Source: Candidatus Saccharimonadota bacterium
GTDB taxonomy: Bacteria; Patescibacteriota; Saccharimonadia; Saccharimonadales; Saccharimonadaceae
DNA length: 64,000 nucleotides
Reading direction: 5' to 3'
NCBI GenBank assembly: GCA_017556795.1
Contig: JAFYLZ010000004.1
Location: 248,001 to 312,000, forward strand
The notes under the pieces were generated by a model, which was given only the letters and a program-made list of their open reading frames with translations, had not been told where the DNA came from and did not search any database. Below, piece by piece: positions 1-64,000 of the stretch (its first letter is position 1; each line of letters begins with the position of its first letter). Made by a program: the position numbers and the translations under genes.

Positions 1-1369
1 CTTCGATCAAGCGAGAAGCTGAGCGGATGTTGTTGGCGTGTTCGTTAGCAATGAGCCAAGAAATGACGAACGGCTTAAAGAGCTCAAGTGCCATTTGTTT
101 TGGCAAACCACATTCGTTGAGACGAAGTTCTGGACCAACCACAATCACTGAACGACCAGAGTAGTCAACACGTTTACCGAGAAGGTTCTGGCGGAAACGA
201 CCTTGCTTACCTTTGAGGAGGTCAGAAAGTGATTTAAGTTTGCGGCGGCCGTTACTAGAGCTGGCAGCGTGAGAAGCAGAGTTGTCGATAAGAGCATCGA
301 CGGCTTCTTGGAGCATGCGCATCTCGTTGCGGCAGATAACTTCTGGAGCGTTGAGGTCGAGAAGTTTGCGCAAACGGTTATTACGGTTGATGACGCGGCG
401 ATAGAGATCGTTCAAATCTGAAGTAGCGAAGCGGCCACCAGGAAGAGCAATCATTGGGCGTAGATCTGGTGGGATTACTGGAATGACAGTGAGCACGAGA
501 TCGGTTGGTTTGATGCCGGCAGACTGCATGCCTTCGAGAGTTTTAAGACGTTTTTGAATCTTTTTCTCTTTTTGGCCTTTAGCTTCGGCAGCTTCTTTGT
601 GAAGCTCTTCAATCAACTGGTCAAGATCGATTTCGTCGAGCATTTTCTTGATGGCGGTAGCGCCCATCTCGACAGTAATCAAATCTTCGTATTCTTCTGG
701 TAAGTTGCGATATTCAACTTCGGTGATCGTGCCACCTTTCTTGAATGATTCGAGCATAGCCTTGCGGGATTGGTAATCAGATTCGAGTTCAGCCAATTCT
801 TTGGTCTGTGCTTCGGCAAGAGCCTTCACGTCGCCATCTTTGGCTTCTTTCTCGTAGCGGAGGCGAATAGCTTCGCGACCGGCGATAGTTTGATTCTCGA
901 GAGCTTCGAGAGTCTTAGCAATCTCATCATCCTTAGCTTCGGTAATCAAATAGGTTGCAAAGTAGACAACTTTTTCGATGTTCTTGACGGTGATGTCAAG
1001 GAGCAAGCTAATTGCAGATGGCGTACCACGCATGAACCAGATGTGAGCCACTGGTGCAGCAAGGGAGATATGACCCATACGTTCGCGGCGGGCGATAGAT
1101 TTAGTAACGAGGTTACCTTCCTTATCGACGGCAGCTTCACGAGAGCGTACGCCTTTTAGTTTTGAATCATGTGGATTGATATCTTTGGTTGGACCGAAGA
1201 TACGTTCGCAGAAGAGACCATCACGTTCCGGTTTTTGGGTGCGGTAGTTAATGGTTTCTGGTTTGGTAACTTCGCCATAGCTCCAGTTTAAGATGTCGTC
1301 CGCATTGGCCACTGTAAGACGGATTGAATCAAAGTCAGAGGCGCTGATAAAATTATCCATCCAAGCCAT
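1..1369 (-). CDS. rpoC: RNA polymerase beta' subunit, N-terminal part (cut by window edge)
   Basis: This is the largest RNA polymerase subunit. About 456 N-terminal residues are visible, and the catalytic NADFDGD loop lies outside the window. Recognisable parts are LFCERIFGP, the [17 protein letters not shown] segment, PPDLRP-PGGRFA and the switch/lid segment [21 protein letters not shown] near residues 400-415. The ATG start follows the rpoB stop by one base (TAATATG), with a Shine-Dalgarno inside the last rpoB codons. Oddity: the N-terminal zinc ribbon, normally four cysteines ahead of the RRERMGH segment, has lost all four. The stretch reads [24 protein letters not shown] with no Cys. The family assignment is certain. 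Confidence 0.97.
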
Positions 1370-1370
1370 A

Positions 1371-4300
1371 TTAGAACTCCTCTCCGAGGTCGACTGTGCC
1401 GTCGTCCTCTTCTTCTATTATTTCCATACCTTCTTCATCCAGAGCGGCTTCTTCCTCGGCGTCAAGGTCGATAATCTCTGGTTCGGTATCTTTCTTGTGT
1501 TGATCGTAAATCGATTGGTCATCCTTAGCGTGTTCAATCTCGCGTGAGGTCTTTTCGATTACGTCGCCAGCATCCGTAGCTTCGCCGTGGTCGAGGAGGT
1601 CGACTTTAAGGCCGAGACCTTGAAGTTCTTTCACAAGCACGTTAAAGCCTTCTGGAAGCTTTGGACCTTCGATTGGTTCACGTTTAATGATTGATTCGTA
1701 GGCCTTAGCACGACCGTAGACGTCATCAGACTTAATGGTGAGCATTTCCTGAAGCGTGGTAGCAGCACCGTAAGCTTCGAGGGCCCACACCTCCATTTCA
1801 CCGAAGCGCTGACCACCGTTCTGGGCTTTACCACCGAGTGGCTGTTGAGTAACCATGGTGTAAGGACCGGTTGAACGAGCGTGGATCTTGTCTTCGACCA
1901 TGTGGTGAAGTTTGAGCATGTGCATCACACCGACTGAGGTGCGTTCTTCGAATGGTTCACCAGTGAGACCGTCGAAGAGTTGGACACGACCATCGCGGTC
2001 GAAGCCGGCTTTCTCGAGCTCATCGCTGATTTTTTCATCTGGGACACCGTTAAAGGATGGGGTTGCGACCTTGTAACCAAGAGCGCGAGCAGCCATACCA
2101 AGGTGAGTCTCAAAGAGCTGACCGAGGTTCATACGGGAAGGCACACCCATTGGCGAAAGCACTACATCGATTGGAGTACCGTCAGCCATGAATGGCATAT
2201 CTTCTACTGGGAGAACGCGGGAGACCACACCTTTGTTACCGTGGCGACCTGCAAGCTTATCACCGACGCCGATTTTGCGCATTTCAGCGACGAAGATCTT
2301 GATTTGCATGAGCACACCAGCTTTGAGTTCGTGGCCCTGTTCACGGGTGTAAACGCGGACGTCGACAACTTTACCAGTTGATGAACCGTTCATACGAACT
2401 GAAGTATCGCGGACGTCTTTGGCTTTTTCACCGAAGATAGCACGGAGGAGTCGCTCCTCTGAGCTAAGTTCCTGTTCACCCTTTGGCGTAATTTTACCAA
2501 CGAGGATATCACCAGGAGCAACTTCGGAACCAACGGTCACGATACCATCTTCGCCGAGGTGGCGGAGAGAGTGTTCAGAAACGTTTGGAATATCACGAGT
2601 GACTTGTTCTGGACCAAGTTTGGTTTCGCGAACTTCTACGTCGAAGTCTTTGATGTTGATAGAAGTCAAAGTATCATCTTCGACTAGGCGGTTAGAAATG
2701 ACGATAGCATCATCCATGTTGTAACCACGCCATGGCATGAAGGCAACGAGAAGGTCGCGGCCGAGAGCGAGTTCATTATCATTGATAGATGCACCCTCGA
2801 TGATGACGTCGCCTTTTTTGACCTTTTGACCACGAGCTACGCGGCAGTGTTGGTTGTAACAACGGTCATCATTGGTCTTTTCGAAGTGAACGAGTTTGTA
2901 TTCTTTGTCACCACCTTTATCGTAAGTAACAATAACAGATTCGCCGTCGGCTTTCTTCACGACACCGGCGCCTTCGGCAAAGACGACCTGTGAAGTGTTC
3001 TTAGCGACTTCACGCTCAATACCAGTACCAACGATTGGGTTATCGGTTTTGAGTAGTGGGACTGCCTGTTTCTGCATGGCGCAGGCCATGAGAGAGCGGT
3101 CAACACGGTTTTTCTCGACAAATGGAATCAAGCTAGCTGAAACACCGAGAATTTCCTTGTGGGCAGCATCGATATGAGTAACGTTCTTTGACTCGACCTG
3201 GGCTGGCGCGCCGTGGACGCGAGCAGAGACCCATTCCTCAACGAATTTACCATTTTTATCCAATTTAACAGATGCGTCAGCGATAATCATATCGTTTTCA
3301 GCAGCAGCGTCAACGTAGACAACTTCATCAGTAACTTTGCCGTTTTTAACGACGCGGTATGGCGCTTCGATGAAGCCATATTCGTTAATGCGAGCATAAG
3401 TTGCAAGGTTAAGCACGAGACCGACGTTACCACCTTCTGGGGTTTCAACGGTACAGATGCGGCCGTAGTGGGTCGGGTGGGCGTCACGGACATCGAAGCC
3501 GGCACGTTCACGGGTAAGACCACCAGGGCCCATCGAGCTTAGACGACGCTTGTGAGCGAGTTCTGAGAATGGGTTGGTTTCATCCATCAACTGGCTGAGC
3601 TGTGAGCTAGCGAAGAACTCTTTAACGGCAGCCACGACTGGGCGAGAGTTAAGGAGTTGAGACGGAGTAACTTCTTCTGGGTTAGCCATCGACATACGGT
3701 CGAGGATGTTGCGCTGGAGGCGAAGCATACCAAGACGGAATTGACGTTGGACAAGCTCACCGACCAATTTAACGCGGCGGTTAGCGAGAGAGTCGATATC
3801 GTCGGCTGGCTCCTGGGTGTTGTTAAGGCGAATGATTTCAGCAACGATTGCAATCAAATCTTCCATTTGGAGGGTGCGATGTGCGGAATCGTTTGGCGTA
3901 TCAAAGCCAAGACGGCTGTTGATCTTGAAGCGGCCAACATTGCTGTAGTCGTAACGCTTTGGATCGAAGAAAGTACGTTCAATCATAGATTTTGCGTTCT
4001 CGACCGTAGCGAGATCACCTGGGCGAAGACGGCGGTAGACTTCGAGCAAGGCTTCACCTTGAGTAGAGGTGGTGTCTTTTTCGAAAGTTGAATCAATGTA
4101 GTTGATTTCACCGGTATCGACTTGTTCGAATTTGCTCTTAATATCAGATTTGGTCATGCCAAGAGCGCGCATGAAGGTCGTGACTGGAACTTTGCGGCGG
4201 CGATCAATTTTGACGTTGATCGAACCGTTAGCGGCAGTCTCGAACTCGAGCCAAGCACCACGGCCAGGAATTACCTTAGCGCCGTAGTAGTTGCGAAGAC

Positions 4301-4745
4301 CAATGTGGTCAGCGGTGAAGAACACACCAGCAGAACGAATCAACTGGGAAACAATCACACGCTCGGTGCCATTGATGATAAAGGTGGCACGATCGGTCAT
4401 CCAAGGATAGTCACCAAAGTAGATGTCTTGCTCTTTTTTGGTGCCGGTTACCTTGTTTTCGAGCTCAACCAAGACATGCAAAGGCGCCTCGTAGGTGGCG
4501 AGGTTGTATTTTGCATCGCGCTCGGTTTGCTTCGGCTCTTTAAAATAATAATCTTTGAAACGGAGAGAGAGCTTTTGACCGGTGTAATCGTCGATTGGAT
4601 TAAGCTCGGTAAAAATCTCGCGGAGTCCGTTTTTGACAAAGTCTTCCCAAGAATCCTTTTGATGTGCAATCAAATCAGGAATTGGGAGTGCTTGGTCACC
4701 TTCGGTGAAAAACACACGTTCACCGTTTTTCGGTTTAGTACTCAC
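1371..4745 (-). CDS. rpoB: RNA polymerase beta subunit
   Basis: At 1124 aa this is a compact form of the catalytic beta subunit (E. coli has 1342). The rifampicin-pocket region [20 protein letters not shown] starts near residue 380 and is followed by [12 protein letters not shown] and [16 protein letters not shown]. Residues 827-880 carry [10 protein letters not shown] and [10 protein letters not shown]. Residues 965-990 carry [20 protein letters not shown]. The Rif pocket has Leu where E. coli has Phe514, and Glu-Thr at 517-518. The start codon is GTG after an AAGGG Shine-Dalgarno. It is co-transcribed with rpoC, and the acidic C-terminus encodes the rpoC ribosome-binding site. Its promoter and leader lie upstream at 4746-4931. 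Confidence 0.98.
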
Positions 4746-4931
4746 TAGATACCCTTCTTGTTTTTAGTTTAATAATCTTTTTTGACCTCTGTTACTTAGA
4801 TGAACAAAGATCTCAGCGCCGAAGATTACTGACATATTTTATCAACCGAATTGCCGGTTCGGATGACAACCAAAAATATGTCACACTATACTTCTTAGAA
4901 TTAGTTTACTACAAGTTGGGTGGATTGACAA
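4746..4931 (-). promoter_or_regulatory. rpoBC promoter and structured leader
   Basis: On the minus strand a -35 TTGTCA (4926-4931) and a -10 TAAACT (4903-4908) are spaced by exactly 17 bp. Upstream are A-tracts about every 10.5 bp (4935-4961), as in UP elements or curved DNA. The leader of about 150 nt contains a 52-nt inverted repeat at 4831-4882: an outer 10-bp perfect stem (GACATATTTT with AAAATATGTC) and an inner 5-bp stem (CCGAA with TTCGG). The A-tract and -35 layout matches the ribosomal operon promoter at 42899-42975. A role in feedback control of rpoBC is inference. Confidence 0.75.
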
Positions 4932-4964
4932 GGGTTTTTAAGGAGTTTTTATAGGTTTTTTGGC

Positions 4965-5057
4965 CCAAAAAACCACCTTAGGGTGAAAGGTGGATTTCTA
5001 GACATAGATAAGCTCTCAACGAAAATCTGTGTAAGTTAACTCGCAGTTAGTTAGCTT
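4965..5057 (-). ncRNA. candidate small RNA upstream of rpoB
   Basis: A strong minus-strand promoter (-35 TTGACT at 5087-5092, 17-bp spacer, -10 TAAAAT at 5064-5069) is followed about 92 nt later by an intrinsic terminator (stem CCACCTT/AAGGTGG at 4973-4993, then T6). Between them no ORF with a ribosome-binding site is apparent. The body can close through ATAAGCT pairing with AGCTTAT and holds an inner TAACT/AGTTA hairpin. I could not match it to 4.5S, 6S, tmRNA or RNase P signatures. It accounts for most of the 400-bp gap between rpoB and the khpA-like gene. Confidence 0.55.
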
Positions 5058-5108
5058 ATGTTTATTTTATCCTATATAATGAGCCGAGTCAAGGACTTTT
5101 TTCATAAA

Positions 5109-5134
5109 AAATCAGGGCTTTTTGGCCCTGATTT
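5109..5134 (-). terminator. intrinsic terminator after khpA-like gene
   Basis: The stem ATCAGGGC/GCCCTGAT is followed on the minus strand by a T-rich tract. It ends the khpA-like transcript just upstream of the small-RNA promoter. Confidence 0.85.
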
Positions 5135-5148
5135 TCGGTTTTTCTTAA

Positions 5149-5574
5149 TTAGATATCGAGGTCGTCGAGATCAGCGAGCTCGGCGCGAGTTTTTTCGGCG
5201 AGAGCGGATGACTCTTCGGCTTCTTCGGTTGGCTCGTCGTCGAGAATGTCTTCGGCTGGAGCTTCGGCTTCGGCTGGGGCGTCTTCCTTAGCAGCTGGCT
5301 TGGCGGCTGGTTTGGCACCGTCTAGCTCGTCAGAGTTGACGATTTTGAGGTTGTAACGAGCGTCATTCTTGGTGCCAAGAGCGCGAAGCAGGGTGCGAAG
5401 CGATTGGGCGGTAGCGCCACGCTTGCCAATTACGCGACCGATGTCTTCTGGGTCGACAGTAAGAGATAGTAATACGCCTTTTTCATCGATAATGCGATCA
5501 ACGGAAACTTTGTCAGGATTATTCACGAGGGTTTTTACAATATATTCTACGAATTGTTGGTCAATGGTTGCCAT
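5149..5574 (-). CDS. khpA: KH-domain RNA-binding protein (KhpA/YlqC-like) with acidic tail
   Basis: Residues 1-76 form a single type II KH domain, with the GKRG loop at 50-53 preceded by DPEDIGRVI, typical of KhpA/YlqC. In Firmicutes such proteins bind RNA with KhpB and affect cell-size control. Residues 85-141 are an Ala/Pro/Glu/Asp-rich tail absent from ordinary KhpA (about 75-80 aa). The neighbour is rpsP, the common context of this family. The gene has its own promoter (TGGTATAAT upstream of a GGAG Shine-Dalgarno), so it can be expressed separately from rpsP. The KH call is firm; the tail function is unknown. Confidence 0.88.
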   Translation of the reverse strand: MATIDQQFVEYIVKTLVNNPDKVSVDRIIDEKGVLLSLTVDPEDIGRVIGKRGATAQSLRTLLRALGTKNDARYNLKIVNSDELDGAKPAAKPAAKEDAPAEAEAPAEDILDDEPTEEAEESSALAEKTRAELADLDDLDI

Positions 5575-5644
5575 TGCGGGGTTTTCTCCGTTAAATTGTT
5601 AATGATTTTATTATACCATACAATATTTTCTACGTTGCAACAAA

Positions 5645-5668
5645 AATCCACCCGCGCGGGGTGGATTT
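5645..5668 (-). terminator. intrinsic terminator after rpsP
   Basis: A GC-rich hairpin (AATCCACCC with GGGTGGATT) is followed by T5 on the minus strand, directly before the khpA-like promoter. Confidence 0.85.
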
Positions 5669-5672
5669 TGAT

Positions 5673-6107
5673 TTACTCAGCAGGTGTTTCAGCTGGTGCT
5701 TCTTCGGCTGGAGCTTCTTCAGCGGCTGGAGCCTCTTCGACAGGGGCTTCTTCGGCTGGAGCTTCGGCTGGAGCTTCTTCAACCGGCTCTTCTTTTGGTT
5801 GGTTCTTGCGAAGTTTGTCTTGGTGTTTACCCTTGGCAGACTTAGCAGGAGCCTCTTTGTACCAATCTGGGAGCTTGACGCCATTCTTCTTGAAGACGAA
5901 GGCGACGCGAGAAGATGGTTTAGCACCATTCTTGAGGTAGAATTCGACCTTTTCAGTGTCGAGCACTACTTTTTTGGTTGCTGGGTTGTAATTGCCGACC
6001 TCAGCAACGACACGACCTGAAAGAGGGTGACGCTGCGCTTCTTGGACGACTATCCTGTACATCGGAAGATGTGCACGGCCATTACGTTGCATGCGAATCG
6101 CGAGCAT
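5673..6107 (-). CDS. rpsP: 30S ribosomal protein S16 with Ala/Pro/Glu tail
   Basis: The N-terminal 85 residues match S16 (MLAIRMQRNGRAHLPMYRIV, GNYNP, and a C-terminal NGVKLPDW helix). S16 binds 16S rRNA early in 30S assembly. The remaining 60 residues are a lysine-rich linker followed by a low-complexity tail of EEAPAEA-like repeats, unusual for S16 (about 80-90 aa) and resembling the tail of the adjacent khpA-like protein. Promoter GTGTATAATA with an AGGAG ribosome-binding site 5 nt before ATG. Confidence 0.95.
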   Translation of the reverse strand: MLAIRMQRNGRAHLPMYRIVVQEAQRHPLSGRVVAEVGNYNPATKKVVLDTEKVEFYLKNGAKPSSRVAFVFKKNGVKLPDWYKEAPAKSAKGKHQDKLRKNQPKEEPVEEAPAEAPAEEAPVEEAPAAEEAPAEEAPAETPAE

Positions 6108-6164
6108 GATTTCTCCTTTAATTTAATATTGCCCTATTATACACTATTTTCCAAAAAAAGAAAA

Positions 6165-6185
6165 GCCCCAAGCGTTGCTCGGGGC
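6165..6185 (-). terminator. intrinsic terminator after the 6196-6699 gene
   Basis: GCCCC-GAGC-aac-GCTT-GGGGC forms a short strong hairpin followed by a T-rich run on the minus strand, immediately upstream of the rpsP promoter. Confidence 0.85.
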
Positions 6186-6195
6186 GTGAGAGTTA

Positions 6196-6699
6196 TTATT
6201 TGACAGCATAGTCTAGGTCGTAAAATCCGTAGAATACGCCTTCTGCTCTCTTTTTCTTCATGAAATTTTGATGCCTTTTGCGACAATGCTCATCTAGCCA
6301 GCGATAAGTTAGCTTTTTGACAAGATAGCCTTTTCCGTCTTTGTAAAAGACTTCGTTGAACTTAGCTATCTCCTTCTTTTGCTTGCTTTTCAATCTTTCG
6401 AGCCGTTCCCAGCCGTCCGCATGGACGATTATTCCATGTGATTGCAGAAAACGCTCGCCGATATGGGTATCCACATTGCGGAGAGCCCACCAAAGACGAT
6501 CAATGAAAGCCGCCCGGTTCATTAACTTTTCGAGCCAATTGTAATACTCGTCTAGTTCCAAACCGGTTGGTTCATTCTTCGCTTTGACGGGGTCGATTTT
6601 CGCGTTAACTTCATCCTCATTATCGTAGTCATGATGATAGCTCGTACGCGGATCGTCCCTCTCCTCAAAGGCAAAATCATTGTAATCTTCGTATGCCAT
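6196..6699 (-). CDS. orphan protein, 167 aa
   Basis: I do not recognise this protein. It is hydrophilic and has no signal peptide or membrane segment. The N-terminus is acidic and aromatic (DYNDFAFEERDD). The middle is helical with NWLEKLMNRAAFIDRLWWALR, and the C-terminus is basic (RWLDEHCRKRHQNFMKKKRAE). It has its own TATAAT promoter, a GGGGG-type Shine-Dalgarno and its own terminator. In size and transcription-unit style it resembles the orphan genes at 43-44 kb and 54-63 kb, but I see no motif shared with the P, Q or R families. Confidence 0.7.
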   Translation of the reverse strand: MAYEDYNDFAFEERDDPRTSYHHDYDNEDEVNAKIDPVKAKNEPTGLELDEYYNWLEKLMNRAAFIDRLWWALRNVDTHIGERFLQSHGIIVHADGWERLERLKSKQKKEIAKFNEVFYKDGKGYLVKKLTYRWLDEHCRKRHQNFMKKKRAEGVFYGFYDLDYAVK

Positions 6700-6774
6700 A
6701 TACTCGCCCCCTTTTCAGTATTCTAGTCGTATAGCATATCTTTTGATTATATCATATTTTTATTTTTTGGTCAA

Positions 6775-7051
6775 TAAAAAAGGGGTCATTGACCCCTGTA
6801 AAAACCATAGTACCCCCCGCCCGAACGAGGGGGCGGGAGATAAGGTAAGTGAGGCTATCAATCTGCCATCATTGATAGCCCCTGCGGGCTCTAATTAACA
6901 AGGATTGTGTGTATTCGGCTGACTATCCTGTCCGGAGTTTGTGCTATCTGTCTAGGTATATATGAAAGAATAGAGGTTTTGGTCCTAAGAACTTGTTGGC
7001 AGACTTGTTAATTAGCGGTGCTCGATTGACCATACAAAAAGATCAATCGCT
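6775..7051 (-). ncRNA. candidate structured RNA, about 280 nt, family not recognised
   Basis: The promoter is close to ideal (-35 TTGCAA at 7081-7086, 17-bp spacer, -10 TATAAT at 7058-7063). The transcript starts with a 7-bp hairpin (CGATTGA/TCAATCG). A perfect 12-bp long-range stem follows (CTAATTAACAAG, plus-strand positions 6891-6902 and 7004-7015) enclosing about 100 nt. Then come hairpins GGCTATCA/TGATAGCC and CCCGCCC/GGGCGGG, and an intrinsic terminator AGGGGTCA/TGACCCCT plus T6 at 6781-6797. No plausible ORF spans it. I see no tmRNA T-arm, RNase P P4 sequence or SRP GGAA loop. It explains the 390-bp gap before rnc. Confidence 0.68.
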
Positions 7052-7095
7052 GGCGTCATTATAATACTTTTTTGCGATTTTTGCAAGTCTAAAGA

Positions 7096-7818
7096 TTATT
7101 TTGCGGTTTTGGCGGCCTTTTCGGCGGCTTTGTAGCTCTTGACGCCCTCTTTAGCGGCGGCAGTTTGGGCTTCTTGCTTAGAGTGGCCAACACCGGTGCC
7201 CTTGAGTTCGTCGGCGACGTAGACACCTACAGTAAAGCTTTTGTCGTGGTCTGGTCCCTCTTCTTTGAGGGTGCGATAAACCGGAGTAACACCAGCGTTT
7301 TTCTGGGCGAGTTCTTGGAAGTAGGACTTTGGATCGCGCCAAGATTCATCCTCGAGAATCTCGTCGATTTTGTTCAAAATATGCTTATAAATGAAATCCT
7401 TGGCGGTTTCGTAGCCTTGGTCTAGGTAAATTGCGCCAATTACGGCTTCAAAACAGTCTGCGAGAATCACATCGTGAGCGCGCTCAGAACCGTGCTTTTC
7501 GCCCTTGGAAAGGCGCACGAGTGGCTCGTAGCCGAGCTCTTTGCCGGCAGCACCAATCGATTCGGTACGCACAAGGGCGGCACGCCAAGAGGTCATGATA
7601 CCTTCGGGCTCATTGTAGTTGCGATACAAAAAATCCGAAGAAACCATCTCTAGAATGGCGTCGCCGAGAAACTCTAGGCGCTCATTATGGTCATGCACGC
7701 TGGCTTTGTGCTCATTCACATAGCTACGGTGGGTTAGCGCGGTGACGAGTAGATCAATATCCTTAAATTCGAAGCCTAATTTGGCTTTCGCAAACTCCTG
7801 ATATGGGGTTTTATCCAT
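7096..7818 (-). CDS. rnc: ribonuclease III
   Basis: This double-strand-specific endoribonuclease processes rRNA precursors. The signature NERLEFLGDAILEMV lies at residues 45-59, with metal ligands E46, E49, D53 and a second acidic pair D121/E124 in DCFEAVIGAIYLDQG. A double-stranded RNA-binding domain spans about 165-233 (DPKSYFQELAQKN...SKQEAQTAAAKEG). The 240-aa length is typical. It is the last gene of the rpmF-nusB-nudix-rnc unit, 12 bp after the Nudix stop. Confidence 0.96.
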   Translation of the reverse strand: MDKTPYQEFAKAKLGFEFKDIDLLVTALTHRSYVNEHKASVHDHNERLEFLGDAILEMVSSDFLYRNYNEPEGIMTSWRAALVRTESIGAAGKELGYEPLVRLSKGEKHGSERAHDVILADCFEAVIGAIYLDQGYETAKDFIYKHILNKIDEILEDESWRDPKSYFQELAQKNAGVTPVYRTLKEEGPDHDKSFTVGVYVADELKGTGVGHSKQEAQTAAAKEGVKSYKAAEKAAKTAK

Positions 7819-7830
7819 TTTGCCTCCTAT

Positions 7831-8412
7831 TTATTTAAAATCGCCGGAACGAATCTTTTTCTTGGCGATCAACATTAATTTTTCGATATCTTCATATTCG
7901 ATCGCATCGATTGCGTCTGGGAACTTAAACCATTGAATGCCCTTCATCCATTTTTCTTTCATCGGCATTTCGTTTTTATCAAGCGCCTGCACCAGATAAA
8001 CCTGGGTGGTCATCAGGACGAGCTTGTCGAGGCGGCGATATTTGAAATGGATTTTGCCGAGCCAAGAAAGAATCAAGACGTTTTTGAGGCCGGTTTCCTC
8101 TTCGATTTCGCGGCGCGCGGTCATTTTGGCGGTTTCACCCGGCTCAATGTGACCTTTTGGAATAGTCCAACGCTCTTTGGAATCTTGGATCAAGAGAATT
8201 TCGATGTCTTTTTGATCTTCGGACAAACGAAAAATGATACCACCGGAGGTCGGTTCGCGCACAATCTCTTGAATGGCCGGTTTCTTACGAAAAACGGCTG
8301 ATTTAAGTTTTTCAAGAGGAGATTCTTTGATGGTCTCAGTCGGCAGGGCCTCTGGGACTTTAAGCGTTCTCCTCGCTGTCGGTTCCGTCGACGGTTTTAT
8401 TGACTGATTCAT
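7831..8412 (-). CDS. Nudix hydrolase
   Basis: This 193-aa protein has a complete Nudix box at about residues 87-109 (G-x5-E-x7-REIEEETG), with the usual [11 protein letters not shown] lead-in. It hydrolyses a nucleoside-diphosphate-linked substrate that the sequence does not reveal. An N-terminal basic region of about 50 residues precedes the domain. I chose the ATG at 8412, which has a GAAAGGAAAA ribosome-binding site inside nusB and makes the genes overlap by 53 bp; longer in-frame starts exist upstream. The overlap suggests translational coupling with nusB. Confidence 0.85.
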
Positions 8413-8869
8413 GTTTTCCTTTCGACGCTTCCTCTTCATCAATGTGAAGTTCTTTGTAAGCCGTGCCAAGCACGCCATTGATGAATTTCGAGGAATTGTC
8501 TGAGCCGAAGGCTTTAGCGAGCTCTACGGCTTCGTTGATAGCAACTTTTGGTGGGATAGAGTCGCGGCATTCCGAAAGTTCATAAAGGCCCATACGAAGG
8601 ACGTTGCGGTCGATCGCAGAAATAGACGAAATTGGCCATTCTGGGGCCATTGGCTGCAAAGCTTCATCGAGCTCGGTTACGTGCTCGATAACACCGTGCG
8701 CTAATTTATAAACAAATTCGGTGTCGCCAAGTGCCTTTTCGTAAGGCTCAATATTTTTGGCGATGACAGTATCCAAATCGACTTCTTGGTCGCCCGCCAG
8801 AGTTCTTAGTTCATATTCATACAAACCTTGTAAAACGATTACTCTACCTAAATGTCGATTACTAGCCAT
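8360..8869 (-). CDS. nusB: transcription antitermination factor NusB
   Basis: At 169 aa this is an all-helical NusB ([13 protein letters not shown] at the start, then [33 protein letters not shown] and [11 protein letters not shown]). NusB pairs with S10 at boxA of rRNA transcripts. It sits between rpmF and a Nudix gene in one operon that ends with rnc, so rRNA synthesis and processing functions are grouped. The C-terminal 25 residues ([13 protein letters not shown]...) extend beyond the fold and overlap the Nudix start. Confidence 0.93.
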
Positions 8870-8883
8870 AATATTCCTATAAA

Positions 8884-9075
8884 TTACTTAGATTTTTTAG
8901 TGGTTTTCTTTTCGGTTTTTTTGACAGTTTTGACCTTCAAATTTGGGGTCTTTTTAGCAGTTTCAAAAGCCTTAACTGGGGATTTTGCGTTGACTGCACG
9001 CGCCAATTTGAGGCGAAGGTGCGAGCGGCGAAGACCAGTTTTTCTTGGGCTGCTTTGCTTTTTAGGTTCAGGCAT
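8884..9075 (-). CDS. rpmF: 50S ribosomal protein L32, zinc-free form
   Basis: The 63-aa sequence starts [19 protein letters not shown], matching the L32 pattern (VPKRKTSKxRRDxRRSHW). The CxxC pairs that normally bind zinc in the C-terminal half are absent and replaced by a Lys/Thr-rich tail. It is first in the operon with nusB. The promoter lies at 9117-9145 (-35 TTGCGC, 17-bp spacer, -10 TAAAAT) and the ribosome-binding site is AAGGAG. The L32 call rests on the N-terminal pattern and length. Confidence 0.75.
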
Positions 9076-9116
9076 TTAATGCTCCTTAATTTTGTTATAA
9101 ATAGATAATTTAAGTT

Positions 9117-9145
9117 ATTTTACCACTATTTGCAATATGGCGCAA
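9117..9145 (-). promoter_or_regulatory. promoter of the rpmF-nusB-nudix-rnc operon
   Basis: Minus strand: -35 TTGCGC (9140-9145) and -10 TAAAAT (9117-9122), with 17 bp between and TGG directly before the -10. The leader is about 35 nt and ends in AAGGAGC before the rpmF ATG. Confidence 0.7.
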
Positions 9146-9155
9146 GGGCTATCTG

Positions 9156-11537
9156 TTAGGCAACAACGTTGACAAGTTTAGCTTTTTTAACAAAGATCAC
9201 TTTCTTTGGCTCGCCGGTTACGAATTTTTTCACTTTTTCGTCAGCCAAAGCGAGTTCTTTGATTTTGCCTTCGTTTTCCAATTCTTCCAAAGCAACGCTG
9301 AGCTTGGCGCGGAGTTTGCCGTTAACTTGTACGACGACTTCAACCACGTCATCAACGAGATAATTATCGTCCCAAACTGGCCATTCGTCATCTGTGACAC
9401 CAATCTTCTCGAGCATTTCACAGGCGAGGTGCGGAGCAAATGGCTTCAAGAGTTTGGCCAAGGTTTCGATATCGGCTGGCTCGACACCAACTTTGTAGAG
9501 CTCATTCACGTATTCCATCAAAGCGGCAACAGCAGTGTTGAAACTGCAGCGATGGATATCATCCGTGACACGCTTGATGGTCTTGTTGCGTAGCACGATG
9601 TTGGCATCTTTCTCGGCTTTGGCTGGTTCGCCAAATGCTAGGCTCCAGGAACGACCGAGGAAGCGATAAACGCCGCCCACCGAACGTGGATCCCAAGCTG
9701 CATCAAGCTCGACTGGACCAATAAACATTTCGTAAGTACGGAGCGTGTCGGCGCCATAGCCATCATTAATCACATCGAGCGGATCAATCACGTTACCTTT
9801 GCTCTTAGACATCTTTTTGCCATCTGGAGCATTGATATAACCATGATAAATCAACTTCTTGATTGGTTCGCGGAATGGCAAGAAGCCTTCGTCGGCAAAG
9901 AATTTACACCAGAAGCGAACATAGAGCAAGTGCGCCACAGCGTGGTCAGCGCCAACATAGACATCGGTTGGTGCCCAGTACTTGATAGCATCTGGGTTCC
10001 AAGCGTGCTCGGAATCGTGGGTCGAAACATAGCGCCAGAGATACCAGCTCGAGCAGGCGTAGCCATCGAGCGTATCGGTCTCGCGGGTCATTTCTTCGCC
10101 ATCAATAGTGACCTTGAGCCAGTCCTTGCATTTTGCCAAAGCAGAACGGCCAGAGTTGTCTGGTTTGTAATCTTCAACTTCCGGAATAATGACCGGCAAC
10201 TGATCTTCTGGAATAGCGTGTGGGTTGCCGTCTTTATCATAGGCGATTGGGATTGGACAGCCCCAGTAGCGCTGACGCGAAATGAGCCAGTCACGCATCT
10301 TGTAGGTAACTTGTGGTTTGCCGATACCTTGCTCTTCGAGCCAAGCGGCAATTTGTTCGCGAGCATCCTCGCTTCTGACATCGTTAAATTTGCCGGAGTT
10401 CACCAAGACGCCTTCGCCGTGATAGCATTTGCTATCGTCGTCGGAGCCTTCTGGTTTTTCGATAACTTTTCTGATTGGCAAATCAAATTTCTCAGCAAAT
10501 TCAAAGTCGCGCTCATCGTGAGCTGGCACGCCCATCACAGCACCTTCGCCGTAGCCAGAAAGCACGTAATCGGCCACCCAAATCGGCACTTTCTCACCAT
10601 TGAGCGGGTTAATCGCATAAGAACCGGTAAAGACGCCGGTCTTTTCCTTGTTCTCTTGACGTTCGATCTCAGATTTTTTAATTGCATTCTTACAATATTC
10701 TTCAACTTTTTCCTTAGTCTCCTTAGATAATTCGGCAACTAGTGGATGCTCTGGAGCGAGCGCAAGGAAGCTTACGCCAAAAATCGTATCAACGCGAGTA
10801 GTAAAGACTTTGATTGTAGCATCGGAACCCTCGACAGCAAAATCTACCAAGGCGCCTTCAGAACGGCCAATCCAGTTCTTTTGCATGGTCTTGATTTTTT
10901 CTGGCCAATCAAGAGCGTCGATTTCGTCAAGTAATTCATCAGCATAGGCAGTAATCTTGAAGAACCACTGTTTCATTTTGCGTTTTTCAACTTCGTGACC
11001 ACAGCGCCAGCAGCAACCGTTCTCGACCTGCTCGTTGGCTAGCACGGTCTGATCAACCGGGCACCACCATTGATATGACTCTTTTTGGTAGGCAAGACCT
11101 TTCTTGAATAGTTGCAAGAAGCACCACTGAGTCCATTTATAGTACTCTGGGTCAGAAGTGTTAACCTCGCGGTCCCAGTCAATGGCGTAACCGAGGCGCT
11201 TGGCTTGTTTGCGGAAATTATCGATATTGACCTTAGTGATTTCTTGTGGAGCGGTGCCGGTTTTGATGGCGTAGTTTTCGGCCGGCAGACCAAAAGTATC
11301 GTAGCCAAACGGACGCATTACATTGACTTTTTGCTGAGAATAAAAACGAGCTAAGACATCCACGATTGTGAAGTTTCGGACGTGACCCACGTGAAGGCCG
11401 GCACCAGATGGATACGGGAACATTTCCGCAAGATACATCTTTGGAACCCCTTCTTTTTCTACCGCGGTGAAAGGCTTCTCCTCTTCCCAGCGTTTTTGCC
11501 ATTTTTCTTCGATTTTAATTGGGTCATATCTTTCCAT
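9156..11537 (-). CDS. leuS: leucyl-tRNA synthetase
   Basis: This 793-aa class I synthetase charges tRNA-Leu. HIGH-type motif HVGH is at residues 49-52 in FPYPSGAGLHVGHVRNFT, and DGKKMSKSKGN lies near 575. The CP1 editing domain includes TTRVDTIFGVSFLALAPEHP, and a zinc-binding-like CC-WRCGHEVE lies near residue 155-165. I choose the second in-frame ATG (11537) because a TGGTATAAT -10 box ends 6 bp upstream of it, which points to a leaderless mRNA. The ATG at 11543 would abut the -10. Confidence 0.97.
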   Translation of the reverse strand: MERYDPIKIEEKWQKRWEEEKPFTAVEKEGVPKMYLAEMFPYPSGAGLHVGHVRNFTIVDVLARFYSQQKVNVMRPFGYDTFGLPAENYAIKTGTAPQEITKVNIDNFRKQAKRLGYAIDWDREVNTSDPEYYKWTQWCFLQLFKKGLAYQKESYQWWCPVDQTVLANEQVENGCCWRCGHEVEKRKMKQWFFKITAYADELLDEIDALDWPEKIKTMQKNWIGRSEGALVDFAVEGSDATIKVFTTRVDTIFGVSFLALAPEHPLVAELSKETKEKVEEYCKNAIKKSEIERQENKEKTGVFTGSYAINPLNGEKVPIWVADYVLSGYGEGAVMGVPAHDERDFEFAEKFDLPIRKVIEKPEGSDDDSKCYHGEGVLVNSGKFNDVRSEDAREQIAAWLEEQGIGKPQVTYKMRDWLISRQRYWGCPIPIAYDKDGNPHAIPEDQLPVIIPEVEDYKPDNSGRSALAKCKDWLKVTIDGEEMTRETDTLDGYACSSWYLWRYVSTHDSEHAWNPDAIKYWAPTDVYVGADHAVAHLLYVRFWCKFFADEGFLPFREPIKKLIYHGYINAPDGKKMSKSKGNVIDPLDVINDGYGADTLRTYEMFIGPVELDAAWDPRSVGGVYRFLGRSWSLAFGEPAKAEKDANIVLRNKTIKRVTDDIHRCSFNTAVAALMEYVNELYKVGVEPADIETLAKLLKPFAPHLACEMLEKIGVTDDEWPVWDDNYLVDDVVEVVVQVNGKLRAKLSVALEELENEGKIKELALADEKVKKFVTGEPKKVIFVKKAKLVNVVA

Positions 11538-11543
11538 GGCCAT

Positions 11544-11566
11544 ATTATACCATAATCTGGTATAAT
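11544..11566. promoter_or_regulatory. divergent leaderless promoters of leuS and the methyltransferase gene
   Basis: Two extended -10 boxes, both TGGTATAAT, sit 11 bp apart on opposite strands. The minus hexamer at 11544-11549 drives leuS and the plus hexamer at 11561-11566 drives the next gene. Each hexamer is followed by exactly 6 nt and then ATG, so transcription should start at or next to the start codon. Confidence 0.85.
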
Positions 11567-11572
11567 TTCAGC

Positions 11573-12079
11573 ATGGAAATCATCGTGGTTCTAGACAACA
11601 TTCGCTCGACCTACAATGTGGGCGCCATCCTGCGCACGGCGGAAGGTTTTGGTGTTTCACGCGTGATTTTTTCTGGTTACACCCCGCGCGTACACGACGC
11701 CGCGCTTTTACCGCATCTTCGCGCTAAACTCGACAAGGAAATTCATAAAACCGCCCTCGGGGCCGAAGATATGCTAGAAATTGCTAGCTCGGATGATGTA
11801 GCTGCTACTTTGGCCGAGCTAAAAGCAGGCGGTTGGCAAATTGTGGGGCTCGAGAATAATATTTCTGATGGCCGCCTGAAACAGATTAATTCTCCAGATT
11901 TCAAGAAAAATCTCAGCCAGCGTGTCGTACTAATTCTGGGCGAAGAAGTGCATGGCATCAATCCCGAACTCTACGACTTAATGGATCTATTTTTGGAAAT
12001 TCCGATGCGTGGCCAGAAGGAATCCTTCAATGTGTCTGTCGCGGCCGGCATCGCGATGTATGCTATAATGAGCTTATGA
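11573..12079 (+). CDS. SpoU/TrmH-family RNA 2'-O-methyltransferase
   Basis: This 168-aa protein carries the three SPOUT motifs: NIRSTYNVGAILRTAEGFGV (motif 1), VLILGEEVHGI (motif 2) and IPMRGQKESFNVSVAAGIAM (motif 3). It would transfer methyl from S-adenosylmethionine to a ribose in tRNA or rRNA; the target is not deducible. The start at 11573 is chosen because the -10 TATAAT ends 6 nt before it, so the mRNA is leaderless. It overlaps the glycosyltransferase gene by ATGA. Confidence 0.9.
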   Translation: MEIIVVLDNIRSTYNVGAILRTAEGFGVSRVIFSGYTPRVHDAALLPHLRAKLDKEIHKTALGAEDMLEIASSDDVAATLAELKAGGWQIVGLENNISDGRLKQINSPDFKKNLSQRVVLILGEEVHGINPELYDLMDLFLEIPMRGQKESFNVSVAAGIAMYAIMSL

Positions 12080-13332
12080 AAATCGCCATTGCAACTGCAG
12101 TATATTATCCAATGACTAACGGCGTCGCCACTTTTTCGCACAATCTAGCCGTAGGTTTAGCTCGCCGTGGACACGACGTGATGGTACTTTGTCCGAGCCA
12201 AAACGGCAAAAATCACACCGAAGTCGTCGATGGCGTTCGCACAGTTTTCTTGAAATCCATCGAACTACCGGTTTATCCAGACCAGATTAATCCGGTGCCA
12301 CCAAAGAAAAAACTTTTTGGCAAAGAATTGCCGCGCATGTATTACAAAAATGGCATTCACGTTTCCGCTACACCGGGTAACGAGATCAAACGCGCGCTTT
12401 CGCGCTTTCGCCCAGACGTGATTCACTGCCAGGCTTCGGACCCGGTTGGCCTGGCCGCCGTGCGCTTTGCGCATCGCCACAACATTCCACTCGTCACCAC
12501 AGAACATAATTTGCCAGACGTGATTACGGATCCTTTGAAACTTCCTAAAGTCGTAAAGAAACCGGTGGATGCCGTACTCGCTGCCTACTTTGTAGGCCGC
12601 CAGAAAAAGAGCGACTACGTTACCATGCCAACCCAGCTTGCGATCGAAGATTTGATTTTTAAGCGCAAAAAGAATTTTAAAGTGCCTGTTGAGGCTGTAT
12701 CAAATGGCGTTGATTTGTCCTCTTTTAAACCCGGCAAGGCGCCAGCTGCAATCTATGAAAAATATCATATTCCAAAGGGTTGCCCAACCGCGCTTTATGT
12801 TGGCCGTGTTGACCCAGAAAAGCAGATCGGCGTGGTGCTGAAGGCGTTCAAAAAAGTCTTGGCTAAACTTCCAGAAGCAATTCTCGTAGTAGTAGGCGAT
12901 GGCGTAGACCGTGCTAACCTCGAAAAGCAAGCCGAGAAATTAGTCATAACGGATTCAGTTTATTTCCTCGGCCGCGTGATGCCACCAGATTTGTATGAAC
13001 TCTACAAAGTCGGCGATCTATTCGTGACGGCATCCGAAATCGAAACCCAAGGCATCGTATTAATCGAAGCGGCCGCTACCGGCCTGCCACTCGTGGCCGT
13101 CGACAAAGGCGCCGTGCGCGAAGTCTGCCAAGACGGCAAAAACGGCGAGCTCTGCGTACCAAAAGACGTGGACGGCATCGCTGCTGGCATCTTGAAAATC
13201 TTGCGCAAACCAGACGTTCGCGAAGCCTACTCCAAGAAAAGCCTCGAGATTGCCAAAACTCACGACATCGACCGCACTCTCGAGCGCTTCGAAGAAATCT
13301 ACCAAGAAGTGCTAGAAAAAAGTATTGAATAA
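12076..13332 (+). CDS. GT4-family glycosyltransferase
   Basis: At 418 aa, this is a GT-B fold retaining glycosyltransferase. The N-terminal acceptor domain has YYPMTNGVATFSHNLAVGLARRGHDV. The C-terminal donor domain has SNGVDLSSFKPG, YVGRVDPEKQIGVVLKAF and the E-x7-E motif in EIETQGIVLIEAAATGLPLV. The closest style is diacylglycerol glucosyl/mannosyltransferases that build membrane glycolipids, but the substrate is inferred. It starts in ATGA overlap with the methyltransferase gene. Only a weak hairpin (AAGA/TCTT) follows the stop. Confidence 0.88.
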   Translation: MKIAIATAVYYPMTNGVATFSHNLAVGLARRGHDVMVLCPSQNGKNHTEVVDGVRTVFLKSIELPVYPDQINPVPPKKKLFGKELPRMYYKNGIHVSATPGNEIKRALSRFRPDVIHCQASDPVGLAAVRFAHRHNIPLVTTEHNLPDVITDPLKLPKVVKKPVDAVLAAYFVGRQKKSDYVTMPTQLAIEDLIFKRKKNFKVPVEAVSNGVDLSSFKPGKAPAAIYEKYHIPKGCPTALYVGRVDPEKQIGVVLKAFKKVLAKLPEAILVVVGDGVDRANLEKQAEKLVITDSVYFLGRVMPPDLYELYKVGDLFVTASEIETQGIVLIEAAATGLPLVAVDKGAVREVCQDGKNGELCVPKDVDGIAAGILKILRKPDVREAYSKKSLEIAKTHDIDRTLERFEEIYQEVLEKSIE

Positions 13333-13349
13333 AAGATTATAGTCTTATA

Positions 13350-14558
13350 TTACAGATTTTTTGCAGCATCCATCTGCGGATCGACCATATTGTTGATGTC
13401 GTCGTAGCTGCGTGTGACTTCGACGTCTGGCTCGATACCGGTTTTGTTGATCGAACGATCGAGCGGTGTATACCAGCTAGCGGTCGTAACTTTGAGATAG
13501 CTACCGTCATAAAGATTCATCAAGCTCTGGACGACGCCTTTGCCGTAGGTTTTTTCGCCAAGTACGGTGGCGAGTTCATAATCTTGCAAGGCGCCAGCCA
13601 CGATTTCAGAAGCCGAGGCTGTAGTGCCATTAACGAGCACGATGGTTTTCATGCCTTTGAGCACAGCGCGGCCAGAACGAGCCTTGGTAACGTCATCGGC
13701 GGAGTGCTTAGATTTTTGAATCAAGATTGGATCACCGTCAATCCAAAGACTGAGTAAGTCTTGGGCAGCCGTAACGTAGCCACCACCGTTACCACGAAGA
13801 TCCAAGATAACCTTGTCTACGTCGTGTTCTTCGAAATGCTGAGCGACCTCTTGCTGAACCAAGGTACCAGTGTCGTTATCGAAGCGAGTCACGGTGATGA
13901 TAGCGGTACTACCATCGTATTCGGTGTAGGTAGAAACATTGTTGATCGATTCGCGTTTCATCGTGAAAGACTTTTCTTCGCCGTTACGCACGATGATCAA
14001 AGTGACCTCGGTACCGACATCGCCACGAACTTTGCTTGCGATTTCATCAACAGACAGAGCGTAGACCTCTTCGCCGTCAACTTTGTAGATAATGTCGCCA
14101 GCGAGTACGCCTGCGGCGCGTGCTGGGTTATCAGGCAAGGTTCTTAACACTCTTACGTAGCCATCACGCAAACCCATTTCGATACCAACGCCGGCCTGTT
14201 CGATTGTGCCGTGAAGTTCGTTTTGGAATTCTTTAGCTTCCTCAACGTCCATATAAACGGTGTAAGGATCGCCAAGTGCGGCAGCAATGCCTTTTTTGGC
14301 GCCTTCGATGGCTTCTTTTTCGGAAACGTCGCCATCATAATAAGTCAAGAGATAGTCGTAGACCGTATCGAGCGAAGACCAATCAACGTTAGAGTGAATT
14401 AGCTGCGAACGACCACCAAAATACGGGGCCATTTTGTTTATCCAGCCCGGCGCAAACATGCCAGCGACAAAACCACCGATGGCTAGAACCGCACCGATAA
14501 TAATCGCATTACCAAGACTAACTTTTTTCTCTACGTTTTTTTTCTTGCTCGTACTCAT
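13350..14558 (-). CDS. ctpA: S41-family C-terminal processing protease
   Basis: This 402-aa protease has an N-terminal membrane anchor (residues 16-35), a PDZ domain at about 105-190 (GVGIEMGLRDGYVRV, AGVLAGDIIYKVDGEEV) and a peptidase S41 domain. The catalytic Ser is in NGTTASASEIVAGAL near 318 and the Lys is in EKTYGKGVVQS near 343. It acts outside the membrane on C-termini of exported proteins. It lies directly downstream of the CHAP wall hydrolase, and CtpA-type proteases often control wall hydrolases. Its own -10 (TGTTAAAAT) ends 6 nt before the ATG. Confidence 0.94.
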   Translation of the reverse strand: MSTSKKKNVEKKVSLGNAIIIGAVLAIGGFVAGMFAPGWINKMAPYFGGRSQLIHSNVDWSSLDTVYDYLLTYYDGDVSEKEAIEGAKKGIAAALGDPYTVYMDVEEAKEFQNELHGTIEQAGVGIEMGLRDGYVRVLRTLPDNPARAAGVLAGDIIYKVDGEEVYALSVDEIASKVRGDVGTEVTLIIVRNGEEKSFTMKRESINNVSTYTEYDGSTAIITVTRFDNDTGTLVQQEVAQHFEEHDVDKVILDLRGNGGGYVTAAQDLLSLWIDGDPILIQKSKHSADDVTKARSGRAVLKGMKTIVLVNGTTASASEIVAGALQDYELATVLGEKTYGKGVVQSLMNLYDGSYLKVTTASWYTPLDRSINKTGIEPDVEVTRSYDDINNMVDPQMDAAKNL

Positions 14559-14564
14559 TAACTT

Positions 14565-14570
14565 ATTTTA
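14565..14570 (-). promoter_or_regulatory. -10 box of the ctpA gene (leaderless)
   Basis: TAAAAT preceded by TGT; six nt separate it from the ATG at 14558. Confidence 0.65.
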
Positions 14571-14597
14571 ACATAAACAAGTTCGAAAAATGAGTTT

Positions 14598-15764
14598 TTA
14601 GTCGAAATGAATGTAGTTGTAGCGCCAAACTTCGCTGGCTGGGATCTGGCGGGCGCCGAAGTCGCCAAAGTGAGAATCACCAGAGTAAAGTTGGGTCGCA
14701 TAGGCGTTGTTATATTCGGTAACATTGATCGAGCCGTCATCATTGACGCTCTCAACCCAGAACACGTGGCCCCAAGAACCGCTATCGGTCTGACCGACGG
14801 AGCCTTCTGACGGAGTATTATCGACGGTGTAGCCGAGGTTTCTAGCAACATTGTCCCATGAGTAAGCGTTGCCCCATGCGGCGTAAATGCCGTAATATTC
14901 AAAGACTTTCCAACCGGTGTAGCTGACACATTCACAGACTAAGCCACCAACGGCGTGGCCATTTAGATAGGTCGAGTAGTAATCTTGGCTGTCTGGACAG
15001 TCGGCTTGCCATGGGTAGGTGTTGTCGCCATAGTAAGCGGTACCACCGTAGAGCTCTGGGTGAGCTTCCTGCTCAGCCTGCTCGGCGGCATGGCGTTCTT
15101 CCCTAGCTTTTTCGGCGGCAGCAGTATAGGCGCTGGCATCGTTTTGGAATTTTTCAACTAAGTTTTGTTGCTCGGCTCTGGAGCTTTCGAGTTCTTGCCT
15201 GGCTACTTGCTGGCTCTCGAGCAGTTCTTCGACACGGGCCTTATCGGCTTCGAGCTCGGCTTTGGTTTGCTTAATCAATTCTGCTGCGGCAGCGATTTCT
15301 TGCTTAATGACTTCTTCGCGAGCTTGTTTCTCGGCAAGATCAGAAAGCGAGCTACTACCAGCAAGCAAGGTGATCGGCTCGGTATCGCCGTCAAAATGCA
15401 TGTCAATCAAAAGGCTAGCAAGGGCGTCTTGCTTTTCGGCGAGTTCGGCCTCGGCGTTAGCGATTTTGACTTCGAGTTCCTTGATATTGGCCTCGGTCTC
15501 TGCAATTTCGGCAGTTTTCCTAGCGATGGAAGCGCTGAGTTCGTTGACTTTTACCTGATACCAGTTAGCTGAGCTAATGGCGGATTCGGCCTTAGCGTTG
15601 GCTTCTTCCTCGCGAGCGACAGCTTCCATACAGGCGGCGCTGTTGCGGCAAGCGCGGGAAAGACCATTAGTGTTCTTAAAGCCAACCAGAACACCGGCAC
15701 CGGCAGACATTGCCACCAGGCTAGCAGCAATCATAAATCGTTTGGCGACTTTAAGCATTACCAT
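14598..15764 (-). CDS. coiled-coil CHAP-domain peptidoglycan hydrolase (PcsB-like)
   Basis: This 389-aa protein has an N-terminal hydrophobic export segment (residues 8-27). A long Ala/Glu/Lys coiled coil spans about 45-245, and a CHAP amidase/endopeptidase domain spans about 285-385. The likely catalytic Cys is in GGLVCECVSYTGWKV and the His in GSWGHVFWVESV. The architecture and position right after ftsE-ftsX match PcsB of streptococci, a wall hydrolase activated by FtsEX. The start is placed at 15764, 6 nt after an extended TGCTATATA -10 box. A second ATG lies two codons on. Confidence 0.9.
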   Translation of the reverse strand: MVMLKVAKRFMIAASLVAMSAGAGVLVGFKNTNGLSRACRNSAACMEAVAREEEANAKAESAISSANWYQVKVNELSASIARKTAEIAETEANIKELEVKIANAEAELAEKQDALASLLIDMHFDGDTEPITLLAGSSSLSDLAEKQAREEVIKQEIAAAAELIKQTKAELEADKARVEELLESQQVARQELESSRAEQQNLVEKFQNDASAYTAAAEKAREERHAAEQAEQEAHPELYGGTAYYGDNTYPWQADCPDSQDYYSTYLNGHAVGGLVCECVSYTGWKVFEYYGIYAAWGNAYSWDNVARNLGYTVDNTPSEGSVGQTDSGSWGHVFWVESVNDDGSINVTEYNNAYATQLYSGDSHFGDFGARQIPASEVWRYNYIHFD

Positions 15765-15770
15765 AATTAA

Positions 15771-15776
15771 TATATA
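15771..15776 (-). promoter_or_regulatory. -10 box of the CHAP hydrolase gene (leaderless)
   Basis: TGC-TATATA, followed by six nt and ATG at 15764; located in the 37-bp gap after ftsX. Confidence 0.55.
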
Positions 15777-15801
15777 GCATAAAAATTTATTTTTGTAAAG
15801 C

Positions 15802-16839
15802 TTATGCTTTGTTGAGATACTTCTTGACGGCGAGACGGGCCGAGACACTACCAATAGCGGTGCCGGCAGCGATAAATACGAGGTAGACCAGGATTAATTT
15901 ATTAGATGATAAGACCTCTTGGATAGAGTCGGTATTGATGCCGTAGTCTGCTAGTTTTGGCGCCATCAAACCAAAGAATAAGTAGCTGATAGTGGCAGCA
16001 AGTAGAGCTGCAATCACGCCACAGATTTCTGCCTCGACGATGAATGGGCCACGCGTAAAGCTTTTGCTGGCGCCGACCAATTTCATCATGTAGATTTCTT
16101 CGCGGCGGCTAAAGATCGAAAGGCGAATGGTGCTAAAGATGATAAGTACAGAAATAACTAGGAATACTAAGCCCAAGATAATACCACTGACCCTGGCGAT
16201 ACGAGCCCAGGTCGTAATCGTGGCGATTTCTACTTGGTTGACGTTGTAGGTTGGGGCTTTTTTGCTATCAAGATTGTCTTTGAAAATCTTTTGGGTTTCT
16301 ACGAGAGTTTTGATACTCGTGAGATCATCCACGTTGTGCGCCTTGATGCGCATCGTCGACTGCATCTGGGAAATCATGATTTCTCTCATGTCGTCCTCTT
16401 TAACGACTTCGAGCAGCTCTTTGTTGTCTTGGTGTTCTTGGATGAACTTTTCGTATTCTTCTTCGGATGTGGCAACCTCTACGGATTTGACGTTAGAATC
16501 GGTAGCCATGGTTTCTTTGAGTTCGCTAAGAGTAGCCTCGGAAGTGCCCGGCTTAAAATAAACCGTGATGTCGATTTTTTCGCGCATGGCGTCGGCAGTA
16601 TTAGACAAGATCACGCTGGCGACGACGGTAATAAACAGAATAAACAAAGTCAAGGTCATGACGGCGGTAGCGGCGGTCGAAAGCCAGATGTTACGGGTGA
16701 AACCAATTGCGCCATATTTGACAATGCGAGATTTTTCGCGCACCGGATGCTTGGTGCTGCTACGCTTCATGGTTTTGAGTTTGGCTTTAGCTACGCCTTT
16801 TGGTGATTTTTTGGATTTTAGTGTTTTGTCGTCCGTCAT
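15802..16839 (-). CDS. ftsX: cell-division ABC transporter permease FtsX
   Basis: At 345 aa it has the FtsX layout: a basic cytoplasmic N-terminus, one membrane helix (about 50-78), and an extracellular domain with ITVYFKPGTSE typical of FtsX. Three C-terminal helices then flank VGASKSFTRGPFIVEA. With FtsE it transmits an ATP-driven conformational change to a wall hydrolase outside, here probably the downstream CHAP protein. The ftsE stop and ftsX ATG are contiguous (TAAATG), implying coupled translation. Confidence 0.95.
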   Translation of the reverse strand: MTDDKTLKSKKSPKGVAKAKLKTMKRSSTKHPVREKSRIVKYGAIGFTRNIWLSTAATAVMTLTLFILFITVVASVILSNTADAMREKIDITVYFKPGTSEATLSELKETMATDSNVKSVEVATSEEEYEKFIQEHQDNKELLEVVKEDDMREIMISQMQSTMRIKAHNVDDLTSIKTLVETQKIFKDNLDSKKAPTYNVNQVEIATITTWARIARVSGIILGLVFLVISVLIIFSTIRLSIFSRREEIYMMKLVGASKSFTRGPFIVEAEICGVIAALLAATISYLFFGLMAPKLADYGINTDSIQEVLSSNKLILVYLVFIAAGTAIGSVSARLAVKKYLNKA

Positions 16840-17787
16840 TTAGATTACCTTTTTCATCTTTAGAGTGCGTTCTTTTTTGCGCGGGGCGCTGGTTTTGGTT
16901 TTCGTGGTTTTTGGTGCGGCTTTTGGAGCTGGAGCGGTCTTTGGCGCTGGAGCTGGTTTTGGCACGTCAACTGGCCTTGGAGCTGGAGCTGGTGCTGGCG
17001 CTGGGGCCGGAGCTGGGGTACTCCTGAGTGCCGGATTGGTCTTTAAGGCATAGCCAGGCGTGCGCACGATTCTAGTTGGGCGCTTCGGGAGTGGAGTTTC
17101 GTCGAGTTTGTAAATACCGTGGTTCTTTTGGTCGTTGACAATGCGGCCGTCTTTTAGCGTGACCACACGTTTTTGCAAATTATTCACAATTTCTTCGTTG
17201 TGGGTAGTGACCAAAATCGTCGTACCAAAATCGTTAATCTTTTTCAAAAGATCGATGATTTCTTCGGTAGTAAGTTTATCAAGCTGGCCGGTAGGCTCAT
17301 CGGCGATTAGAATCTTTGGCTGGCGAGCAACCGAACGAGCGATTGAGACGCGTTGGCGCTGGCCACCAGAAATTTGATCTGGGAATTTTTTAGCCTGATC
17401 AAGAAGACCGACTAGTTCGAGCACCTTTGGTACAGTCTTAGCAATATCTTTGCTGCTCATGCCGGCGATTTCAAGGGCAAAAGCGACGTTTTCGTAAACG
17501 GTGCGACGTGGCAAAAGTTTAAAGTCCTGAAAAACCACACCAAGGCGGCGGCGATATTCTGGAATGTGACGCTTTTTGACAAAATCGAGGTCGATACCAC
17601 CAATAATAATCTTGCCAGAGTCTGGCCTTTCTTCCTTGGTGATCATTTTCATAAGAGTAGACTTGCCAGCGCCAGAGACACCAACAAGAAAAACGAATTC
17701 GTTTGGCTCGATGTGCAAAGAAACATCGTCGAGCGCTGGGCGCTCATCGCCAGGATAACGTTTCGAGACGCGATCAAACAAAATCAT
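16840..17787 (-). CDS. ftsE: cell-division ATP-binding protein FtsE with Pro/Ala-rich tail
   Basis: Residues 1-225 are the ABC ATPase: Walker A GVSGAGKS at 36-43, signature ISGGQRQRV near 143, Walker B ILIADEPT, and the H-loop in VTTHNEE. Residues 226-315 are an extension with an (AP)n run followed by Lys-rich sequence, absent from typical FtsE (about 220-230 aa). A leaderless promoter (TGCTATAAT, 6 nt to ATG) starts the ftsE-ftsX transcript. Confidence 0.95.
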   Translation of the reverse strand: MILFDRVSKRYPGDERPALDDVSLHIEPNEFVFLVGVSGAGKSTLMKMITKEERPDSGKIIIGGIDLDFVKKRHIPEYRRRLGVVFQDFKLLPRRTVYENVAFALEIAGMSSKDIAKTVPKVLELVGLLDQAKKFPDQISGGQRQRVSIARSVARQPKILIADEPTGQLDKLTTEEIIDLLKKINDFGTTILVTTHNEEIVNNLQKRVVTLKDGRIVNDQKNHGIYKLDETPLPKRPTRIVRTPGYALKTNPALRSTPAPAPAPAPAPAPRPVDVPKPAPAPKTAPAPKAAPKTTKTKTSAPRKKERTLKMKKVI

Positions 17788-17793
17788 ACGTCT

Positions 17794-17799
17794 ATTATA
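17794..17799 (-). promoter_or_regulatory. -10 box of ftsE (leaderless)
   Basis: TGC-TATAAT, then AGACGT (6 nt) and ATG at 17787. Confidence 0.8.
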
Positions 17800-17838
17800 G
17801 CATAAACATTATGGTTTCAAAGAATCTGCTGGTATTTT

Positions 17839-20205
17839 TTAGGCGATTTTTTCGAGTTCGCTCATGATATCGAGAATCTCGGATGCGTCCAAGGTTTTGT
17901 TCTTGTCAGCAAAATCAAGATGGAAGCTGAGGCTCGGAGCTTTGCCGTCGGCTCGGTAAATTGAAGTTGGGGTAATTTTGAAGACGAGATCGCGGGCGGT
18001 GAGCTTGGCCTGGAGTTTTTCGAAGATTTCTTCGTATGGTTTGTCAGTCGTGATGGTGATATCGCGCGAGACGGTTGGGTAATCGCTGATTTCTGGAGCG
18101 GATTTTTTGAGAGTAGCAAACTCAGTAAGCGCCTCGAGGCTGATTTCGAAAGCAGCGACGCCGCGCGGAAGTTTGAACTTATTTAATACGCTATACTTCA
18201 TCTCGCCAATGCAACCGACGATTTTGTCGCCGATATAAATGCTGGCGCTGCGTTTTGGTTCGTAGAAAGCCTCTTTTGGCACTGGTACAAATTTCTTGAA
18301 TTCGAATTTGATGCCAAGTTTTTTACCAAGCTCTTCAACGTATTTTTTAGCGAGATAATATTTGGTTTCTTCGGTATTATCTACAACTACCATCGCAAGG
18401 TTATTATTAGCGATTGGCACGTTGTCTTCGTCGACGCCGGTACTGCGCGAGAAGGTTTGATTCATTTCGTAAAGCGCAAAGCTTTGATGTTTGGCTTTGA
18501 GGTTGTCATAAGCCTTGACGAGCAAAGATGGGACGATTTGCTGGCGGAGATACTGAAGATCTGGAGAAATCGAGTTGACGAGGCGGTAAGAATTCTTGAC
18601 GTCTTGGCCAGCTTTTTCGAGCAAGTCGCCGTGGACGAAAGTATAAGTCAAAACTTCATTAGCGCCAGTAAGGCTGAGGAAGTTGCGGATTTGCGACTTG
18701 GTGGCGACCATCTTATTTTTCTCGGCCGTAGCGTGAGCTGGCAAGACTGGTGCGATATTGTCGTAGCCGTTCAAGCGGCCGACTTCTTCGATGATGTCTT
18801 CTTTGATGTGAATATCAGTGCGCCAGGCTGGAGCGGTGACCGTGAGAGTCTTGCCGTCTGCCTTGATGCCAAATTCAACATTGTCGAGAGTCTTAGCGAT
18901 GCGTTCGAGCGGGTAGTCGGTGCCGAGCAATTCGTTGATTTCATCTGTTGTAATTTTTACAACGTTCTCCTCTGGGGTATAGCCAGAATCGATAATCTCA
19001 GAAATTTCGAAACCGTCCTTTAACATATCGGCGCATTCGAGAGCGACCGACAAAGTCTGGTAGGCTGGCTGGCCTTTAGTGAAGCGGGTAATAGCTTCGG
19101 AGAAAATACCGTGCGCCATTTGGGTTTTGCGAAGATTGAATAGGCTAAAGGTGGCTGATTCGATGATGACGTTCTTGGTGTTTTCGTCGATCATGGTAGA
19201 TTTGCCGCCCATTGCACCGGCGAGCGCCACTGGGACGTCGTTACTGGTGATGACGATATCGGTGTCGATTAATTCGATTTCGGTATCGTCGAGCAGGACG
19301 AGCTTTTCGCCTTTTTTGGCTAAGCGCACGCCAACTTTTGGCTCGGTGGTGCCGCCCACGGCGAGGAACTTGTCGTAGTCGAAGGCGTGAAGTGGCTGGC
19401 CGGTGAGCAACATCAAATAGTTGGTTGCATCAACAATTGGATCGACTGGACGCATGCCAGCTTTGGCTAGCAAATTATCTTGATAGCTGAGATATTTTTT
19501 CTTGATTTCGCCATGTTTTTTAAGGACGACGGCAGAATAGCGTGGACAAATGGCTTGGTCGGCGATTTTGGCGTCGATCTTTTTATAATCAGCAGCCTCA
19601 ATAGCTGGTTTAGAAACGAATTTTTGATTGAGCACGCCGGCTACTTCCCTGGCAAAGCCAATCACACCAAAACAGTCTGGGCGGTGAGTGAGGGATTTGT
19701 TTTCGATGTCGAGCACGACGTCGTCGAGTTCGAAAATGTCAGCAAGTTTGTCGCCCGGTTTGGCAATTTCTGGATCGATTTCGACAATCGTAGAGTGGTC
19801 AGTGGTGAAGTCGAGTTCGTCGGCGCCCGCAAGCATACCGCAGGAATCATACTTGCCGAGCATTTTGCGCTTGCCAATTACAAACGGAGCGTCCTCGTGG
19901 ACACTTTGTGGGACGATGGCGCCCGGGGCAATCCAGGCAGCGAGCATGCCGGCGTGAACGTTTGGTGCGCCACAGACGACCTGAGTGAGTTCCTTTGCGC
20001 CAGTATCGATTTGGCAAAGATGCAAATGAGTATCCGGAATGGCTTCGCATTCTACGACTTTGACGACAAAAATATTGTCGTATTTTTTGGATTCATCAAT
20101 AATTTCTTCGATTTCGACTAGGCGTGAGTCGATTAGTTTTTCGAGTGCGGCGTTATCGACGTTGATGTCGACATATTTCTTGAGCCAATTTAGTGAAATT
20201 TTCAT
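17839..20205 (-). CDS. pheT: phenylalanyl-tRNA synthetase beta subunit
   Basis: At 788 aa, it has the usual order: N-terminal tRNA-binding EMAP-like domain (about 40-150, LHLCQIDTGAKELTQVVCGA), the B3/B4 editing module (VVLKKHGEI onward, LLTGQPLHAFDYDKF), B5, a class II core-like domain (TYTFVHGDLL, YDNLKAKHQSFALYEM) and a C-terminal anticodon-binding FDX domain (YPTVSRDITI, SLSFHLDFADKNKTL). It pairs with PheS. The junction pheS-TAATATG-pheT has a one-base gap with GGAG Shine-Dalgarno inside pheS. Confidence 0.97.
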   Translation of the reverse strand: MKISLNWLKKYVDINVDNAALEKLIDSRLVEIEEIIDESKKYDNIFVVKVVECEAIPDTHLHLCQIDTGAKELTQVVCGAPNVHAGMLAAWIAPGAIVPQSVHEDAPFVIGKRKMLGKYDSCGMLAGADELDFTTDHSTIVEIDPEIAKPGDKLADIFELDDVVLDIENKSLTHRPDCFGVIGFAREVAGVLNQKFVSKPAIEAADYKKIDAKIADQAICPRYSAVVLKKHGEIKKKYLSYQDNLLAKAGMRPVDPIVDATNYLMLLTGQPLHAFDYDKFLAVGGTTEPKVGVRLAKKGEKLVLLDDTEIELIDTDIVITSNDVPVALAGAMGGKSTMIDENTKNVIIESATFSLFNLRKTQMAHGIFSEAITRFTKGQPAYQTLSVALECADMLKDGFEISEIIDSGYTPEENVVKITTDEINELLGTDYPLERIAKTLDNVEFGIKADGKTLTVTAPAWRTDIHIKEDIIEEVGRLNGYDNIAPVLPAHATAEKNKMVATKSQIRNFLSLTGANEVLTYTFVHGDLLEKAGQDVKNSYRLVNSISPDLQYLRQQIVPSLLVKAYDNLKAKHQSFALYEMNQTFSRSTGVDEDNVPIANNNLAMVVVDNTEETKYYLAKKYVEELGKKLGIKFEFKKFVPVPKEAFYEPKRSASIYIGDKIVGCIGEMKYSVLNKFKLPRGVAAFEISLEALTEFATLKKSAPEISDYPTVSRDITITTDKPYEEIFEKLQAKLTARDLVFKITPTSIYRADGKAPSLSFHLDFADKNKTLDASEILDIMSELEKIA

Positions 20206-20206
20206 A

Positions 20207-21160
20207 TTAAAACTCCTTCAAGAAATTAAGTTTGCCAGATTCGAAATAACGCACGTCTTTGAGTCCGTAGCGAAGCATCACCAAACGGTCGATGCCGCCG
20301 CCCCAAGCAAAGCCGTGATAGACGGTTGGGTCGATGCCGGCCATTTTGAGCACGTTCGGATGAATCATGCCACAGCCAAGCATTTCGATGAATTCGCCTT
20401 TTTTGCCACCAAGGGTTTTTGGTTTTTCGATCTTAAATTCGAGCGATGGTTCGGTGAACGGGAAGTAACCTGGTTGGGTGGAAATGTCGAGTTTTTGCTC
20501 GTAGTATTTTTCGAAGAACTCGCGCAAGATACCGAGCATGTTGCCAAGCGTACAATCTTTTGAAACGTAGACACCCTCGCACTGATAGAAAGTGTGTTCA
20601 TGGGTGGCGTCGACGTCTTCATTGCGGAAGACGCGGCCCGGGACCACGACGGCGATATTTTTGCCTTCTTCAAGATTCTTTTTGTAAGCTTTGAGCACGC
20701 GGTGTTGCATGGTAGAAGTATGGGCCGGTGGAATGTACCCCTCTTCGGTACGGAAAGTATCGTAACCGTCACGGGCTGGGTGACCCTTCGAGAAATTCAA
20801 ACTGTCAAACATATGAAACTCGTCGTCGAGCTGGCGTGGTTCTACTACATCGAAGCCCATCATTTGATAGATTTCGATGACGCGGTCTAGCTCGGTCATC
20901 AACGGATGTTTGGAACCCTGTTCGGATGGCAAAAATGCCGGCATCTTTTGGTTTGGTGCGGTAGGCGCAGTAATATCAAGAGGCTCGACTTCCGACTCGA
21001 GTGCAGCAGCCTCGGCCTCGGCGATAGCTTTCATGAGAGCGGTCTTTTTGGCGTTCATCTCGCGACCAAATTCGGCGCGCTTTTCCGCTGGGATAGTTTT
21101 GATTTTGGCATATTCGGCGTTTAAAGCCTTTAGTTCAGATTTTAATTTCTCGAGTTCCAT
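20207..21160 (-). CDS. pheS: phenylalanyl-tRNA synthetase alpha subunit
   Basis: At 317 aa it is a class II catalytic subunit. An N-terminal coiled coil (1-60) is followed by motif 1 around GSKHPLMTELDRVIEIYQMM, motif 2 with GRVFRNEDVDATHEHTFYQ and motif 3 with GFAWGGGIDRLVMLRYG. The coiled coil is shorter than in E. coli PheS. It heads the pheST operon from a leaderless promoter (TGTTATAAT, 6 nt to ATG). Confidence 0.97.
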   Translation of the reverse strand: MELEKLKSELKALNAEYAKIKTIPAEKRAEFGREMNAKKTALMKAIAEAEAAALESEVEPLDITAPTAPNQKMPAFLPSEQGSKHPLMTELDRVIEIYQMMGFDVVEPRQLDDEFHMFDSLNFSKGHPARDGYDTFRTEEGYIPPAHTSTMQHRVLKAYKKNLEEGKNIAVVVPGRVFRNEDVDATHEHTFYQCEGVYVSKDCTLGNMLGILREFFEKYYEQKLDISTQPGYFPFTEPSLEFKIEKPKTLGGKKGEFIEMLGCGMIHPNVLKMAGIDPTVYHGFAWGGGIDRLVMLRYGLKDVRYFESGKLNFLKEF

Positions 21161-21166
21161 AGAGAT

Positions 21167-21172
21167 ATTATA
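21167..21172 (-). promoter_or_regulatory. -10 box of pheS (leaderless)
   Basis: TGT-TATAAT, then ATCTCT (6 nt) and ATG at 21160. Confidence 0.8.
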
Positions 21173-21291
21173 ACACTATTCTGCGGTTTTGTTTTGCTAA
21201 TGCTCTTGAAAATTTTGAGATAATCATTAGAATTATGGTTAGGTGAAGGTCATTTATTAGAGCCTTCCGCGTGATAATAAAAGGAGAATCT

Positions 21292-22089
21292 ATGTCGGGC
21301 GAAAATTTCCCTGGAAACAACGTTAACACTGAGGGGGGAGCTAGTGCTAAAAATTCTAAGCAAGACCTTAGGAGAGCTCTAGCCGTTGGGTTTACTGCAT
21401 TATCGATGCTCAGCGCCGGCTGCAAAGACAAAGGGAACGGTAAAGATTCCAAAAACACCAAAGATTCGTCCAACCCTACGGCTTCCGATTTTGTGCCAGG
21501 CAAAGAATCGTCCGAATCTTCTGATGGCACGATAATTTCTACGGAAGACGTCACCGTGTCGACGCCGGTGGAAACTGAAAAGGCACATGGAAAAGCCAAG
21601 GTCAATGAGGCGGAGGCTGAATATAATGCGGAGTTCGGCATCTACGAATATTCAATAGACAGCATCGATATTGAGCCCGGATTAGACTATCAAGACTATC
21701 TGATGCTACCAGAAAACGTGAAAGCCGATTCAGCACCGGAACAAATTGATTTCGTGGCATACTGCAAAGATCTCGGAATTACGTCTGATATTCGTTTTGA
21801 TAATGAGTACGATTTATGTATTGGCAATCCAGAAGAAGATAATCTCGCTATAACAATTAGCGGATACGATACGATTTCGTATTATATTAATGGCAAAGTT
21901 ACATATAGATATTCTGGTCAAGGAGGCAAAGGAATGTCTAAAGATGGCGTTTCTTTGTATTACCTAGAAGATGACGGATATCATTCGAAGACGAAGTTAC
22001 ATAGCGAGGATATGCCGGCCCTAGAAGTAATGCTCCGTGCCTACGCCGAAGGCCGCACCGATTCCCCTTTTGAACTTGGCAATATTTGA
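21292..22089 (+). CDS. putative lipoprotein, 265 aa
   Basis: I do not recognise the family. The ATG at 21292 follows an AAAGGAG ribosome-binding site. The N-terminus is unusually long for a signal peptide (about 25 polar residues), followed by a hydrophobic stretch and a lipobox-like LSAGC near residues 40-44. A Ser/Thr/Lys-rich linker then leads to a C-terminal acidic domain containing YSIDSIDIEPGLDYQDYLML and YYINGKVTYRYSG. It probably sits on the outer face of the membrane. It converges stop-to-stop with the 966-aa gene, with no terminator between. Confidence 0.72.
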   Translation: MSGENFPGNNVNTEGGASAKNSKQDLRRALAVGFTALSMLSAGCKDKGNGKDSKNTKDSSNPTASDFVPGKESSESSDGTIISTEDVTVSTPVETEKAHGKAKVNEAEAEYNAEFGIYEYSIDSIDIEPGLDYQDYLMLPENVKADSAPEQIDFVAYCKDLGITSDIRFDNEYDLCIGNPEEDNLAITISGYDTISYYINGKVTYRYSGQGGKGMSKDGVSLYYLEDDGYHSKTKLHSEDMPALEVMLRAYAEGRTDSPFELGNI

Positions 22090-24990
22090 TTAAAATACTA
22101 AAGCCCTGTTACGCAGGTCATAGTAGGTTATTGCTATATATTCGATGCCGGTCATTTCACGATTAGCTTTGCCGTTGATGATGAGTTTCTGCTCGCCATT
22201 GTCAGCAAAAGCATATCTCTCTACCGGGCGATAAGCCGTGACGGCCTCTTCGTAGTCTATGTAAGCCAGCGTAGCCGCCACTTCGTCCTTAGTAAGACCA
22301 GAATAGCGTGCCAAGAGACCTTCATAGCTATTGTCTAGTGGATTCTGCTGATAATAATTATCTAAGAAATCGGCTACGGCGGAGTTTTCAATTAGGCCAA
22401 GCTGGTTATACAAAGGGTCAAGATCGATATATGTGTGCATATATTGTTCTTTCTTCGTCCACGCGTCAGTACCAATCACATAATCTGCTCCAGTAATGAC
22501 ACCGAGATTTTCTTCGTCTATCACGGCGTCGGCCAAATCGCCTGCCGAGCCAATGATCGGAATGGAGCCAATATTAATGAAGCCGCTGCTACCATCATCA
22601 AAAACGTGCAAATCGTTTTGGACCGCAGCGTCCACGAGCCCCGGCTGCACGTCGCGCTGCGTTCTATATTTGATATACTTTGCTAAATCGTTGTTGTCGT
22701 CTGGAATATTGCATTTGTCACCATCGCATTCTAGCATCTTTTCGCCCTTTAAATAATCCCTGGATTCTTCGTAGCTAATATTAAATGTGGCGGTGTCAGA
22801 AATAGTGTTTGCGAAACAGTGATTAGCGTCACCAACGGCATCAATACTATTCACGATTGGGCAGTCGCCTGATTCATTGGCGATATTATAGTAGGCCGAA
22901 GCGGCAGTCTGCGGCATCATGCCGACTAGTGAGCCGGCCACGACTGAGCTAACGCCCCCAATGATACCGGTTAATTGATTGCTGCCGGCACTATTGATGA
23001 CAGAGAAACTCGCCAGCGAATTTAAAATGCTCCCCAGGAACGTATACTGCGACGACGTATCAAACGGGCTTAAATTGTCGCGATCATATTTTGCACGCTG
23101 AGCAATCACAGTGTCTTTGTAGCCCTCAAATCTAGCTACGGCTTCTTCCGTACCATTGGTTAATCCAGTACTCTGTCCCATGGTATAAAGTATCTTTTTG
23201 GAGCCACCAACCGTATAGTCACCGGCGACCGCTTTACCCATGTCAGTAATAACGTCTAGCTTAAAGAGACCTTTAGCCCACTCGGTTACACCCTTAATAA
23301 ATGGGGCTATTATCAGTGCACTGATGGCCGAAGAAATCCCCACCGCTTTAATGCCCATCTTAAAGATATACCAAAGTCCGCCAGTACCAAGTGTGGCTAC
23401 GGTGTCTGCAATATCCTTAACAAGATCAATACCGTTGGCCGCAATCTTGGTATATGTACACACCCTGAGGGACGTCTTCGAAATACCATACGATATCAAC
23501 ATACCCTTAAGACTACTGTCATTAAATACGCCTTCCAAGTTGGCCATACCGGAACTCTGACTTTTAGCTGAGTCGCTTCCGAAGACGCTTTGGATAGACG
23601 TTGCACTCCAGAAATCGCCGCTATTCATCCTGTTTTGATAATCGTGCATAGACTGGCACGTGCCCTCTCCGGCCTGACATTTTTGAGTGGATTCCAAAAA
23701 GCCGCTTGCAAGATTGACCATGTTGATAATTTGCTTTGCGATAGTAACCGCAGCTACAGCTTGGGCAACACCAGTGACAGCACAGGCGGTCCCGCTAATA
23801 ACCTTAGCGGCGCCGGTCATTTTGCTCGTTACGCTATCCACCGCACCGTTAATTTTGCTATCGATTTCGACTTCACCATCTTCCTTAACTTTTGCAACAT
23901 CACCTATCTTCTCTTCTACGTCAGCATCGGTCTTAACTTTTGCCTCCACATCGTCGCTCATCGTACAGCCGGCACTCTTACAAATGTTATAAGTTTTTTC
24001 GTCGATTTCATTACCGTTTTCATCGTAGAAATGAACCGTTTTAGATGTCGGCGAATTTTCCTCGCCAGCAGCGATAGTTTCAAAGGTTCCATCCGTTTTA
24101 CTCTTTGCATCGGCGTCCTCGGAATCATAGTCCTCGAAGCGGTTTTTCTCCCAGTTGATACGTTCGGCAGCAGTAGTTTTGACGTCGCCGTAGAGAGACT
24201 GCGTATCAACAATCTCGCTACTCTTGGCCACCTTGCTATTGAAGACTTCGTCATTATTCATGACATCGTTTAACTCTTCTACAGTCTTAATATTCTTGAC
24301 TTCACCATCTTGGCCTTCATACTTGTAGCCTTTTACGTTGCCGTCCTCGTCGGTCTCGACTTCGACGCCGGTCTGTTTGAGGTTAGCTTTGACCTCCTGC
24401 GAAGGCTTGGTGGATTTTTTGAGCATCGAGCGCAAGGTAGTGCGCAGACGTGCATGCGTAGAATAGCTACTGACGTTAAAATTCTGAATCAGGTTATTAA
24501 CAAGCGCAAATGGTTGCATCATCTGGCCAAAGAATGAAAAACCCACGCCACCACCAAGCAAACTAGTGATGATTGCGGCGGTAGCGACCTTTTTCTTGAT
24601 CGCACCCTTCCCTTTTCCTTTGTCCTTATTCTTGCCGGTAACTTTATTCAAAAAGCCGATTGGGTTTGCGGCACCCATTTTTTCGGCAAGTTTAGCCGTA
24701 CCGGTAGCGCTGCCGGCTTTTTCGCCTTCTTTGCCAGCGGCTTTAGCGCCAGCCTTGTCGCCAGCTTTGTCACCGTTTTTGACGGCGTCGGCTTCAGATT
24801 TTTTCAAATTGGCGGCCGGGCCGAGATGGGCCGGGCGCGCGGCGTCGTTTTCGGCTTTACTTGGAGTATGCAAAAATGATGGCGTCATGCTGCCACGTTC
24901 TGATTGTCGGACTGGATTATCTGGAGCGCTAGCGGGAGTGCCAGCCGAGCTGCCTAATTCTGGACTACCATCAAAATTAGAATCATCCAT
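22090..24990 (-). CDS. large Ala/Lys-rich multi-segment membrane protein, 966 aa
   Basis: I do not recognise a characterised family. Residues 1-130 are disordered with Lys/Ala/Gly repeats. A hydrophobic helix follows (AAIITSLLGGGVGFSFFG, about 140-160), then a charged extracytoplasmic-looking region. Further hydrophobic helices lie near 400-430, 540-575 and 690-720 (GIIGGVSSVVAGSLVGMM). Cysteines in pairs (KSAGCTMSDD, CQAGEGTCQSM, ECDGDKCNIP) suggest disulfides outside. By size and layout it may be a cell-envelope or secretion-associated protein. The -10 TATAAT lies 7 nt before the ATG (leaderless). Confidence 0.75.
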   Translation of the reverse strand: MDDSNFDGSPELGSSAGTPASAPDNPVRQSERGSMTPSFLHTPSKAENDAARPAHLGPAANLKKSEADAVKNGDKAGDKAGAKAAGKEGEKAGSATGTAKLAEKMGAANPIGFLNKVTGKNKDKGKGKGAIKKKVATAAIITSLLGGGVGFSFFGQMMQPFALVNNLIQNFNVSSYSTHARLRTTLRSMLKKSTKPSQEVKANLKQTGVEVETDEDGNVKGYKYEGQDGEVKNIKTVEELNDVMNNDEVFNSKVAKSSEIVDTQSLYGDVKTTAAERINWEKNRFEDYDSEDADAKSKTDGTFETIAAGEENSPTSKTVHFYDENGNEIDEKTYNICKSAGCTMSDDVEAKVKTDADVEEKIGDVAKVKEDGEVEIDSKINGAVDSVTSKMTGAAKVISGTACAVTGVAQAVAAVTIAKQIINMVNLASGFLESTQKCQAGEGTCQSMHDYQNRMNSGDFWSATSIQSVFGSDSAKSQSSGMANLEGVFNDSSLKGMLISYGISKTSLRVCTYTKIAANGIDLVKDIADTVATLGTGGLWYIFKMGIKAVGISSAISALIIAPFIKGVTEWAKGLFKLDVITDMGKAVAGDYTVGGSKKILYTMGQSTGLTNGTEEAVARFEGYKDTVIAQRAKYDRDNLSPFDTSSQYTFLGSILNSLASFSVINSAGSNQLTGIIGGVSSVVAGSLVGMMPQTAASAYYNIANESGDCPIVNSIDAVGDANHCFANTISDTATFNISYEESRDYLKGEKMLECDGDKCNIPDDNNDLAKYIKYRTQRDVQPGLVDAAVQNDLHVFDDGSSGFINIGSIPIIGSAGDLADAVIDEENLGVITGADYVIGTDAWTKKEQYMHTYIDLDPLYNQLGLIENSAVADFLDNYYQQNPLDNSYEGLLARYSGLTKDEVAATLAYIDYEEAVTAYRPVERYAFADNGEQKLIINGKANREMTGIEYIAITYYDLRNRALVF

Positions 24991-25033
24991 GCTATATATT
25001 ATATATCATGGTTATGCTTTTGACCACAAAAAG

Positions 25034-25054
25034 GCGCGCTTTTATGAGGCGCGC
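25034..25054 (-). terminator. intrinsic terminator after the 75-aa gene
   Basis: GCGCGC-n8-GCGCGC stem followed by CTTTTT on the minus strand. It sits between the 75-aa gene and the 966-aa gene promoter. Confidence 0.75.
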
Positions 25055-25077
25055 ATTTGGTCAAGTTCAGCAATAAT

Positions 25078-25305
25078 TTAAATCAGTACGATACTGATAA
25101 TTGACATCAAAGCTAGAACAATCAAAACAATCCAAATCCAGCCAAATTTGCCGGTTTTTTTCATGTCTTTGACATATTCGGAATCTTCGATGAGGTCTGG
25201 TTCGTCAGAAATTTTGGAAGTTTCAGCCATCTTAGCACGCAGATCAGCGTTAATGCGCTGCGATAAACGGCTTTTATCTTCGTCTTTGTTTGTAACAATA
25301 CTCAT
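25078..25305 (-). CDS. small tail-anchored membrane protein, 75 aa
   Basis: Unrecognised. A charged, helical N-terminal part (SRLSQRINADLRAKMAETSK) is followed by a single C-terminal membrane helix (WIWIVLIVLALMSIISIVLI), so it is likely tail-anchored with the N-terminus in the cytoplasm. The start at 25305 is supported by a leaderless promoter (TGCTATAAT then 6 nt). A longer reading frame upstream overlaps the channel gene on the other strand and is not believed. It lacks SecE-type motifs. Confidence 0.65.
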   Translation of the reverse strand: MSIVTNKDEDKSRLSQRINADLRAKMAETSKISDEPDLIEDSEYVKDMKKTGKFGWIWIVLIVLALMSIISIVLI

Positions 25306-25311
25306 ATTTTG

Positions 25312-25338
25312 ATTATAGCATAAAAACTGTGATATAAT
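25312..25338. promoter_or_regulatory. divergent promoters of the 75-aa gene and the channel gene
   Basis: Minus -10 TATAAT at 25312-25317 (leaderless, 6 nt to ATG) and plus -10 TATAAT at 25333-25338. The plus transcript has a leader with AAAGGAGG before the ATG at 25367. Confidence 0.75.
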
Positions 25339-25366
25339 GAAAGCATTATTATTAAAGGAGGTCGTA

Positions 25367-26332
25367 ATGGCAACAACCAAGCCAAAGACTGCAGCCAAGA
25401 AAACTGCTGCAAAACCTAAAGCTGTCGCCGCGAAGAAACCTGTCGCAAAGTCCAAAGCTGCCGCTTCCAAGAAGCCAGCCGTCGTCAAGCCAGTCGCAGC
25501 CCCAGCTAAAACAAAAAAGGTGGTGAAAAAAGTGGTGGTGGAAAAGAAAGGAATCTTTGATGGATTCTTTGCTAAAAAATATGACGCAAATGAAAGCGTT
25601 CTAACCATTTTCAAGAAGCCAAGCCTTTACGGCGCTCTTATTGGCGAGCTCGTCGGCACTTTGCTTTTGACCTTGGTAATGTTTGCGCTTTCATTCTTCG
25701 GTATTTACAATGCTGCAATTTACACTTTTGCATTCATCGCAATTACCGTCGCCGTGTTCGCCTTCTCGGGCGCACAACTTAACCCAATCATTACCGCTGG
25801 CATGATGGCAACCCGCCGCATTTCAGTTGTACGTGGTGTTTTGTACATCCTTGCACAAATCATCGGCGCTATGACTGCACTCGGCATCTTTAGCGGTTTC
25901 TACGCTGGCGGTGGCGACATGGCAGCTTACGCTGTGCCAACCATGGCAAAAGTCGCTGAAGGCACCTTTGGCCTAGTGTCTATCGTCGAATTGGTCGGCG
26001 CAATCTTGCTCGGCTTCTTCTTCTCTCGCGCACTCGCCTACAAACGTAGCGTCTTTACTTTTGCCGCTGTCGTAGCTGGTGGCTTCGCCGCAGCAACCTT
26101 GATTGGTTATATCGTTTCCTATGCCTTCCTCGGTCTTGGCAACAACTTTGTGTTCAACCCAGCCGTCGCAATGGCATATCAAATCTTCCCAACCGCTGGC
26201 GCCAACTTTGGTGAAATCTTCGGTGGCATCTGCTCAGCACTTGCAACCTACGCGATTTTCCCAGCTATTGGTGGTATCGTCGGCTTCTACATCGCTGACT
26301 TTGCTAGCGCCCTTGCTTCTAGCGAAGAATAA
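25367..26332 (+). CDS. MIP/aquaporin-family channel with histone H1-like N-terminal tail
   Basis: At 321 aa, residues 1-62 are Lys/Ala/Pro repeats (KKTAAKPKAVAAKKPVAKSK and similar). Six hydrophobic helices and two half-helices with NPA-type boxes follow: SGAQLNPIITAG (NPI variant) and FVFNPAVAMAY (NPA). This fits the MIP family of water/glycerol channels. The selectivity residues are not assigned here. The basic tail is unlike ordinary aquaporins and resembles H1-like DNA- or membrane-binding tails. The start is chosen by the GGAGG at 5 nt spacing. Confidence 0.85.
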   Translation: MATTKPKTAAKKTAAKPKAVAAKKPVAKSKAAASKKPAVVKPVAAPAKTKKVVKKVVVEKKGIFDGFFAKKYDANESVLTIFKKPSLYGALIGELVGTLLLTLVMFALSFFGIYNAAIYTFAFIAITVAVFAFSGAQLNPIITAGMMATRRISVVRGVLYILAQIIGAMTALGIFSGFYAGGGDMAAYAVPTMAKVAEGTFGLVSIVELVGAILLGFFFSRALAYKRSVFTFAAVVAGGFAAATLIGYIVSYAFLGLGNNFVFNPAVAMAYQIFPTAGANFGEIFGGICSALATYAIFPAIGGIVGFYIADFASALASSEE

Positions 26333-26346
26333 TCAAATTAGCCAAT

Positions 26347-26379
26347 AAAAAATACGCCCCGTTTAAGGGCGTATTTTTT
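26347..26379. terminator. bidirectional terminator between channel gene and metG
   Basis: AAAAAATACGCCC-n-GGGCGTATTTTTT: symmetrical stem with A and T runs on either side, serving convergent genes. Confidence 0.9.
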
Positions 26380-27796
26380 AGGCTTTTGGAAAGAGCGGTG
26401 TGGTTGGTGGAGTAACCGTTTCGGCGTCGAAGACGTCGGCAACTTTTTTGGTAGCGCCCGGCAAGAATGGCGAGAGCATTAAATTGGCATCTTTCAAATC
26501 TTGTGCAAGCGAAGTCAAAACTTGTTGCAACTTTTCGGTTTCACCAGCCTTGGCTAGCATCCATGGTTTTTCATCATCGATACGCTTGTTGATTTGTTGG
26601 ACTTTCTCCCAAACATAATCAAAGGCTTTGCTAAATTCGAATTTATCCATGAGACCGCAGTAGGTTTCGTCGAGTGGAGCCGGCTCCAACGCGCTAGTTG
26701 AAACGCCGTTTTTGGCGATCATTGTAGCGAGGCGCTGAACGAGGTTGCCGTAGTCATTAGCAAGCTCGGTGTTGTAGGCGCTTTCGTATTTATCCCAAGT
26801 AAAATCGCCGTCAGCGAAAGTATCAACGTGGCGCAAGAAATAATAACGGAAAGCGTCGGTGCCGTGTTTTTCGAGAACTTCGATTGGGTCAACGACGTTG
26901 CCGATTGACTTAGACATTTTTTGACCATCCGCCATAATGAAGCCGTGTGAGCAAATCACTTTTGGCAAAGGCAAGCCGAGTGCAAGCAACATGGCTGGCC
27001 AAATGATGGCGTGGAATCTCAAAATATCTTTGCCAACGAATTGTGCAGCGGCTGGCCACCATTCATCGATCGATTGATCAGGATAACCAAGAATCGTGAT
27101 ATAGTTCGACAAAGCATCAATCCAAACATACATAGTTTGGTCTGGGTCGTCTGGTACCGGAATGCCCCACGTGAGCTGTGAAGTTGGGCGTGAAACTGAA
27201 ACATCCGGAGCTTCTTCGAGCATTTTCAAGATTTCTTTTTTGCGGAATTCTGGCAAAATCAACATTTCGTCGCTTTCGATGCGGGCGCGAATTTCGTCTT
27301 TGAAATCAGAAATCCTAAAGTAGTAGTTTTCTTCTTCGAGATGCTCGTATGGTTTTTGATGGTCTGGACAGACGCCGCCGTTTTCGTCATATTCTTTTTG
27401 GGTGACGTAACTTTCACAGCCTACACAGTACCAGCCGCCATAAGTAGCAGGATAAATGTGGTCCTTAATACGGCGCCAAATTTCTTGGCAGCGAGCCATA
27501 TGATCTGCGTCGGTCGTGCGAATGTAGTCGGTGTACTCAGCGTCGAGTTGACTAATGAAGTCGCGGAACTTAGCAGCGTTGCCGTCGACGTATTCTTGAA
27601 TTGGCAAATTATTCTCGGTAGCTTTGCGGAAGATTTTGTTGCCGTGTTCATCAGTGCCGGCCTGGAAGCGAACTTCGTCACCGCGGAGTTTGTGATAACG
27701 AGCATAAGTATCAGCAATAATATAATCCATGGCGTGGCCAATGTGTGGTGCGCCGTTAACATATGGAATTGCTGTAGTAAGATAAACTTTTGACAT
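26378..27796 (-). CDS. metG: methionyl-tRNA synthetase
   Basis: At 472 aa this is a short MetRS without the C-terminal dimerisation domain. HIGH is at residues 18-21 (NGAPHIGHAMDY) and DGQKMSKSIGNVVDP lies near 292. One zinc knuckle is seen (WYCVGCESYV...GGVCPDH), and the anticodon-binding helices include YGNLVQRLATMI. The start is supported by a -10 TAAAAT ending 6 nt before ATG (leaderless). Confidence 0.96.
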   Translation of the reverse strand: MSKVYLTTAIPYVNGAPHIGHAMDYIIADTYARYHKLRGDEVRFQAGTDEHGNKIFRKATENNLPIQEYVDGNAAKFRDFISQLDAEYTDYIRTTDADHMARCQEIWRRIKDHIYPATYGGWYCVGCESYVTQKEYDENGGVCPDHQKPYEHLEEENYYFRISDFKDEIRARIESDEMLILPEFRKKEILKMLEEAPDVSVSRPTSQLTWGIPVPDDPDQTMYVWIDALSNYITILGYPDQSIDEWWPAAAQFVGKDILRFHAIIWPAMLLALGLPLPKVICSHGFIMADGQKMSKSIGNVVDPIEVLEKHGTDAFRYYFLRHVDTFADGDFTWDKYESAYNTELANDYGNLVQRLATMIAKNGVSTSALEPAPLDETYCGLMDKFEFSKAFDYVWEKVQQINKRIDDEKPWMLAKAGETEKLQQVLTSLAQDLKDANLMLSPFLPGATKKVADVFDAETVTPPTTPLFPKA

Positions 27797-27802
27797 ACAA
27801 TA

Positions 27803-27808
27803 ATTTTA
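27803..27808 (-). promoter_or_regulatory. -10 box of metG (leaderless)
   Basis: TGTAAAAT, then TATTGT (6 nt) and ATG at 27796. Confidence 0.65.
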
Positions 27809-27830
27809 CAATATTTTTCTATCTTTAGCA

Positions 27831-27863
27831 ACAAAAAATCCCAGCCTCGCGGTTGGGATTTTT
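27831..27863 (-). terminator. intrinsic terminator after the 405-aa gene
   Basis: AAAAATCCCA-ac-cgcg-ag-GCTGGGATTTTTTG-type hairpin on the minus strand, immediately upstream of the metG promoter. Confidence 0.85.
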
Positions 27864-27875
27864 AGCGACCTGTTT

Positions 27876-29093
27876 TTATTCTGTAGCTTCAGGAGTTTTA
27901 GCTTCACAAGTATAGCCGGAAGCTTCGTAGTTGGTTTTCCAGGTGTCCAATTTAGCACTCATGTCTAGGCCATAGAAGACAAAGTTGTCTCTGTTGTAGT
28001 CTTCTAATATAGCGTTACGGATGAGATAAAGCTTGCTATCCTGTGAACCGTAGGAAGAAGTGAACGGATCAACTTCGAGACCATAAACCTCGAGCTCAGC
28101 TTCGCGATCAGTCTTGATTTTGGCTTCGGCGGATTTAGCCGTAGCGACATCGTCGTAAGCAAGTTGGATGTTTTGTTCGTAAGTAATCACGACACCGTCT
28201 TTATCAAAGCCAACTTCAACAACCTCGTTGCCACTCTTAGCATCGGCATAAGTGACGAGGTCAACTTCGGTAAAGTCGCGGCTACATTGCAAGGATTTAG
28301 CAACCGTTGGGCCTTTAATGACGACTGGTTCGTCCTGATCATTCGCCTGGTTGCCACTATTTTTGTTGCCGGAGAAGGCAACCATGATTGCTACGATCAC
28401 GATAACGAACACGAGGAAGGCGCCGGCGGCGATGAGAATATATTTGAGTTTGTTTTTATCTTCAAATTGTGGCAAGAATGACTTTTTGGTATTTGTCATT
28501 TCAATAGTATCGTTGGAAGAATATGGATTAAAGGCGACGTTGTTGCTCTTGGTGGTCGAGACCGATGCGCCCATATCAGACAAAACCGGTGATGGCTCTG
28601 GGGCGTTCAAAAAGGCATCAATGTCGTCTGGAATTTCGGAGAAGTCCGAAGGCTGTGGAGCTGGTTCTGGCATTGGAGCTGGAGCTGGTTCTGGAGCTGG
28701 AGCAGCAGGCATCGAGACGGCACTACCAATTGAGCCTGGCACTGGAGCGGCGGCCTGGATTGGCTGGGCTAGTTCAGCGGCGATGGCGTCGGCTGGCTGT
28801 GGAGCTGGAGCCGGGGCTGGAGCTGCTGGTTCGGCGGCACCAAAATTATTAGCTGGCGCAGCAGGATTTCCAAAGGCTTGTTCAAACGACATGCTAGCAG
28901 CTGGCACTTCTTCCATCACTGGAGATGGAGCGGCGCTCTGCGTAGGCATGCTTGGCATTTGATTAGGAGCTGGGGCTGGTCCGGCAGCACTACGTGCTGG
29001 AGCCGAAGCAATATTCGGCATTGCGTTGCCCGGTGTCGGCATTGGACCTGGTGCCGGAGTCGGGTTTGGATTATTGTTGTATAGTGGATCCAT
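27876..29093 (-). CDS. Pro/Ala-rich single-pass membrane protein, 405 aa
   Basis: Unrecognised family. Residues 1-160 are low-complexity Pro/Ala/Met with PAPAPAP runs and a conserved-looking acidic patch (SEIPDDIDAFLNAPEPS). A membrane helix lies at about 225-250 (YILIAAGAFLVFVIVIVAIM). The C-terminal 150 residues form an extracytoplasmic domain with two Cys (SLQCSRDF, GYTCEAK) that could pair. The layout of cytoplasmic Pro-rich tail, helix and small external domain suggests an envelope protein. It starts 28 bp after ldh in the same direction, with its own AGGAAG site. Confidence 0.7.
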   Translation of the reverse strand: MDPLYNNNPNPTPAPGPMPTPGNAMPNIASAPARSAAGPAPAPNQMPSMPTQSAAPSPVMEEVPAASMSFEQAFGNPAAPANNFGAAEPAAPAPAPAPQPADAIAAELAQPIQAAAPVPGSIGSAVSMPAAPAPEPAPAPMPEPAPQPSDFSEIPDDIDAFLNAPEPSPVLSDMGASVSTTKSNNVAFNPYSSNDTIEMTNTKKSFLPQFEDKNKLKYILIAAGAFLVFVIVIVAIMVAFSGNKNSGNQANDQDEPVVIKGPTVAKSLQCSRDFTEVDLVTYADAKSGNEVVEVGFDKDGVVITYEQNIQLAYDDVATAKSAEAKIKTDREAELEVYGLEVDPFTSSYGSQDSKLYLIRNAILEDYNRDNFVFYGLDMSAKLDTWKTNYEASGYTCEAKTPEATE

Positions 29094-29120
29094 TTTCTTC
29101 CTTTATTTAGTTTTACTTTA

Positions 29121-30062
29121 CTACTTACGCTTAACTCGGTCAAGTTTCTTATCTAAACCAAGTGAATCGATCATCCCCTTAATTTCGTTCACCGATTTAG
29201 CGAGTTTGATTCCCTCATCTTCGGACAGTTCGACGTCGATTTGGCGCACAACGCCTTCTAGACCAACCACGGCTGGGAAACCGTAGTAGATATCTTCAAA
29301 ATCGTGATAACTCGAAACTGAAAGTACGCGGCGTTCGTCGTTCAAAATACAATTCAAGATGCGGACCGCGCAAACACCAATACCGTATTCGGTGCTACCT
29401 TTACGGTTGATAATTTCGTAAGCTTTGCCACGCACGAAACCTTCGATGCCGTTCATCGTAGAAGCTGGAAGTAGGGAGCTGACGAGCTGGCCGCCGATGT
29501 TAGCTGATGACCAAAGCGCAAACTCCGAGTCGCCGTGTTCGCCGACTTGATAAGCATGAATAGATTTTGGATTGATGCTAATATAGCTTGCAATGCGTTC
29601 GCAGAGACGGGCTGAATCAAGGACGGTGCCAGTGCCGATAACTTTTTCGCATGGTAGGCCGGAGAATTTCCAAACGAGATAAGAAATTACGTCAACCGGG
29701 TTAGTTACGACAATAAAAATGCCATTGAAACCGCTGCCCATGATTTGATCAACCATGCCTTTGATGATATTGGCATTTTTCTTCAACAAATCACGGCGCG
29801 TTTCTTTGCCGTGTTGGGCGGCGCCGGCGGTAATGATTACGACATCACAATCTTTGGCGTCTTTGTAGGTGCCGTTACGAATCTTGATATAGCTTGGAGC
29901 GACTGCGATAGCGTCGCTTAGGTCCATCGCTTCGCCTTCGGCGTCTTTGGCAATGATGTCCGTCAAAATTAACTCGTTCACGGCGGTTTGCTGGTTCAAA
30001 ATAGCAAACGCAATCGAAGCGCCGACATGTCCAGTACCGACAATCATTACTTTATGTGACAT
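29121..30062 (-). CDS. ldh: L-lactate dehydrogenase
   Basis: This 313-aa NAD-dependent enzyme reduces pyruvate to lactate, regenerating NAD in a fermentative cell. It has the Rossmann motif GTGHVGASIAFA at residues 7-18, RRDLLKKN at the mobile loop, NPVDVISYLVWKFSG, and the catalytic-His motif VGEHGDSEFALWS near 175-187. The HGDSEF context favours LDH over malate dehydrogenase. It has a leadered promoter (TGCTAAAAT) and a GAAAGGTGG ribosome-binding site. Confidence 0.94.
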   Translation of the reverse strand: MSHKVMIVGTGHVGASIAFAILNQQTAVNELILTDIIAKDAEGEAMDLSDAIAVAPSYIKIRNGTYKDAKDCDVVIITAGAAQHGKETRRDLLKKNANIIKGMVDQIMGSGFNGIFIVVTNPVDVISYLVWKFSGLPCEKVIGTGTVLDSARLCERIASYISINPKSIHAYQVGEHGDSEFALWSSANIGGQLVSSLLPASTMNGIEGFVRGKAYEIINRKGSTEYGIGVCAVRILNCILNDERRVLSVSSYHDFEDIYYGFPAVVGLEGVVRQIDVELSEDEGIKLAKSVNEIKGMIDSLGLDKKLDRVKRK

Positions 30063-30098
30063 CTGCCCACCTTTCTTTATTTTATTTTAGCATAAGTT

Positions 30099-31454
30099 TT
30101 ATAAATAGTCACTGTCATTTAGTGATTCAAAATACAACTTGAGTTCTTCTTTCAAATAATCGTCTTCGATTTTTTCGAGTTCCTCTAAGAAAATCGGGGC
30201 TTGGCGTTCCAAGCGGGCGCGGCGATATGCTTGCCACTTCTTGGATTCGGCGTCACTGAGAGACTGTGGGAAGTTTTTGGCCTTGTAGTGTAGTAATAAT
30301 TCGTGCAAACGTTCGTCGATGAAGTCTGGGTTAAAGTCGGCAAGGCTGTTAGCATCGGCATTGCGGACGGCTTCGCAACGGATGCGGTCGCGGTCGTTTA
30401 AGAATCCGTCATAGAGCGCCGATTCTGGATCGATAGCTGGTGGGAACTCTGGCTTGTTTTCGATTTCTTCGCGCATTTTTTCGGCAAATTCTGGATGCTT
30501 CAATAGGATTTCAAGATTTTTATTAACTGTCTCGGCATCGAGATCGATTTTTTGCCAACCGTCAGCCTTGTCCAGGACGCTGAGCGGAGCGACGGCTGGA
30601 CAGCGGTTGAAATAAAATTCCTTAACGACCGGATAGAAACTCTTGCGTTCTTTATCGTTTAAAATTTCTTCGAGATTGTAGCGCAAATCATAAACCAAAA
30701 TGTTGCCATTTCTAGAGCTAGTTAGTGGGAAAGCGACCGTGGTTTTGTTGGTCTTGGATGAATAGCGGCCAGACGAATAAACGAATGGGCGTTTGTCGTC
30801 GAGATTAACGATTTTTTTGACGTCGTTTTTGCCGCGAATTTTAAAAAGGAAGCTGAATAGCTCTGGCTGCTTTTCTTTAATTAATTTAGCAACATCGATC
30901 GAGGCCTGCACATCGGCTTCGGCATCATGGGCGTTTTCGTGCGAGATTTGGTTGAGCTTAGTAATCAGCTCAAGGCGGTTAGTCGCCTTGCCGTCTGCCG
31001 TTACTGGCCAATTAATTCCCTCTGGGCGGAGCGCCCTTGTCATACGGACGACGTCGAGCAAGTCCCAGCGGCTGCGGCCGTCTTTCCATTCGAATTCGTA
31101 TGGGTCGTAAAAAGTGCGCCAGAAAAGATGTCGCATGAATTCATCGTCAAAACGTACCGTATTGTAGCCAACGGCAATGGTGTTTGGCGTGAAAATTTCG
31201 CTCGTGACGAGCTTGGCAAATTCTGCCTCCGTAATACCGTCTGCGAGAGTTTTCTGCGGGGTGATTTTGGTAACAGCAATCGCCGACGGGCTCGGCAAAG
31301 TATCATCCGGAAGTTTAACGAGCAAATTAACTGGGCCACCAATCGGATTTAGATCCAGATCGGTGCGCTGGCCGGCAAACTGCATAATGCGATCCTCGCG
31401 CGGGCTGAGACCCGAGGTTTCGAGATCGTAAAAGAAAAATGTTGGCTTATTCAT
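30099..31454 (-). CDS. sbcB: exonuclease I-like 3'-5' single-strand DNA exonuclease
   Basis: This 451-aa protein has a DEDD exonuclease domain. FFYDLETSGLSPREDRIMQF carries the first Asp-Glu pair, VGYNTVRFDDEFMRHLFWR the second Asp, and HDAEADVQASIDVAK the His/Asp pair (DEDDh). The C-terminal SH3-like and helical regions match the E. coli ExoI layout (about 475 aa), for example NKTTVAFPLTSS and FNRCPAVAPLSVLDKADGW. It degrades ssDNA in repair and recombination. The ATG at 31454 lies 4 bp after the trxB-like stop; longer upstream starts run into that gene and are not preferred. Confidence 0.88.
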   Translation of the reverse strand: MNKPTFFFYDLETSGLSPREDRIMQFAGQRTDLDLNPIGGPVNLLVKLPDDTLPSPSAIAVTKITPQKTLADGITEAEFAKLVTSEIFTPNTIAVGYNTVRFDDEFMRHLFWRTFYDPYEFEWKDGRSRWDLLDVVRMTRALRPEGINWPVTADGKATNRLELITKLNQISHENAHDAEADVQASIDVAKLIKEKQPELFSFLFKIRGKNDVKKIVNLDDKRPFVYSSGRYSSKTNKTTVAFPLTSSRNGNILVYDLRYNLEEILNDKERKSFYPVVKEFYFNRCPAVAPLSVLDKADGWQKIDLDAETVNKNLEILLKHPEFAEKMREEIENKPEFPPAIDPESALYDGFLNDRDRIRCEAVRNADANSLADFNPDFIDERLHELLLHYKAKNFPQSLSDAESKKWQAYRRARLERQAPIFLEELEKIEDDYLKEELKLYFESLNDSDYL

Positions 31455-31458
31455 GCGC

Positions 31459-32268
31459 TTATTTCTGCCCCAAAACGTCAATAATGCGAAGAGCGGCAGC
31501 GGCGCCATCGGCGGCGGCGGTAACAACTTGTTTAATGGTATCCGCGCGGACATCGCCAGCGGCAAAGACGCCTGGCAGGGCGGTCTGATAATTTTCGGTC
31601 TTAATGAAGCCTTTTTCGTCTAGAAGTTCGGCCGGCAAAAAGTCGGTGGCTGGAACTTTGCCAATAAAGACAAAGACACCGTCGAATTGGTTCAGGACTT
31701 CGGCATTGATTTCGGCATTTTCTTTGACGGTGACGTTGCTGCCGAGTTTTTCGACTGAGCTTTGGTTGGCCTTGACGCTTGAACGGCTAAGAATTACGAC
31801 TTCGCTAGCGAATTCGGCGAGATAGGCAGATTCCTGAATAGCGGAATTGCCACCACCCACGACGGCGACGCGTTTGCCTTTATATAATGCTCCGTCACAA
31901 ATTGCACAGTAAGAAACTGGCACCGTAACTCCCTCGATGTCGAGTTTTTTCGGTGCTGAACCAGTAGCAATCAAAATAGCACGAGCTTCGACTTTTTCGT
32001 CGTCGATGATGAGTGAGCCGGATTCAACTTTGGTACATTCGCCGTAGGAGATTTCGGCGCCGAGTTCGATAGTTTGAGCTTTGAATTTTTCGGCAAGCTC
32101 AGAACCGCCACCAATAAAACCTGGGTAGTTTTCGATGCGGGCAATTTCTGGCAAAGTTCCGCCAATATTACCTTTTTCAAAAACTTGGACCTTGAGTCCT
32201 GCCCTTGCGGCATAAATGGCTGCGGAAAGCGCCGCTGGACCAGCACCGACAATGGCAAGATCAATCAT
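31459..32268 (-). CDS. trxB: thioredoxin reductase-like flavoprotein
   Basis: At 269 aa it is somewhat shorter than typical TrxB (about 310). It has the FAD motif VGAGPAALSAAIYAARAG at 7-24, redox CAIC at 121-124, the NAD(P)H motif VVGGGNSAIQ and the C-terminal GVFAAGDVRADTIKQVVTAAADG. It should pass electrons from NAD(P)H to a disulfide partner. No thioredoxin is seen in this window. The ATG overlaps the upstream FKBP stop (TAATG). Confidence 0.88.
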   Translation of the reverse strand: MIDLAIVGAGPAALSAAIYAARAGLKVQVFEKGNIGGTLPEIARIENYPGFIGGGSELAEKFKAQTIELGAEISYGECTKVESGSLIIDDEKVEARAILIATGSAPKKLDIEGVTVPVSYCAICDGALYKGKRVAVVGGGNSAIQESAYLAEFASEVVILSRSSVKANQSSVEKLGSNVTVKENAEINAEVLNQFDGVFVFIGKVPATDFLPAELLDEKGFIKTENYQTALPGVFAAGDVRADTIKQVVTAAADGAAAALRIIDVLGQK

Positions 32269-33011
32269 TATTCTTCCTCCTCGTATTCGTAATCGTCGTC
32301 GGAGTCACCAAATTGTTTGTCATAATCAATACCGTACTGTGCGTACTGATATTTGGTGTTAGCGAGCGAAAGCTTGTCATACATATCGTTGAGTTCGGTG
32401 GTTTTCTCTTTGACCATCACGATAAATTTAAGAGGTTTATACTCACCACCACAAATTTCGCGCTCGTCTTTGTAAGCAAGTTCGCCAGGAATCGTAATTT
32501 CACGAATGCCATTCATGTTCATGCCAACCACACCGACGTTCCAGCCAGCGATAAGGCCAGCACTAGCATCGAGGATACCGGTGAATGAAGCTGGGTTGTC
32601 GTTTGAGTTGAAGGTGGAGTCAAAGATACTTTCGTCTGGACACCAACCAACATAGTAAGCATAGTAATCAGTATCGCCGTCTTCGAGCGTGCGGCCGTCA
32701 CCGATCACGAGGTCTTCGTATTCGAGGCCGTTAGCGTTGGCGTTTGATTCGTTGTAGGCACTAATGCGGCCTTTGAATTCGATAAACTTATTGAAATCAT
32801 CGCGTGAGAGCGAGGCGAGGGCTTTTTGTTGCTCGTAGCGTTGCTCGCTATATTTAGCGACGAGACGATCCGCGTCATCCATGTCGCCTTCGGAACCGCT
32901 TGCGAGCACGATGGCAGCATAGGATGCAATAAATGAGCCGATCATCAAAATAGCAATCACAGCAATAATTAATCTTTGTTTCTTACTGGTTTTCAGCAAT
33001 TCTTGGTCCAT
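32268..33011 (-). CDS. membrane-anchored FKBP-type peptidyl-prolyl isomerase
   Basis: This 247-aa protein has an N-terminal signal anchor (residues 14-38). After a helical linker an FKBP domain follows at about 95-205: YAYYVGWCPDESIFDSTF, a NVGVVGMNMNGIREITIPGELAY stretch and YKPLKFIVMVKEK. It would catalyse proline isomerisation in exported proteins. Two Cys (WCPDE, REICGG) are unusual in the domain and might be a substrate for the adjacent redox enzyme, which is speculation. The C-terminus is acidic. Confidence 0.8.
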   Translation of the reverse strand: MDQELLKTSKKQRLIIAVIAILMIGSFIASYAAIVLASGSEGDMDDADRLVAKYSEQRYEQQKALASLSRDDFNKFIEFKGRISAYNESNANANGLEYEDLVIGDGRTLEDGDTDYYAYYVGWCPDESIFDSTFNSNDNPASFTGILDASAGLIAGWNVGVVGMNMNGIREITIPGELAYKDEREICGGEYKPLKFIVMVKEKTTELNDMYDKLSLANTKYQYAQYGIDYDKQFGDSDDDYEYEEEE

Positions 33012-33056
33012 AAAAACTCCACTATTAAACTGTTTTAATCATAGCACGTTCGGGAC

Positions 33057-33085
33057 AAAAAAATAACCCCCGAAGGGGTTATTTT
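33057..33085 (-). terminator. intrinsic terminator after rplO
   Basis: AATAACCCC-ttcg-GGGGTTATTTTTTT on the minus strand; a textbook UUCG-type hairpin ending the L6-L18-S5-L15 unit. Confidence 0.92.
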
Positions 33086-33095
33086 TTACCTGAAA

Positions 33096-33560
33096 TTACT
33101 CAGCTTTTTTGGCTGGGCGCATTGGCACAGCAACTTTCTTGAAGCTACCACCAGCTTTTTCGATAGCGGCGACAGCAGTCTTGGAAGCAAATTGAGTTTC
33201 GAGGTTGATTTTTGCAGTGAGTTCACCGCGGGAGATAACTTTGACCTTGGTGTATGGATTTGAAATCAAAGCCTGATCAGCGAGGACAAAGTTGTCGACG
33301 TTGCCTTTGAGGTCGTTCAAACGATCGGTGTAGACAACTTCGGCTTTAGCGTGAATACTCTTGAAACCTTTGAGCTTTGGAATAGCCTGCATGATAGCGC
33401 GTTGGCCACCCATGAAGCCGGCAGCCATCTTGCGATGACCGGTACGGGATTTTTGACCCTTGGTACCACGGCCAGCGGTTTTACCTTGGCCAGCGGAGAT
33501 ACCGCGGCCTTTACGGCTTGGGCGAGTATTTTTCTCGACGATTAAATCATTGTATTTCAT
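33096..33560 (-). CDS. rplO: 50S ribosomal protein L15
   Basis: At 154 aa, L15 has the Gly-rich N-terminus RPSRKGRGISAGQGKTAGRG and GHRKMAAGFMGGQ, with the C-terminal KTAVAAIEKAGGSFKKV. It overlaps the S5 stop by one base (TAATG), leaving no room for L30 (rpmD), whose usual place is between S5 and L15. It is the last ribosomal gene here; secY, adk, map and infA do not follow. Confidence 0.96.
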   Translation of the reverse strand: MKYNDLIVEKNTRPSRKGRGISAGQGKTAGRGTKGQKSRTGHRKMAAGFMGGQRAIMQAIPKLKGFKSIHAKAEVVYTDRLNDLKGNVDNFVLADQALISNPYTKVKVISRGELTAKINLETQFASKTAVAAIEKAGGSFKKVAVPMRPAKKAE

Positions 33561-34186
33561 TACTTAGTCTCCTTTTTGGCGGCTTTAGCACCGTTCCACT
33601 GATCACGTGGGACTTGTTGCTTCAAGCCTTCAATTACAGCGTAAGCAATGTTGACTTTGTTGGTAGAACCAAGTGACTTAGAAATCAAGTTCTTCACACC
33701 GGTAAGGCCCATGATGGAACGGACGGTACCACCAGCGATAATACCAGTACCAGGAGCAGCTGGCTTCATAAGAATGTCAGCGCCGGTGACTTTGGTTTCG
33801 ACTTCATGGCAGATAGTCTCGCCATCCATGGCGAAGGTGATCATAGATTTCTTAGCTTTGGAAGTAGCCTTGGCGACAGCGGTAGTAACATCGTTACCTT
33901 TTGCAACACCAACACCAACTTTGTTTTTATGGTTTCCAATAGCAACGAGTGCTTTGAAACGCATGCGGCGACCACCAGCTACGGTACGAGAAACGCGATC
34001 AACAGCGATGGTGATTTCATCAAATTCCTTTGGTGCAACATCAGCTTTGACGCGATCGCGGCGGTTGCGGCGATCAATTCTTTTGCCTGCAATGTCGCGG
34101 GATTCTTTTTTAGCTGCGACCTCATCGGTCATTTTAAGGGTGCCGGATTTGTTAATAACTTTTGGGGCTTTATTTTCTTCGGCCAT
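33560..34186 (-). CDS. rpsE: 30S ribosomal protein S5
   Basis: The 208-aa S5 carries an extra basic N-terminal segment (residues 1-50) before the dsRBD-like fold with RRMRFKALVAIGNHKNKVGV and the second domain with AAPGTGIIAGGTVRSIMGLTG. It takes part in decoding accuracy and 30S assembly. It follows L18 by 2 bp and overlaps L15. Confidence 0.96.
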   Translation of the reverse strand: MAEENKAPKVINKSGTLKMTDEVAAKKESRDIAGKRIDRRNRRDRVKADVAPKEFDEITIAVDRVSRTVAGGRRMRFKALVAIGNHKNKVGVGVAKGNDVTTAVAKATSKAKKSMITFAMDGETICHEVETKVTGADILMKPAAPGTGIIAGGTVRSIMGLTGVKNLISKSLGSTNKVNIAYAVIEGLKQQVPRDQWNGAKAAKKETK

Positions 34187-34188
34187 AA

Positions 34189-34518
34189 TTAAAACTCCAA
34201 TCCTTCCTTGCGGGCGGCGTCAGCGAGTGCGCTCATGCGACCAGCATAAATTTTAGAACCGCGATCAAAGACGACTTTCTTAACCTTAGCAGCTTTGGCT
34301 TTTTCAGCGATTTCTTTACCAATGACAGCAGCTTTCTCGGTTTTAGTACCAGAAAGTTTTTTGCCAACGGTAGTAGCGTAAGCTAAAGTGACTTTTTTGT
34401 CATCATCGATGATTTGTGCAGTAATGTGAAGATTTGAAAAGTTAACGCTGAGGCGTGGACGCTCGGCGGTGCCGTGAATCTTCGCACGGGTGCGGTTAGC
34501 GCGATAGACAGCTTTCAT
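34189..34518 (-). CDS. rplR: 50S ribosomal protein L18
   Basis: At 109 aa it has typical L18 features: RANRTRAKIHGTAERPRLSV, TEKAAVIGKEIAEKAK and the C-terminal FDRGSKIYAGRMSALADAAR. It binds 5S rRNA together with L5. Its ATG overlaps the L6 stop (TAATG). Confidence 0.95.
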   Translation of the reverse strand: MKAVYRANRTRAKIHGTAERPRLSVNFSNLHITAQIIDDDKKVTLAYATTVGKKLSGTKTEKAAVIGKEIAEKAKAAKVKKVVFDRGSKIYAGRMSALADAARKEGLEF

Positions 34519-35054
34519 TATTTCTTACCTGCCTTTCCTGCCTTACGAATAATAACTTCGTCGACATATTTAATACCCTTACCTTTGTATGGTTCAGGTT
34601 TCTTGAGGGCGCGGATTTCCGCAGCGACCTGGCCGACTTTTTGCTTGTCAATGCCAGAAACCGTGATTTCCATTTTGTTGGTAGTCAAAGTAATGCCTTC
34701 TGGGGCGCTATATTTGACTGGGTGTGAAAAACCTAAAGCCATTTCGATGTCTTTTGGACCGCCAGAAAGACGGAAACCGACACCGTTGATTTCAAGTTTT
34801 TTCTCAAAGCCTTTGGTGACGCCTTCAACAGCATTGTTGAGCAATGCGCGTTGCAAACCGTGCCAGGCTTTTGATTTTGGTTCGTCATTCTCACGAGTGA
34901 CGACAATTTGAGTACCTTCGACCTTAGTAGTGGTCTTAGGCTGAACCGGGACGACGAGTGAACCCTTTGGTCCTGCGACAGTAATTTCTTTGTCGCCGAC
35001 CGTGATTGTCACTCCCGCCGGAATCTCGATGGGTTGTTTTCCGATACGACTCAT
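34518..35054 (-). CDS. rplF: 50S ribosomal protein L6
   Basis: The 178-aa L6 has two homologous domains: MSRIGKQPIEIPAGVTITVG at the start, then SHPVKYSAPEGITL and PEPYKGKGIKYVDEVI at the end. I choose the ATG at 35054, preceded by GGGAAAAT; longer starts lie upstream of the promoter. Here L6 is the first gene of a separate unit because a divergent capA-like gene interrupts the operon after S8. Confidence 0.96.
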   Translation of the reverse strand: MSRIGKQPIEIPAGVTITVGDKEITVAGPKGSLVVPVQPKTTTKVEGTQIVVTRENDEPKSKAWHGLQRALLNNAVEGVTKGFEKKLEINGVGFRLSGGPKDIEMALGFSHPVKYSAPEGITLTTNKMEITVSGIDKQKVGQVAAEIRALKKPEPYKGKGIKYVDEVIIRKAGKAGKK

Positions 35055-35082
35055 ATTTTCCCTTATTGTTAATATCCCAACA

Positions 35083-35088
35083 ATTATA
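35083..35088 (-). promoter_or_regulatory. -10 box of the L6-L18-S5-L15 unit
   Basis: Extended -10 TGGTATAAT on the minus strand, giving a leader of about 23 nt before the L6 ATG. This promoter is needed because the unit is cut off from the upstream S10 cluster. Confidence 0.75.
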
Positions 35089-35136
35089 CCACAGATTAAG
35101 AGTAAAAACAAGTAAAAACACCAATAATTATTGTGC

Positions 35137-35142
35137 TATATT
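35137..35142 (+). promoter_or_regulatory. -10 box of the capA-like gene (leaderless)
   Basis: TGC-TATATT, then TAAATT (6 nt) and ATG at 35149. Confidence 0.6.
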
Positions 35143-35148
35143 TAAATT

Positions 35149-36339
35149 ATGGAAAAGAGGCACAGCAAGCTTTTATTAATCTTAATTTTTGCCACAATCG
35201 GCCTCGGAACTTGCAACGGCTTGATCCTGGCAAACGCCATGTCGATCAGGTCGTCTGGTAGTAATACTTACGACCCGGGAACCGTAGTCCCCTCTGTTTC
35301 GAGCGTCAAAACTCGTTTACTGTTCGCCGGAACAGTGTTCTGGGGTAGGCGTACCGATGATCTTGCCAGAGCATCAGAACTCGGCGTTGCATACCCATTC
35401 GCGCAGCTTGATAGCTTACATCGCGAGCAGTATCAGGCTTGGATTGGTAATTTGGAGTGCCCGGTTACACCAAATGAGCACACTGAATACGAAGAAGAAA
35501 ACTTGCTGGTCTTTAACTGCAATACGGATTATCTAGAAGAAGCCGCCAAATATTATTCGGCGTTCTCGCTCGGCACTAACCACGCCGATAACTGGGGTGA
35601 AGAAGGTATCGTAGAAACCAAACAGAACCTCGACGAGGTTGGAATTCAGTACTTTGGACACTATCGCTATGATAATAGCACCGAAAACTGTGGCATTCTT
35701 TCAATTCCGGTCGAAGCAACGCTCGATAATGGCACCGTCTACGAATACAATATCCCGATTGGCTTCTGTAGCGCCCACGGCGTCTTTGGCATTCCAACCG
35801 AAGAAGCCTTCGATAATATCGAAAAATACGCCAGCATTTTGCCGACTATCGTGATGCCACATATGGGTGTCGAATATGAAAATTCTAGCGATGAACTAAG
35901 GCAAAATCTCTTCCATAATTTGATTGATCGCGGCGTCGATATGGTACTAGCGGATCATCCACACCACGTCCAGAATGCCGAGGCATACAACGGCCATTTG
36001 ATCGTTTATTCGATGGGTAACTTCATGTTTGATCAGCAGTTCGACGAGACGGTTTACAGCGCCGCCATCGACGTAACTGGCAACGTAGCCAAGGATACCG
36101 ATCTAGAGGCCTGGGACGGCCTAGCTGCAACCTGTCTTAAAAAGCACGGTGATTGTTTGGCTGATATTGAGAATAGCGGCCTGCCGAGACTAGATTTGAA
36201 GTGGTCTGATTATGATTTCGTGGCCACCACCGATGCTGGTAATATCCAAACTAGACTTGGCGATGATAGCGACCGCGCGTTCGTGGGTAATCGCTTGAAT
36301 TGGGACAGCGTCGTTAGCAACCTTGAACGAATGCCATAA
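35149..36339 (+). CDS. CapA-like exported metallophosphoesterase
   Basis: This 396-aa protein has an N-terminal signal anchor (residues 8-28). The PGA_cap (CapA/PgsA) domain follows: LLFAGTVFWGRRTDDLARAS, WIGNLECPVT, SLGTNHADNWGEEGI, IVMPHMGVEYEN, VLADHPHHVQNAEAYNGHLI and YSMGNFMFDQ. The His and Asp/Asn motifs are those of the calcineurin-like fold. The first motif has Gly-Thr-Val where CapA usually has GD, so metal binding may be altered. The family is linked to poly-gamma-glutamate synthesis or other surface polymers. It lies opposite to, and inside, the spc ribosomal cluster. Confidence 0.85.
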   Translation: MEKRHSKLLLILIFATIGLGTCNGLILANAMSIRSSGSNTYDPGTVVPSVSSVKTRLLFAGTVFWGRRTDDLARASELGVAYPFAQLDSLHREQYQAWIGNLECPVTPNEHTEYEEENLLVFNCNTDYLEEAAKYYSAFSLGTNHADNWGEEGIVETKQNLDEVGIQYFGHYRYDNSTENCGILSIPVEATLDNGTVYEYNIPIGFCSAHGVFGIPTEEAFDNIEKYASILPTIVMPHMGVEYENSSDELRQNLFHNLIDRGVDMVLADHPHHVQNAEAYNGHLIVYSMGNFMFDQQFDETVYSAAIDVTGNVAKDTDLEAWDGLAATCLKKHGDCLADIENSGLPRLDLKWSDYDFVATTDAGNIQTRLGDDSDRAFVGNRLNWDSVVSNLERMP

Positions 36340-36340
36340 T

Positions 36341-36375
36341 AATAAAAAATAATCCCCTTTTCGGGGATTATTTTT
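36341..36375. terminator. bidirectional terminator between capA-like gene and rpsH
   Basis: AAAAATAATCCCC-ttttc-GGGGATTATTTTTTT; symmetrical A/T flanks, serving the convergent capA-like and L3-to-S8 units. Confidence 0.92.
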
Positions 36376-36391
36376 TTGTGAAGCGGTCAAA

Positions 36392-36793
36392 TTACCAGAC
36401 GCGGACTAAGATTTCACCACCGAGGCGGTTTTTCTTGGCTTCGCGGCCAGTCATCAAGCCTTTCGAGGTCGAGATGATAACCATACCACGGCCAGACTTA
36501 ATCGTTGGGATGTCGCCAGCGGCAGTGTAGACGCGGCGGCCTGGTTTGGAAACTTTTTCGATTTCGTTAATTTTAGCAACTTCACCAGGATTGGCGATCA
36601 CGACATGGAGAATACCACGAGGTTTGCCTTCTTCAATATCGTAGCTTGCGAGGTAACCATTTTTGACCAAGGTCTCGATTACTGCAACTTTGAGTTTTGA
36701 AGTAGCAACGCGAATCTCGGTTTTGCCAACCATGTTAGCATTGCGAATGCGGGTAATGAGGTCAGCGATTTGATCTGTAGATTGTAATGACAT
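36392..36793 (-). CDS. rpsH: 30S ribosomal protein S8
   Basis: At 133 aa, S8 has DQIADLITRIRNANMVGKTE at the start and the C-terminal RRVYTAAGDIPTIKSGRGM and GLMTGREAKKNRLGGEILVRVW. It binds the central domain of 16S rRNA and in many bacteria represses the spc operon. It is the last gene of the L3-to-S8 unit here. Confidence 0.96.
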   Translation of the reverse strand: MSLQSTDQIADLITRIRNANMVGKTEIRVATSKLKVAVIETLVKNGYLASYDIEEGKPRGILHVVIANPGEVAKINEIEKVSKPGRRVYTAAGDIPTIKSGRGMVIISTSKGLMTGREAKKNRLGGEILVRVW

Positions 36794-36810
36794 ATCTTTC
36801 TCCTTTCTCC

Positions 36811-37080
36811 TTACCAGCTACTCTTTGTTACACCAGGGATTTCGCCCTTGCTTGCTTTTTCACGGAAGGTAATACGGCTCATGCCGAAGCGGCGCATATA
36901 GCCACGTGGGCGGCCGTCGAGCAGGTCACGGTTTTTAAGACGGGTGACAGAGCTGTTCCTAGGAAGCTTTTGGAGACCTTCGAGGTCACCAGCAGCTTTG
37001 AGCTCGGCGCGCTTTGCGCTGTATTTTTCGTATAGTTTACGACGTTTTTCGTCACGGAGGACGGCTGATTTCTTAGCCAT
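36811..37080 (-). CDS. rpsN: 30S ribosomal protein S14, zinc-free form
   Basis: The 89-aa long form of S14 ([58 protein letters not shown]). It has no cysteines, unlike the 61-aa zinc type. It sits between L5 and S8, one base after the L5 stop (TAATATG). Confidence 0.96.
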
Positions 37081-37081
37081 A

Positions 37082-37654
37082 TTACTTGTCCCCTTTCATG
37101 AACGGCATGCCGAAGAGTTCTAACAATTTAGTACTTCCTTCCTTTGAACCATTTTTAATAATAAACGTAACTTCGAGACCGTGGAGAACGGCTGCATCTT
37201 CGAAAGTAATTTCTGGGAAAACAGTTTGTTCTTTAAGGCCGAGGTTATAGTTGCCTTGCTTATCGAAAGCGCTTCTTGAGACGCCGTGGAAGTCACGAAC
37301 GTGTGGGAGAGCGATATTGATAAGACGATCAACGAATTCATACATTTTATCGTTGCGAAGGGTTACGAGATAACCAACTGGGGCACCCATACCTTTGCGG
37401 ATTTTGAAGGTCGCGATTGATTTCTTTGCAAGACGAGAGGTCGCAGCTTGACCAGTAATCTTAGCGAGGGTGAGTTCGACAGTTTCAGTGAATTTTTTAT
37501 CTTCACGTTTCTTGCCGACACCACATGAAACAATAACCTTCTTGAGTTCTGGAACTTGGTTGATATTCTTAAGGCCAAGTTCTTTTTGTAACTTCGCTTT
37601 AAGCTCTTTGTTGTAGAGCTCTTTTAGGCGAGGCATATTTTTAACGTCAGCCAT
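37082..37654 (-). CDS. rplE: 50S ribosomal protein L5
   Basis: At 190 aa, L5 has [56 protein letters not shown] and [20 protein letters not shown]. It binds 5S rRNA and contacts the P-site tRNA. The ATG overlaps the L24 stop (TAATG). Confidence 0.96.
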
Positions 37655-37923
37655 TATTTAGCTCCTTTCTTAGCTTTAGCGTTAGTTTTTTTCTCAGTTT
37701 TGGCAGCTTCAACGAGTTTGAGGTTTGAAAGAACGATACCGACGTGAATATCTTTTTTGCCACCTTTTGGATTGAGGTAAGATTTTCTCACGTGGCGTTC
37801 ACGAATCTCGATACCTTCGAGGTAAGCTTTGCCATCTTTAACTTTAACGATTTTAGCGGTTTTACCTTTGTTATCGCCAGCAATGACCATAACTTTGTCA
37901 CCGGTTTTTAGATTTTGTGCCAT
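37654..37923 (-). CDS. rplX: 50S ribosomal protein L24
   Basis: An 89-aa KOW-domain protein (KTGDKVMVIAGDNKGKTAKI, RHVRKSYLNPKGGKKDIHVG). It initiates 50S assembly. The Lys/Ala-rich C-terminus is longer than the minimal fold. It starts one base after the L14 stop. Confidence 0.94.
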   Translation of the reverse strand: MAQNLKTGDKVMVIAGDNKGKTAKIVKVKDGKAYLEGIEIRERHVRKSYLNPKGGKKDIHVGIVLSNLKLVEAAKTEKKTNAKAKKGAK

Positions 37924-37924
37924 A

Positions 37925-38293
37925 TTAGAGTACCTCCGGTGCTAAGCTAATAATCTTGGTAAAGCCGAGGTCGCGAAGCTCGCGTGGGATTGGACCGAAA
38001 ACGCGAGTACCTTTTGGAGTTTTGTCATCGTTGACGAGAACAGCAGCGTTTTCATCAAAACGAATAGTTGATCCATCAGGACGGCGAATTGGATTTACCG
38101 TACGAACGATAACTGCTTTAACGACAGCTTTTTTCTTGGTGTTACCATGTGGGTCTGCGTCTTTAACTGAGCAGGTGACGATATCACCAACACGAGCATA
38201 ACGAGCACGGGTACCACCGAGAACGCGGATGACACCAAGTTCTTTGGCGCCGCTGTTGTCGGCAACTTTAAGACGGGTTTCCTGTTGTATCAT
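37925..38293 (-). CDS. rplN: 50S ribosomal protein L14
   Basis: The standard length of 122 aa, with the near-invariant [36 protein letters not shown] and [18 protein letters not shown]. It lies at the subunit interface. It starts one base after S17 (TAATATG). Confidence 0.97.
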
Positions 38294-38294
38294 A

Positions 38295-38567
38295 TTATGC
38301 CTCCTCCTCTTTCAGTTCAATCGTGCCATGTGAGCGCTCAAGAACTTTTACGAGGGTGTAAGCCTTAGTTTTGGAAAGTGGGCGGCAAGCGGCGATTTCG
38401 ACGCGGTCACCTAACTTTGCTTCGTTTTTCTCATCGTGAGCGGTGTATTTACGAGTTTTCGTAAATTGCTTGCGATAGAGTGGATGTGTTTCGCGATTCG
38501 TGATGGAGACGGTAATGGTCTTATCACGCTTATCGGAGGTCACGATTCCTTGTAATGTGTGTGCCAT
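38295..38567 (-). CDS. rpsQ: 30S ribosomal protein S17
   Basis: At 90 aa it has the OB-fold pattern [37 protein letters not shown] and [20 protein letters not shown]. It directly follows L16 by one base, so no L29 gene (rpmC, normally between L16 and S17) is present here. Confidence 0.96.
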
Positions 38568-38568
38568 A

Positions 38569-38988
38569 TTAGAACTCCTCTTTCTTAATAATTTTACAGC
38601 GGACTGGGAGCTTGTGAGAAGCCAAGCGAAGGGCTTCTTTGGCTTGCTCTTCAGTCACGTCAGCGATCTCAAACATCACAGTACCAGCTTTAACCTTAGC
38701 GACAAAGAATTGTGGTTCACCTTTACCGGAACCCATTTTAACGTCGAGAGGTTTTTTGGTAACTGGGGTGTGTGGGAAGATACGAATCCAGATTTTACCA
38801 CCACGCTTAATGTAGCGGGTAATAGCTTGACGGGCGGCCTCGATTTGGCGGCTGGTGATGCGTTCGTTATCGATCGACATCAAACCGTAGTCACCGAAAG
38901 CAACGGTGTTGCAGCGAGTGGCGACGCCTTCGTTTTTACCTTTGCGAACCTTGCGGTGGGCAGTTTTCTTTGGAAGTAAAATAGCCAT
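38569..38988 (-). CDS. rplP: 50S ribosomal protein L16
   Basis: The 139-aa protein has ITSRQIEAARQAITRYIKRG, GKIWIRIFPHTPVTKKP and the loop DVKMGSGKGEPQFFVAKV, which reaches the peptidyl-transferase region. The loop has Lys where many bacteria have Arg before MG. The last codons GAG-GAG-TTC carry the ribosome-binding site of S17, identical in form to the rpoB-rpoC junction. Confidence 0.96.
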   Translation of the reverse strand: MAILLPKKTAHRKVRKGKNEGVATRCNTVAFGDYGLMSIDNERITSRQIEAARQAITRYIKRGGKIWIRIFPHTPVTKKPLDVKMGSGKGEPQFFVAKVKAGTVMFEIADVTEEQAKEALRLASHKLPVRCKIIKKEEF

Positions 38989-38989
38989 A

Positions 38990-39619
38990 TTATTTCTCCC
39001 CCTTGTAGATCCAAACTTTTACGCCAACGATACCAGCAATGGTTGGAGCGTGGCAGCAGTAGAAATCGATATCAGCACGAAGGGTGTGTAGAGGCACGGA
39101 ACCTTCGATGAATTTCTCGCGGCGAGACATTTCAGCGCCGTTAAGACGGCCAGAAACCTCGATACGCACACCTTTGGCGCCTGCATTCATAGAAGATTGC
39201 AAAGCCATTTTAACGGCGCGGCGGAAGTTCATACGTTTGCCAAGTTGGAAACCGATGTTTTCTGCAACGAGTTTAGCGTTAAGTTCTGGTTTTTTAATTT
39301 CTTCGACATTGATACGAATTGGGGTATCAACGATTTTTTCAAGCTCTTTCTTGAGCTCGTTGATGCCAGCACCTTGCTTGCCGATCACTGCACCAGCTTT
39401 AGCGGTGAAGATGATAACGGTGGTAAGGTTGGCAGAACGCTCGATGTTGACTTTAGCAATAGTCGGGCGAGCTTTGAAGCGGTTTTCAACCGTTTCACGA
39501 ATCTTAGCGTCTTCGACCAAGTTTTTGCGGAAGTCAGATTTCTTCAAAGTGAACCACTTAGAAGACCAGTCTTTGCTGACTTGGAGACGGTAAGAGATGG
39601 GATTAACCTTCTGACCCAT
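38990..39619 (-). CDS. rpsC: 30S ribosomal protein S3
   Basis: At 209 aa, S3 has MGQKVNPISYRL at the start, a KH domain with AGAVIGKQGAGINELKKELE and the C-terminal domain (GRLNGAEMSRREKFIEGSVP, LHTLRADIDF). It lines the mRNA entry channel. It has one-base junctions on both sides. Confidence 0.97.
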   Translation of the reverse strand: MGQKVNPISYRLQVSKDWSSKWFTLKKSDFRKNLVEDAKIRETVENRFKARPTIAKVNIERSANLTTVIIFTAKAGAVIGKQGAGINELKKELEKIVDTPIRINVEEIKKPELNAKLVAENIGFQLGKRMNFRRAVKMALQSSMNAGAKGVRIEVSGRLNGAEMSRREKFIEGSVPLHTLRADIDFYCCHAPTIAGIVGVKVWIYKGEK

Positions 39620-39620
39620 A

Positions 39621-40034
39621 TTACTTGTTCTCCTTTTCTTTAGCCGGTTCGGCTTTCTTAGCTTCGGCGGCCTTCTTTACTTTCTCTTCGCCGGCGACCT
39701 CGACAAAGATGTTGCTTGAAATCTTTTCATATGGCAAAGCGCGTCCACGAGAAGCTGGAACATAGCGACGCATGCGAGTTCCGGCGGTTACTGAGATACG
39801 AGCGATGCGAATAGTTTTTGGATCGATAGAAACTTTGGAGTTATTGAGAAGGTTTGCGTTAGCAGACTCAATAGCTTTACGGACGGCCTTAGCGGCGCGG
39901 CGTGGGGTGTTTTCTAGGATCACGATAGCGTCAGCGACATAGCGGTCACGGACCAAGCTAGCAACGATGCTAGTTTTGCGTGGCTGGCTGTCGATGCCTT
40001 TTTCATATGCGTGGGCAAAGTGAGTAACAGCCAT
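39621..40034 (-). CDS. rplV: 50S ribosomal protein L22
   Basis: At 137 aa, it has the L22 core with RDRYVADAIVILENTPRRAA, the tunnel hairpin and RMRRYVPASRGRALPYEK. About 20 Lys/Ala/Glu-rich residues extend the C-terminus. The junction to S19 is TAAtcATG. Confidence 0.95.
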   Translation of the reverse strand: MAVTHFAHAYEKGIDSQPRKTSIVASLVRDRYVADAIVILENTPRRAAKAVRKAIESANANLLNNSKVSIDPKTIRIARISVTAGTRMRRYVPASRGRALPYEKISSNIFVEVAGEEKVKKAAEAKKAEPAKEKENK

Positions 40035-40036
40035 GA

Positions 40037-40330
40037 TTAGTTACCTCCCTTTGCAGCAGCGGCCTCAGCGGCTTTCTTACCACCGTGGCGCTTAAATTTA
40101 CGGGTTGGCGCAAACTCGCCGAGTTTGTGACCGACCATGTTTTCAGAAATGAAAACTGGAACATGCACGCGACCATTGTGGACTGCGATAGTGCGTCCGA
40201 CCATTTCTGGAGAAATTGTCGACTGACGAGCCCAAGTTTTGATCACGGTGCGATCTTCGGCGGAGAGAGCAGCAACCTTCTTCGCGAGTTTGTAGTCTAT
40301 AAATAGACCTTTCTTAAGACTGCGAGACAT
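40037..40330 (-). CDS. rpsS: 30S ribosomal protein S19
   Basis: A 97-aa S19 ([59 protein letters not shown]). It sits in the 30S head next to S13. The ATG overlaps the L2 stop (TAATG). Confidence 0.97.
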
Positions 40331-41166
40331 TATTTCCTCTTTCCTTCGTGGCGACTGCGCACGATCATTTTATTAGTTTTCTTATTATGGCGAGTCCTAA
40401 ACCCAAGCGTCAATTGACCCCATGGAGTACGTGGAGCTTTACCAGTACCGTGGCGACCGCCGTCACCACCACCGTGAGGGTGGTCGGTAGCGTTCATCAC
40501 GACACCGCGGACCGTTGGGCGAATGCCTTTGCGGCGGCGGCGACCAGCTGAGCCGATCTTGACGTTTTGGTGTTGGAGGTTAGAAACGACACCGATTGAT
40601 GCTTCACAGGTAGAAAGAACTTTGCGAACTTCACCTGATGGCATTTTAAGAGTGGCGTAGCCATTTTCCTTTGCCATGAGCTGAGCGGAAGCACCAGCAG
40701 CGCGGACCATTTGGGCGCCGCGGCCTGGGGCGAGCTCGATAGCATAAACGAAAGTACCAACTGGGATATTTTCGAGTGGCAAACGGTTGGAATCTTCTAC
40801 AGCGGCTTCGTCACCGGTAGAGAATTTAGTACCTTTGGTCATTTTGGTATCTGCGACGACATAGTAGTAGACACCGTTCTGATCTTTAGCGCGAGCGATA
40901 CGAGCGCTACGGTTTGGATCATATTCGATTTCCTCAACGGTCAAAGTAAGATTCTTTGGCAAGTTGTGGGTAAGGATGCGGTAATGGCGTTTGACGCCGC
41001 CACCACGATGGCGCACGGTAATGCGACCTTGGTTGTTTTTACCAGCTTGTTGCTTTTTTGCTTGAAGCAAAGCTTTCATCGGCTTCTTGGTCGTGATTTG
41101 ATCGTAATCTTCGGTCGTTTTCTGACGCTGAGCCGGAGTAACTGGGCGATAAGCTTTAATACTCAT
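40330..41166 (-). CDS. rplB: 50S ribosomal protein L2
   Basis: At 278 aa, near the normal length, L2 has [37 protein letters not shown], and the peptidyl-transferase-proximal [20 protein letters not shown] with the essential His. It overlaps L23 and S19 by TAATG junctions. Confidence 0.98.
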
Positions 41167-41579
41167 TACTTATTCTCCTTAGCTGCTTTCTTGTCTGCCT
41201 TAGCTTTAGCTTTGGCTTCCTTTGCGCTGCTCTTTACGGCTTTTTCAGCCTTTTTATCTTCTTCAGGTTCTTCAAATACTTTGATTGAATCACCTTCCTT
41301 CAATGTAACGTATGCATATTTCTTATCTTGGCGATAAGTCGTACCAGGATAAGCGTGCTTGCCTTTGCTGAATTTGGTCTTTTTACCGTCGCGGATCAAA
41401 GTGCGGATATCGGTAACAGTGACGTTAAATTCTTTTTCAACGAGTTTAACAATTTCTTGTTTGCTCATACCGCATTTAACTGAGAAAACGTAGGTGCGTT
41501 TGGTTTGTTCGCGGTAGGTTTTTTCGGTAGCACGTGGCTCCAAGATGTGGAGGTTGATATTGGTTTTTGCGTCTGCCAT
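41166..41579 (-). CDS. rplW: 50S ribosomal protein L23 with Lys/Ala tail
   Basis: The first 95 residues are L23 (LEPRATEKTYREQTKRTYVF, FNVTVTDIRTLIRDGKKTKF, DKKYAYVTLKEGDSIKVFEE). A tail of about 40 Lys/Ala/Glu residues follows. L23 lies at the tunnel exit where SRP and trigger factor dock, so the tail would be near the exit port. Confidence 0.94.
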   Translation of the reverse strand: MADAKTNINLHILEPRATEKTYREQTKRTYVFSVKCGMSKQEIVKLVEKEFNVTVTDIRTLIRDGKKTKFSKGKHAYPGTTYRQDKKYAYVTLKEGDSIKVFEEPEEDKKAEKAVKSSAKEAKAKAKADKKAAKENK

Positions 41580-41580
41580 A

Positions 41581-42180
41581 TTACTTCTCCTCTCCCATTA
41601 GCCAGTTAACAGTAGCTTTCATGCTGGCATCGCTAAAGACGATAGCGTCAGCGTTCATGATGTCAAAGACGTTGAGGTAGGTAGCGCGAACGAGTTTAAC
41701 GTTTGGCAAGTTGTTGGTAGAGCGAAGAACTTCTGGAGTCTTTTCTGCTGCAACTGCGAGGACGTTTTTGCCTTCGAGCTTCATATCTTTCAAAACTTTG
41801 ACTGCATCTTTGGTCTTGCCGGTGAGTTTGACGTCAGCAGCGAGAGTCAAGATAGCTTTGTCTTTATTCTTAAGGCTGAGAGCCTGGCGAATAGCGACTT
41901 TTTTGGCGGTCTTAGTGAGTTTCTTGGTGAAATTCTCTTCGCCGGTGCGACCGAAGGCCACACCACCGTGGCGCCAGATAGGGTTGCGGGTGCTGCCGAA
42001 GCGTGCACGACCGGTGCCTTTCTGTTTCCATGGTTTCTTACCACCACCGCGGACTTCACCACGCTTCAAAGTTTTGGCGTGTGAGCTGCGAGAGTTAGCA
42101 AGATATGCATCATAAGCGAGTTTTACGAGTTCGTGGTTCTCGACTGATAGGCCGAAAACATCTTTATTCAAAGTAGCCAT
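41581..42180 (-). CDS. rplD: 50S ribosomal protein L4
   Basis: At 199 aa, L4 has the long loop KTLKRGEVRGGGKKPWKQKG, TGRARFGSTRNPIWRHGGVA, and the C-terminal NVFDIMNADAIVFSDAS. In E. coli L4 represses the S10 operon; whether it does so here is unknown. One-base junctions (TAATATG) on both sides. Confidence 0.96.
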   Translation of the reverse strand: MATLNKDVFGLSVENHELVKLAYDAYLANSRSSHAKTLKRGEVRGGGKKPWKQKGTGRARFGSTRNPIWRHGGVAFGRTGEENFTKKLTKTAKKVAIRQALSLKNKDKAILTLAADVKLTGKTKDAVKVLKDMKLEGKNVLAVAAEKTPEVLRSTNNLPNVKLVRATYLNVFDIMNADAIVFSDASMKATVNWLMGEEK

Positions 42181-42181
42181 A

Positions 42182-42802
42182 TTAGTTCTTTCCCTCCACG
42201 CTTATAATTCCTTTCTTTGGACCAGGGACTGCGCCCTTGAGACCAAGGAGGTTGTTTTCTTTGTCGATAAAGCTAACAACGAGGTTCTTCACGGTAACTT
42301 GATCGTGACCCATGCGGCCTGGCATGCGTTTGCCTTTGAAAACTTTTTGAGGATACATCGAGCCGATAGAACCGACTTTACGAATATCGCCCTTGAAGCC
42401 GTGGGTGTTACGTGATTCCTGGAAGTTCCAGCGCTTGACGGTACCGGCAAAGCCTTTACCTTTGGAAATACCAGTGGCAGCGACTTTGTCGCCGAGGTTG
42501 AAGCTGTCGACGGTAATTTGATCGCCAACTTTCAAACCTTCTGGGATTTCTTCGACGCGGAATTCTTTCAGAACCTTAGGGTTAATATTTTCTCCAGCCT
42601 TTTTGACGTGACCGGAAACCGACTTGCTCAGATTCTTACCCTGACCGTATCCCACCTGCACAGCGTTATAACCATCGGTTTCGACGGTTTTAATCTGAGT
42701 CACTGTGGCTGGGCCGGCTTGAAGGATTGTAACAGGGGTTACAACGCCATCTGCGCCGATGATCTGGGTCATACCAATTTTGGTGCCGAGAATGACTTGC
42801 AT
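42182..42802 (-). CDS. rplC: 50S ribosomal protein L3
   Basis: At 206 aa, L3 starts MQVILGTKIGMTQI and carries GKGFAGTVKRWNF, NTHGFKGDIRKVGSIG and RMPGRMGHDQVTVKNL. The ATG at 42802 has the site AAGGGAAAGGA. It heads the cluster: S10 (rpsJ), normally directly upstream, is not here. Confidence 0.97.
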   Translation of the reverse strand: MQVILGTKIGMTQIIGADGVVTPVTILQAGPATVTQIKTVETDGYNAVQVGYGQGKNLSKSVSGHVKKAGENINPKVLKEFRVEEIPEGLKVGDQITVDSFNLGDKVAATGISKGKGFAGTVKRWNFQESRNTHGFKGDIRKVGSIGSMYPQKVFKGKRMPGRMGHDQVTVKNLVVSFIDKENNLLGLKGAVPGPKKGIISVEGKN

Positions 42803-42975
42803 TCTATTCCTTTCCCTTAAATTTTTTAACACTATTAAAACTAGACTTCCGAGCGGTTTCCTCTGTTGGACCTACTCCTGCGTCTAGATAACGTTCTAAT
42901 TTTACCACAGTTTGCAAGATATGACAAGGGGATTTTTAGAGATTTTTAGGGGATTTTTGGGGTTTTGACTTTTTT
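42803..42975 (-). promoter_or_regulatory. ribosomal operon promoter, phased A-tracts and leader
   Basis: Minus strand: -35 TTGTCA (42922-42927), 17-bp spacer, -10 TAAAAT (42899-42904) preceded by TGG. Upstream are four to five A-tracts spaced about 10-11 bp (42933-42975), expected to bend DNA or act as an UP element. The leader of about 95 nt can close through CTAGAC/GTCTAG (plus-strand 42841-42846 and 42882-42887) around a GC-rich middle and ends in an A/T-rich stretch before the L3 ribosome-binding site. Confidence 0.78.
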
Positions 42976-42998
42976 GGCTTTTTTGAGGACATTAAAAA

Positions 42999-43022
42999 CC
43001 CCCGTGAATAAATTCACGGGGG
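42999..43022 (-). terminator. intrinsic terminator of the 43.0-43.7 kb unit
   Basis: CCCCCGTGAA-n4-TTCACGGGGG with a T5 tail on the minus strand, ten perfect base pairs. Confidence 0.93.
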
Positions 43023-43031
43023 TCATAGTAG

Positions 43032-43334
43032 TTATCCGCAGTCATCGTCCACGTAAATCGGATTTTCTTCCGGATCATCCTCTGCATACGACACTGCGTA
43101 CCATTTCCCGGCCTTGAGGCCGGGAATGATGTTGTCGTGAGACACCCATTTCTGGGTCTCTATGACGTAATTGGTCTTTTTCGTAACAATATACGAAATT
43201 GACCCTGGCCCCATTCCTGTCGGCCCACTTTCGACTTCGGAAATGTATTTTTTTACTTCCTGCTCATTTGGAAACTTTTCTGACACCGTACATACGAACG
43301 GCGACAGAATTGTAATTTCGTAAAAATCCTTCAT
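43032..43334 (-). CDS. orphan protein, 100 aa
   Basis: Unrecognised, hydrophilic and acidic at the C-terminus (YAEDDPEENPIYVDDDCG). Visible segments are FYEITILSPFVCTVSEKFPN and GLKAGKWYAVSYAE. It is translated after the 113-aa gene through a TAATG overlap with GGGGGTGA ahead. It has no membrane segment. The unit has its own promoter and terminator, like the orphan genes at 54-63 kb. Confidence 0.65.
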   Translation of the reverse strand: MKDFYEITILSPFVCTVSEKFPNEQEVKKYISEVESGPTGMGPGSISYIVTKKTNYVIETQKWVSHDNIIPGLKAGKWYAVSYAEDDPEENPIYVDDDCG

Positions 43335-43675
43335 TAGCTCACCCCCATTAGCATCTCGTACGGTTTGATAGGCGTCCCTTTGCGGATGCTATCATGTACG
43401 TACTGGTCGGTTATCCGCCAGCCTTTGTTGACACCTCTTGCAATATCGTCAAGAGGATACCAAATCCTGTTAATCTTATCACCCTGACCATCGTCACGCA
43501 TCTCAAAGACGTAGTAGACGCAGTCTGGGCAGTGCATCCTTGCAGTTCTGCGGGCTTCTGCAGCCGTTTTGAACTTCAGGGAAACATCGAGGTCAACCAT
43601 GCCCGTTTTATCCGGGCGATCCGGATCTTTCAATACAAAAATCAGCCTATACGTAAATTGCGGTTTCTTTAACAT
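43334..43675 (-). CDS. orphan protein, 113 aa
   Basis: Unrecognised. It starts MLKKPQFTYRLIFVLKDPDR and has MHCPDCVYYVFEMRDDGQGD and RIWYPLDDIARGVNKGWRIT. The N-terminal beta-strand with YRLIFVLKD resembles the opening of the P-family proteins at 54-62 kb, but the rest does not align by eye. The promoter is TGATATAAT near 43730, followed by a consensus AGGAGGTGA 7-8 nt before ATG 43675. Another ATG 4 nt upstream is in a different frame. Confidence 0.65.
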   Translation of the reverse strand: MLKKPQFTYRLIFVLKDPDRPDKTGMVDLDVSLKFKTAAEARRTARMHCPDCVYYVFEMRDDGQGDKINRIWYPLDDIARGVNKGWRITDQYVHDSIRKGTPIKPYEMLMGVS

Positions 43676-43732
43676 TCATATCACCTCCTTATTTTATTTA
43701 TGATTAAGTTAAAGAAAACTCTTATAATTATA

Positions 43733-44803
43733 TCACAAATCTAAGAAACTGTCAATAAAGCCCTCGAGCTTACCATCGAGGACGGCATCAGTGTCGGTCT
43801 CTTCGTGCTCTGTGCGAGTGTCCTTGACGAGGCGGTATGGCTGAAGGACGTAGTTGCGGATTTGCTGGCCCCATTTGGCGGACTCACCAGCGCGGAGTTT
43901 GTCGATGGATTCGGCGTGCTGCTCGAGCTGCATTTGGACGAGCTTACCCCTGAGGATTTCCATGGCTTTTTCCTTGTTTTGGAGCTGGGAGCGTTCGTTT
44001 TGGATGGCGACGACCGTGTTAGTCGGCAGGTGGGTGATGCGCACGGCCGAGTTGGTCGTATTGACAGATTGGCCACCGTGGCCACCAGAGTGGTAGACGT
44101 CGATACGGAGGTCTTTTTCATCGATTTTGACGTCGGTATCGGCCTTAATAACGGGGAGAATTTCAACGAGCGAGAACGAAGTTTGGCGCAGATTGTTGGC
44201 ATTGAACGGCGAGAGACGGACGAGGCGGTGGACGCCGTGCTCGGATTTGAGTGTGCCGTAGGCGTGCGGGCCGGTAATTTCGTAGACGGCGGTTTTGATG
44301 CCGGCTTCTTCCCCGGCGGTGCGCTCCACGAGTGTGGCCTTGAAGCCGTTTTTCTCGCAAAATCTCAGATACATGCGCTCGAGCATACCGGACCAGTCCA
44401 TGGCCTCGGTGCCACCAACGCCGGCGGTGATGCGCAAAATTGCATCTTTGTCGTCGTAGGCGCCGTTAAAACGGAGGGATTTTTTAAGATTATCGTATTC
44501 GGTCTCGAGGGCCGTGACCTGGGCTTCGATTTCGTCGGCTAGGCTGACATCTTCTAGGGTTAGCAGCTCTTTAATGTCTGAAGTTTGAGTTTTGAGTAGT
44601 CTCCAGGGGCCGATTTCGTCGTTAAGTTTGGCGAGCTCTTGGTTTTTGGCGGTAGCATTGGCGGGATTTTGCCAAATTTCCGGCTCGGCCACTTCGGCCT
44701 CGAGCTTTTCGATCTCGGCAATTTTGCCATCGATGCCAAGTTTATCCCACGCGGCGGCGAGATTTTGGCTAAGAATGTCTAGGCGTTTTTCGAGCTCTTG
44801 CAT
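43733..44803 (-). CDS. prfB: peptide chain release factor 2
   Basis: This 356-aa protein has the class-1 release factor layout with GGQ in VYHSGGHGGQSVNTTNSAV and the RF2 anticodon-like tripeptide SPF in HRLVRLSPFNANNLRQTS, which reads UGA and UAA. The reading frame is uninterrupted, so the programmed +1 frameshift seen in many prfB genes is missing. The start at 44803 lies 7 nt after TGCTATAAT (leaderless). Having RF2 fits normal use of TGA as stop in this window. Confidence 0.94.
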   Translation of the reverse strand: MQELEKRLDILSQNLAAAWDKLGIDGKIAEIEKLEAEVAEPEIWQNPANATAKNQELAKLNDEIGPWRLLKTQTSDIKELLTLEDVSLADEIEAQVTALETEYDNLKKSLRFNGAYDDKDAILRITAGVGGTEAMDWSGMLERMYLRFCEKNGFKATLVERTAGEEAGIKTAVYEITGPHAYGTLKSEHGVHRLVRLSPFNANNLRQTSFSLVEILPVIKADTDVKIDEKDLRIDVYHSGGHGGQSVNTTNSAVRITHLPTNTVVAIQNERSQLQNKEKAMEILRGKLVQMQLEQHAESIDKLRAGESAKWGQQIRNYVLQPYRLVKDTRTEHEETDTDAVLDGKLEGFIDSFLDL

Positions 44804-44810
44804 AAGGTTG

Positions 44811-44827
44811 ATTATAGCACGTATAAT
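44811..44827. promoter_or_regulatory. divergent leaderless promoters of prfB and the GNAT gene
   Basis: Minus -10 TATAAT at 44811-44816 (7 nt to the prfB ATG) and plus -10 TATAAT at 44822-44827 (6 nt to the GNAT ATG). The two hexamers are only 5 bp apart. Confidence 0.82.
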
Positions 44828-44833
44828 AAGGGT

Positions 44834-45391
44834 ATGGAAACGAAGATTTTGCTTGATGAAAATATTGAACTGAGGGCGGCGAGTCCGGAATGGGCGGCCG
44901 AGAAATATGCGGCGGCAATCGCCTCGCGCAAGCATCTTTTGCCGTGGCTCAGCTGGATCCATTTTTATGAAAATGGTACGCCGGAGGAAGGCGCCGAGAA
45001 AATGCGTGAATTCCAGTCTGGTAAGGTGGCCGAGTTCGAGAAGGGTACGAATTATCTCTATGATATCTTCGTGGATGGCTCATTTGCAGGTAGCATTGAG
45101 CTGATGTCTGTTTCTTCCGAGAATCGCTACTGCGAAATTGGCTACTGGCTAGCGAAGGATTTTACTGGGTGTGGAATTATGACGCGCGCCGTGAATCTGT
45201 TGACCGATTTAGCGTTTGAAAAGCTTGGTTTGCACTGCATTTCGATTCACGCGGCGCACGAAAATAAAGCTTCGCGCGCAGTGGCGGAACGCTGCGGATT
45301 TAAGTTTGAAGCGGAGCTGCGCGACCGTTTGCTGCTCGAGGGAAAGTATTATAACCGGGCGGTTTATAGCAAGTTGGATTCGGAAAACTAG
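44834..45391 (+). CDS. GNAT-family N-acetyltransferase (RimJ/RimL type)
   Basis: At 185 aa it belongs to the RimJ/RimL-like branch. EIGYWLAKDFTGCGIMTRAV carries the acetyl-CoA binding beta-bulge and pyrophosphate loop, and SIHAAHENKASRAVAERCGF the C-terminal part. It acetylates an amino group, perhaps a protein N-terminus; the substrate is not deducible. Its stop overlaps the end of a broken DUF362 gene on the other strand. Confidence 0.88.
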   Translation: METKILLDENIELRAASPEWAAEKYAAAIASRKHLLPWLSWIHFYENGTPEEGAEKMREFQSGKVAEFEKGTNYLYDIFVDGSFAGSIELMSVSSENRYCEIGYWLAKDFTGCGIMTRAVNLLTDLAFEKLGLHCISIHAAHENKASRAVAERCGFKFEAELRDRLLLEGKYYNRAVYSKLDSEN

Positions 45392-45574
45392 AGCTCTACT
45401 AATTCGTATTTGCGGCTGCCGAGCCCGAGCGATTCGGCGTACGGGAGAATTTCGCGGCCAAGCAGCGAGTCGATGCGTTCGCGCAGCTCTGCGGCGCCTT
45501 TTTCTTTGGATTGCCAGACTATGTCGATGAAGGCTTGGTCGTTCGCAACTGGGTCAAGCGAAGCGAAAACATTT
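45388..45574 (-). pseudogene. C-terminal remnant of a DUF362-family protein
   Basis: On the minus strand, about 60 codons read VFASLDPVANDQAFIDIVW...RIDSLLGR-EILPYAESLGLGSRKYEL and end in TAG. This matches the C-terminus of DUF362 (Fe-S centre-like) proteins, with DPVA-DQA and the AESLGLGSR-YEL ending. The frame is stopped by TAA immediately upstream of the Val, with no start or ribosome-binding site, and the rest of the gene is missing. The break lies next to the start of the 104-aa gene, so it probably marks the insertion or deletion edge of the accessory region. Confidence 0.75.
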
Positions 45575-45586
45575 TAGGAGTTTATT

Positions 45587-45901
45587 ATGGCTATTAAGTT
45601 AGAAGATACTATCGCGGTCGTACAAAAAGAGATTCGCGACTTGCGTGCAAAATATGAGTCCGTTGCTAAAACGGAAGAACAGAATCCGATAATGGTCGAA
45701 GACGAAACATCGACTGGGTATTATTGCCAACTAATGGCGGATCCGAAAGACGCCGCTAAGATTTTGCTTGAATATGACTATCCGGTTTGGCGCATCCTTG
45801 AAGAAGATGCACCGCGCGCGATGTGGGAAGATTTGGCTATCGTCTATCTTTGCGTCAATTTTCTTTTTAATATAAGCGATTCCGACGCAAGCTATTATTA
45901 A
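45587..45901 (+). CDS. orphan protein, 104 aa
   Basis: Unrecognised. The N-terminal half is a helix (EDTIAVVQKEIRDLRAKYES), followed by TSTGYYCQLMADPKDAAKIL and a more hydrophobic end (DLAIVYLCVNFLFNISDSDA). A TTTTAGGAG site precedes the ATG. The last part overlaps a minus-strand ORF that also has a good ribosome-binding site, so one of the two may be spurious. It begins 13 bp after the DUF362 remnant. Confidence 0.5.
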   Translation: MAIKLEDTIAVVQKEIRDLRAKYESVAKTEEQNPIMVEDETSTGYYCQLMADPKDAAKILLEYDYPVWRILEEDAPRAMWEDLAIVYLCVNFLFNISDSDASYY

Positions 45902-45928
45902 GATTATTATCCAAAGATATGTAGGCAT
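45731..45928 (-). CDS. possible small membrane protein, 65 aa, antisense to the 104-aa gene
   Basis: It starts 15 bp after the KAP NTPase stop with AAAGGAG at ideal spacing. It opens MPTYLWIIILIIACVGIAYI, a membrane helix, then KKKIDAKIDD. The C-terminal half lies antisense to the 104-aa gene, and codon-level evidence cannot separate the two by eye. If real, it is the third gene of the GIY-YIG/KAP unit. Confidence 0.3.
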   Translation of the reverse strand: MPTYLWIIILIIACVGIAYIKKKIDAKIDDSQIFPHRARCIFFKDAPNRIVIFKQNLSGVFRIRH

Positions 45929-45942
45929 TTCCACTCCTTTTA

Positions 45943-47586
45943 TTATTTTATGGTCTTTATTTGTCTATCTGGAAATAACTGGTTGAAGATATATACAAAT
46001 TGCTCTGCACGGTCTTTTGGGAGTTCTTCTTTCTGCCTAATGCTCTCCCACATATCCAAAGCGTCGCGAATGGTGAATCCGAATATATCCCACCGTTTTT
46101 CCATATAATCAAAAATCCACGAATCGATTACGTCCGAATATTCTTCATCGGAAAAATGTTCATTAATGGATATATATGTGGCGCTCCGACCTCTTTCACC
46201 TAGACGTTTTTTGATAGCATATATTACGTCTTTAAACCTCGTAATATTATTATAATTCGTGTTCCAAACGTATTTGTCTCTGAAAGACTCTTTTGCTCTT
46301 ATTATTAAGGGTGTTTGCAATAGCTGAAAGAGCGGTTCATTTATGTTGTCAGGGAGTCTTTGCGGATTGGGGGCATTTGATAGCCACGCGTACCTAACCG
46401 ACTTATTTTCTGATTTATAATTTCTGGTTTCGTCTTCTAGTCTTTTCGCTAATATGCCTATAAAAATTGCTGCTAACGCCGGTCGTGCCTCGTTGGGTGA
46501 AGCTTTTTCCCAAGTACCTCCAGTATGATCTATTTTGTCTAACAGTATTTTTTCGACCATATCATAGTTAGAGCTGAGTTTTATGCTCATTTGGGAAGGC
46601 AGATATTTTTCAATAAATCTTTGCGACTCGACTACCCTATAGGTATCCAATGCCTTGCACACGACATCTAAATCTGCCGGGATAATTACTCTAACAAAAA
46701 CTAGGTTTTTCAAAATTGAGAGAACAGCTAAAATATCTATAATTTCTTTACCCTGTAATCTATCTATGTCGTCAATGATAATATAAATGAGCTCCTCTGT
46801 TTTTAGATTTTCATATTGGCGGTTTAATTTATAAATAAGTTCACTCGAAGGGAGGTTCGTTTCTTTGTGGTTTCTCATGAAATTTCCGATAGTTTTTTGA
46901 GGACTAGAATCCAGGTTTTTTATTAGCGAGTCTATATCATCTCTATTTTTCATCCCCATTTTAAGCGTAGTGTCGTTTAACGTGCTTAGGAGATCTTTTA
47001 TAAATTCATTTTCGCTTCCACTATACTTAAAGGCGGACTCGTAAATATATTTATTATTATTTTCTGTCTCATTTATTGCGATGAGCAATGATGTTGTTTT
47101 CCCGGATCCCCATTTACCATTGATGCACAGAACGTGCTTATCGCCAGACTCTTCTAAAAACTCTTTTATAGGATTGATATTTTTGTCTATCAGTTCGTCT
47201 AATGATTGCTTAACTTTTTCATCAATTTCGCTCTTTCCATAGATTTTTTCAATTAACCTGATACGAGTAGATATAGGGCTACCATATCCTCGATTTTTGA
47301 ATAACTCAAGAATAAAATTTTTATCACGTTGAATTGTTTCTGGATTCAAAAAACTATATATGTGTTCGCCTAAAAGAATCGAGAGCAATACCCACGTAAC
47401 AAGAATTATCCAACTATATGTAGCTTTATTAATAATTGAGCAGTCAAGAATTTGCGGAAAAGTATTGCTTATCAATGAATAGGTTGCGTCGAAAAGGGCG
47501 TTTGCAAAATTAAATATTACGACTAAAAAGACCATTGGCGCTATAACAAAGGCAATAAATATTGCAATCGTTTTTATTTTATACAT
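45943..47586 (-). CDS. membrane-anchored KAP-family P-loop NTPase
   Basis: At 547 aa, two membrane helices (residues 5-31 and 56-80) are followed by a KAP ATPase domain: Walker A GKWGSGKTT at 157-165 and Walker B LIYIIIDDIDRLQG at 266-279. After it come VRVIIPADLDVVCKALD and a helical C-terminal half. KAP NTPases with membrane insertions occur in phage-exclusion and other conflict systems (PifA is an example). It overlaps the GIY-YIG/helicase gene by 13 bp, implying a shared function. Confidence 0.85.
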   Translation of the reverse strand: MYKIKTIAIFIAFVIAPMVFLVVIFNFANALFDATYSLISNTFPQILDCSIINKATYSWIILVTWVLLSILLGEHIYSFLNPETIQRDKNFILELFKNRGYGSPISTRIRLIEKIYGKSEIDEKVKQSLDELIDKNINPIKEFLEESGDKHVLCINGKWGSGKTTSLLIAINETENNNKYIYESAFKYSGSENEFIKDLLSTLNDTTLKMGMKNRDDIDSLIKNLDSSPQKTIGNFMRNHKETNLPSSELIYKLNRQYENLKTEELIYIIIDDIDRLQGKEIIDILAVLSILKNLVFVRVIIPADLDVVCKALDTYRVVESQRFIEKYLPSQMSIKLSSNYDMVEKILLDKIDHTGGTWEKASPNEARPALAAIFIGILAKRLEDETRNYKSENKSVRYAWLSNAPNPQRLPDNINEPLFQLLQTPLIIRAKESFRDKYVWNTNYNNITRFKDVIYAIKKRLGERGRSATYISINEHFSDEEYSDVIDSWIFDYMEKRWDIFGFTIRDALDMWESIRQKEELPKDRAEQFVYIFNQLFPDRQIKTIK

Positions 47587-49310
47587 TCAAAATACCTCTT
47601 CAAGTATTCCTTTAGTTCTTCATCATATGCGTAGATATAGACACCCTTGATTGCGCGGTTCATAAGAATCCTGTAGGTTCTTAACACTTGTTCTAGCATA
47701 TCGTCTTCATTGGTTTGCTCGTCGTTAGCGACTTGGCGCTGGCTGCGTTTCATGGCGCCAGAATCCGCACATGCCTTGCGGTTAAAAATGAGTTTTCCGT
47801 CGCGATAGATTAGGTCGTTTCCAATAATAATACCAACATAATTCAAATCGTCGCCCTGCACCGTATAAATGCTACCAACTTCACTCGGCGCATTCTTGGA
47901 ACCAATCCAGTTATTTTGTGTGCTGTTCCAACGGAATTTCATACCATCGATCTCGATGTCGTATGCGCTTTTATTGTTTTTGGATGCCCATTTCCAGGCA
48001 AAACCCGCCACCATACGCGACAGCCCATACTCGGCCTCGCGTTTTTCCATGGCCTTGGCAAAATCTTGAATATTATCAAAGATTTTTGCTTCAAAATTTC
48101 CAAAGGTTTCTTTTTGCGCTGGCCTGAGGCTATTGGACAAAATATCATGAATATAATCTATGTATTTCTTGCCACCCAGTGAGCGCATTTGAGTCTTGAG
48201 ATAATATGCTCGCATATTAAATTCTTCTGCATATTTTAGAATATCGGCCCTATTGATATTGGCTGGGCGAATACGTTGCTGGTCGCTGAAGACCAAAACG
48301 ACATTTTTGGACTTTGCCATAATCCAGTCTAGCTCGGAGTGAATTCCGGTGTCGCCAAAAATCTTTTTGTCGATATCATGCACTTGCTTACCGAGCGTGC
48401 CGGTGACGCCAATTTTCAATAGGTGAGCTTCGTCCACCAAGGTTATATCAAAATCGTCGTCGCATTTGCCAAATTGAACTGGCGAGAAAATCCTAATATT
48501 GGCGCCGCCGAGATCGATTTTGTCAAAAATCTTACGAATGCGACCGCACAAGGATGGCTGAGGAATTACCAATGCGATGCTCTTGCCCTTGAAATTCTGG
48601 TTGATGTGCTCCAGTTCAAAGAAAATATTGAAGTTGGATTCGTCATCGATATCGTCGTTGCGATTATCGAATGATTGAAGATCCGCTAATAGCTTTGCGA
48701 GGTACATAATAACGATAGTTTTGCCGGTTCCGGCATCACCATCGATAACCGATAAACTCTTAACGCCATTAGTGATAGATTCGTCAATGTTTTGAACGAT
48801 TTCAGTCACCACGTTTAGCTGTTCAAAGTTTAAGTTTTTGTACGGTGAAAATTTGAATAGTTCGGAGTTATTAATTTCCGAAATGGTTTTGTCGGCGATC
48901 TTTAGCTCGCGAAGTCGATTCCAGATTTCTTCAAAAGTTTTGCGGTAGTTAGCTCGGTCATAATAGTCACGGTCGCACATGCCATCATTGCGGTTTAAAA
49001 CTTTGAACTTTCCGTCGCCGCTAAAATATTGAATCAGATAAGATTCGAGGTCTAGCGCTGCGCTTTTGTTAAAAGTCTCGTCAAAAACCACTTTTACTGA
49101 ACCGTGCTGCAGGCTCGATTTTTCGGCGCTCGCTAGGTGCTGGTTCATACGACTTTTTAGGTTTGTGGTTTCGCCAATATAAATCTCGCTGTTGTTGTAA
49201 ATTTGGTAGACGACCGGCCAGTTCTCTTCCAAATGGTCTTCCGCGGCCAAATTGTTAACCGATTTTTGGTCGAAAGAATAATTTCTAATTTGAAAAGTTT
49301 TTTCTGGCAT
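47574..49310 (-). CDS. GIY-YIG nuclease fused to DUF2075 superfamily 1 ATPase/helicase
   Basis: At 578 aa. The N-terminal GIY-YIG domain (about 32-110) has VYQIY, EIYIGETTNLKSRMNQHLA and the catalytic Glu in ALDLESYLIQYF (E89). The DUF2075 helicase domain has Walker A GDAGTGKT at 191-198, DEAH at 292-295 in DITLVDEAHLLKIG, the sensor VLVFSDQQRIRP, SIYTVQGDDLNYVGIIIGND and the C-terminal arginine-bearing YRILMNRAIKGVYIYA. Such fusions recur in anti-phage loci. It is in one unit with the MazG-like gene (2-bp gap) and the KAP NTPase. Confidence 0.9.
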   Translation of the reverse strand: MPEKTFQIRNYSFDQKSVNNLAAEDHLEENWPVVYQIYNNSEIYIGETTNLKSRMNQHLASAEKSSLQHGSVKVVFDETFNKSAALDLESYLIQYFSGDGKFKVLNRNDGMCDRDYYDRANYRKTFEEIWNRLRELKIADKTISEINNSELFKFSPYKNLNFEQLNVVTEIVQNIDESITNGVKSLSVIDGDAGTGKTIVIMYLAKLLADLQSFDNRNDDIDDESNFNIFFELEHINQNFKGKSIALVIPQPSLCGRIRKIFDKIDLGGANIRIFSPVQFGKCDDDFDITLVDEAHLLKIGVTGTLGKQVHDIDKKIFGDTGIHSELDWIMAKSKNVVLVFSDQQRIRPANINRADILKYAEEFNMRAYYLKTQMRSLGGKKYIDYIHDILSNSLRPAQKETFGNFEAKIFDNIQDFAKAMEKREAEYGLSRMVAGFAWKWASKNNKSAYDIEIDGMKFRWNSTQNNWIGSKNAPSEVGSIYTVQGDDLNYVGIIIGNDLIYRDGKLIFNRKACADSGAMKRSQRQVANDEQTNEDDMLEQVLRTYRILMNRAIKGVYIYAYDEELKEYLKRYFECIK

Positions 49311-49312
49311 TT

Positions 49313-49627
49313 TTACAACTCCGTATATTTTTTGCTACTACCTTTAGATTTGTCGACTGGATATTTCTTAGAGTTTTCCTCCAATTTTTCCATAATGATA
49401 TCTTCGAGTTTGACATCAAGTTTATCCGCCAAAAGAATCGCATAGTTCACAACGTCGGCCAATTCTTTACAAACGGCCTTTTTATCGTAATTATCGTTCC
49501 ACTGGAAGCATTCAAGAAGCTCGCCCGACTCAATAGCGATTGATTTTGCCAAATTCGCAGGAGAATGAAACTGATCCCAGTCTCGGTCTTTTGTGAATTT
49601 TATTACTGCGGATTTGACCTCGTCCAT
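49313..49627 (-). CDS. MazG-like nucleotide pyrophosphohydrolase
   Basis: The 104-aa all-alpha domain has AIESGELLECFQWND (E33, E36, E39) and CKELADVVNYAILLADKL (E55, D58), the metal-binding pattern of MazG/dCTPase-type enzymes that hydrolyse NTPs or dNTPs to monophosphates. The start at 49627 lies 6 nt after TGCTATAAT (leaderless). As the first gene of the unit with the GIY-YIG helicase it may deplete or sanitise nucleotides; that role is inference. Confidence 0.88.
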   Translation of the reverse strand: MDEVKSAVIKFTKDRDWDQFHSPANLAKSIAIESGELLECFQWNDNYDKKAVCKELADVVNYAILLADKLDVKLEDIIMEKLEENSKKYPVDKSKGSSKKYTEL

Positions 49628-49633
49628 ACTAAT

Positions 49634-49639
49634 ATTATA
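49634..49639 (-). promoter_or_regulatory. -10 box of the MazG-GIY-YIG-KAP unit (leaderless)
   Basis: TGC-TATAAT, then ATTAGT (6 nt) and ATG at 49627. Confidence 0.8.
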
Positions 49640-49658
49640 GCATGGTACCAGCATTGAA

Positions 49659-51347
49659 CTATCGCTTATGTTCGGCTGCTCTTTTCCCGGCACAATATGG
49701 GCAACCTCTGCCTTTGCTCCTATTGGAGATGCTAGCTTCCCATTCGTGGCCTTTTTCACATTTCCACCAAACCTTCTTATTACTACTCGCGGTGAAATCT
49801 TTTGGCCTTAAAATACCATTCTTTTCGTAATTCCATTCATTTGCCAACCCTGGGTTAAGCGTGGCTAAATCATTGAAACCATGGAGAACTTTTTTGCCAG
49901 CACAATATGGGCATCCGTTGCCATTATTTCTGTCCACGACACACGCTTCCCACTCATGCCCTTTTTTGCATTTCCACCATACTTTCTTGCCACTACCAGC
50001 CGTAACATCTTGTGGCTTAAGATCACCATTCTTTTTATAATCCCATTCGCTTGCAAGTTGAGGATTCTTAGTGCTTAGGTCGTTAAATCCCCGCTCAATC
50101 TTACGGCTGCTACAATATGGGCACCCGGTGTGATGACTCGTTCTATTGTTGGGAGTCGCCCGATAGCTATGTCCGTTTTTGCATTTCCACCAAACTATAA
50201 CCCTTGCGCCGGCAGAAATATTTTCAGGCGTATTGCCAACCTGTCCATTCTTTTGATAATCCCATTCATCTAAGAGCTCTGGGTTTGTTTTTGCGATATA
50301 GTTTTCCAAGTCGTAGTTTATGACCATGCTCCTGATTTTGTCGTAGTCCCTGGGCATATCAATCCCTAAGTTTACGCCAAGTTGCTCCTCCAAAAACTTT
50401 AATCCAGGAATTATGTGCTCGCCGCTAGTTTTAGGGCTCTCTGGCAGCGTAAACACGATAGATTTTAATGCTGTGTCATCTAGGCCTTTTTCTCTTATGC
50501 GGATGATCGTAATTCCGTGCTCACTACAGAGCCTATCTTTTATGGCGTCTTTTGCTTTGTTTTTATGATAAAAAACTCCGTCATATTCAATTCCGGTTTT
50601 TTTACTTGGAATATAAATGTCTAGTTCTTTTCTGCCCAACCATGCAGGCTTATAATTCTCGACCGCGTCCGGAAAGGCTTGCTGAATATAAAAGAATATC
50701 GCTTTTTCCGGGAAAGAAATGCGTAGATTATGCGAACATACGGGACACCCTCTACCTATGGCCCGTTTGCAAATGCTAGCCTCCCATTCATGTCCATTCT
50801 TACATCTCCACCATACCTTTTTATTGCTATTCAACGTGAAGTCTTGTGGCAATAACCCGGCGTTCTTTTCATAATTCCATTCATTAGATAGCTGGGGGTC
50901 AAGCGTAGCTAGATCATTAAAGCCAGGAAGAACCATTCTGCCTGCGCAATACGGACAGCCATTGCCACTATTCCTGTTCGAGATTTGGGCTTCCCATTCA
51001 TGCCCTTTTTCGCATCTCCACCATACTTTTTTACTACTACTCACGGTGAAATCTTTCGGTTTTAGTGTATCGTTCTTTTCGTAATTCCATTCGTTTGCCA
51101 GCTCAGGATTAAGCGTAGCTAAATCATTAAAGCCAGGAAGAACCATTCTGCCCGCACAATACGGACAACCAGTCCCCTTGGCTCTATTGCAGATGCTAGC
51201 CTCCCATTCGTGCCCCTTTTTGCATTTCCACCAGACCTTCTTGCCGCTTCCGCAAGTAACATTATCAAAATAAAACCCGTTTTTATCATTACGTTCGCGA
51301 TACCATTCTTTAGTCAGTTCCGGATGTTCGTCTTTGAGCAGACCCAT
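49659..51347 (-). CDS. nuclease flanked by six zinc-ribbon repeats (3 + 3)
   Basis: At 562 aa. Six copies of a unit of about 65 residues are seen, with KKVWWKCKKGHEWEA...GCPYCAG (C-x3-GHxW-x-CPYC, DUF4379/probable zinc-ribbon type) preceded by PELANEWNYEKN. Three lie before and three after a central domain of about 130 residues. That domain has FPEKAIFFYIQQAFPD, LGRKELDIYIPSKKTGIEYD and GITIIRIREKG, a Vsr/PD-(D/E)XK-like nuclease core. The repeats probably bind DNA. The repeated DNA coding for them is visible. The -10 TATAAT lies 12 nt before the ATG. Confidence 0.82.
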   Translation of the reverse strand: MGLLKDEHPELTKEWYRERNDKNGFYFDNVTCGSGKKVWWKCKKGHEWEASICNRAKGTGCPYCAGRMVLPGFNDLATLNPELANEWNYEKNDTLKPKDFTVSSSKKVWWRCEKGHEWEAQISNRNSGNGCPYCAGRMVLPGFNDLATLDPQLSNEWNYEKNAGLLPQDFTLNSNKKVWWRCKNGHEWEASICKRAIGRGCPVCSHNLRISFPEKAIFFYIQQAFPDAVENYKPAWLGRKELDIYIPSKKTGIEYDGVFYHKNKAKDAIKDRLCSEHGITIIRIREKGLDDTALKSIVFTLPESPKTSGEHIIPGLKFLEEQLGVNLGIDMPRDYDKIRSMVINYDLENYIAKTNPELLDEWDYQKNGQVGNTPENISAGARVIVWWKCKNGHSYRATPNNRTSHHTGCPYCSSRKIERGFNDLSTKNPQLASEWDYKKNGDLKPQDVTAGSGKKVWWKCKKGHEWEACVVDRNNGNGCPYCAGKKVLHGFNDLATLNPGLANEWNYEKNGILRPKDFTASSNKKVWWKCEKGHEWEASISNRSKGRGCPYCAGKRAAEHKR

Positions 51348-51482
51348 ATATCATATTTATTATAACATTGGCCAGCCAGTCAAAAAAACAAAATAATACA
51401 CAAAATCAATTAGGGCAGTCAGTAGCTTACGCCGCCATGACACGAACAGATGCTGTGGCCAGTAGCCGAACTGCACTAACCG
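51348..51482. other. 135-bp gap with no gene
   Basis: Apart from the promoter of the zinc-ribbon nuclease gene (TGTTATAAT on the minus strand), I see no ORF and no clear terminator. The stretch TGGCCAGTAGCC-like and CGTTACTGTCGCC sequences do not form an obvious hairpin. Confidence 0.5.
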
Positions 51483-52157
51483 TTACTGTCGCCATAATCG
51501 GTGCTTACTTTCAATGATTTTTCTCGCCTCAACAAAAAGTCGTTCTACGGAATACCGCTCGCAATCGATACAAAAATACCTGTTACCCTTCAGGTCGAAT
51601 TCGTACAAACTGCCACCAAGATAATACAAAAATACAGAGTCAAACCCAGTTTCATATTTACTTACTATTTCGGTACTAAGGCGGAGGATTTCCGCTAGGT
51701 CTCTGCTAAAAATATGAACATAGCTAAATATAAATAAAAAATTTTTGTCAAAAATTTTATAGTTTTTGTTTAGTTTTTTCAATTTGTTTTCTAGCACAAC
51801 ATAGAGATCGTTCAAATTACGGTTTGTAGCCGGATGTACGAGAATTTGCTCTTCTATCTTACCCCCCAGCTTCCTGATTTGTTTGTACGCTTTTTGTCTT
51901 TGTTGGCTATCACCGTATGAATAATCTTCGGAGTACAGGTTAACCATCTCTCTAAAATACCGGGGACTAATGCTGGTGACTTCTACGCCCATTCCTTCGC
52001 CACACAAATCAGGCTTATCAACCCCAGCGACCAAACCGACAAAACGGTCTGGGAAAAATTTTTCAAGCATCAATTTGGCGGATATTTCCGAATATTCCGT
52101 TTCATAACATTTTGGCAGCGGTTTTTCCGGGTCAATTTTTTTATTTTTGTATCCCAT
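51483..52157 (-). CDS. orphan protein, 224 aa, possible PD-(D/E)XK-like fold
   Basis: Unrecognised. SAKLMLEKFFPDRFVGLVAG and DKPDLCGEGMGVEVTSISP resemble the start of a restriction-like nuclease core (Asp, then E-x-T), but the catalytic Lys is not evident. The middle is strikingly A/T- and Lys/Asn/Phe-rich (KLKKLNKNYKIFDKNFLFIF), unlike its neighbours, which suggests foreign origin. It starts 6 bp after the stop of the MBL hydrolase gene in the same direction, with no clear ribosome-binding site. Confidence 0.6.
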   Translation of the reverse strand: MGYKNKKIDPEKPLPKCYETEYSEISAKLMLEKFFPDRFVGLVAGVDKPDLCGEGMGVEVTSISPRYFREMVNLYSEDYSYGDSQQRQKAYKQIRKLGGKIEEQILVHPATNRNLNDLYVVLENKLKKLNKNYKIFDKNFLFIFSYVHIFSRDLAEILRLSTEIVSKYETGFDSVFLYYLGGSLYEFDLKGNRYFCIDCERYSVERLFVEARKIIESKHRLWRQ

Positions 52158-52162
52158 ATTTT

Positions 52163-52723
52163 TCAGTCCTTGATTTTATCCCCAATCCCCTTCTCCCCAC
52201 ACAACCTTACAAACTCATCCACAGTGTCAATCTGTGGATAGCCAGAGGTGGCGGTGCGGTAGTGCATTGGAATGATGGTTTTTGGCGAAACGGCGAGACA
52301 AATCTCGACGGCCGTAGCAGCGTCAATCGTATAGAATCCGCCCACCGGAATCAGCAGATAGTCGGCGTCAGAGATGGCGGCGAGCTGCTCGTCGTTTGGG
52401 AAATGGCCGAGGTCGCCGAGGTGGACCAACTTCTCGGAGCCGTCTGCGGACGTAATCACAAAAATCGTGTTTAGGCCGCGGAGCGCACCCTGCTGGTCGT
52501 CGTGCCAGCTGGCGATTTCTTCAATCTTTAAATCACAGCTCAAAGCCGGATCAATCTCCACGCATTCCACCCCGCTGTGGTCCGCGTGGCCGTGCGAGCA
52601 AATCACCTTGGCGGCCGAAGTGCGAAGCGGCGCGAGGCCCGGCACACTGCCGTCCTTGTACGGGTCGATCACGAGCGCGTCGTCGATCCTAAAGCACGCA
52701 TGTCCTAAATATTCAATTTTCAT
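52163..52723 (-). CDS. metallo-beta-lactamase-fold hydrolase
   Basis: This 186-aa protein starts MKIEYLGHACFRI and has the metal motif SHGHADH (HxHxDH), a further GDLGHFP with Asp/His, and the C-terminal IPMHYRTA with the last His. This is the UPF0173/UlaG-like class of small MBL hydrolases; the substrate is unknown. It overlaps the AlkD-like gene end closely and has an AGGAGGTAA ribosome-binding site. Confidence 0.88.
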   Translation of the reverse strand: MKIEYLGHACFRIDDALVIDPYKDGSVPGLAPLRTSAAKVICSHGHADHSGVECVEIDPALSCDLKIEEIASWHDDQQGALRGLNTIFVITSADGSEKLVHLGDLGHFPNDEQLAAISDADYLLIPVGGFYTIDAATAVEICLAVSPKTIIPMHYRTATSGYPQIDTVDEFVRLCGEKGIGDKIKD

Positions 52724-52724
52724 T

Positions 52725-53420
52725 TTACCTCCTCATTTTTCTTAATAAATCTTTCATTTCTGGCTCCACACGGTACGAGTCGCATATCTTGGAAATGGCC
52801 TTATTGAACGTCCATTTCGGCAGATGCGACGCGCGAAGATACCCGAGCGTTGACTCCGGGAACTTGATAAAACATTCGCAAACCAGCCAAGCCAGCGCCA
52901 TTTTTACATAATATTCATCGCGCGCGGCCAGGCGCTCCGTCCAGTCGTAGGCCACCTGCAGCCAGTCCGGGTCCATGTAGCAACATTTTAAAATCACCAG
53001 CCCAACTCGTGCAGCAAACTCACGTTCGTCGCTAAGCAGATTCTCCATCTTCTTTTCATAAAAATCCGTGCGGCGCTTTTTGATTAGCTTCCCCACGGCC
53101 GAGCAAAAAGTATCGCAAGTACTCCAGTCGTCGAGTAAATCCACCTGGGAGTCGAAATAGTCCAGCATCTTTTCGTACGGCAGACGCGCAATCAAAAAGG
53201 CCCGCGCCAGAGTTTCTTCGTAGCCGATGGGTGTTTTTGTAATGATTTTCTCGATATATTCCGGCGCCACTTGGCCGGCGTTTTCACGAATCTGCGGCAC
53301 CCGCACCCCCAGAAACGGCCGCTCGCTCGGGCAGATTTTCATCACAAAATCCCGGTACTCGTCGTCCGCATAAAAAGCCAGCTTCTCGCACAGCTCCTGG
53401 TGGGTTTTGATCTGGTTCAT
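52725..53420 (-). CDS. AlkD-like DNA alkylation repair protein
   Basis: At 231 aa, it is a HEAT-like helical repeat protein of the AlkC/AlkD family, with RPFLGVRVPQIRENAG near the N-terminus and DDWSTCDTFCSAVGK (Trp and Asp of the DNA-contacting cleft). KCCYMDPDWLQ and WTFNKAISKICDSYRV follow. AlkD excises cationic alkylated bases. The start is backed by TGCTATAAT ending 6 nt before ATG. Confidence 0.82.
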   Translation of the reverse strand: MNQIKTHQELCEKLAFYADDEYRDFVMKICPSERPFLGVRVPQIRENAGQVAPEYIEKIITKTPIGYEETLARAFLIARLPYEKMLDYFDSQVDLLDDWSTCDTFCSAVGKLIKKRRTDFYEKKMENLLSDEREFAARVGLVILKCCYMDPDWLQVAYDWTERLAARDEYYVKMALAWLVCECFIKFPESTLGYLRASHLPKWTFNKAISKICDSYRVEPEMKDLLRKMRR

Positions 53421-53426
53421 AAGGTT

Positions 53427-53432
53427 ATTATA
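53427..53432 (-). promoter_or_regulatory. -10 box of the AlkD-like gene (leaderless)
   Basis: TGC-TATAAT, then AACCTT (6 nt) and ATG at 53420. Confidence 0.8.
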
Positions 53433-53490
53433 GCAGTATTCGGGGTGGACCAGAGTTGATATTTTTAAGCGTTTATGCTAGTATAAAAAT

Positions 53491-53564
53491 AGTGATGGGC
53501 TCCAGAAACCCATCGGTTGTTGGATTGTAACTGCTAGCGTTCTACGCTGACAGTTACTTTTTTA
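53491..53564 (+). ncRNA. candidate small RNA, about 74 nt
   Basis: A plus-strand promoter (-35 TTGATA at 53456-53461, 17-bp spacer, -10 TAGTAT at 53479-53484 preceded by TGC) is followed by a hairpin GATGGG/CCCATC. A strong terminator follows: GTAACTG-c-TAGCGT-tct-ACGCTG-a-CAGTTAC plus T6. No ORF fits inside. The 3' half overlaps, on the other strand, the end of a 24-codon ORF. Confidence 0.6.
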
Positions 53565-53608
53565 GCTTTAGGCCTGATTTTGAGTATGAATTTAAATTCT
53601 ATCTCCAT
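53534..53608 (-). CDS. 24-codon ORF with consensus ribosome-binding site
   Basis: AAGGAGGTGATT lies directly before the ATG at 53608. The peptide is MEIEFKFILKI-RPKAKKVTVSVER, amphipathic and basic. The last third and the stop lie antisense to the terminator stem of the plus-strand small RNA. A possible -10 (TGCTAAAAC) lies about 20 bp upstream. Gene status is uncertain; the Shine-Dalgarno is the main support. Confidence 0.4.
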   Translation of the reverse strand: MEIEFKFILKIRPKAKKVTVSVER

Positions 53609-53624
53609 AATCACCTCCTTGGTT

Positions 53625-53800
53625 TTTGTTTTAGCAAAAGTTCAGGGGGCCGCCCGACTATCTGGAATCGTCACGCATAAATCCCCCCTCGAGGAGCGAA
53701 CCCGGCGGACCGGATTCGCCCTACTCACGGGGAATCTATGTTGTTCGAAAGCTAAAAATTCCGCCAACCCGGCAGCATTATTAGCATAGCGCCAAAAATT
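53625..53800. other. GC-rich structured intergenic stretch
   Basis: This region holds no convincing protein gene. Visible structure includes the hairpin GCGAA-c-CCGG-cgga-CCGG-a-TTCGC (53695-53718 region), GGGGG/CCCCC pairing across about 40 nt, and GGAAT/ATTCC pairing. It would be the leader of the minus-strand 24-codon ORF if transcription begins near 53780 (TGCTAATAAT). I could not match it to a riboswitch class. Confidence 0.4.
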
Positions 53801-53824
53801 TTACAACCCCAGACGGAAAATCTA

Positions 53825-54772
53825 TTAAACGCTCGCGCTTAGCACTTCCCTAGCCTCGGCCACGGAGTGCGTTTCCATCAACTTGGCGCGGAGGTCTGAG
53901 GCGCCCGGGAAATTATTGATATAAATCTTGTAGTAGTGTTTGAGTGGCTCGTACGGCAAGCCGTGCAGAGCCATTTGTTCCTCATACAAATCCAGGTGCA
54001 GGTTCAAAAGTTCCATTAGCTCTTCGCGCGTGGCGGCGTGGTCCGTAAAACAATACGGATTAGAAAAAACGCCGCGGCCGATCATAAAGCCATCGATTTC
54101 CGGATACTGAGCGTGCAATTCCAGCGCAGCCGCACGGTCCTTAATGTCGCCATTAATAATCAACTTAGTCTCTGGCGAAATCTCGGCGCGTATCTTCAAA
54201 ATCTCCGGAATTAGCTCGTAGTGCGCCGCCACCTTAGACATTTCCTTGCGGGTGCGCAGGTGCACGGTGAGGGCGGCCGGGTGCTCGGCGAGCAGGGTCG
54301 GGAGCCAAGTCTTATACTCATCAACGAACGAAAAGCCGAGGCGGGTCTTGATTGAGACCGGCAAGGAGGTCGCGGCCTTGACTTTGCGGTAGCAATCCAC
54401 GGCGAGCTCCGGGGTTTTGATCATCGCGGCGCCACCGCCGGCTTTGTTGACGTGTTTGTCTGGGCAGCCAAAGTTAAGGTCCACGCCAGCAAAGCCGAGC
54501 GATTCCAAGGCGCCGGAAAGTTCCGAAAAATGGTCCGGATTTTTGCCCCAAATTTGAGCAATAATCGGCTTGTCTGACTCGACAATCTCTAGGCGCTCCA
54601 ACGCGTTGTGGCGACCTTTCTCGGAGGCGTAGCTCGAAACGTTAGTAAATTCGGTATAAAAAAGATCTGGCCGGCCAGCCTTGGCAACGACCTGGCGGAA
54701 TGCCAAATCAGTGACGCCTTCCATCGGCGCCAAAATCAGAAACGGACGTGGTAGCTCTTGCCAAATATTCAT
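53825..54772 (-). CDS. dus: tRNA-dihydrouridine synthase
   Basis: At 315 aa, it is an FMN-dependent TIM-barrel Dus enzyme: LAPMEGVTDLAFRQVV at the start, the catalytic Cys in LNFGCPDKHVNKAGGGAAM, SIKTRLGFS, and NGDIKDRAAALELHAQYPEI with DGFMIGRG. It reduces uridines in tRNA D-loops. The subgroup is not assigned. The start at 54772 lies 6 nt after TGTTATAAT (leaderless); a longer frame upstream is rejected. Confidence 0.93.
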   Translation of the reverse strand: MNIWQELPRPFLILAPMEGVTDLAFRQVVAKAGRPDLFYTEFTNVSSYASEKGRHNALERLEIVESDKPIIAQIWGKNPDHFSELSGALESLGFAGVDLNFGCPDKHVNKAGGGAAMIKTPELAVDCYRKVKAATSLPVSIKTRLGFSFVDEYKTWLPTLLAEHPAALTVHLRTRKEMSKVAAHYELIPEILKIRAEISPETKLIINGDIKDRAAALELHAQYPEIDGFMIGRGVFSNPYCFTDHAATREELMELLNLHLDLYEEQMALHGLPYEPLKHYYKIYINNFPGASDLRAKLMETHSVAEAREVLSASV

Positions 54773-54778
54773 TTTTAT

Positions 54779-54784
54779 ATTATA
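54779..54784 (-). promoter_or_regulatory. -10 box of dus (leaderless)
   Basis: TGT-TATAAT, then ATAAAA (6 nt) and ATG at 54772. Confidence 0.8.
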
Positions 54785-54843
54785 ACACGGAGCCGCTGGT
54801 TTTGCCACGGCTACGACTCCGGCGCGCCACGGGGCAAGAAAAA

Positions 54844-54866
54844 GCCACCCCGTAAAAAGAGGTGGC
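54844..54866 (-). terminator. terminator of the P2-P1 unit
   Basis: GCCACC-n11-GGTGGC followed by T5 on the minus strand, eight bp after the motif that pairs with the leader. Confidence 0.88.
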
Positions 54867-54876
54867 TAAATCTAGG

Positions 54877-55602
54877 TTAGGTTGTTGTTGATTCCGTTTC
54901 TTCGACTTTTGTAGCGAGCAGCAGTGATGACAAGAAGAAGATGTGAGCCATTCTTTGGCAGTACTGGGCATTGGGTAAACAATGTACGATGGTCAACATT
55001 GCCGCGTTGTAAAAATAGCAACCGCAGAAATCGTTGTCCAATATCCGCGCCGACATCGATGCTTCCTGATGCGAGTAGGACCATCCGTCGAGAAGACTAG
55101 ATGTTTCCAACTTGTAGGTATGCTTGTATGAGATGCCGTCAGCAGCTACACAGTAAAGATGTTTTAGCTCTTCGCTTTCGAGCAGCATGTATGGCATCAG
55201 TTCGTCTCGGTTGTCCTTGAGGACACGATTGAGAACGTTATAGCTCATCGTATTCAGGAGACTCACAATCAGCACTCTCTCTGAGAAATCTCGCCGATGC
55301 AAGCCGAAATACGGTAGCCCGTCTAGCCGGCTGGCGACGTCGTGGCTTATCGCCTTGTCGTAATAAGCGTTGACTGATTTTTCCGATCCGGCTTCAGTAA
55401 CCGCTGGATAAAATTTCAGCGTGTTACCTTCAAGGTCGCTAATCTGCCGTCCAGTTTTTCTGACATGAAGCTCTTCCAGCAGCTCCGGAGCATAGTCCCC
55501 TTTCATGTAGATGAACGCTTTCATGATGTCATCAATGAATTCTTCGCATTCTTCCTTGTCCAAACCAACTACGAATACTTTGACGTTTTTCCCGATTTTC
55601 AT
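54877..55602 (-). CDS. P-family orphan protein (P1), 241 aa
   Basis: This belongs to a local family of eight paralogues with no function I can name. Family features here are the N-terminal strand NVKVFVVGLDKEE, motif A SDLEGNTLKF (55-64), motif B FGLHRRDF followed by VLIVSLL (99-115), and a hydrophobic C-terminal helix HIFFLSSLLLATK. It is more Cys- and aromatic-rich near 190-225 than its paralogues. It overlaps P2 by ATGA, so the two are co-translated. Its stop lies in ACAACCTAACCT, the reverse complement of the unit's leader motif. Confidence 0.75.
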   Translation of the reverse strand: MKIGKNVKVFVVGLDKEECEEFIDDIMKAFIYMKGDYAPELLEELHVRKTGRQISDLEGNTLKFYPAVTEAGSEKSVNAYYDKAISHDVASRLDGLPYFGLHRRDFSERVLIVSLLNTMSYNVLNRVLKDNRDELMPYMLLESEELKHLYCVAADGISYKHTYKLETSSLLDGWSYSHQEASMSARILDNDFCGCYFYNAAMLTIVHCLPNAQYCQRMAHIFFLSSLLLATKVEETESTTT

Positions 55603-56321
55603 GCTCTAGCCCTCCTTGCTTTTGGCTCGACAGTAAACAGAGCCGTCGCGGTCGCCAGCAGTATGCCGAAAATTTCAAGCATAAAGTCTGGTTTGTTCTT
55701 CGACATGAATTCGAGGAAAACACCCTCTCTGTAGCCATTCAAGATAAACCATGCCAAATTAGACCATCTCCTGTACGGGCCAAAGGCATCTTCGTTTTCC
55801 GGGTCCAAACCATAATCCTCGCAGATTTTCTGGCCCAAGTCGAACGCCGGAAACATGATCGGAAGACAAAACATCGTGTGAAGTCTCTTGAAACTAGTAA
55901 TGCAGAATGGCTTGCAGCTCTTGTCGTCACGGTCCAAATAGTGGCCGATGATTTTATCGAACGCCTTGTCGACGTCCGGATCCGCAAAATCCTTCACGAT
56001 GAGTATCCTGGTGTCGAAATGCTCTTTCATTAAACCAAACTCATCGAGCAGGCGCCCATAGTCCACCACGTCGCCGCGCAACAAATTGAGCATCTCTTCA
56101 CCAGAGTAGTTACCGCAAAACTGCCTTTCGCGAATATGAATTTCGCTGCCCTCCGGTTCTTTGATTATTAGACAGCCATTCTCCTCGGCAATATTGAACC
56201 CCGAAATACCAGGAATCTCCTTGGTTGCAGCCATACAGAATGCGCTGTAGCAGTCTTCAATAACATCATAGTCCGCATCATAGTTGTCCCTCACAAAAAA
56301 TATTTTTACTACTTTCTTCAT
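55599..56321 (-). CDS. P-family orphan protein (P2), 240 aa
   Basis: A P-family paralogue with N-terminal VVKIFFVRDNYDADYD, motif A KEPEGSEIHI (54-63) and motif B FGLMKEHF followed by RILIVKDF (95-112). The C-terminal hydrophobic helix is FGILLATATALFTV. The order of beta-strand, acidic helix, hairpin, strand and helix suggests an alpha/beta fold with a C-terminal packing or membrane helix. It is the first gene of the P2-P1 unit, with a GGAGG-like site after an attenuator-type leader. Confidence 0.75.
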   Translation of the reverse strand: MKKVVKIFFVRDNYDADYDVIEDCYSAFCMAATKEIPGISGFNIAEENGCLIIKEPEGSEIHIRERQFCGNYSGEEMLNLLRGDVVDYGRLLDEFGLMKEHFDTRILIVKDFADPDVDKAFDKIIGHYLDRDDKSCKPFCITSFKRLHTMFCLPIMFPAFDLGQKICEDYGLDPENEDAFGPYRRWSNLAWFILNGYREGVFLEFMSKNKPDFMLEIFGILLATATALFTVEPKARRARA

Positions 56322-56408
56322 CCATAAATACCTCCGTTTTTCTAAAAAAATAAAAAACGGGAGCTTTTACCTAACCTCTTAACTTGCTCCCACTTGCCCT
56401 TAATTATA
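56322..56408 (-). promoter_or_regulatory. promoter and attenuator-like leader of the P2-P1 unit
   Basis: The -10 TGGTATAAT (56403-56408) starts a leader containing GTGGGAGCAAGTTAAGAGG and TTAGGT. GGGAGC (56386-56391 on the plus strand as GCTCCC) pairs perfectly with GCTCCC (56359-56364), followed by GTTTTTTATTTTTTT, an intrinsic-terminator shape ahead of the gene. The loop contains AGGTTAGGT, complementary over 9 nt to the sequence at the P1 stop (54874-54882). Confidence 0.75.
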
Positions 56409-56432
56409 CCATAAAACCCCTGAAAAGGCAAA

Positions 56433-56454
56433 GCCCCGCCATTGCTAGCGGGGC
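56433..56454 (-). terminator. terminator of the Q2-Q1 unit
   Basis: GCCCCGC-n8-GCGGGGC followed by TTT and a second T4; it lies 25 bp ahead of the P2 promoter. Confidence 0.85.
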
Positions 56455-56464
56455 TATGAAGCAG

Positions 56465-56887
56465 TTAATCGAGTGAAAACTTAAGACCGGGAATATTGGC
56501 CGAATCGATAATTCTTTTGAGGCTCTGAATATCGTCGTGGTTTTCTCCGTTGTATACCCTATCGAAATAAACTTCGCAGAAAACCTGGCCGTCTCGGACG
56601 AGCTCGGCTTTGATGCCGAACTGGCAGTCCCAGTGTTTAGTTGTCGACCAATTGATTTCGGCTTGAGACCAGTCAATCTTGTTTCCAATTAGGAAATACA
56701 TTTCTCGGCCGTCCTTAAACACGAGTCCAAACAGAGCGGTGACCTGATCGCGATCATCTATATACTTGACCTTGCGTTCGAGATGCGTCAGAAACGCCGC
56801 TTTAAGCCGTTCTATGATGAGTAGCAATTCTGCATCCAGAATTGTTTGCGAGCCGCTGCGTCCTTCTACGATATGAATCTTTTTCAT
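56465..56887 (-). CDS. Q-family orphan protein (Q1), 140 aa
   Basis: One of three local paralogues of 140-171 aa. The family mark is an N-terminal strand (KKIHIVEG), an amphipathic helix (LLIIERLKAAFLTHLE), then a beta-hairpin LFGLVFKDGREMYFLIGN at residues 52-69, followed by an acidic or aromatic stretch with a conserved Trp. Here the end is VYFDRVYNGENHDDIQSLKR. Unknown function, soluble, no signal. It follows Q2 by 9 bp with GGAGG in the gap. Confidence 0.72.
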   Translation of the reverse strand: MKKIHIVEGRSGSQTILDAELLLIIERLKAAFLTHLERKVKYIDDRDQVTALFGLVFKDGREMYFLIGNKIDWSQAEINWSTTKHWDCQFGIKAELVRDGQVFCEVYFDRVYNGENHDDIQSLKRIIDSANIPGLKFSLD

Positions 56888-56896
56888 GGCAACCTC

Positions 56897-57412
56897 CTAA
56901 AAAACGTGTGCAATTCTAGCGATCGGCTGTTCTTGCTCGGCAAGAGCGCGTTCGACTTCACGGATGACTTCTTCGGTCATCTCCATCGAATATTGCTCTG
57001 GATCACTGTGACAAACTGCTTCGAAATAACCTTTGAAGGCTTCTTCATTTATCATGATCTCGATACATTTGACGTATCTTCCGTAGATGCCATCGTCCGT
57101 TAAATCGGCAAAGTGCTGCTTTTGGGCGTGATCGAGCGTGTCTCTCCATGATTCTGCCGAATACTCGTAGACTCCGTTGCCAATAGCATACAATATCTCC
57201 TCGCCTTTGCCGAAGACAAAGCCGAATGAAACTTCAAAATCTTTGCCTTTGTCGCCAGAAACGGAATCGCCAAGATCGAGGAACGCATCCTTAAACATGG
57301 AAATCACCTTCAGGACCTTCATCTGGGTATCCAAATCCCCTGTCTGCTTAGCCGGGAATAATTGTCCCCGAAAATTACTCTTTACTACCTCTATCGTGTA
57401 AACTTTCCCCAT
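56897..57412 (-). CDS. Q-family orphan protein (Q2), 171 aa
   Basis: Q-family paralogue with GKVYTIEVVKSNF at the start, helix ISMFKDAFLDLGDSV and the hairpin FGFVFGKGEEILYAIGN at 63-79. It has a longer acidic C-terminus (TEEVIREVERALAEQEQP). It is first in the Q2-Q1 unit, with GAGGAGGTGAAAGT before ATG. Function unknown. Confidence 0.72.
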   Translation of the reverse strand: MGKVYTIEVVKSNFRGQLFPAKQTGDLDTQMKVLKVISMFKDAFLDLGDSVSGDKGKDFEVSFGFVFGKGEEILYAIGNGVYEYSAESWRDTLDHAQKQHFADLTDDGIYGRYVKCIEIMINEEAFKGYFEAVCHSDPEQYSMEMTEEVIREVERALAEQEQPIARIAHVF

Positions 57413-57484
57413 ACTTTCACCTCCTCGTAATGGGATTTGTACAAAAAACCGCCTCCTTCTTGCGGTGTTTCTGATTAAATTATA
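57413..57484 (-). promoter_or_regulatory. promoter and terminator-like leader hairpin of the Q2-Q1 unit
   Basis: The -10 TGTTATAAT (57479-57484) is followed by the hairpin ACCGC-n9-GCGGT and T6 (57442-57466), an intrinsic-terminator shape about 40 nt upstream of the Q2 ribosome-binding site. The hairpin loop carries AAGGAGG, itself a Shine-Dalgarno-like sequence. Confidence 0.65.
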
Positions 57485-57500
57485 ACATATTTCCTAGAAA

Positions 57501-57522
57501 AAGCCACCCCGTAGGGCGGCTT
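57501..57522 (-). terminator. terminator of the Q3 unit
   Basis: AAGCCGCCC-tac-GGGGTGGCTTTTT with one G-U pair; it directly precedes the Q2 promoter. Confidence 0.85.
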
Positions 57523-57528
57523 CAGGTG

Positions 57529-57996
57529 CTAGGGCGGGACGAGCGGCTTGTAGATAAGTTCAATGTTGCGATCTTTCAGGACGGGTTTAACGGATTCCTC
57601 CAGCGTATCCAGAACGATATCCATCGAACTACCTGTACCACTAACGAAAGCGCTAAGAAAAATCATATCACAAAGTTCTTCCCCTTTGCCGCCGACGACT
57701 CCGAAACGTTTGATAACGCCCTGTGCTTCGTTGTGTGGAATAAGCAAGAGCTGCCAACCGGTGGCCGACGAGTCGTCCGTGTCGTCATTGCCGACGGCAA
57801 CGGATATGTGCTTGTCTTCGCCGAAAACGAAGGCAAACGTCGCGGTAAAACCGATGCGGTCCCCCTCTTCTCTGCCGACCATAAAGTTCCCAAGATCAGT
57901 AAAAGCCTGGGTAACAATTTCCTTTACGAACAGCATGTCCGGATCGATAATCGCGTCCACATTTTTGCGCACTACAACTGAGTAAACATTTCCCAT
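57529..57996 (-). CDS. Q-family orphan protein (Q3), 155 aa
   Basis: Q-family paralogue with GNVYSVVVRKNVD, helix EIVTQAFTDLGNFM, the hairpin FAFVFGEDKHISVAVGN at 54-70 and a conserved Trp in SSATGWQLLLIP. The ATG at 57996 is chosen over an in-frame GTG at 58005 because GGAGGAGGTG overlaps the latter. It forms its own unit. The sequence at its TAG stop (GCCCTAGCAC) is complementary, with one bulged base, to its leader (GTGCTAAGGGC). Confidence 0.72.
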   Translation of the reverse strand: MGNVYSVVVRKNVDAIIDPDMLFVKEIVTQAFTDLGNFMVGREEGDRIGFTATFAFVFGEDKHISVAVGNDDTDDSSATGWQLLLIPHNEAQGVIKRFGVVGGKGEELCDMIFLSAFVSGTGSSMDIVLDTLEESVKPVLKDRNIELIYKPLVPP

Positions 57997-58074
57997 AAGC
58001 AGCACCTCCTCCGGTCTAGTGGGAAAATCTTGCTAAATGCTTCCCGATGCCCTTAGCACTTCCTCTGTATTATA
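57997..58074 (-). promoter_or_regulatory. promoter and leader of the Q3 unit
   Basis: The -10 TGCTATAAT (58069-58074) is followed by ACAGAGG and a hairpin TGCTAA-n16-TTAGCA, then a GGAGGAGGTG ribosome-binding site. GTGCTAAGGGC (plus-strand 58049-58059) pairs with the sequence around the Q3 stop at 57526-57535. Confidence 0.65.
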
Positions 58075-58083
58075 GCATAAAAA

Positions 58084-58101
58084 AGCCCCCTTGTGGGGGC
58101 T
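58084..58101 (-). terminator. terminator of the P3 unit
   Basis: AGCCCCC-acaa-GGGGGCT then T6. The T-run merges into the Q3 promoter (TTATGCTATAAT). Confidence 0.9.
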
Positions 58102-58119
58102 ACGGGGTATTTTTTTGGG

Positions 58120-58836
58120 TTAGATTTGCAACATGGTCGATGCTGCCTTAAAGATGAGACCGAGTTCGGTCATCTCCGTGCGCTCATCTTTCTCTAGTGC
58201 ACCGTTGAACGCCTGTGATAACAGCTGTTCTGCTGCGTGGCTAAAAGCACGCTCCTCTTCAGGCTTCTGTCCTCTGCGGTGACGATCTTCGATGTTATCT
58301 TTGATCTGATTTCTATACCGCACCTCGATCATAGCTTCAATGCGCGCTTGTGCGTAGTGATTGGCGAAGTAAGGGTCGCCCACCAGGTCGACCCCGTCCG
58401 TAAGGACGATGGCTGGCTCAAGGTAATGGGAATATGTCCTAATCGCTTCTTCTAGTTCGACGGCGGCGTGGCCATTGTCCATAGCTGCGCCGTTAATAAT
58501 GATCGTCTTTTCCCGGAAGTCTGGGTCGGGTGAAACGCCGAAGTTTTTCAAGACCTTCTCGTAGTATGCTACGGGAGATCTCGGCACGACGCCACTCATA
58601 ACGTCGTGGATCCTCGGTATGAGGCGCGCACTAAAGAAGACTTGGTCACCTCTCTCACTCGCAAACATCCGTGTAAAATCACGATCCTGGCCGGTTGGGC
58701 CATAAATTCTGTTAATGGGACTGTCACCAAACAGCTCCATTTTACGACATTTTTTAAAAATGTCGCATTTCGGGATGAGTTGGTCCTCGCCCCTTCCGTC
58801 CTTATACAAAAAAATCACATTTACTCTATTATTCAT
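58120..58836 (-). CDS. P-family orphan protein (P3), 238 aa
   Basis: The most divergent P paralogue. It has the N-terminal strand RVNVIFLYKDGRGE and a motif A equivalent RGDQVFFSARL (62-72, without the Gly-Asn pair). Motif B NFGVSPDPDF is followed by TIIINGAAM (98-119), and PAIVLTDGVDL and the C-terminal helix LGLIFKAASTML follow. A charged helix EDRHRRGQKPEEERAF replaces the linker of other members. It forms a single-gene unit. Its stop lies in AAATCTAACCC, matching its own leader's variant motif. Confidence 0.72.
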   Translation of the reverse strand: MNNRVNVIFLYKDGRGEDQLIPKCDIFKKCRKMELFGDSPINRIYGPTGQDRDFTRMFASERGDQVFFSARLIPRIHDVMSGVVPRSPVAYYEKVLKNFGVSPDPDFREKTIIINGAAMDNGHAAVELEEAIRTYSHYLEPAIVLTDGVDLVGDPYFANHYAQARIEAMIEVRYRNQIKDNIEDRHRRGQKPEEERAFSHAAEQLLSQAFNGALEKDERTEMTELGLIFKAASTMLQI

Positions 58837-58902
58837 AAAACATTCCTCCTAAAACTAAAGCGCAATCTAACCAAATTGTTAAAATACCATATTTATATTA
58901 TA
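58837..58902 (-). promoter_or_regulatory. promoter and leader of the P3 unit
   Basis: The -10 TGGTATAAT (58897-58902) precedes a leader with TTTTAACAATTTGGTTAGATT. GGTTAGATT (plus-strand AATCTAACC at 58864-58872) is the exact 9-nt reverse complement of the sequence at the P3 stop (58118-58126). This leader lacks the strong terminator hairpin of the P2 and P6 leaders. The ribosome-binding site is AGGAGG. Confidence 0.68.
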
Positions 58903-58920
58903 CCATAAACGCATTAAAAA

Positions 58921-58943
58921 GTCCACCCCTAAATAGGGTGGAC
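58921..58943 (-). terminator. terminator of the P6-P5-P4 unit
   Basis: GTCCACCC-n7-GGGTGGAC followed by T5 on the minus strand, just ahead of the P3 promoter. Confidence 0.92.
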
Positions 58944-58952
58944 TTAGTTTGG

Positions 58953-59603
58953 TTAGGATTTTTTGACTGCGGAGAAGAATATGGCAGAGACTCCCAGGAG
59001 TATCCCGAGCATTCGTCTACAGTGCTTCTTTCCGCGATAATTCAGAAGCTTTTTCGAAAGCGGCCAATACTCGGTATCAACGAGCCGCGCGTCCTTGATC
59101 CCGCATTCGCCCTGGACTAGCTCCAGGAAATCAGAGGTTCTGCGCGAGGCTTCTTCTAAGTCATCAATGACGAGATAGGGCTTCTTGGACATATAATGCT
59201 TCATCAAGATTTTGAGAAGCTTTGTCCCATTAGAGTCAAACAGTGCCGGAATAACTATCATGCCGTCGGCATCAAAATCTTGAGGCGAGAGCTCCAAGGC
59301 GTCTCGCGCTTCACCATAAGACAACGAGTCTTGTTTGGCCAAAATCTTCTCGACATAATACTCCCAGTTGTTGGGCGGCTGAGGGGCGACTACTTTGAAC
59401 GTAACTAAGTTTCCGTAATCATCATCGATGCATCCCACCGCGCCACCGCGAGTGTCTATCAACCGTGAGCTCAAAGACTTGAACGTCGTCTTTGTGGTTT
59501 GGATGAGTCTCTTCAGGATCTTGACCATTTCACGAATTTCTCCATCCGCCTCCATGGCATCTATGGGCTCAAATACGTAGACCACTTTTATCAGTTTTGC
59601 CAT
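58953..59603 (-). CDS. P-family orphan protein (P4), 216 aa
   Basis: P-family paralogue with KLIKVVYVFEPIDAMEAD, motif A DDDYGNLVTFKV (60-71), and motif B ELSPQDF followed by GMIVIPAL (104-121). KKPYLVIDDLEE and the C-terminal helix LGILLGVSAIFFSAV follow. The ATG at 59603 is chosen for its GGAGGGG site; a longer frame upstream runs inside P5 and is rejected. Last gene of the P6-P5-P4 unit; its TAA stop lies in ATCCTAACC. Confidence 0.75.
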   Translation of the reverse strand: MAKLIKVVYVFEPIDAMEADGEIREMVKILKRLIQTTKTTFKSLSSRLIDTRGGAVGCIDDDYGNLVTFKVVAPQPPNNWEYYVEKILAKQDSLSYGEARDALELSPQDFDADGMIVIPALFDSNGTKLLKILMKHYMSKKPYLVIDDLEEASRRTSDFLELVQGECGIKDARLVDTEYWPLSKKLLNYRGKKHCRRMLGILLGVSAIFFSAVKKS

Positions 59604-59616
59604 TGTCCACCCCTCC

Positions 59617-60285
59617 TCATGATTTCTTCTCGCAAGTGATGCTAAGCAGCGTGCTGACCGCTCTGAAGATCGGCGCAAGCTCGAGCTGCTCTGGCCTCCA
59701 GAGGTCACTGCCCCAAATAACTTTGGCGGCTTCCTCGAAGTCGAGACCTTCACTGCTGAGAATGTTGCCTTCATACTTACTCTTGTAAGTCAATTTCGGC
59801 TCACGACAGGCCTGATACAGTGCCAGATCGTTTTCGTCGTACCCGCCGAGCTCGTTCCTGTCGAGCAAGATGACTGGCACCGCGATTTGGGCGTATCTGA
59901 CAAGCCTCTTGAGGTTCTTGGCCGGAACCGTATCCTTACGATAAGAACAAATAAGGATCGTTTTCTGGTTGAAATCGGCTTTCTGCAAGCCGAATAGTTT
60001 GAAAACCTCAAAGAGATCAACGCCGCGTTCGCCGCAATTGTAACGATAGACAGCATCCAGAAGTTGCTTGTCTGGCTCATGCTCCATGACTGCTGTCAGG
60101 AACCTGATGGAGTTTCCGTCCGTATCAACGATAGTGGACTGCTCCTCGTCCAGGCAAAGATTCGGCAGCTTGAGTGCCTCTTTCACATTCTTGAAACCTT
60201 TGACGTACCGGTCCAGCTGTTTGTAGCACTCATCCTCGTCTGCCCATACCAAAATTACGTTTACTTGATCTTTCTTCTTGTTCAT
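59617..60285 (-). CDS. P-family orphan protein (P5), 222 aa
   Basis: P-family paralogue with QVNVILVWADEDECY, motif A VDTDGNSIRF (53-62), and motif B FGLQKADF followed by TILICSY (98-115). VPVILLDRNEL and the C-terminal helix IFRAVSTLLSITC follow. The middle includes GVDLFEVFKL. It sits 4 bp after P6 and 13 bp before P4. Function unknown. Confidence 0.75.
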   Translation of the reverse strand: MNKKKDQVNVILVWADEDECYKQLDRYVKGFKNVKEALKLPNLCLDEEQSTIVDTDGNSIRFLTAVMEHEPDKQLLDAVYRYNCGERGVDLFEVFKLFGLQKADFNQKTILICSYRKDTVPAKNLKRLVRYAQIAVPVILLDRNELGGYDENDLALYQACREPKLTYKSKYEGNILSSEGLDFEEAAKVIWGSDLWRPEQLELAPIFRAVSTLLSITCEKKS

Positions 60286-60289
60286 TTGT

Positions 60290-60943
60290 TCATCCCTCCT
60301 GTTCTACACCAAAGAATACTGCTGCGATGCTGAGATATCCGCCGAGAAGCCTCCTGAGACAATCGCCTTTGCCCTTCAGGAATCTCCGTGACAAACGCAG
60401 ATAGTCTTTATCGATCTGACCATTAGTAAGCTCATGCCTGTACTGAAGTCGCTCTGCGAGATCACAAAGGTCCCCGAGCTCGACGGAATTCAGAACAGCG
60501 TATGGGCTTTGCTTAGAAAAGTGCTTCGCTACGGCTTCCACCAGAATATCAGACTTCTCCCCCGACAAGCACGGAACAATAATCATGCTGGTCTGGGGGC
60601 CAAAATCCTCCTGGTCAAGGCCAAGATGACGAAGCGCGGAGATATAGGTAGTTGGATCTTGTAACTCTTTGATACCGGCAAGGCTGCTGTTTATGATGTG
60701 CGGCTTGCAACAAAGAGTACTGATCACTCGAAACCGGACTGTTCTGCCGTTCCCATTCGAAATGGTACCTACACATCTGCCGAATTTCGGAGACGACTTC
60801 ACTATGAAACCATCGAATGAGCTTGAGTGCTTAATGAATTTATCCATTATGCTAACTAGCTCAACGACTTCGTCATGTATCGCCTCAAAACTCTCGTCGT
60901 CTTTTTCGTCTACGATGTAGACAATGTCAACCGTTTTTTCCAT
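60290..60943 (-). CDS. P-family orphan protein (P6), 217 aa
   Basis: P-family paralogue with TVDIVYIVDEKDDESFE, motif A SNGNGRTVRF (62-71), and motif B LGLDQEDF followed by SMIIVPCL (107-126). SPYAVLNSVELGD and the C-terminal helix LGGYLSIAAVFFGV follow. It resembles P4 most closely (shared SKQSPY/SKKPY and LSRRFL/LSKKLL segments), suggesting the more recent duplication in the cluster. First gene of its unit. Confidence 0.75.
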   Translation of the reverse strand: MEKTVDIVYIVDEKDDESFEAIHDEVVELVSIMDKFIKHSSSFDGFIVKSSPKFGRCVGTISNGNGRTVRFRVISTLCCKPHIINSSLAGIKELQDPTTYISALRHLGLDQEDFGPQTSMIIVPCLSGEKSDILVEAVAKHFSKQSPYAVLNSVELGDLCDLAERLQYRHELTNGQIDKDYLRLSRRFLKGKGDCLRRLLGGYLSIAAVFFGVEQEG

Positions 60944-61036
60944 TGTTCATTCCTCCATTCATACGTAATCCAAAAATCAAAAAAAGTGTGGACAAATACC
61001 TAACCTGTTAATTTGCTCCCACCTCTGTATATTATA
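60944..61036 (-). promoter_or_regulatory. promoter and attenuator-like leader of the P6-P5-P4 unit
   Basis: The -10 TATAAT (61031-61036, TTATGATATAAT) starts a leader with ACAGAGGTGGGAGCAAATTA and ACAGGTTAGGTA. GTGG-gag-CAAA pairs with TTTG-t-CCAC, then T7, a terminator-like shape. The loop holds GGTTAGG (plus-strand CCTAACC at 60999-61005), complementary to the P4 stop region (58951-58957). AGGAGG-like ribosome-binding site before ATG 60943. Confidence 0.75.
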
Positions 61037-61046
61037 TCATAAAAAA

Positions 61047-61066
61047 GCCACTCTGGCAAGAGTGGC
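61047..61066 (-). terminator. terminator of the P8-P7 unit
   Basis: AGCCACTCT-tgcc-AGAGTGGCT then T6, flowing directly into the P6 -10 region (TTATGATATAAT). Confidence 0.92.
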
Positions 61067-61074
61067 TAAGTGGG

Positions 61075-61737
61075 TTAGGTCTCGGGAACCTCAAATGGGA
61101 GCTCGGGCTCCGGGTCAGCCATGATATACAGCGCGATGGCCGCTTCGTGCAAAATACGCGCAAGGGCGAGGCGTCTTCCGTCTATACTGTGAGTGAGCGC
61201 TTCGCTAGCTCGGTCGAAGTGATCTCCCGGGGTAGGGTCGCCAGAGGGCACTAGGCTATTTGCGTACAATGGATACCATCTGCGCAAATTGAATAGTCCG
61301 CTTACCGTATCAAAACATTGATAGGTTCCGGGCTGGCCGAATTGCCGCTTGCACCCGTTTAGGATAAACATGAGTGCCTCGTCATATCCGACACAGTCGC
61401 TGAATATGATCGTGCTGGTACTAAAATCCTCTTCGCGTAGAGCGAAAGCCGCGAGGTTGCGGTCGATAGAACGCCAAAGCCGCAGACCGCAACCATCTTC
61501 CATACCTGGAGATGGATCAGCGGTTCGGATTGAAAGCTCGATCTCGTTACCATCTATGTCGTAGATGCTACCAGTACCATCAACGTTCTGTGTTATCCTG
61601 CCGATTTCAGAAAATGCTTCCATATACCGGTCGCTGTTTTTTGCTTCGATTGCCTGTTCCATGATGGCGTTAAGCAGACCTCGTGGGCCAGCATTGTGCT
61701 CGCTCTCGCGGACGAAAATTACTTTGATCTTTGCCAT
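61075..61737 (-). CDS. P-family orphan protein (P7), 220 aa
   Basis: P-family paralogue with AKIKVIFVRESEHN, motif A YDIDGNEIELSI (59-70), and motif B FALREEDF followed by TIIFSDCVG (98-117). The C-terminal helix ILHEAAIALYIM is followed by an acidic Pro/Glu tail. The ATG at 61737 is chosen; an in-frame GTG at 61746 lies inside the GGGGGTG ribosome-binding site. It starts 5 bp after the P8 stop. The stop lies in GAGACCTAACCC. Confidence 0.75.
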   Translation of the reverse strand: MAKIKVIFVRESEHNAGPRGLLNAIMEQAIEAKNSDRYMEAFSEIGRITQNVDGTGSIYDIDGNEIELSIRTADPSPGMEDGCGLRLWRSIDRNLAAFALREEDFSTSTIIFSDCVGYDEALMFILNGCKRQFGQPGTYQCFDTVSGLFNLRRWYPLYANSLVPSGDPTPGDHFDRASEALTHSIDGRRLALARILHEAAIALYIMADPEPELPFEVPET

Positions 61738-61742
61738 GGTGT

Positions 61743-62417
61743 TCACCCCCTTTGCATTAAAACGGCAGCTACCGTAAACAGAACTCCGAGTGCGCGCAAG
61801 GTTTTGTTCTCGTCGCTACACAGCTTTTCTCCGGCACGATAAAATGCCTTGGTACTACAACCAACTTTGCACCTAAGTGCGGCCTCAAATAGCGGAGAAA
61901 ACGTCATTCGTCTGGCCCAGCCGTCGTCATCGGTAACACCCGGCCAGTCTTCCGGCTTAACAGCCAGACGCTCAAGATTATACAGTTCGAATGGTGCTGT
62001 TTCTATGGATTTTTTGTAGATATCCAGGACATATTTGAGCAGAGCTCTTTCCGACGGGCTACCCAGTAAGCAGTCAACGATGATGGTATCCTGATTGAGA
62101 TCGGCCTCTTCCAGACCTAATCCAGTAAGGATTCCCCAGTTGTTGACTATCTTGCCAGATACTATCTTTCCATAGTTATCCTTGACCTCAGGAGTGGCTT
62201 CTCTCGTCCTAAAAACAACTTCGTTACCATCAAAGTCAGAGATCGTCATTTCACCGTCACCAACGAAGGTTGGCGGACAGACTTTGTAAGACTCGTAAAA
62301 ATTAGTTTCGATGAGTTCAACAAGCCTAGTGTGCAAATCCTGCACAAATTTAAAAGCGGCTTTGTTGTGATCGTTGCTAATCAATAATACTTTCACCTGT
62401 TTCGTTTTATCATTCAC
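61743..62417 (-). CDS. P-family orphan protein (P8), 224 aa
   Basis: P-family paralogue with QVKVLLISNDHNK, motif A SDFDGNEVVF (60-69), and motif B LGLEEADL followed by TIIVDCLLG (100-119). APFELYNLERL and the C-terminal helix LGVLFTVAAVLM follow. It appears to start with GTG at 62417 (GGAGG 10 nt upstream); an ATG 4 nt downstream is out of frame. First gene of the P8-P7 unit, divergent from the R genes. Confidence 0.73.
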   Translation of the reverse strand: MNDKTKQVKVLLISNDHNKAAFKFVQDLHTRLVELIETNFYESYKVCPPTFVGDGEMTISDFDGNEVVFRTREATPEVKDNYGKIVSGKIVNNWGILTGLGLEEADLNQDTIIVDCLLGSPSERALLKYVLDIYKKSIETAPFELYNLERLAVKPEDWPGVTDDDGWARRMTFSPLFEAALRCKVGCSTKAFYRAGEKLCSDENKTLRALGVLFTVAAVLMQRG

Positions 62418-62496
62418 TATAAATACACCTCCAAAAACAAAAATTTCGATAACCTAACTCAAGCTATTAATCTGCTCCCACTTGGGGCAAATTATA
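62418..62496 (-). promoter_or_regulatory. promoter and leader of the P8-P7 unit
   Basis: The -10 TGTTATAAT (62491-62496) precedes a leader with GTGGGAGCAGATTAATAGC and GAGTTAGGT. The motif (plus-strand ACCTAACTC at 62452-62460) pairs with the P7 stop region (61072-61080) with one mismatch. CAAG/CTTG can close a stem just before the motif. A T-rich stretch and GGAGG follow. Confidence 0.68.
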
Positions 62497-62552
62497 ACAC
62501 GTTTTCGCCTGTTCGTCCAGGGTATAAGCTTTACTTTTTTGGCGTTTTGTGG

Positions 62553-62600
62553 TATAATTAGAGGATAAAGCTTTTCATAGATATGAGGGAGGTGACTATA
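62553..62600 (+). promoter_or_regulatory. promoter of the R1-R2 unit
   Basis: Plus-strand TGTGGTATAAT near 62553 and a leader ending in GGGAGGTGA before ATG 62601. It diverges from the P8 promoter about 60 bp away. Confidence 0.75.
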
Positions 62601-63080
62601 ATGGTTATTAGTCATGAAAAGTTCGTAGTGGCGGTTGGTGTCAAGAGACACGACTACGCCAAGCAGTTTGACAAAGAAGGAATCACCCCTGCGACGGACA
62701 CCATCGTTCTGTATGACAAAGAGCATGGTTATGTTGTAGTGGATGAGCGGGCCGCAGACGACGACTATCTCAAGTGGGCAGCTGTCCAAGAGGTAGCTTG
62801 TGGTAGCAGTAAAGAGGAATTTTGCGGATTAAAATTACCGCAGCCGGATGATCTGACGCGCCGCAAGGCGGTTGAGAAAATCATGCTGACGGTGGTTTTG
62901 CCGCAGAAGGACAAAGAGGCTTACGTAAGAAAACGCATCGAGGCGTATCTCGCCTTGATGGATTTGTGCCAGGACGACGTAAAGTCGTCGCTCGTAGATG
63001 CGTACGCTTTTTTGCAGTTATGGCTGATCAATCACACAGGAAAACATTTTCAATTGTACAAAGGAGGCAGGAATTTATGA
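62601..63080 (+). CDS. R-family orphan protein (R1), 159 aa
   Basis: One of two tandem paralogues of unknown function. Shared marks are TIVLYDKEHGYVVV (34-47), LKWAAVQEVACG, a C-terminal helical hairpin YVRKRIEAYLALMDLCQDDV and LQLWLINHTGKHFQLY. It is soluble with no signal. The ATG at 62601 is chosen for its GGGAGGTGA site. The stop overlaps the R2 start by ATGA. Confidence 0.72.
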   Translation: MVISHEKFVVAVGVKRHDYAKQFDKEGITPATDTIVLYDKEHGYVVVDERAADDDYLKWAAVQEVACGSSKEEFCGLKLPQPDDLTRRKAVEKIMLTVVLPQKDKEAYVRKRIEAYLALMDLCQDDVKSSLVDAYAFLQLWLINHTGKHFQLYKGGRNL

Positions 63081-63625
63081 GCAAGATTGAAGTAGGACCG
63101 AATTGGTTGAAGTTGAGAGATCTTAAAGTGAAGGTCGAGGCACAGTGGCTGGATTGCAATCGCAACGTAGGCGATGCAGTAATCTACGACAAGAAAAACG
63201 ACGCCGTCTTAGTCCATCCGTATGCGTTCGATGATGAGGGCGTATTCATGAGCGACGAATGCTCAATGTGGGCCGCCATCCATGCGGCCATCTGTTACGG
63301 CGGAGCTACGGAGTTTAGGCCCGGTTCGAGGTTCGAGCTTCGAAACCTTGCTGATCCGAAGGAAGGCAAAAAGCGCAGCCAATCAGTAGAGTATCTGCTG
63401 ATTCATCGCGAATTGCGTCCGGAAATCCGCGAAGAATACGCCAAGAGACGTATTAGGCAGTACGAGGCGCTCATCAAGCTCGGCGAGGAAAAAGTCGCGG
63501 AGTTCTTTGAGCTTTCAGAAGTGCCTAGGCCAGAGGATCTCATCCCCTCATTCGAGGAGAGCATCGACACTCTGAGGCTGTGGCAGCACTGCTATGTAAC
63601 TGGCAAATGGTGCCAGCTGCATTGA
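63077..63625 (+). CDS. R-family orphan protein (R2), 182 aa
   Basis: R-family paralogue aligning along its whole length with R1: DAVIYDKKNDAVLVH (33-47), MWAAIHAAICYGG, YAKRRIRQYEALIKLGEEKV and LRLWQHCYVTGKWCQLH. It carries an extra N-terminal 10 residues and an insertion (ELSEVPRPEDLIPSFEE). AAGGAGG lies 9 nt before the ATG. A longer frame upstream overlapping R1 is rejected. Confidence 0.72.
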   Translation: MSKIEVGPNWLKLRDLKVKVEAQWLDCNRNVGDAVIYDKKNDAVLVHPYAFDDEGVFMSDECSMWAAIHAAICYGGATEFRPGSRFELRNLADPKEGKKRSQSVEYLLIHRELRPEIREEYAKRRIRQYEALIKLGEEKVAEFFELSEVPRPEDLIPSFEESIDTLRLWQHCYVTGKWCQLH

Positions 63626-63647
63626 GGGCCCTTCTTAAACAAAAATT

Positions 63648-63675
63648 GGGTCACCTGTTTAGGTGACCCTTTTTT
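63648..63675. terminator. bidirectional terminator between R2 and the ABC permease gene
   Basis: GGGTCACC-tgttta-GGTGACCC flanked by A-rich and T6 runs; serves both converging genes. Confidence 0.92.
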
Positions 63676-64000
63676 CATGCTTTCTTCCAGCTTTTTCTGA
63701 TGCCAAGTTTTGGCTTGACTACCGAGAAGTTAATCGCGTTCTTTTGGAAGCTCTTTACTGTCATGCGGAGGACAAATGCCGAGGCTAGGCCGAGTTCCGC
63801 GATACCGAGCACGAGTTCCCAGGTCGGCAGATTACCAAAGGCATTGCGCAACATCAAAGCGATTGGTGACGACAGCGGGAAATACGACAAGATATAAGTC
63901 ACCGCGTTGACACTGCTGCTCGAAATCAAATTATTGATAAAGAAGAGTGGCAAAACCACGCCGACCATCACAATGCCGATATATTGCGAAGCGTCGCGGG
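63675..64000 (-). CDS. ABC-2 type transporter permease, C-terminal part (cut by window edge)
   Basis: About 107 C-terminal residues are visible, with no start in the window. Three hydrophobic helices carry YIGIVMVGVVLPLFFINNLI, ILSYFPLSSPIALMLRN and LVLGIAELGLASAFVLRMTV. SYFPLSSPIALMLR is typical of NatB-like ABC-2 exporter permeases. A basic cytoplasmic tail (KPKLGIRKSWKKA) ends the protein. The exported substrate is not deducible. Confidence 0.75.
   Translation of the reverse strand, partial: RDASQYIGIVMVGVVLPLFFINNLISSSSVNAVTYILSYFPLSSPIALMLRNAFGNLPTWELVLGIAELGLASAFVLRMTVKSFQKNAINFSVVKPKLGIRKSWKKA

Follow-up and report, generated by a model that had tools for sequence, protein, structure and literature searches.

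A predicted structured noncoding RNA next to rnc in three related species of Saccharibacteria

Orphan structured noncoding RNAs of bacteria known from comparative genomics, such as the motif sets of PMC2864571 and PMC8040213, are encoded in intergenic regions, carry their own expression signals, form covarying helices, and have no assigned function. The RNA described herein shares these characteristics, but it differs from such motif sets in being restricted to three species. As far as a term search shows, PMC8040213 does not refer to Saccharibacteria, TM7, Patescibacteria, candidate phyla, or rumen, and a 2024 review (PMC11665869), searched in the same way, names riboswitches solely as a tool for the future and does not bring up small or noncoding RNA. 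Likewise, our literature search found nothing on structured RNA of Saccharibacteria. It seems that the noncoding RNAs of Patescibacteria have hardly been described.

Two known systems also invite comparison. CsrB is a protein-sequestering RNA, and CsrB-like RNAs suggest one possible mode of action for the RNA examined here, wherein hairpins titrate a protein. However, the repeated GGA hairpin motif of those RNAs is not evident by eye. The hallmark of 6S RNA is a long rod with a central bubble, and that of SRP RNA is the SRP hairpin. Our RNA resembles 6S RNA (RF00013) in being an independent structured RNA of comparable size, but it gives no match to the 6S model, shows no such rod in its fold, and is not conserved across the genus.

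The RNA lies in a 64,000-nucleotide stretch of DNA (hereafter the window) from a 0.67-Mb genome, G000, in which a sequence-only reading had proposed a housekeeping RNA beside rnc, the gene for RNase III. Related copies reside in two sister species, G087 and G154.

Gene order and transcription signals

On the minus strand of the window, the gene order is rnc, the RNA, an orphan gene, rpsP, khpA, and rpoB (Table 1), the gene names being based on sequence recognition and synteny. The location between an orphan gene and rnc is thus as originally described. The promoter, for which no strand had been given, and the terminator are also present, both on the minus strand. Matches to promoters of the TTGCAA-17-TATAAT type occur at a rate near chance (2 found versus 1.1 expected in shuffled sequences). 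However, the RNA promoter carries weight because it is conserved in place in both sister species, with a spacer of 17 bp in G087 and 16 bp in G154, and in all three copies it begins 7 to 9 nt past the rnc stop codon. The G087 RNA has a terminator hairpin whose stem differs from that of G000. A clear terminator was not found for the G154 RNA, and a promoter-like TTGTTT-17-TATAAT element is seen by eye ahead of the next gene in that species. No open reading frame is common to the three RNA copies, and ARAGORN reported neither tRNA nor tmRNA in the window.

Table 1. Positions of the RNA, its predicted elements, and the flanking genes in the window
Feature	Position	Strand	Remarks
rnc (RNase III)	7096..7818	minus	Upstream neighbor of the RNA in all three species; named by sequence recognition and synteny
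RNA promoter TTGCAA, 17 bp, TATAAT	7058..7086	minus	10 of 12 consensus matches
Predicted noncoding transcript, ~275 nt	6776..7052	minus	Start inferred ~7 nt past the -10 box
P1 hairpin CGAUUGAUC / GGUCAAUCG	7023..7049	minus	9 pairs, one G-U
P2 long-range helix, 5′ arm CUAAUUAACAAG	7004..7015	minus	Perfect 12 bp with 6902-6891
UCUGCCA directly 3′ of the P2 5′ arm	6997..7003	minus	Proposed kissing partner of the P3 loop
P2 long-range helix, 3′ arm CUUGUUAAUUAG	6891..6902	minus	Pairs with 7015-7004; 101 nt enclosed
P3 hairpin	6851..6882	minus	12 pairs, one G-U; loop contains UGGCAGA (6868-6862)
P4 G+C-rich hairpin	6811..6842	minus	12 pairs, two G-U; conserved UUACC in front
Intrinsic terminator AGGGGUCAAUGACCCCU-UUUUU	6776..6797	minus	At the 3′ end of the RNA
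Orphan gene P0002	6196..6699	minus	Downstream of the RNA in G000; own promoter-like site 6774-6746

Given that the RNA follows directly after rnc in all three species, with no terminator seen between the two and read-through therefore possible, the helices might simply form a structured 3′ end of the rnc mRNA. Such helices would protect the message or allow self-control by RNase III, and the internal promoter would yield only a by-product. Control of its own mRNA by RNase III is known from other bacteria, which counts in favor of this interpretation. However, the promoter is kept in all three copies, and rnc occurs without the RNA in most of the genus. Moreover, efficient cleavage by RNase III is usually quoted as involving ~20 bp, and the helices of this RNA, which span 8 to 14 bp, are short by that measure. 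The same lengths bear on the suggestion in the sequence-only reading that RNase III could process the stems. We consider it unlikely that the RNA is merely the end of the rnc message.

The possibility that the RNA is a cis-regulatory leader was also considered and rejected, since the downstream genes are unlike in the three copies: the orphan gene in G000, rpsP in G087, and a gene for a surface-type protein in G154. Nor is the RNA simply a leader of the orphan gene, because this gene has its own promoter-like site and is absent in G087, where P0002 was not matched in the slot after the RNA. The orphan protein itself gave no match in Pfam, NCBIfam, or PADLOC. Its N-terminal sequence FEERDDPRT resembles those of otherwise different proteins from the slot, such as FEERDDARTT in G066 and EENDDPRTW in L025. 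The surface-type protein of G154 (L034 from position 1644; L038) comprises at least 872 amino acids with repeated leucine-rich-like units, as judged by eye.

Fold of the RNA and changes among three copies

The minus strand has a folding energy of -85.4 kcal/mol (z = -3.98), and none of 200 shuffled sequences was equally low. The plus strand stands out much less from its shuffles (z = -1.88, with 8 of 200 equally low), and the two homologs, which have a matching layout, yield z values of -5.20 and -5.46. As stated in PMC8250186, the fold of one sequence is no evidence, and covariation must be distinguished from independent phylogenetic change.

All three copies exhibit the layout P1, P2, P3, P4. 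The perfect 12-bp stem that had been read as enclosing about 100 nt is indeed found and is called P2 herein. The additional hairpins noted at the outset are likewise present, but they are perfect only if the G-U pairs in P1, P3, and P4 (Table 1) are allowed. The 5′ strand of P1 includes the constant sequence CGAUUGA in the three copies, and its loop is highly variable in length. Conserved unpaired letters include the UUACC ahead of P4, again in all copies.

The arms of P2 are CUAAUUAACAAG/CUUGUUAAUUAG in G000, AUCGAAUUAGUGAG/CUCACUAAUUUGAU in G087, and AUCGGCCA/UGGCCGAU in G154. With the register anchored on the adjacent CUGCC block, as chosen by the analyst, the inner eight pairs of this helix are formed in 24 of 24 cells over the three copies, and two-sided changes are observed in seven of the eight. 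When one arm is slid by 1 to 3 positions as a control, at most 9 cells are paired and at most one pair carries two-sided changes. Anchored stems as long as those observed were produced by 0, 0, and 19 of 2000 dinucleotide shuffles of the three copies, with 0 of 2000 for G000.

For P3 and P4, an alignment (A5) that was fitted to the structure of covariance model R1, and whose counts lean toward that structure, has 95.5% of its cells paired, a value matched by 1 of 500 shuffles. In P3, 5 of 10 counted pairs show two-sided changes in G154, and in P4 such changes are found in 2 of 12 pairs, with three outer pairs left unformed in G154; all covariation counts reported here come from three sequences, too few to separate covariation from independent phylogenetic change.

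The CUGCC(A) sequence beside P2 is complementary to (U)GGCAG of the P3 loop over 7, 6, and 6 nt in the three copies. In shuffled sequences, this complementarity arose in 42 (the 7-nt case of G000), 270, and 16 of 20000 trials. Because CUGCC and GGCAG are invariant, covariation gives no support to a kissing contact between them.

As shown by comparison of the three copies, P2 through P4, and less clearly P1, have been maintained through compensatory changes. A search of related genomes for the long stem and for covariation, which had been suggested with the sequence-only reading, thus yielded copies from two sister species. Because P2 has been rewritten in them yet still pairs, P3 and P4 covary, and CUGCC and GGCAG are kept, we are highly confident that the locus encodes a real structured noncoding RNA.

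Distribution, age, and relation to known RNA classes

When the RNA was used as a DNA BLAST query against 60 genomes (59 of them relatives), its own copy alone was matched. With RNase III as the query, 76 of 80 genus genomes were matched, and the sequence that follows rnc was read in the 30 best loci. The RNase III of the window is 73 to 96% identical over the best segment to that of 80 loci, nearly all labeled Saccharibacteria and many from ruminant gut samples, with Ca. Nanosyncoccus alces included. The gap between rnc and rpsP in G087, a genome with an RNase III of 94% identity, has no orphan gene and carries a related RNA. Covariance model R1, built from two sequences of the 3′ domain, matched 4 of 174 genus genomes at E ≤ 0.1, which revealed the third copy in G154 (L038; isolate RGIG6031 from sheep omasum). 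The fourth match, in G167 (31.9 bits with the three-sequence model described next), was called false; it overlaps the end of a 498-amino-acid open reading frame and the terminator of that frame.

The three-sequence model, R2, matched 15 of the 174 genus genomes at E ≤ 1, of which G000, G087, and G154 were accepted. Among the loci fetched for the other weak matches of this model in the genus and the order (24 bits or less), the seven best alignments look like G+C-rich terminator hairpins or chance pairings. The RNA is therefore found in three of 174 genus genomes, as one copy per genome and in a single clade. Across the order, R2 gave 10 matches at E ≤ 0.1 among 392 sampled genomes, with G000 alone accepted and no convincing new copy, and with G087 and G154 absent from the genomes that had a match in this search. 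Among the 80 named rnc loci, only L038 carries the RNA, and L081 has a weak match of 21.6 bits. Of the long gaps after rnc in these loci, that of L107 is a surface-protein frame and seven others are without the RNA layout, each as judged by eye.

The claim that the RNA belongs to no recognized family was examined with Rfam 15. At gathering thresholds, there are 0 matches in the whole window and 0 in the homolog loci L033 and L034. Even at E ≤ 10, matches in the region are far below threshold, the best reaching 19.6 bits against a cut-off of 51.4. The locus thus matches no Rfam model for tmRNA, RNase P, SRP, or 6S RNA, in agreement with the initial failure to recognize any of these. The only match to RNase P RNA (RF00010) in the genome is located at G000:C1:16977-17302 on another contig (225.7 bits), and an above-cut-off copy of tmRNA (RF00023) is at G000:C1:13547-13902. 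RNase P RNA was found in all five genomes searched (G000, G087, G154, G066, and G001). No above-cut-off copy of 6S RNA (RF00013) and no match to SRP RNA (RF00169, RF01854) was found in any of these five.

Since neither 6S nor SRP RNA is accounted for in five genomes of the genus, G000 included, one might propose that the RNA is a very diverged form of either. However, G066 and G001 are without a match to SRP or 6S RNA and also without this RNA, a housekeeping RNA would be expected in far more than 3 of 174 species, and the predicted fold resembles neither the long, bubble-bearing rod of 6S RNA nor the hairpin of SRP RNA. We judge this explanation to be extremely unlikely. Indeed, the RNA cannot replace 6S or SRP RNA because nearly the whole genus lacks it. 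The proposed housekeeping role is rejected on this same distribution, with RNase P RNA and tmRNA encoded elsewhere. The RNA matches no catalogued family and is probably young rather than a housekeeping RNA.

In a tree of NUDIX and RNase III proteins (83 rows), the three RNA-bearing species form one clade with support of 100/99, and the same-group members L036, L037, and G066 have the slot without the RNA. The third codon positions of rnc are 57 to 58% identical among the three species, and the first and second positions are 96 to 98% identical. In the 5′ domain of the RNA, none of the three pairwise alignments is better than the best one obtained from 100 simple shuffles. So the RNA body appears to change at approximately the pace of third codon positions while pairing persists. 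Because the third positions of rnc are only 57 to 58% identical, the rewriting of P2 can be viewed as ordinary divergence filtered by structure. An exceptional speed of rewriting was also considered and dropped, as the rate need not exceed neutral change. Identity in the 3′ domain is 97% for G000 and G087, 67% for G000 and G154, and 64% for G087 and G154. Given that G087 and G154 are sisters in the tree, this suggests either exchange between the first two species or a burst of change in G154.

The slot, which corresponds to window positions 6108-7095 and to the gaps between rnc and rpsP in L036 through L115, is a turnover hotspot. Of 80 loci, rpsP was located in 72, and in these the gap measures between 32 and 2179 nt. 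Its small open reading frames mostly have their own promoters, as judged by eye, and 49 of 83 fall in one similarity cluster. In another species, a ~25-bp hairpin unrelated to the RNA lies directly after rnc (L083, ~3720-3820; the same region as L031).

Because the slot turns over so quickly in length and in small open reading frames, the RNA could be a remnant or cargo of a mobile element that once served a protein now missing. This explanation seems very unlikely to us, given that there is one copy per genome, that BLAST searches of phage and plasmid sequences gave no match to the RNA, and that structure and promoter are maintained despite ~58% identity at rnc third positions. Among viral contigs, a 17-mer is shared by five and a looser pattern by two, with one contig in both sets, and these were rejected when R1 matched 0 of 5 and R2 matched 0 of 6. 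Viral contig L116 shares an exact 20-mer, TTACCTTATCTCCCGCCCCC, at 645-664 as the loop and arm of a different hairpin; it has no model match and is taken as chance.

Possible modes of action and a second RNA nearby

Whether the RNA acts through its fold or through exposed sequence is a question on which the comparisons bear. We favor the former because the helices persist in a sequence that can otherwise vary almost throughout, and because the constant unpaired blocks are few and short. Specifically, we speculate that a kissing contact between the CUGCC next to P2 and the loop of P3 holds these two helices against each other, which would create a compact core. The RNA would then act in trans by virtue of its folded form, most probably within a small ribonucleoprotein or by binding and sequestering a protein. 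As part of this explanation, the RNA gene would have originated or been acquired a single time, between rnc and rpsP, in a small clade of rumen Saccharibacteria within the genus group of Ca. Nanosyncoccus. The place, promoter, and layout shared with G087 and G154, together with the differing downstream genes, argue for an autonomous gene of this type, and the outer P4 pairs and clear terminator missing in G154 argue against it. Taken as a whole, the proposal of an autonomous gene whose RNA works in trans by means of its fold, probably bound to protein, is one that we consider evenly balanced between right and wrong.

A different possibility is that the RNA is a trans-acting antisense small RNA, in which a structured scaffold presents a short stretch of exposed sequence for pairing with target mRNAs. 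Such a stretch could be the linker ACUUACCUUAUC ahead of P4 or one of the variable P1 and P2 loops. An independent promoter and an intrinsic terminator are typical of such RNAs, the UUACC ahead of P4 is constant in the three copies, and an antisense seed would also fit the 97% identity of the 3′ domain between two of the three copies. However, the linker outside UUACC is altered in G154, where it is partly absorbed by P4, and what is common to all three copies is structure rather than a long unpaired seed. We regard antisense pairing as a somewhat improbable mode of action.

The RNA might even be the first example of a new class of compact RNAs that are locked by a kissing loop, and it might form a lineage-specific ribonucleoprotein in host-dependent, ultrasmall bacteria, with its gene located in a gene-turnover hotspot beside rnc. 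We offer this broader proposal tentatively, and it is rather doubtful. Identification of a protein partner would add to the significance of the RNA. With helices that remain traceable across three sister species although almost all of the sequence has been replaced, it also provides a test case for the origin of structured RNAs in reduced genomes.

A second uncatalogued RNA of ~100 nt, with its own promoter and terminator, occupies the khpA-rpoB gap on the minus strand (window positions ~5057-4960). Its sequence includes AAGCUAACUAACUGCGAGUYGGCUU...GUUGAGAGCUUAUCUAUG..., and no convincing Rfam match was obtained for it. A pattern scan of the window and the 80 loci located 67 places, 52 of which are between khpA and rpoB. 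The core AAGCUC...UGCGAGC...GUUGAGAGCUU recurs with variation in 20 copies from the genus, family, and order. Covariance model R3 of this RNA matched 140 of 392 order genomes at E ≤ 0.001, with one match per genome except for G078, which has two, both at contig starts. Within the genus, 82 genomes have the RNA versus 6 that are listed without it. As noted above, SRP and 6S RNA are unaccounted for in the five genomes searched. This distribution is that of a housekeeping RNA or a leader, which makes the khpA-rpoB RNA a candidate for a lineage-wide housekeeping RNA or an rpoB leader. It is probably more important than the RNA adjacent to rnc.

Follow-up and report, generated by a model that had tools for sequence, protein, structure and literature searches.

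Divergent paralogues, probably Ras-like pseudo-GTPases, in a Candidatus Saccharimonadota genome, and a 5' leader complementary to the 3' ends of their predicted transcripts

According to PMC4080450, CENP-M is related to small GTPases, does not bind GTP and acts as a fixed binding subunit. For pairing between the two ends of one mRNA, the closest described case is icaR of Staphylococcus aureus, where the 5' and 3' UTRs pair; PMC3868564 presents this case, in which the 3' UTR is long, as a singular example. Here, both kinds of feature are considered for a gene array in a 64,000-nt stretch ("the window") of a Candidatus Saccharimonadota bacterium genome (GCA_017556795.1, JAFYLZ010000004.1:248001-312000). 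In the joint reading, to which a probability of about 0.6 is given, the family encoded there (P) would be the expansion, in one genomic slot, of a Ras-like protein that lost its usual GTP binding and is expressed from operons with an end-paired leader.

Eight P genes were found as minus-strand open reading frames in 54877-62417:

P1, 54877-55602, minus strand: 241 aa; closes the unit P2-P1
P2, 55599-56321, minus strand: 240 aa; opens the unit P2-P1
P3, 58120-58836, minus strand: 238 aa; a unit of its own
P4, 58953-59603, minus strand: 216 aa; closes the unit P6-P5-P4
P5, 59617-60285, minus strand: 222 aa; within the unit P6-P5-P4
P6, 60290-60943, minus strand: 217 aa; opens the unit P6-P5-P4
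P7, 61075-61737, minus strand: 220 aa; closes the unit P8-P7
P8, 61743-62417, minus strand: 224 aa; opens the unit P8-P7

The start of P4 was placed at 59603 (216 aa) and not at the start of the 273-aa open reading frame. Leave-one-out profiles, built from seven P proteins and searched for the eighth, recovered every member (E 4.5e-14 to 5.5e-5), far better than the best of 2,000 shuffled sequences (E 0.048 to 0.85). Judged by their sequences, P1-P8 are homologous. Pairwise identity was 12-28% and single BLAST comparisons ranged from 2e-19 (P4/P6) down to nothing. Over the 674-kb genome, the P profile gave exactly these eight matches, all in this stretch. The P proteins had nothing above noise in Pfam, PHROGs, NCBIfam, PADLOC or the PDB sequences, and P8 had no match in the genome, viral and phage collections.

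A sequence-only reading of the window had proposed eight adjacent, mutually related genes of a family without a known name, from duplications that are old or under diversifying selection. The relationship is borne out by the profiles, and the age and lack of a name by the empty Pfam, NCBIfam, PHROGs and PDB sequence searches; the eight genes are present but are not all adjacent, because three paralogues of another family (Q) separate P2 from P3 (56465-57996). Motif A (D-x-DGN-x-V-x-F) was found but is looser than claimed, with glycine as its only invariant residue, and the distance from motif A to motif B, put at 36-44 residues, measured 38-44 from start to start. A hydrophobic C-terminal helix also exists, as the final helix of the predicted fold and not as an added tail. 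The conflict, surface or sensor function that this reading suggested stays a candidate.

The array has two families of neighbours:

Q1, Q2, Q3, 56465-57996, minus strand: second orphan family, inside the P array (140, 171 and 155 aa)
R1, R2, 62583-63625, plus strand: related divergent pair beside P8

The Q proteins match each other at E 8e-6 to 2e-3, are not found by the P profile, and had no more than weak partial matches across 197 kin genomes. The R family occurs as single copies in nine other genomes of the genus, several with HECICCG-like motifs, which R1 and R2 have lost. The region 45943-52157 has a low G+C content (about 37-42%), encodes a KAP NTPase, a GIY-YIG/Schlafen-group-3 helicase, a MazG-like protein, a zinc-ribbon-like repeat protein and an unknown, and looks like an imported defence-type island beside the array.

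Related genes were found in two sister species. One genome (G063), whose array was located via its R homologue, has four genes, S1-S4, in tandem at the place that P occupies in the window, with the ABC/R genes on one side and dus on the other. In leave-one-out searches with P, E was 1e-13 for S4, 3e-9 for S3, 1e-4 for S2 and only 0.005 for S1, the membership of which is based on this value together with its position and leader. A 12-member profile (P and S) recovered all four S proteins in G063 and gave no convincing match in the other genus genomes searched (128 in all). The third species (G795), found by its leader pattern, has a single copy (T1) in the same slot, 66% identical to S4. Both sister species thus have the P family where the window has it, from the ABC/R gene to dus, one with four copies and the other with a single one. 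An R homologue adjoins the P genes in all three P-bearing species (R-family loci include L081:7301-7765 and L082:7932-8369). Eighteen other genomes of the genus, inspected around dus, showed no P gene there; the usual neighbours are prfB, murD, M16 and secA. With the first P profile, neither the 197 kin genomes nor the 380 phylum genomes had yielded a convincing relative; these negatives are weak because G063, one of the kin, has an array which that profile missed, and the phylum genomes were searched with this weaker profile. The P/S/T tree is too deep to tell which duplications are shared.

For the fold, AlphaFold models of P8 (pLDDT 78.6, pTM 0.81) and P6 (pLDDT 84.6, pTM 0.86) were built from the eight window sequences alone. 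In VIA fold searches, the top six rows for P8 were all MglA (Z 8.1 to 7.3; Z 8.1 over 138 residues at 3.7 A), MglA was also the first row for P6 (Z 6.4, 135 residues, 3.6 A), and 50 of the 50 rows listed for P6 were small GTPases or other G domains. Small GTPases also dominated the rows for P8. VIA Z values of 6 to 8 are what models with no clear match reach, and alone would not convince; in addition, GTPases are over-represented in the PDB. Foldseek returned nothing at E <= 0.001 for the P models, its rows for P6 above that threshold including the pseudo-GTPase CENP-M, and fold searches of a viral library gave nothing convincing.

Independent support for a Ras-like fold, beyond these Z values, comes from S4 (L081:10402-11052). 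This protein has a complete Walker A loop (GKTNSGKT) right after beta1 and matches FeoB_N over residues 5-123 (E 9.9e-5, below the FeoB_N cut-off) and MMR_HSR1 (E 2.7e-4, with the curated cut-off reached in the genome search). In T1, the loop is damaged (GKKNSGKE). The Walker A motif GxxxxGK[ST] is absent from P1-P8 and S1-S3, and DxxG (G3) and NKxD (G4) are not recognisable in the 13-member alignment, S4 included; some P proteins keep x-x-E-L at the G4 position only. When all 13 members were compared by hhalign with G domains of the genus (Der, Obg-like and others), the score was 12.2, with shuffles reaching 13.9; the subset S3/S4/T1 scored 22.7 against 16.1 for shuffles, over the P-loop stretch only.

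From the models, P1-P8 are probably Ras-like pseudo-GTPases without a GTP-binding loop: they are read as pseudo-GTPases because the P-loop is missing, and the reading is kept at probable because the profile-profile comparison with GTPases was negative. Motif A would then be the beta2-beta3 turn, motif B would lead into beta4 and the hydrophobic C-terminus would be the last helix; by the same models, P is probably not a new fold. The absence of any named domain is accordingly a claim that stands for the sequence searches of P1-P8 but is weakened by two models that point to the Ras-like fold and by a sister protein, S4, with its P-loop and an MMR_HSR1 match that attains the cut-off. The main competitor is an independent alpha/beta family that resembles Ras by chance, the S4 P-loop being late or accidental. 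The missing profile-profile signal in P1-P8, Z values within the background range and the lack of G3 and G4 motifs all suit this alternative, but two separately folded paralogues (P8 and P6) both put MglA first, the S4 P-loop lies exactly after the first strand with a FeoB_N match that spans the residues given above, and the DGN-x-V-x-F turn would fall at the site of the Ras beta2/beta3 hairpin; we consider it unlikely, though it is the strongest of the alternatives.

On the preferred Ras-like reading, the P genes would be a lineage-specific expansion of a small G-domain protein of TRAFAC type in the slot from the ABC-transporter/R gene to dus. P1-P8 would keep the scaffold beta1-alpha1-beta2/beta3-alpha2-beta4-alpha3-beta5-alpha4-alpha5, with beta6 missing, and would probably have lost the usual GTP binding. 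By analogy with CENP-M, they may serve as fixed protein-binding scaffolds, diversified towards different partners. Working switches or sensors, in which a remodelled loop still binds a nucleotide or some other ligand, are a distinctly less probable outcome: P6, P5 and P1 retain N/D/E-x-x-E-L at the end of beta5, presumably the NKxD position, but the loop after beta1 has no conserved residue and the invariant residues of the window family amount to one glycine.

Transcript ends were read from promoter and terminator sequence. Scans for both, combined with reading, gave six units (P8-P7, P6-P5-P4, P3, Q3, Q2-Q1 and P2-P1); all six have a TATAAT box of their own, and most end in a terminator hairpin. 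Several genes of the window (16840-17787, 20207-21160, 52725-53420 and 53828-54775) start some 6 nt past a TATAAT box and are probably read from leaderless mRNAs. The P-operon leader reads GUGGGAGCA..GGUUAGG. In P8, P6 and P2, the same element (GTGGGAGCANNTTAANAG..GTTAGG) lies directly after TATAAT; these three copies are the only ones in the whole genome, with a chance expectation in the window of none. The sequence-only reading had missed this shared leader. The leaders and the 3' segments that are complementary to them are as follows:

62453-62481, minus strand: 5' leader of the P8 unit, GTGGGAGCAGATTAATAGCTTGAGTTAGG
60998-61022, minus strand: 5' leader of the P6 unit, GTGGGAGCAAATTAACAGGTTAGGT, then a hairpin and T-run
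58862-58890, minus strand: diverged 5' leader of P3, ATGGTATTTTAACAATTTGGTTAGATTGC
56369-56393, minus strand: 5' leader of the P2 unit, GTGGGAGCAAGTTAAGAGGTTAGGT, then GCTCCC and a T-run
61072-61080, minus strand: 3' partner at the P7 stop, ACCTAACCC
58951-58957, minus strand: 3' partner at the P4 stop, CCTAACC
58118-58129, minus strand: 3' partner at the P3 stop, GCAAATCTAACC
54874-54882, minus strand: 3' partner at the P1 stop, ACCTAACCT

The P set would thus be expressed from four short operons with a common 5' leader. The leader stretch is far better kept than the P proteins and is also found on all four G063 genes (S1-S4) and on T1. The exact pattern had no match in the whole genome-contig and viral-contig collections, and a search of Rfam gave nothing at the gathering score. 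An alternative hairpin followed by U residues is possible in the P2, P6, S1 and S3 leaders and, being attenuator-like in sequence, may attenuate transcription. The leader might instead be a leaderless micro-ORF (M-G-A-x-stop), the translation of which controls the operon, given that P2, P6, P8, S1, S2, S3 and S4 all read GTG/ATG-GGA-GNA-...-stop and that this genome has many leaderless starts 6 nt past TATAAT. Variants elsewhere in the genus start with CTG (L156, L177), however, another leader is GGGGAG, with no start codon, and the stop was imposed by the search pattern; a micro-ORF therefore appears improbable.

The GGUUAGG of the leader has its complement, in most cases CCUAACC, around the stop codon that closes the unit, immediately ahead of the terminator; this complementary element is absent from operon-internal gene ends. 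The pairings comprise 9 bp in P2-P1, 9+2 in P3, 10 in S3, 11 in S4 and 8+6 in S1; in Q3, too, the leader (GTGCTAAGGG) can pair with the 3' segment of the same unit (CCCTAGCAC, 57526-57534). For the P6 and P8 leaders, pairing with their own ends is modest (shuffle p 0.13 and 0.09). For the eight units together, comparison with shuffled ends gave a Fisher combined value of 3e-7, and the 5' part of 49 other window genes, used as control, gave 0.45. When own ends were compared with swapped ends among the array units, the permutation value was 0.013 (0.0075 for the flanks alone), and a stricter count of contiguous pairs was not significant (0.13). Pairing of a 3' end with the leader of the next unit was rejected as a candidate, the fit being worse than with the own leader in P3, S1 and Q3, though not in S4. 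At the level of sequence, the leader and the 3' end are paired beyond chance.

The same arrangement was found on other genes of the genus. The pattern TATAATN{5,12}TGGGAGNANNTTRA had 35 matches in 30 of 174 same-genus genomes, in which the reversed pattern had zero. The genes that follow encode, by Pfam, HD-domain proteins, a NUDIX protein and a radical-SAM protein, and further include pgsA and a PhoH-like gene (read by eye) and unknowns. These units were recorded as L151-L183 (e.g. L152, L159, L167, L168, L177 and L181). Most of their 3' ends contain the complement of their own leader, the longest stem being 12 bp (L181), and the two sides change together (GTGGGAG/CTCCCAC, ATGGGAG/CTCCCAT, CTGGGAG/CTCCCAG). 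Pairing over 22 units, the counts of which are not fully independent because some of the units are homologous to each other, gave a Fisher value of 5e-12 and a permutation value of 5e-5; the same 5'-part test on 46 leadered units, as control, gave 0.93. In many of the genus-wide units, the 3' end matches the Shine-Dalgarno region of that unit as well (permutation 0 of 20,000; control weakly positive, 0.026), and competition between both pairings is therefore possible. In another same-genus genome (G028), a leader variant (AGAGGGGAGTACATTAAAAGGAGG, L085) is accompanied by the 3' end CCCTCCCC, which suggests, from the two sequences, that the paired-end class extends past the TGGGAG pattern.

Complementary ends could also arise at the DNA level, as the inverted repeats that belong to a mobile cassette or serve a DNA invertase, since each unit is bracketed by repeats and the array varies between species. 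These repeats lie at predicted transcript ends, however, the pairs co-change between units as listed above, the pairings contain bulges and G-U pairs, and the probable pgsA, a core gene, is flanked as well; such an origin is the least probable of the alternatives considered. We favour pairing in RNA: the paired ends would form in the mRNA and, by analogy with icaR (PMC3868564), may influence the decay or translation of the full-length mRNA.

If the Ras-like reading of P is true, a set of binding proteins would have arisen here in an unusual way, from a G-domain protein that multiplied and shed its nucleotide site. The mRNA element has a wider reach than P. Described examples of an mRNA whose two ends pair are single cases such as icaR; in this genus, the arrangement recurs on a range of unrelated genes, with leader and 3' end changing in step, which makes the mechanism directly testable, in a bacterial group where post-transcriptional control is little known. 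A wider proposal, in which a dedicated class of end-closed mRNAs in this ultra-small genus acts as a full-length check and controls Ras-derived pseudo-GTPases that bind changing host or phage partners, is speculative and rather doubtful.

Among known systems, MglA and the Rab, Arf and Ras small GTPases resemble the P models in the succession of strands and helices as far as beta5 and in the long final helix, but P1-P8 differ from them in having no Walker A, DxxG or NKxD motif, no beta6 and no profile similarity. MMR_HSR1 and FeoB_N are matched by S4 (E 2.7e-4 and 9.9e-5) but not by P1-P8 or S1-S3. With CENP-M, P would share a GTPase fold, probable from the models, and the nucleotide loop is lost in P; CENP-M is a human kinetochore protein, whereas P forms a bacterial multi-copy array, and no sequence relation is shown. 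The likeness to icaR extends to the many genus-wide 3' ends that also match their own Shine-Dalgarno region. The arrangement described here differs from it in that the 3' segments are short and pair with the 5' end of the transcript, and in that a recurring leader stands on many unrelated genes of one genus.
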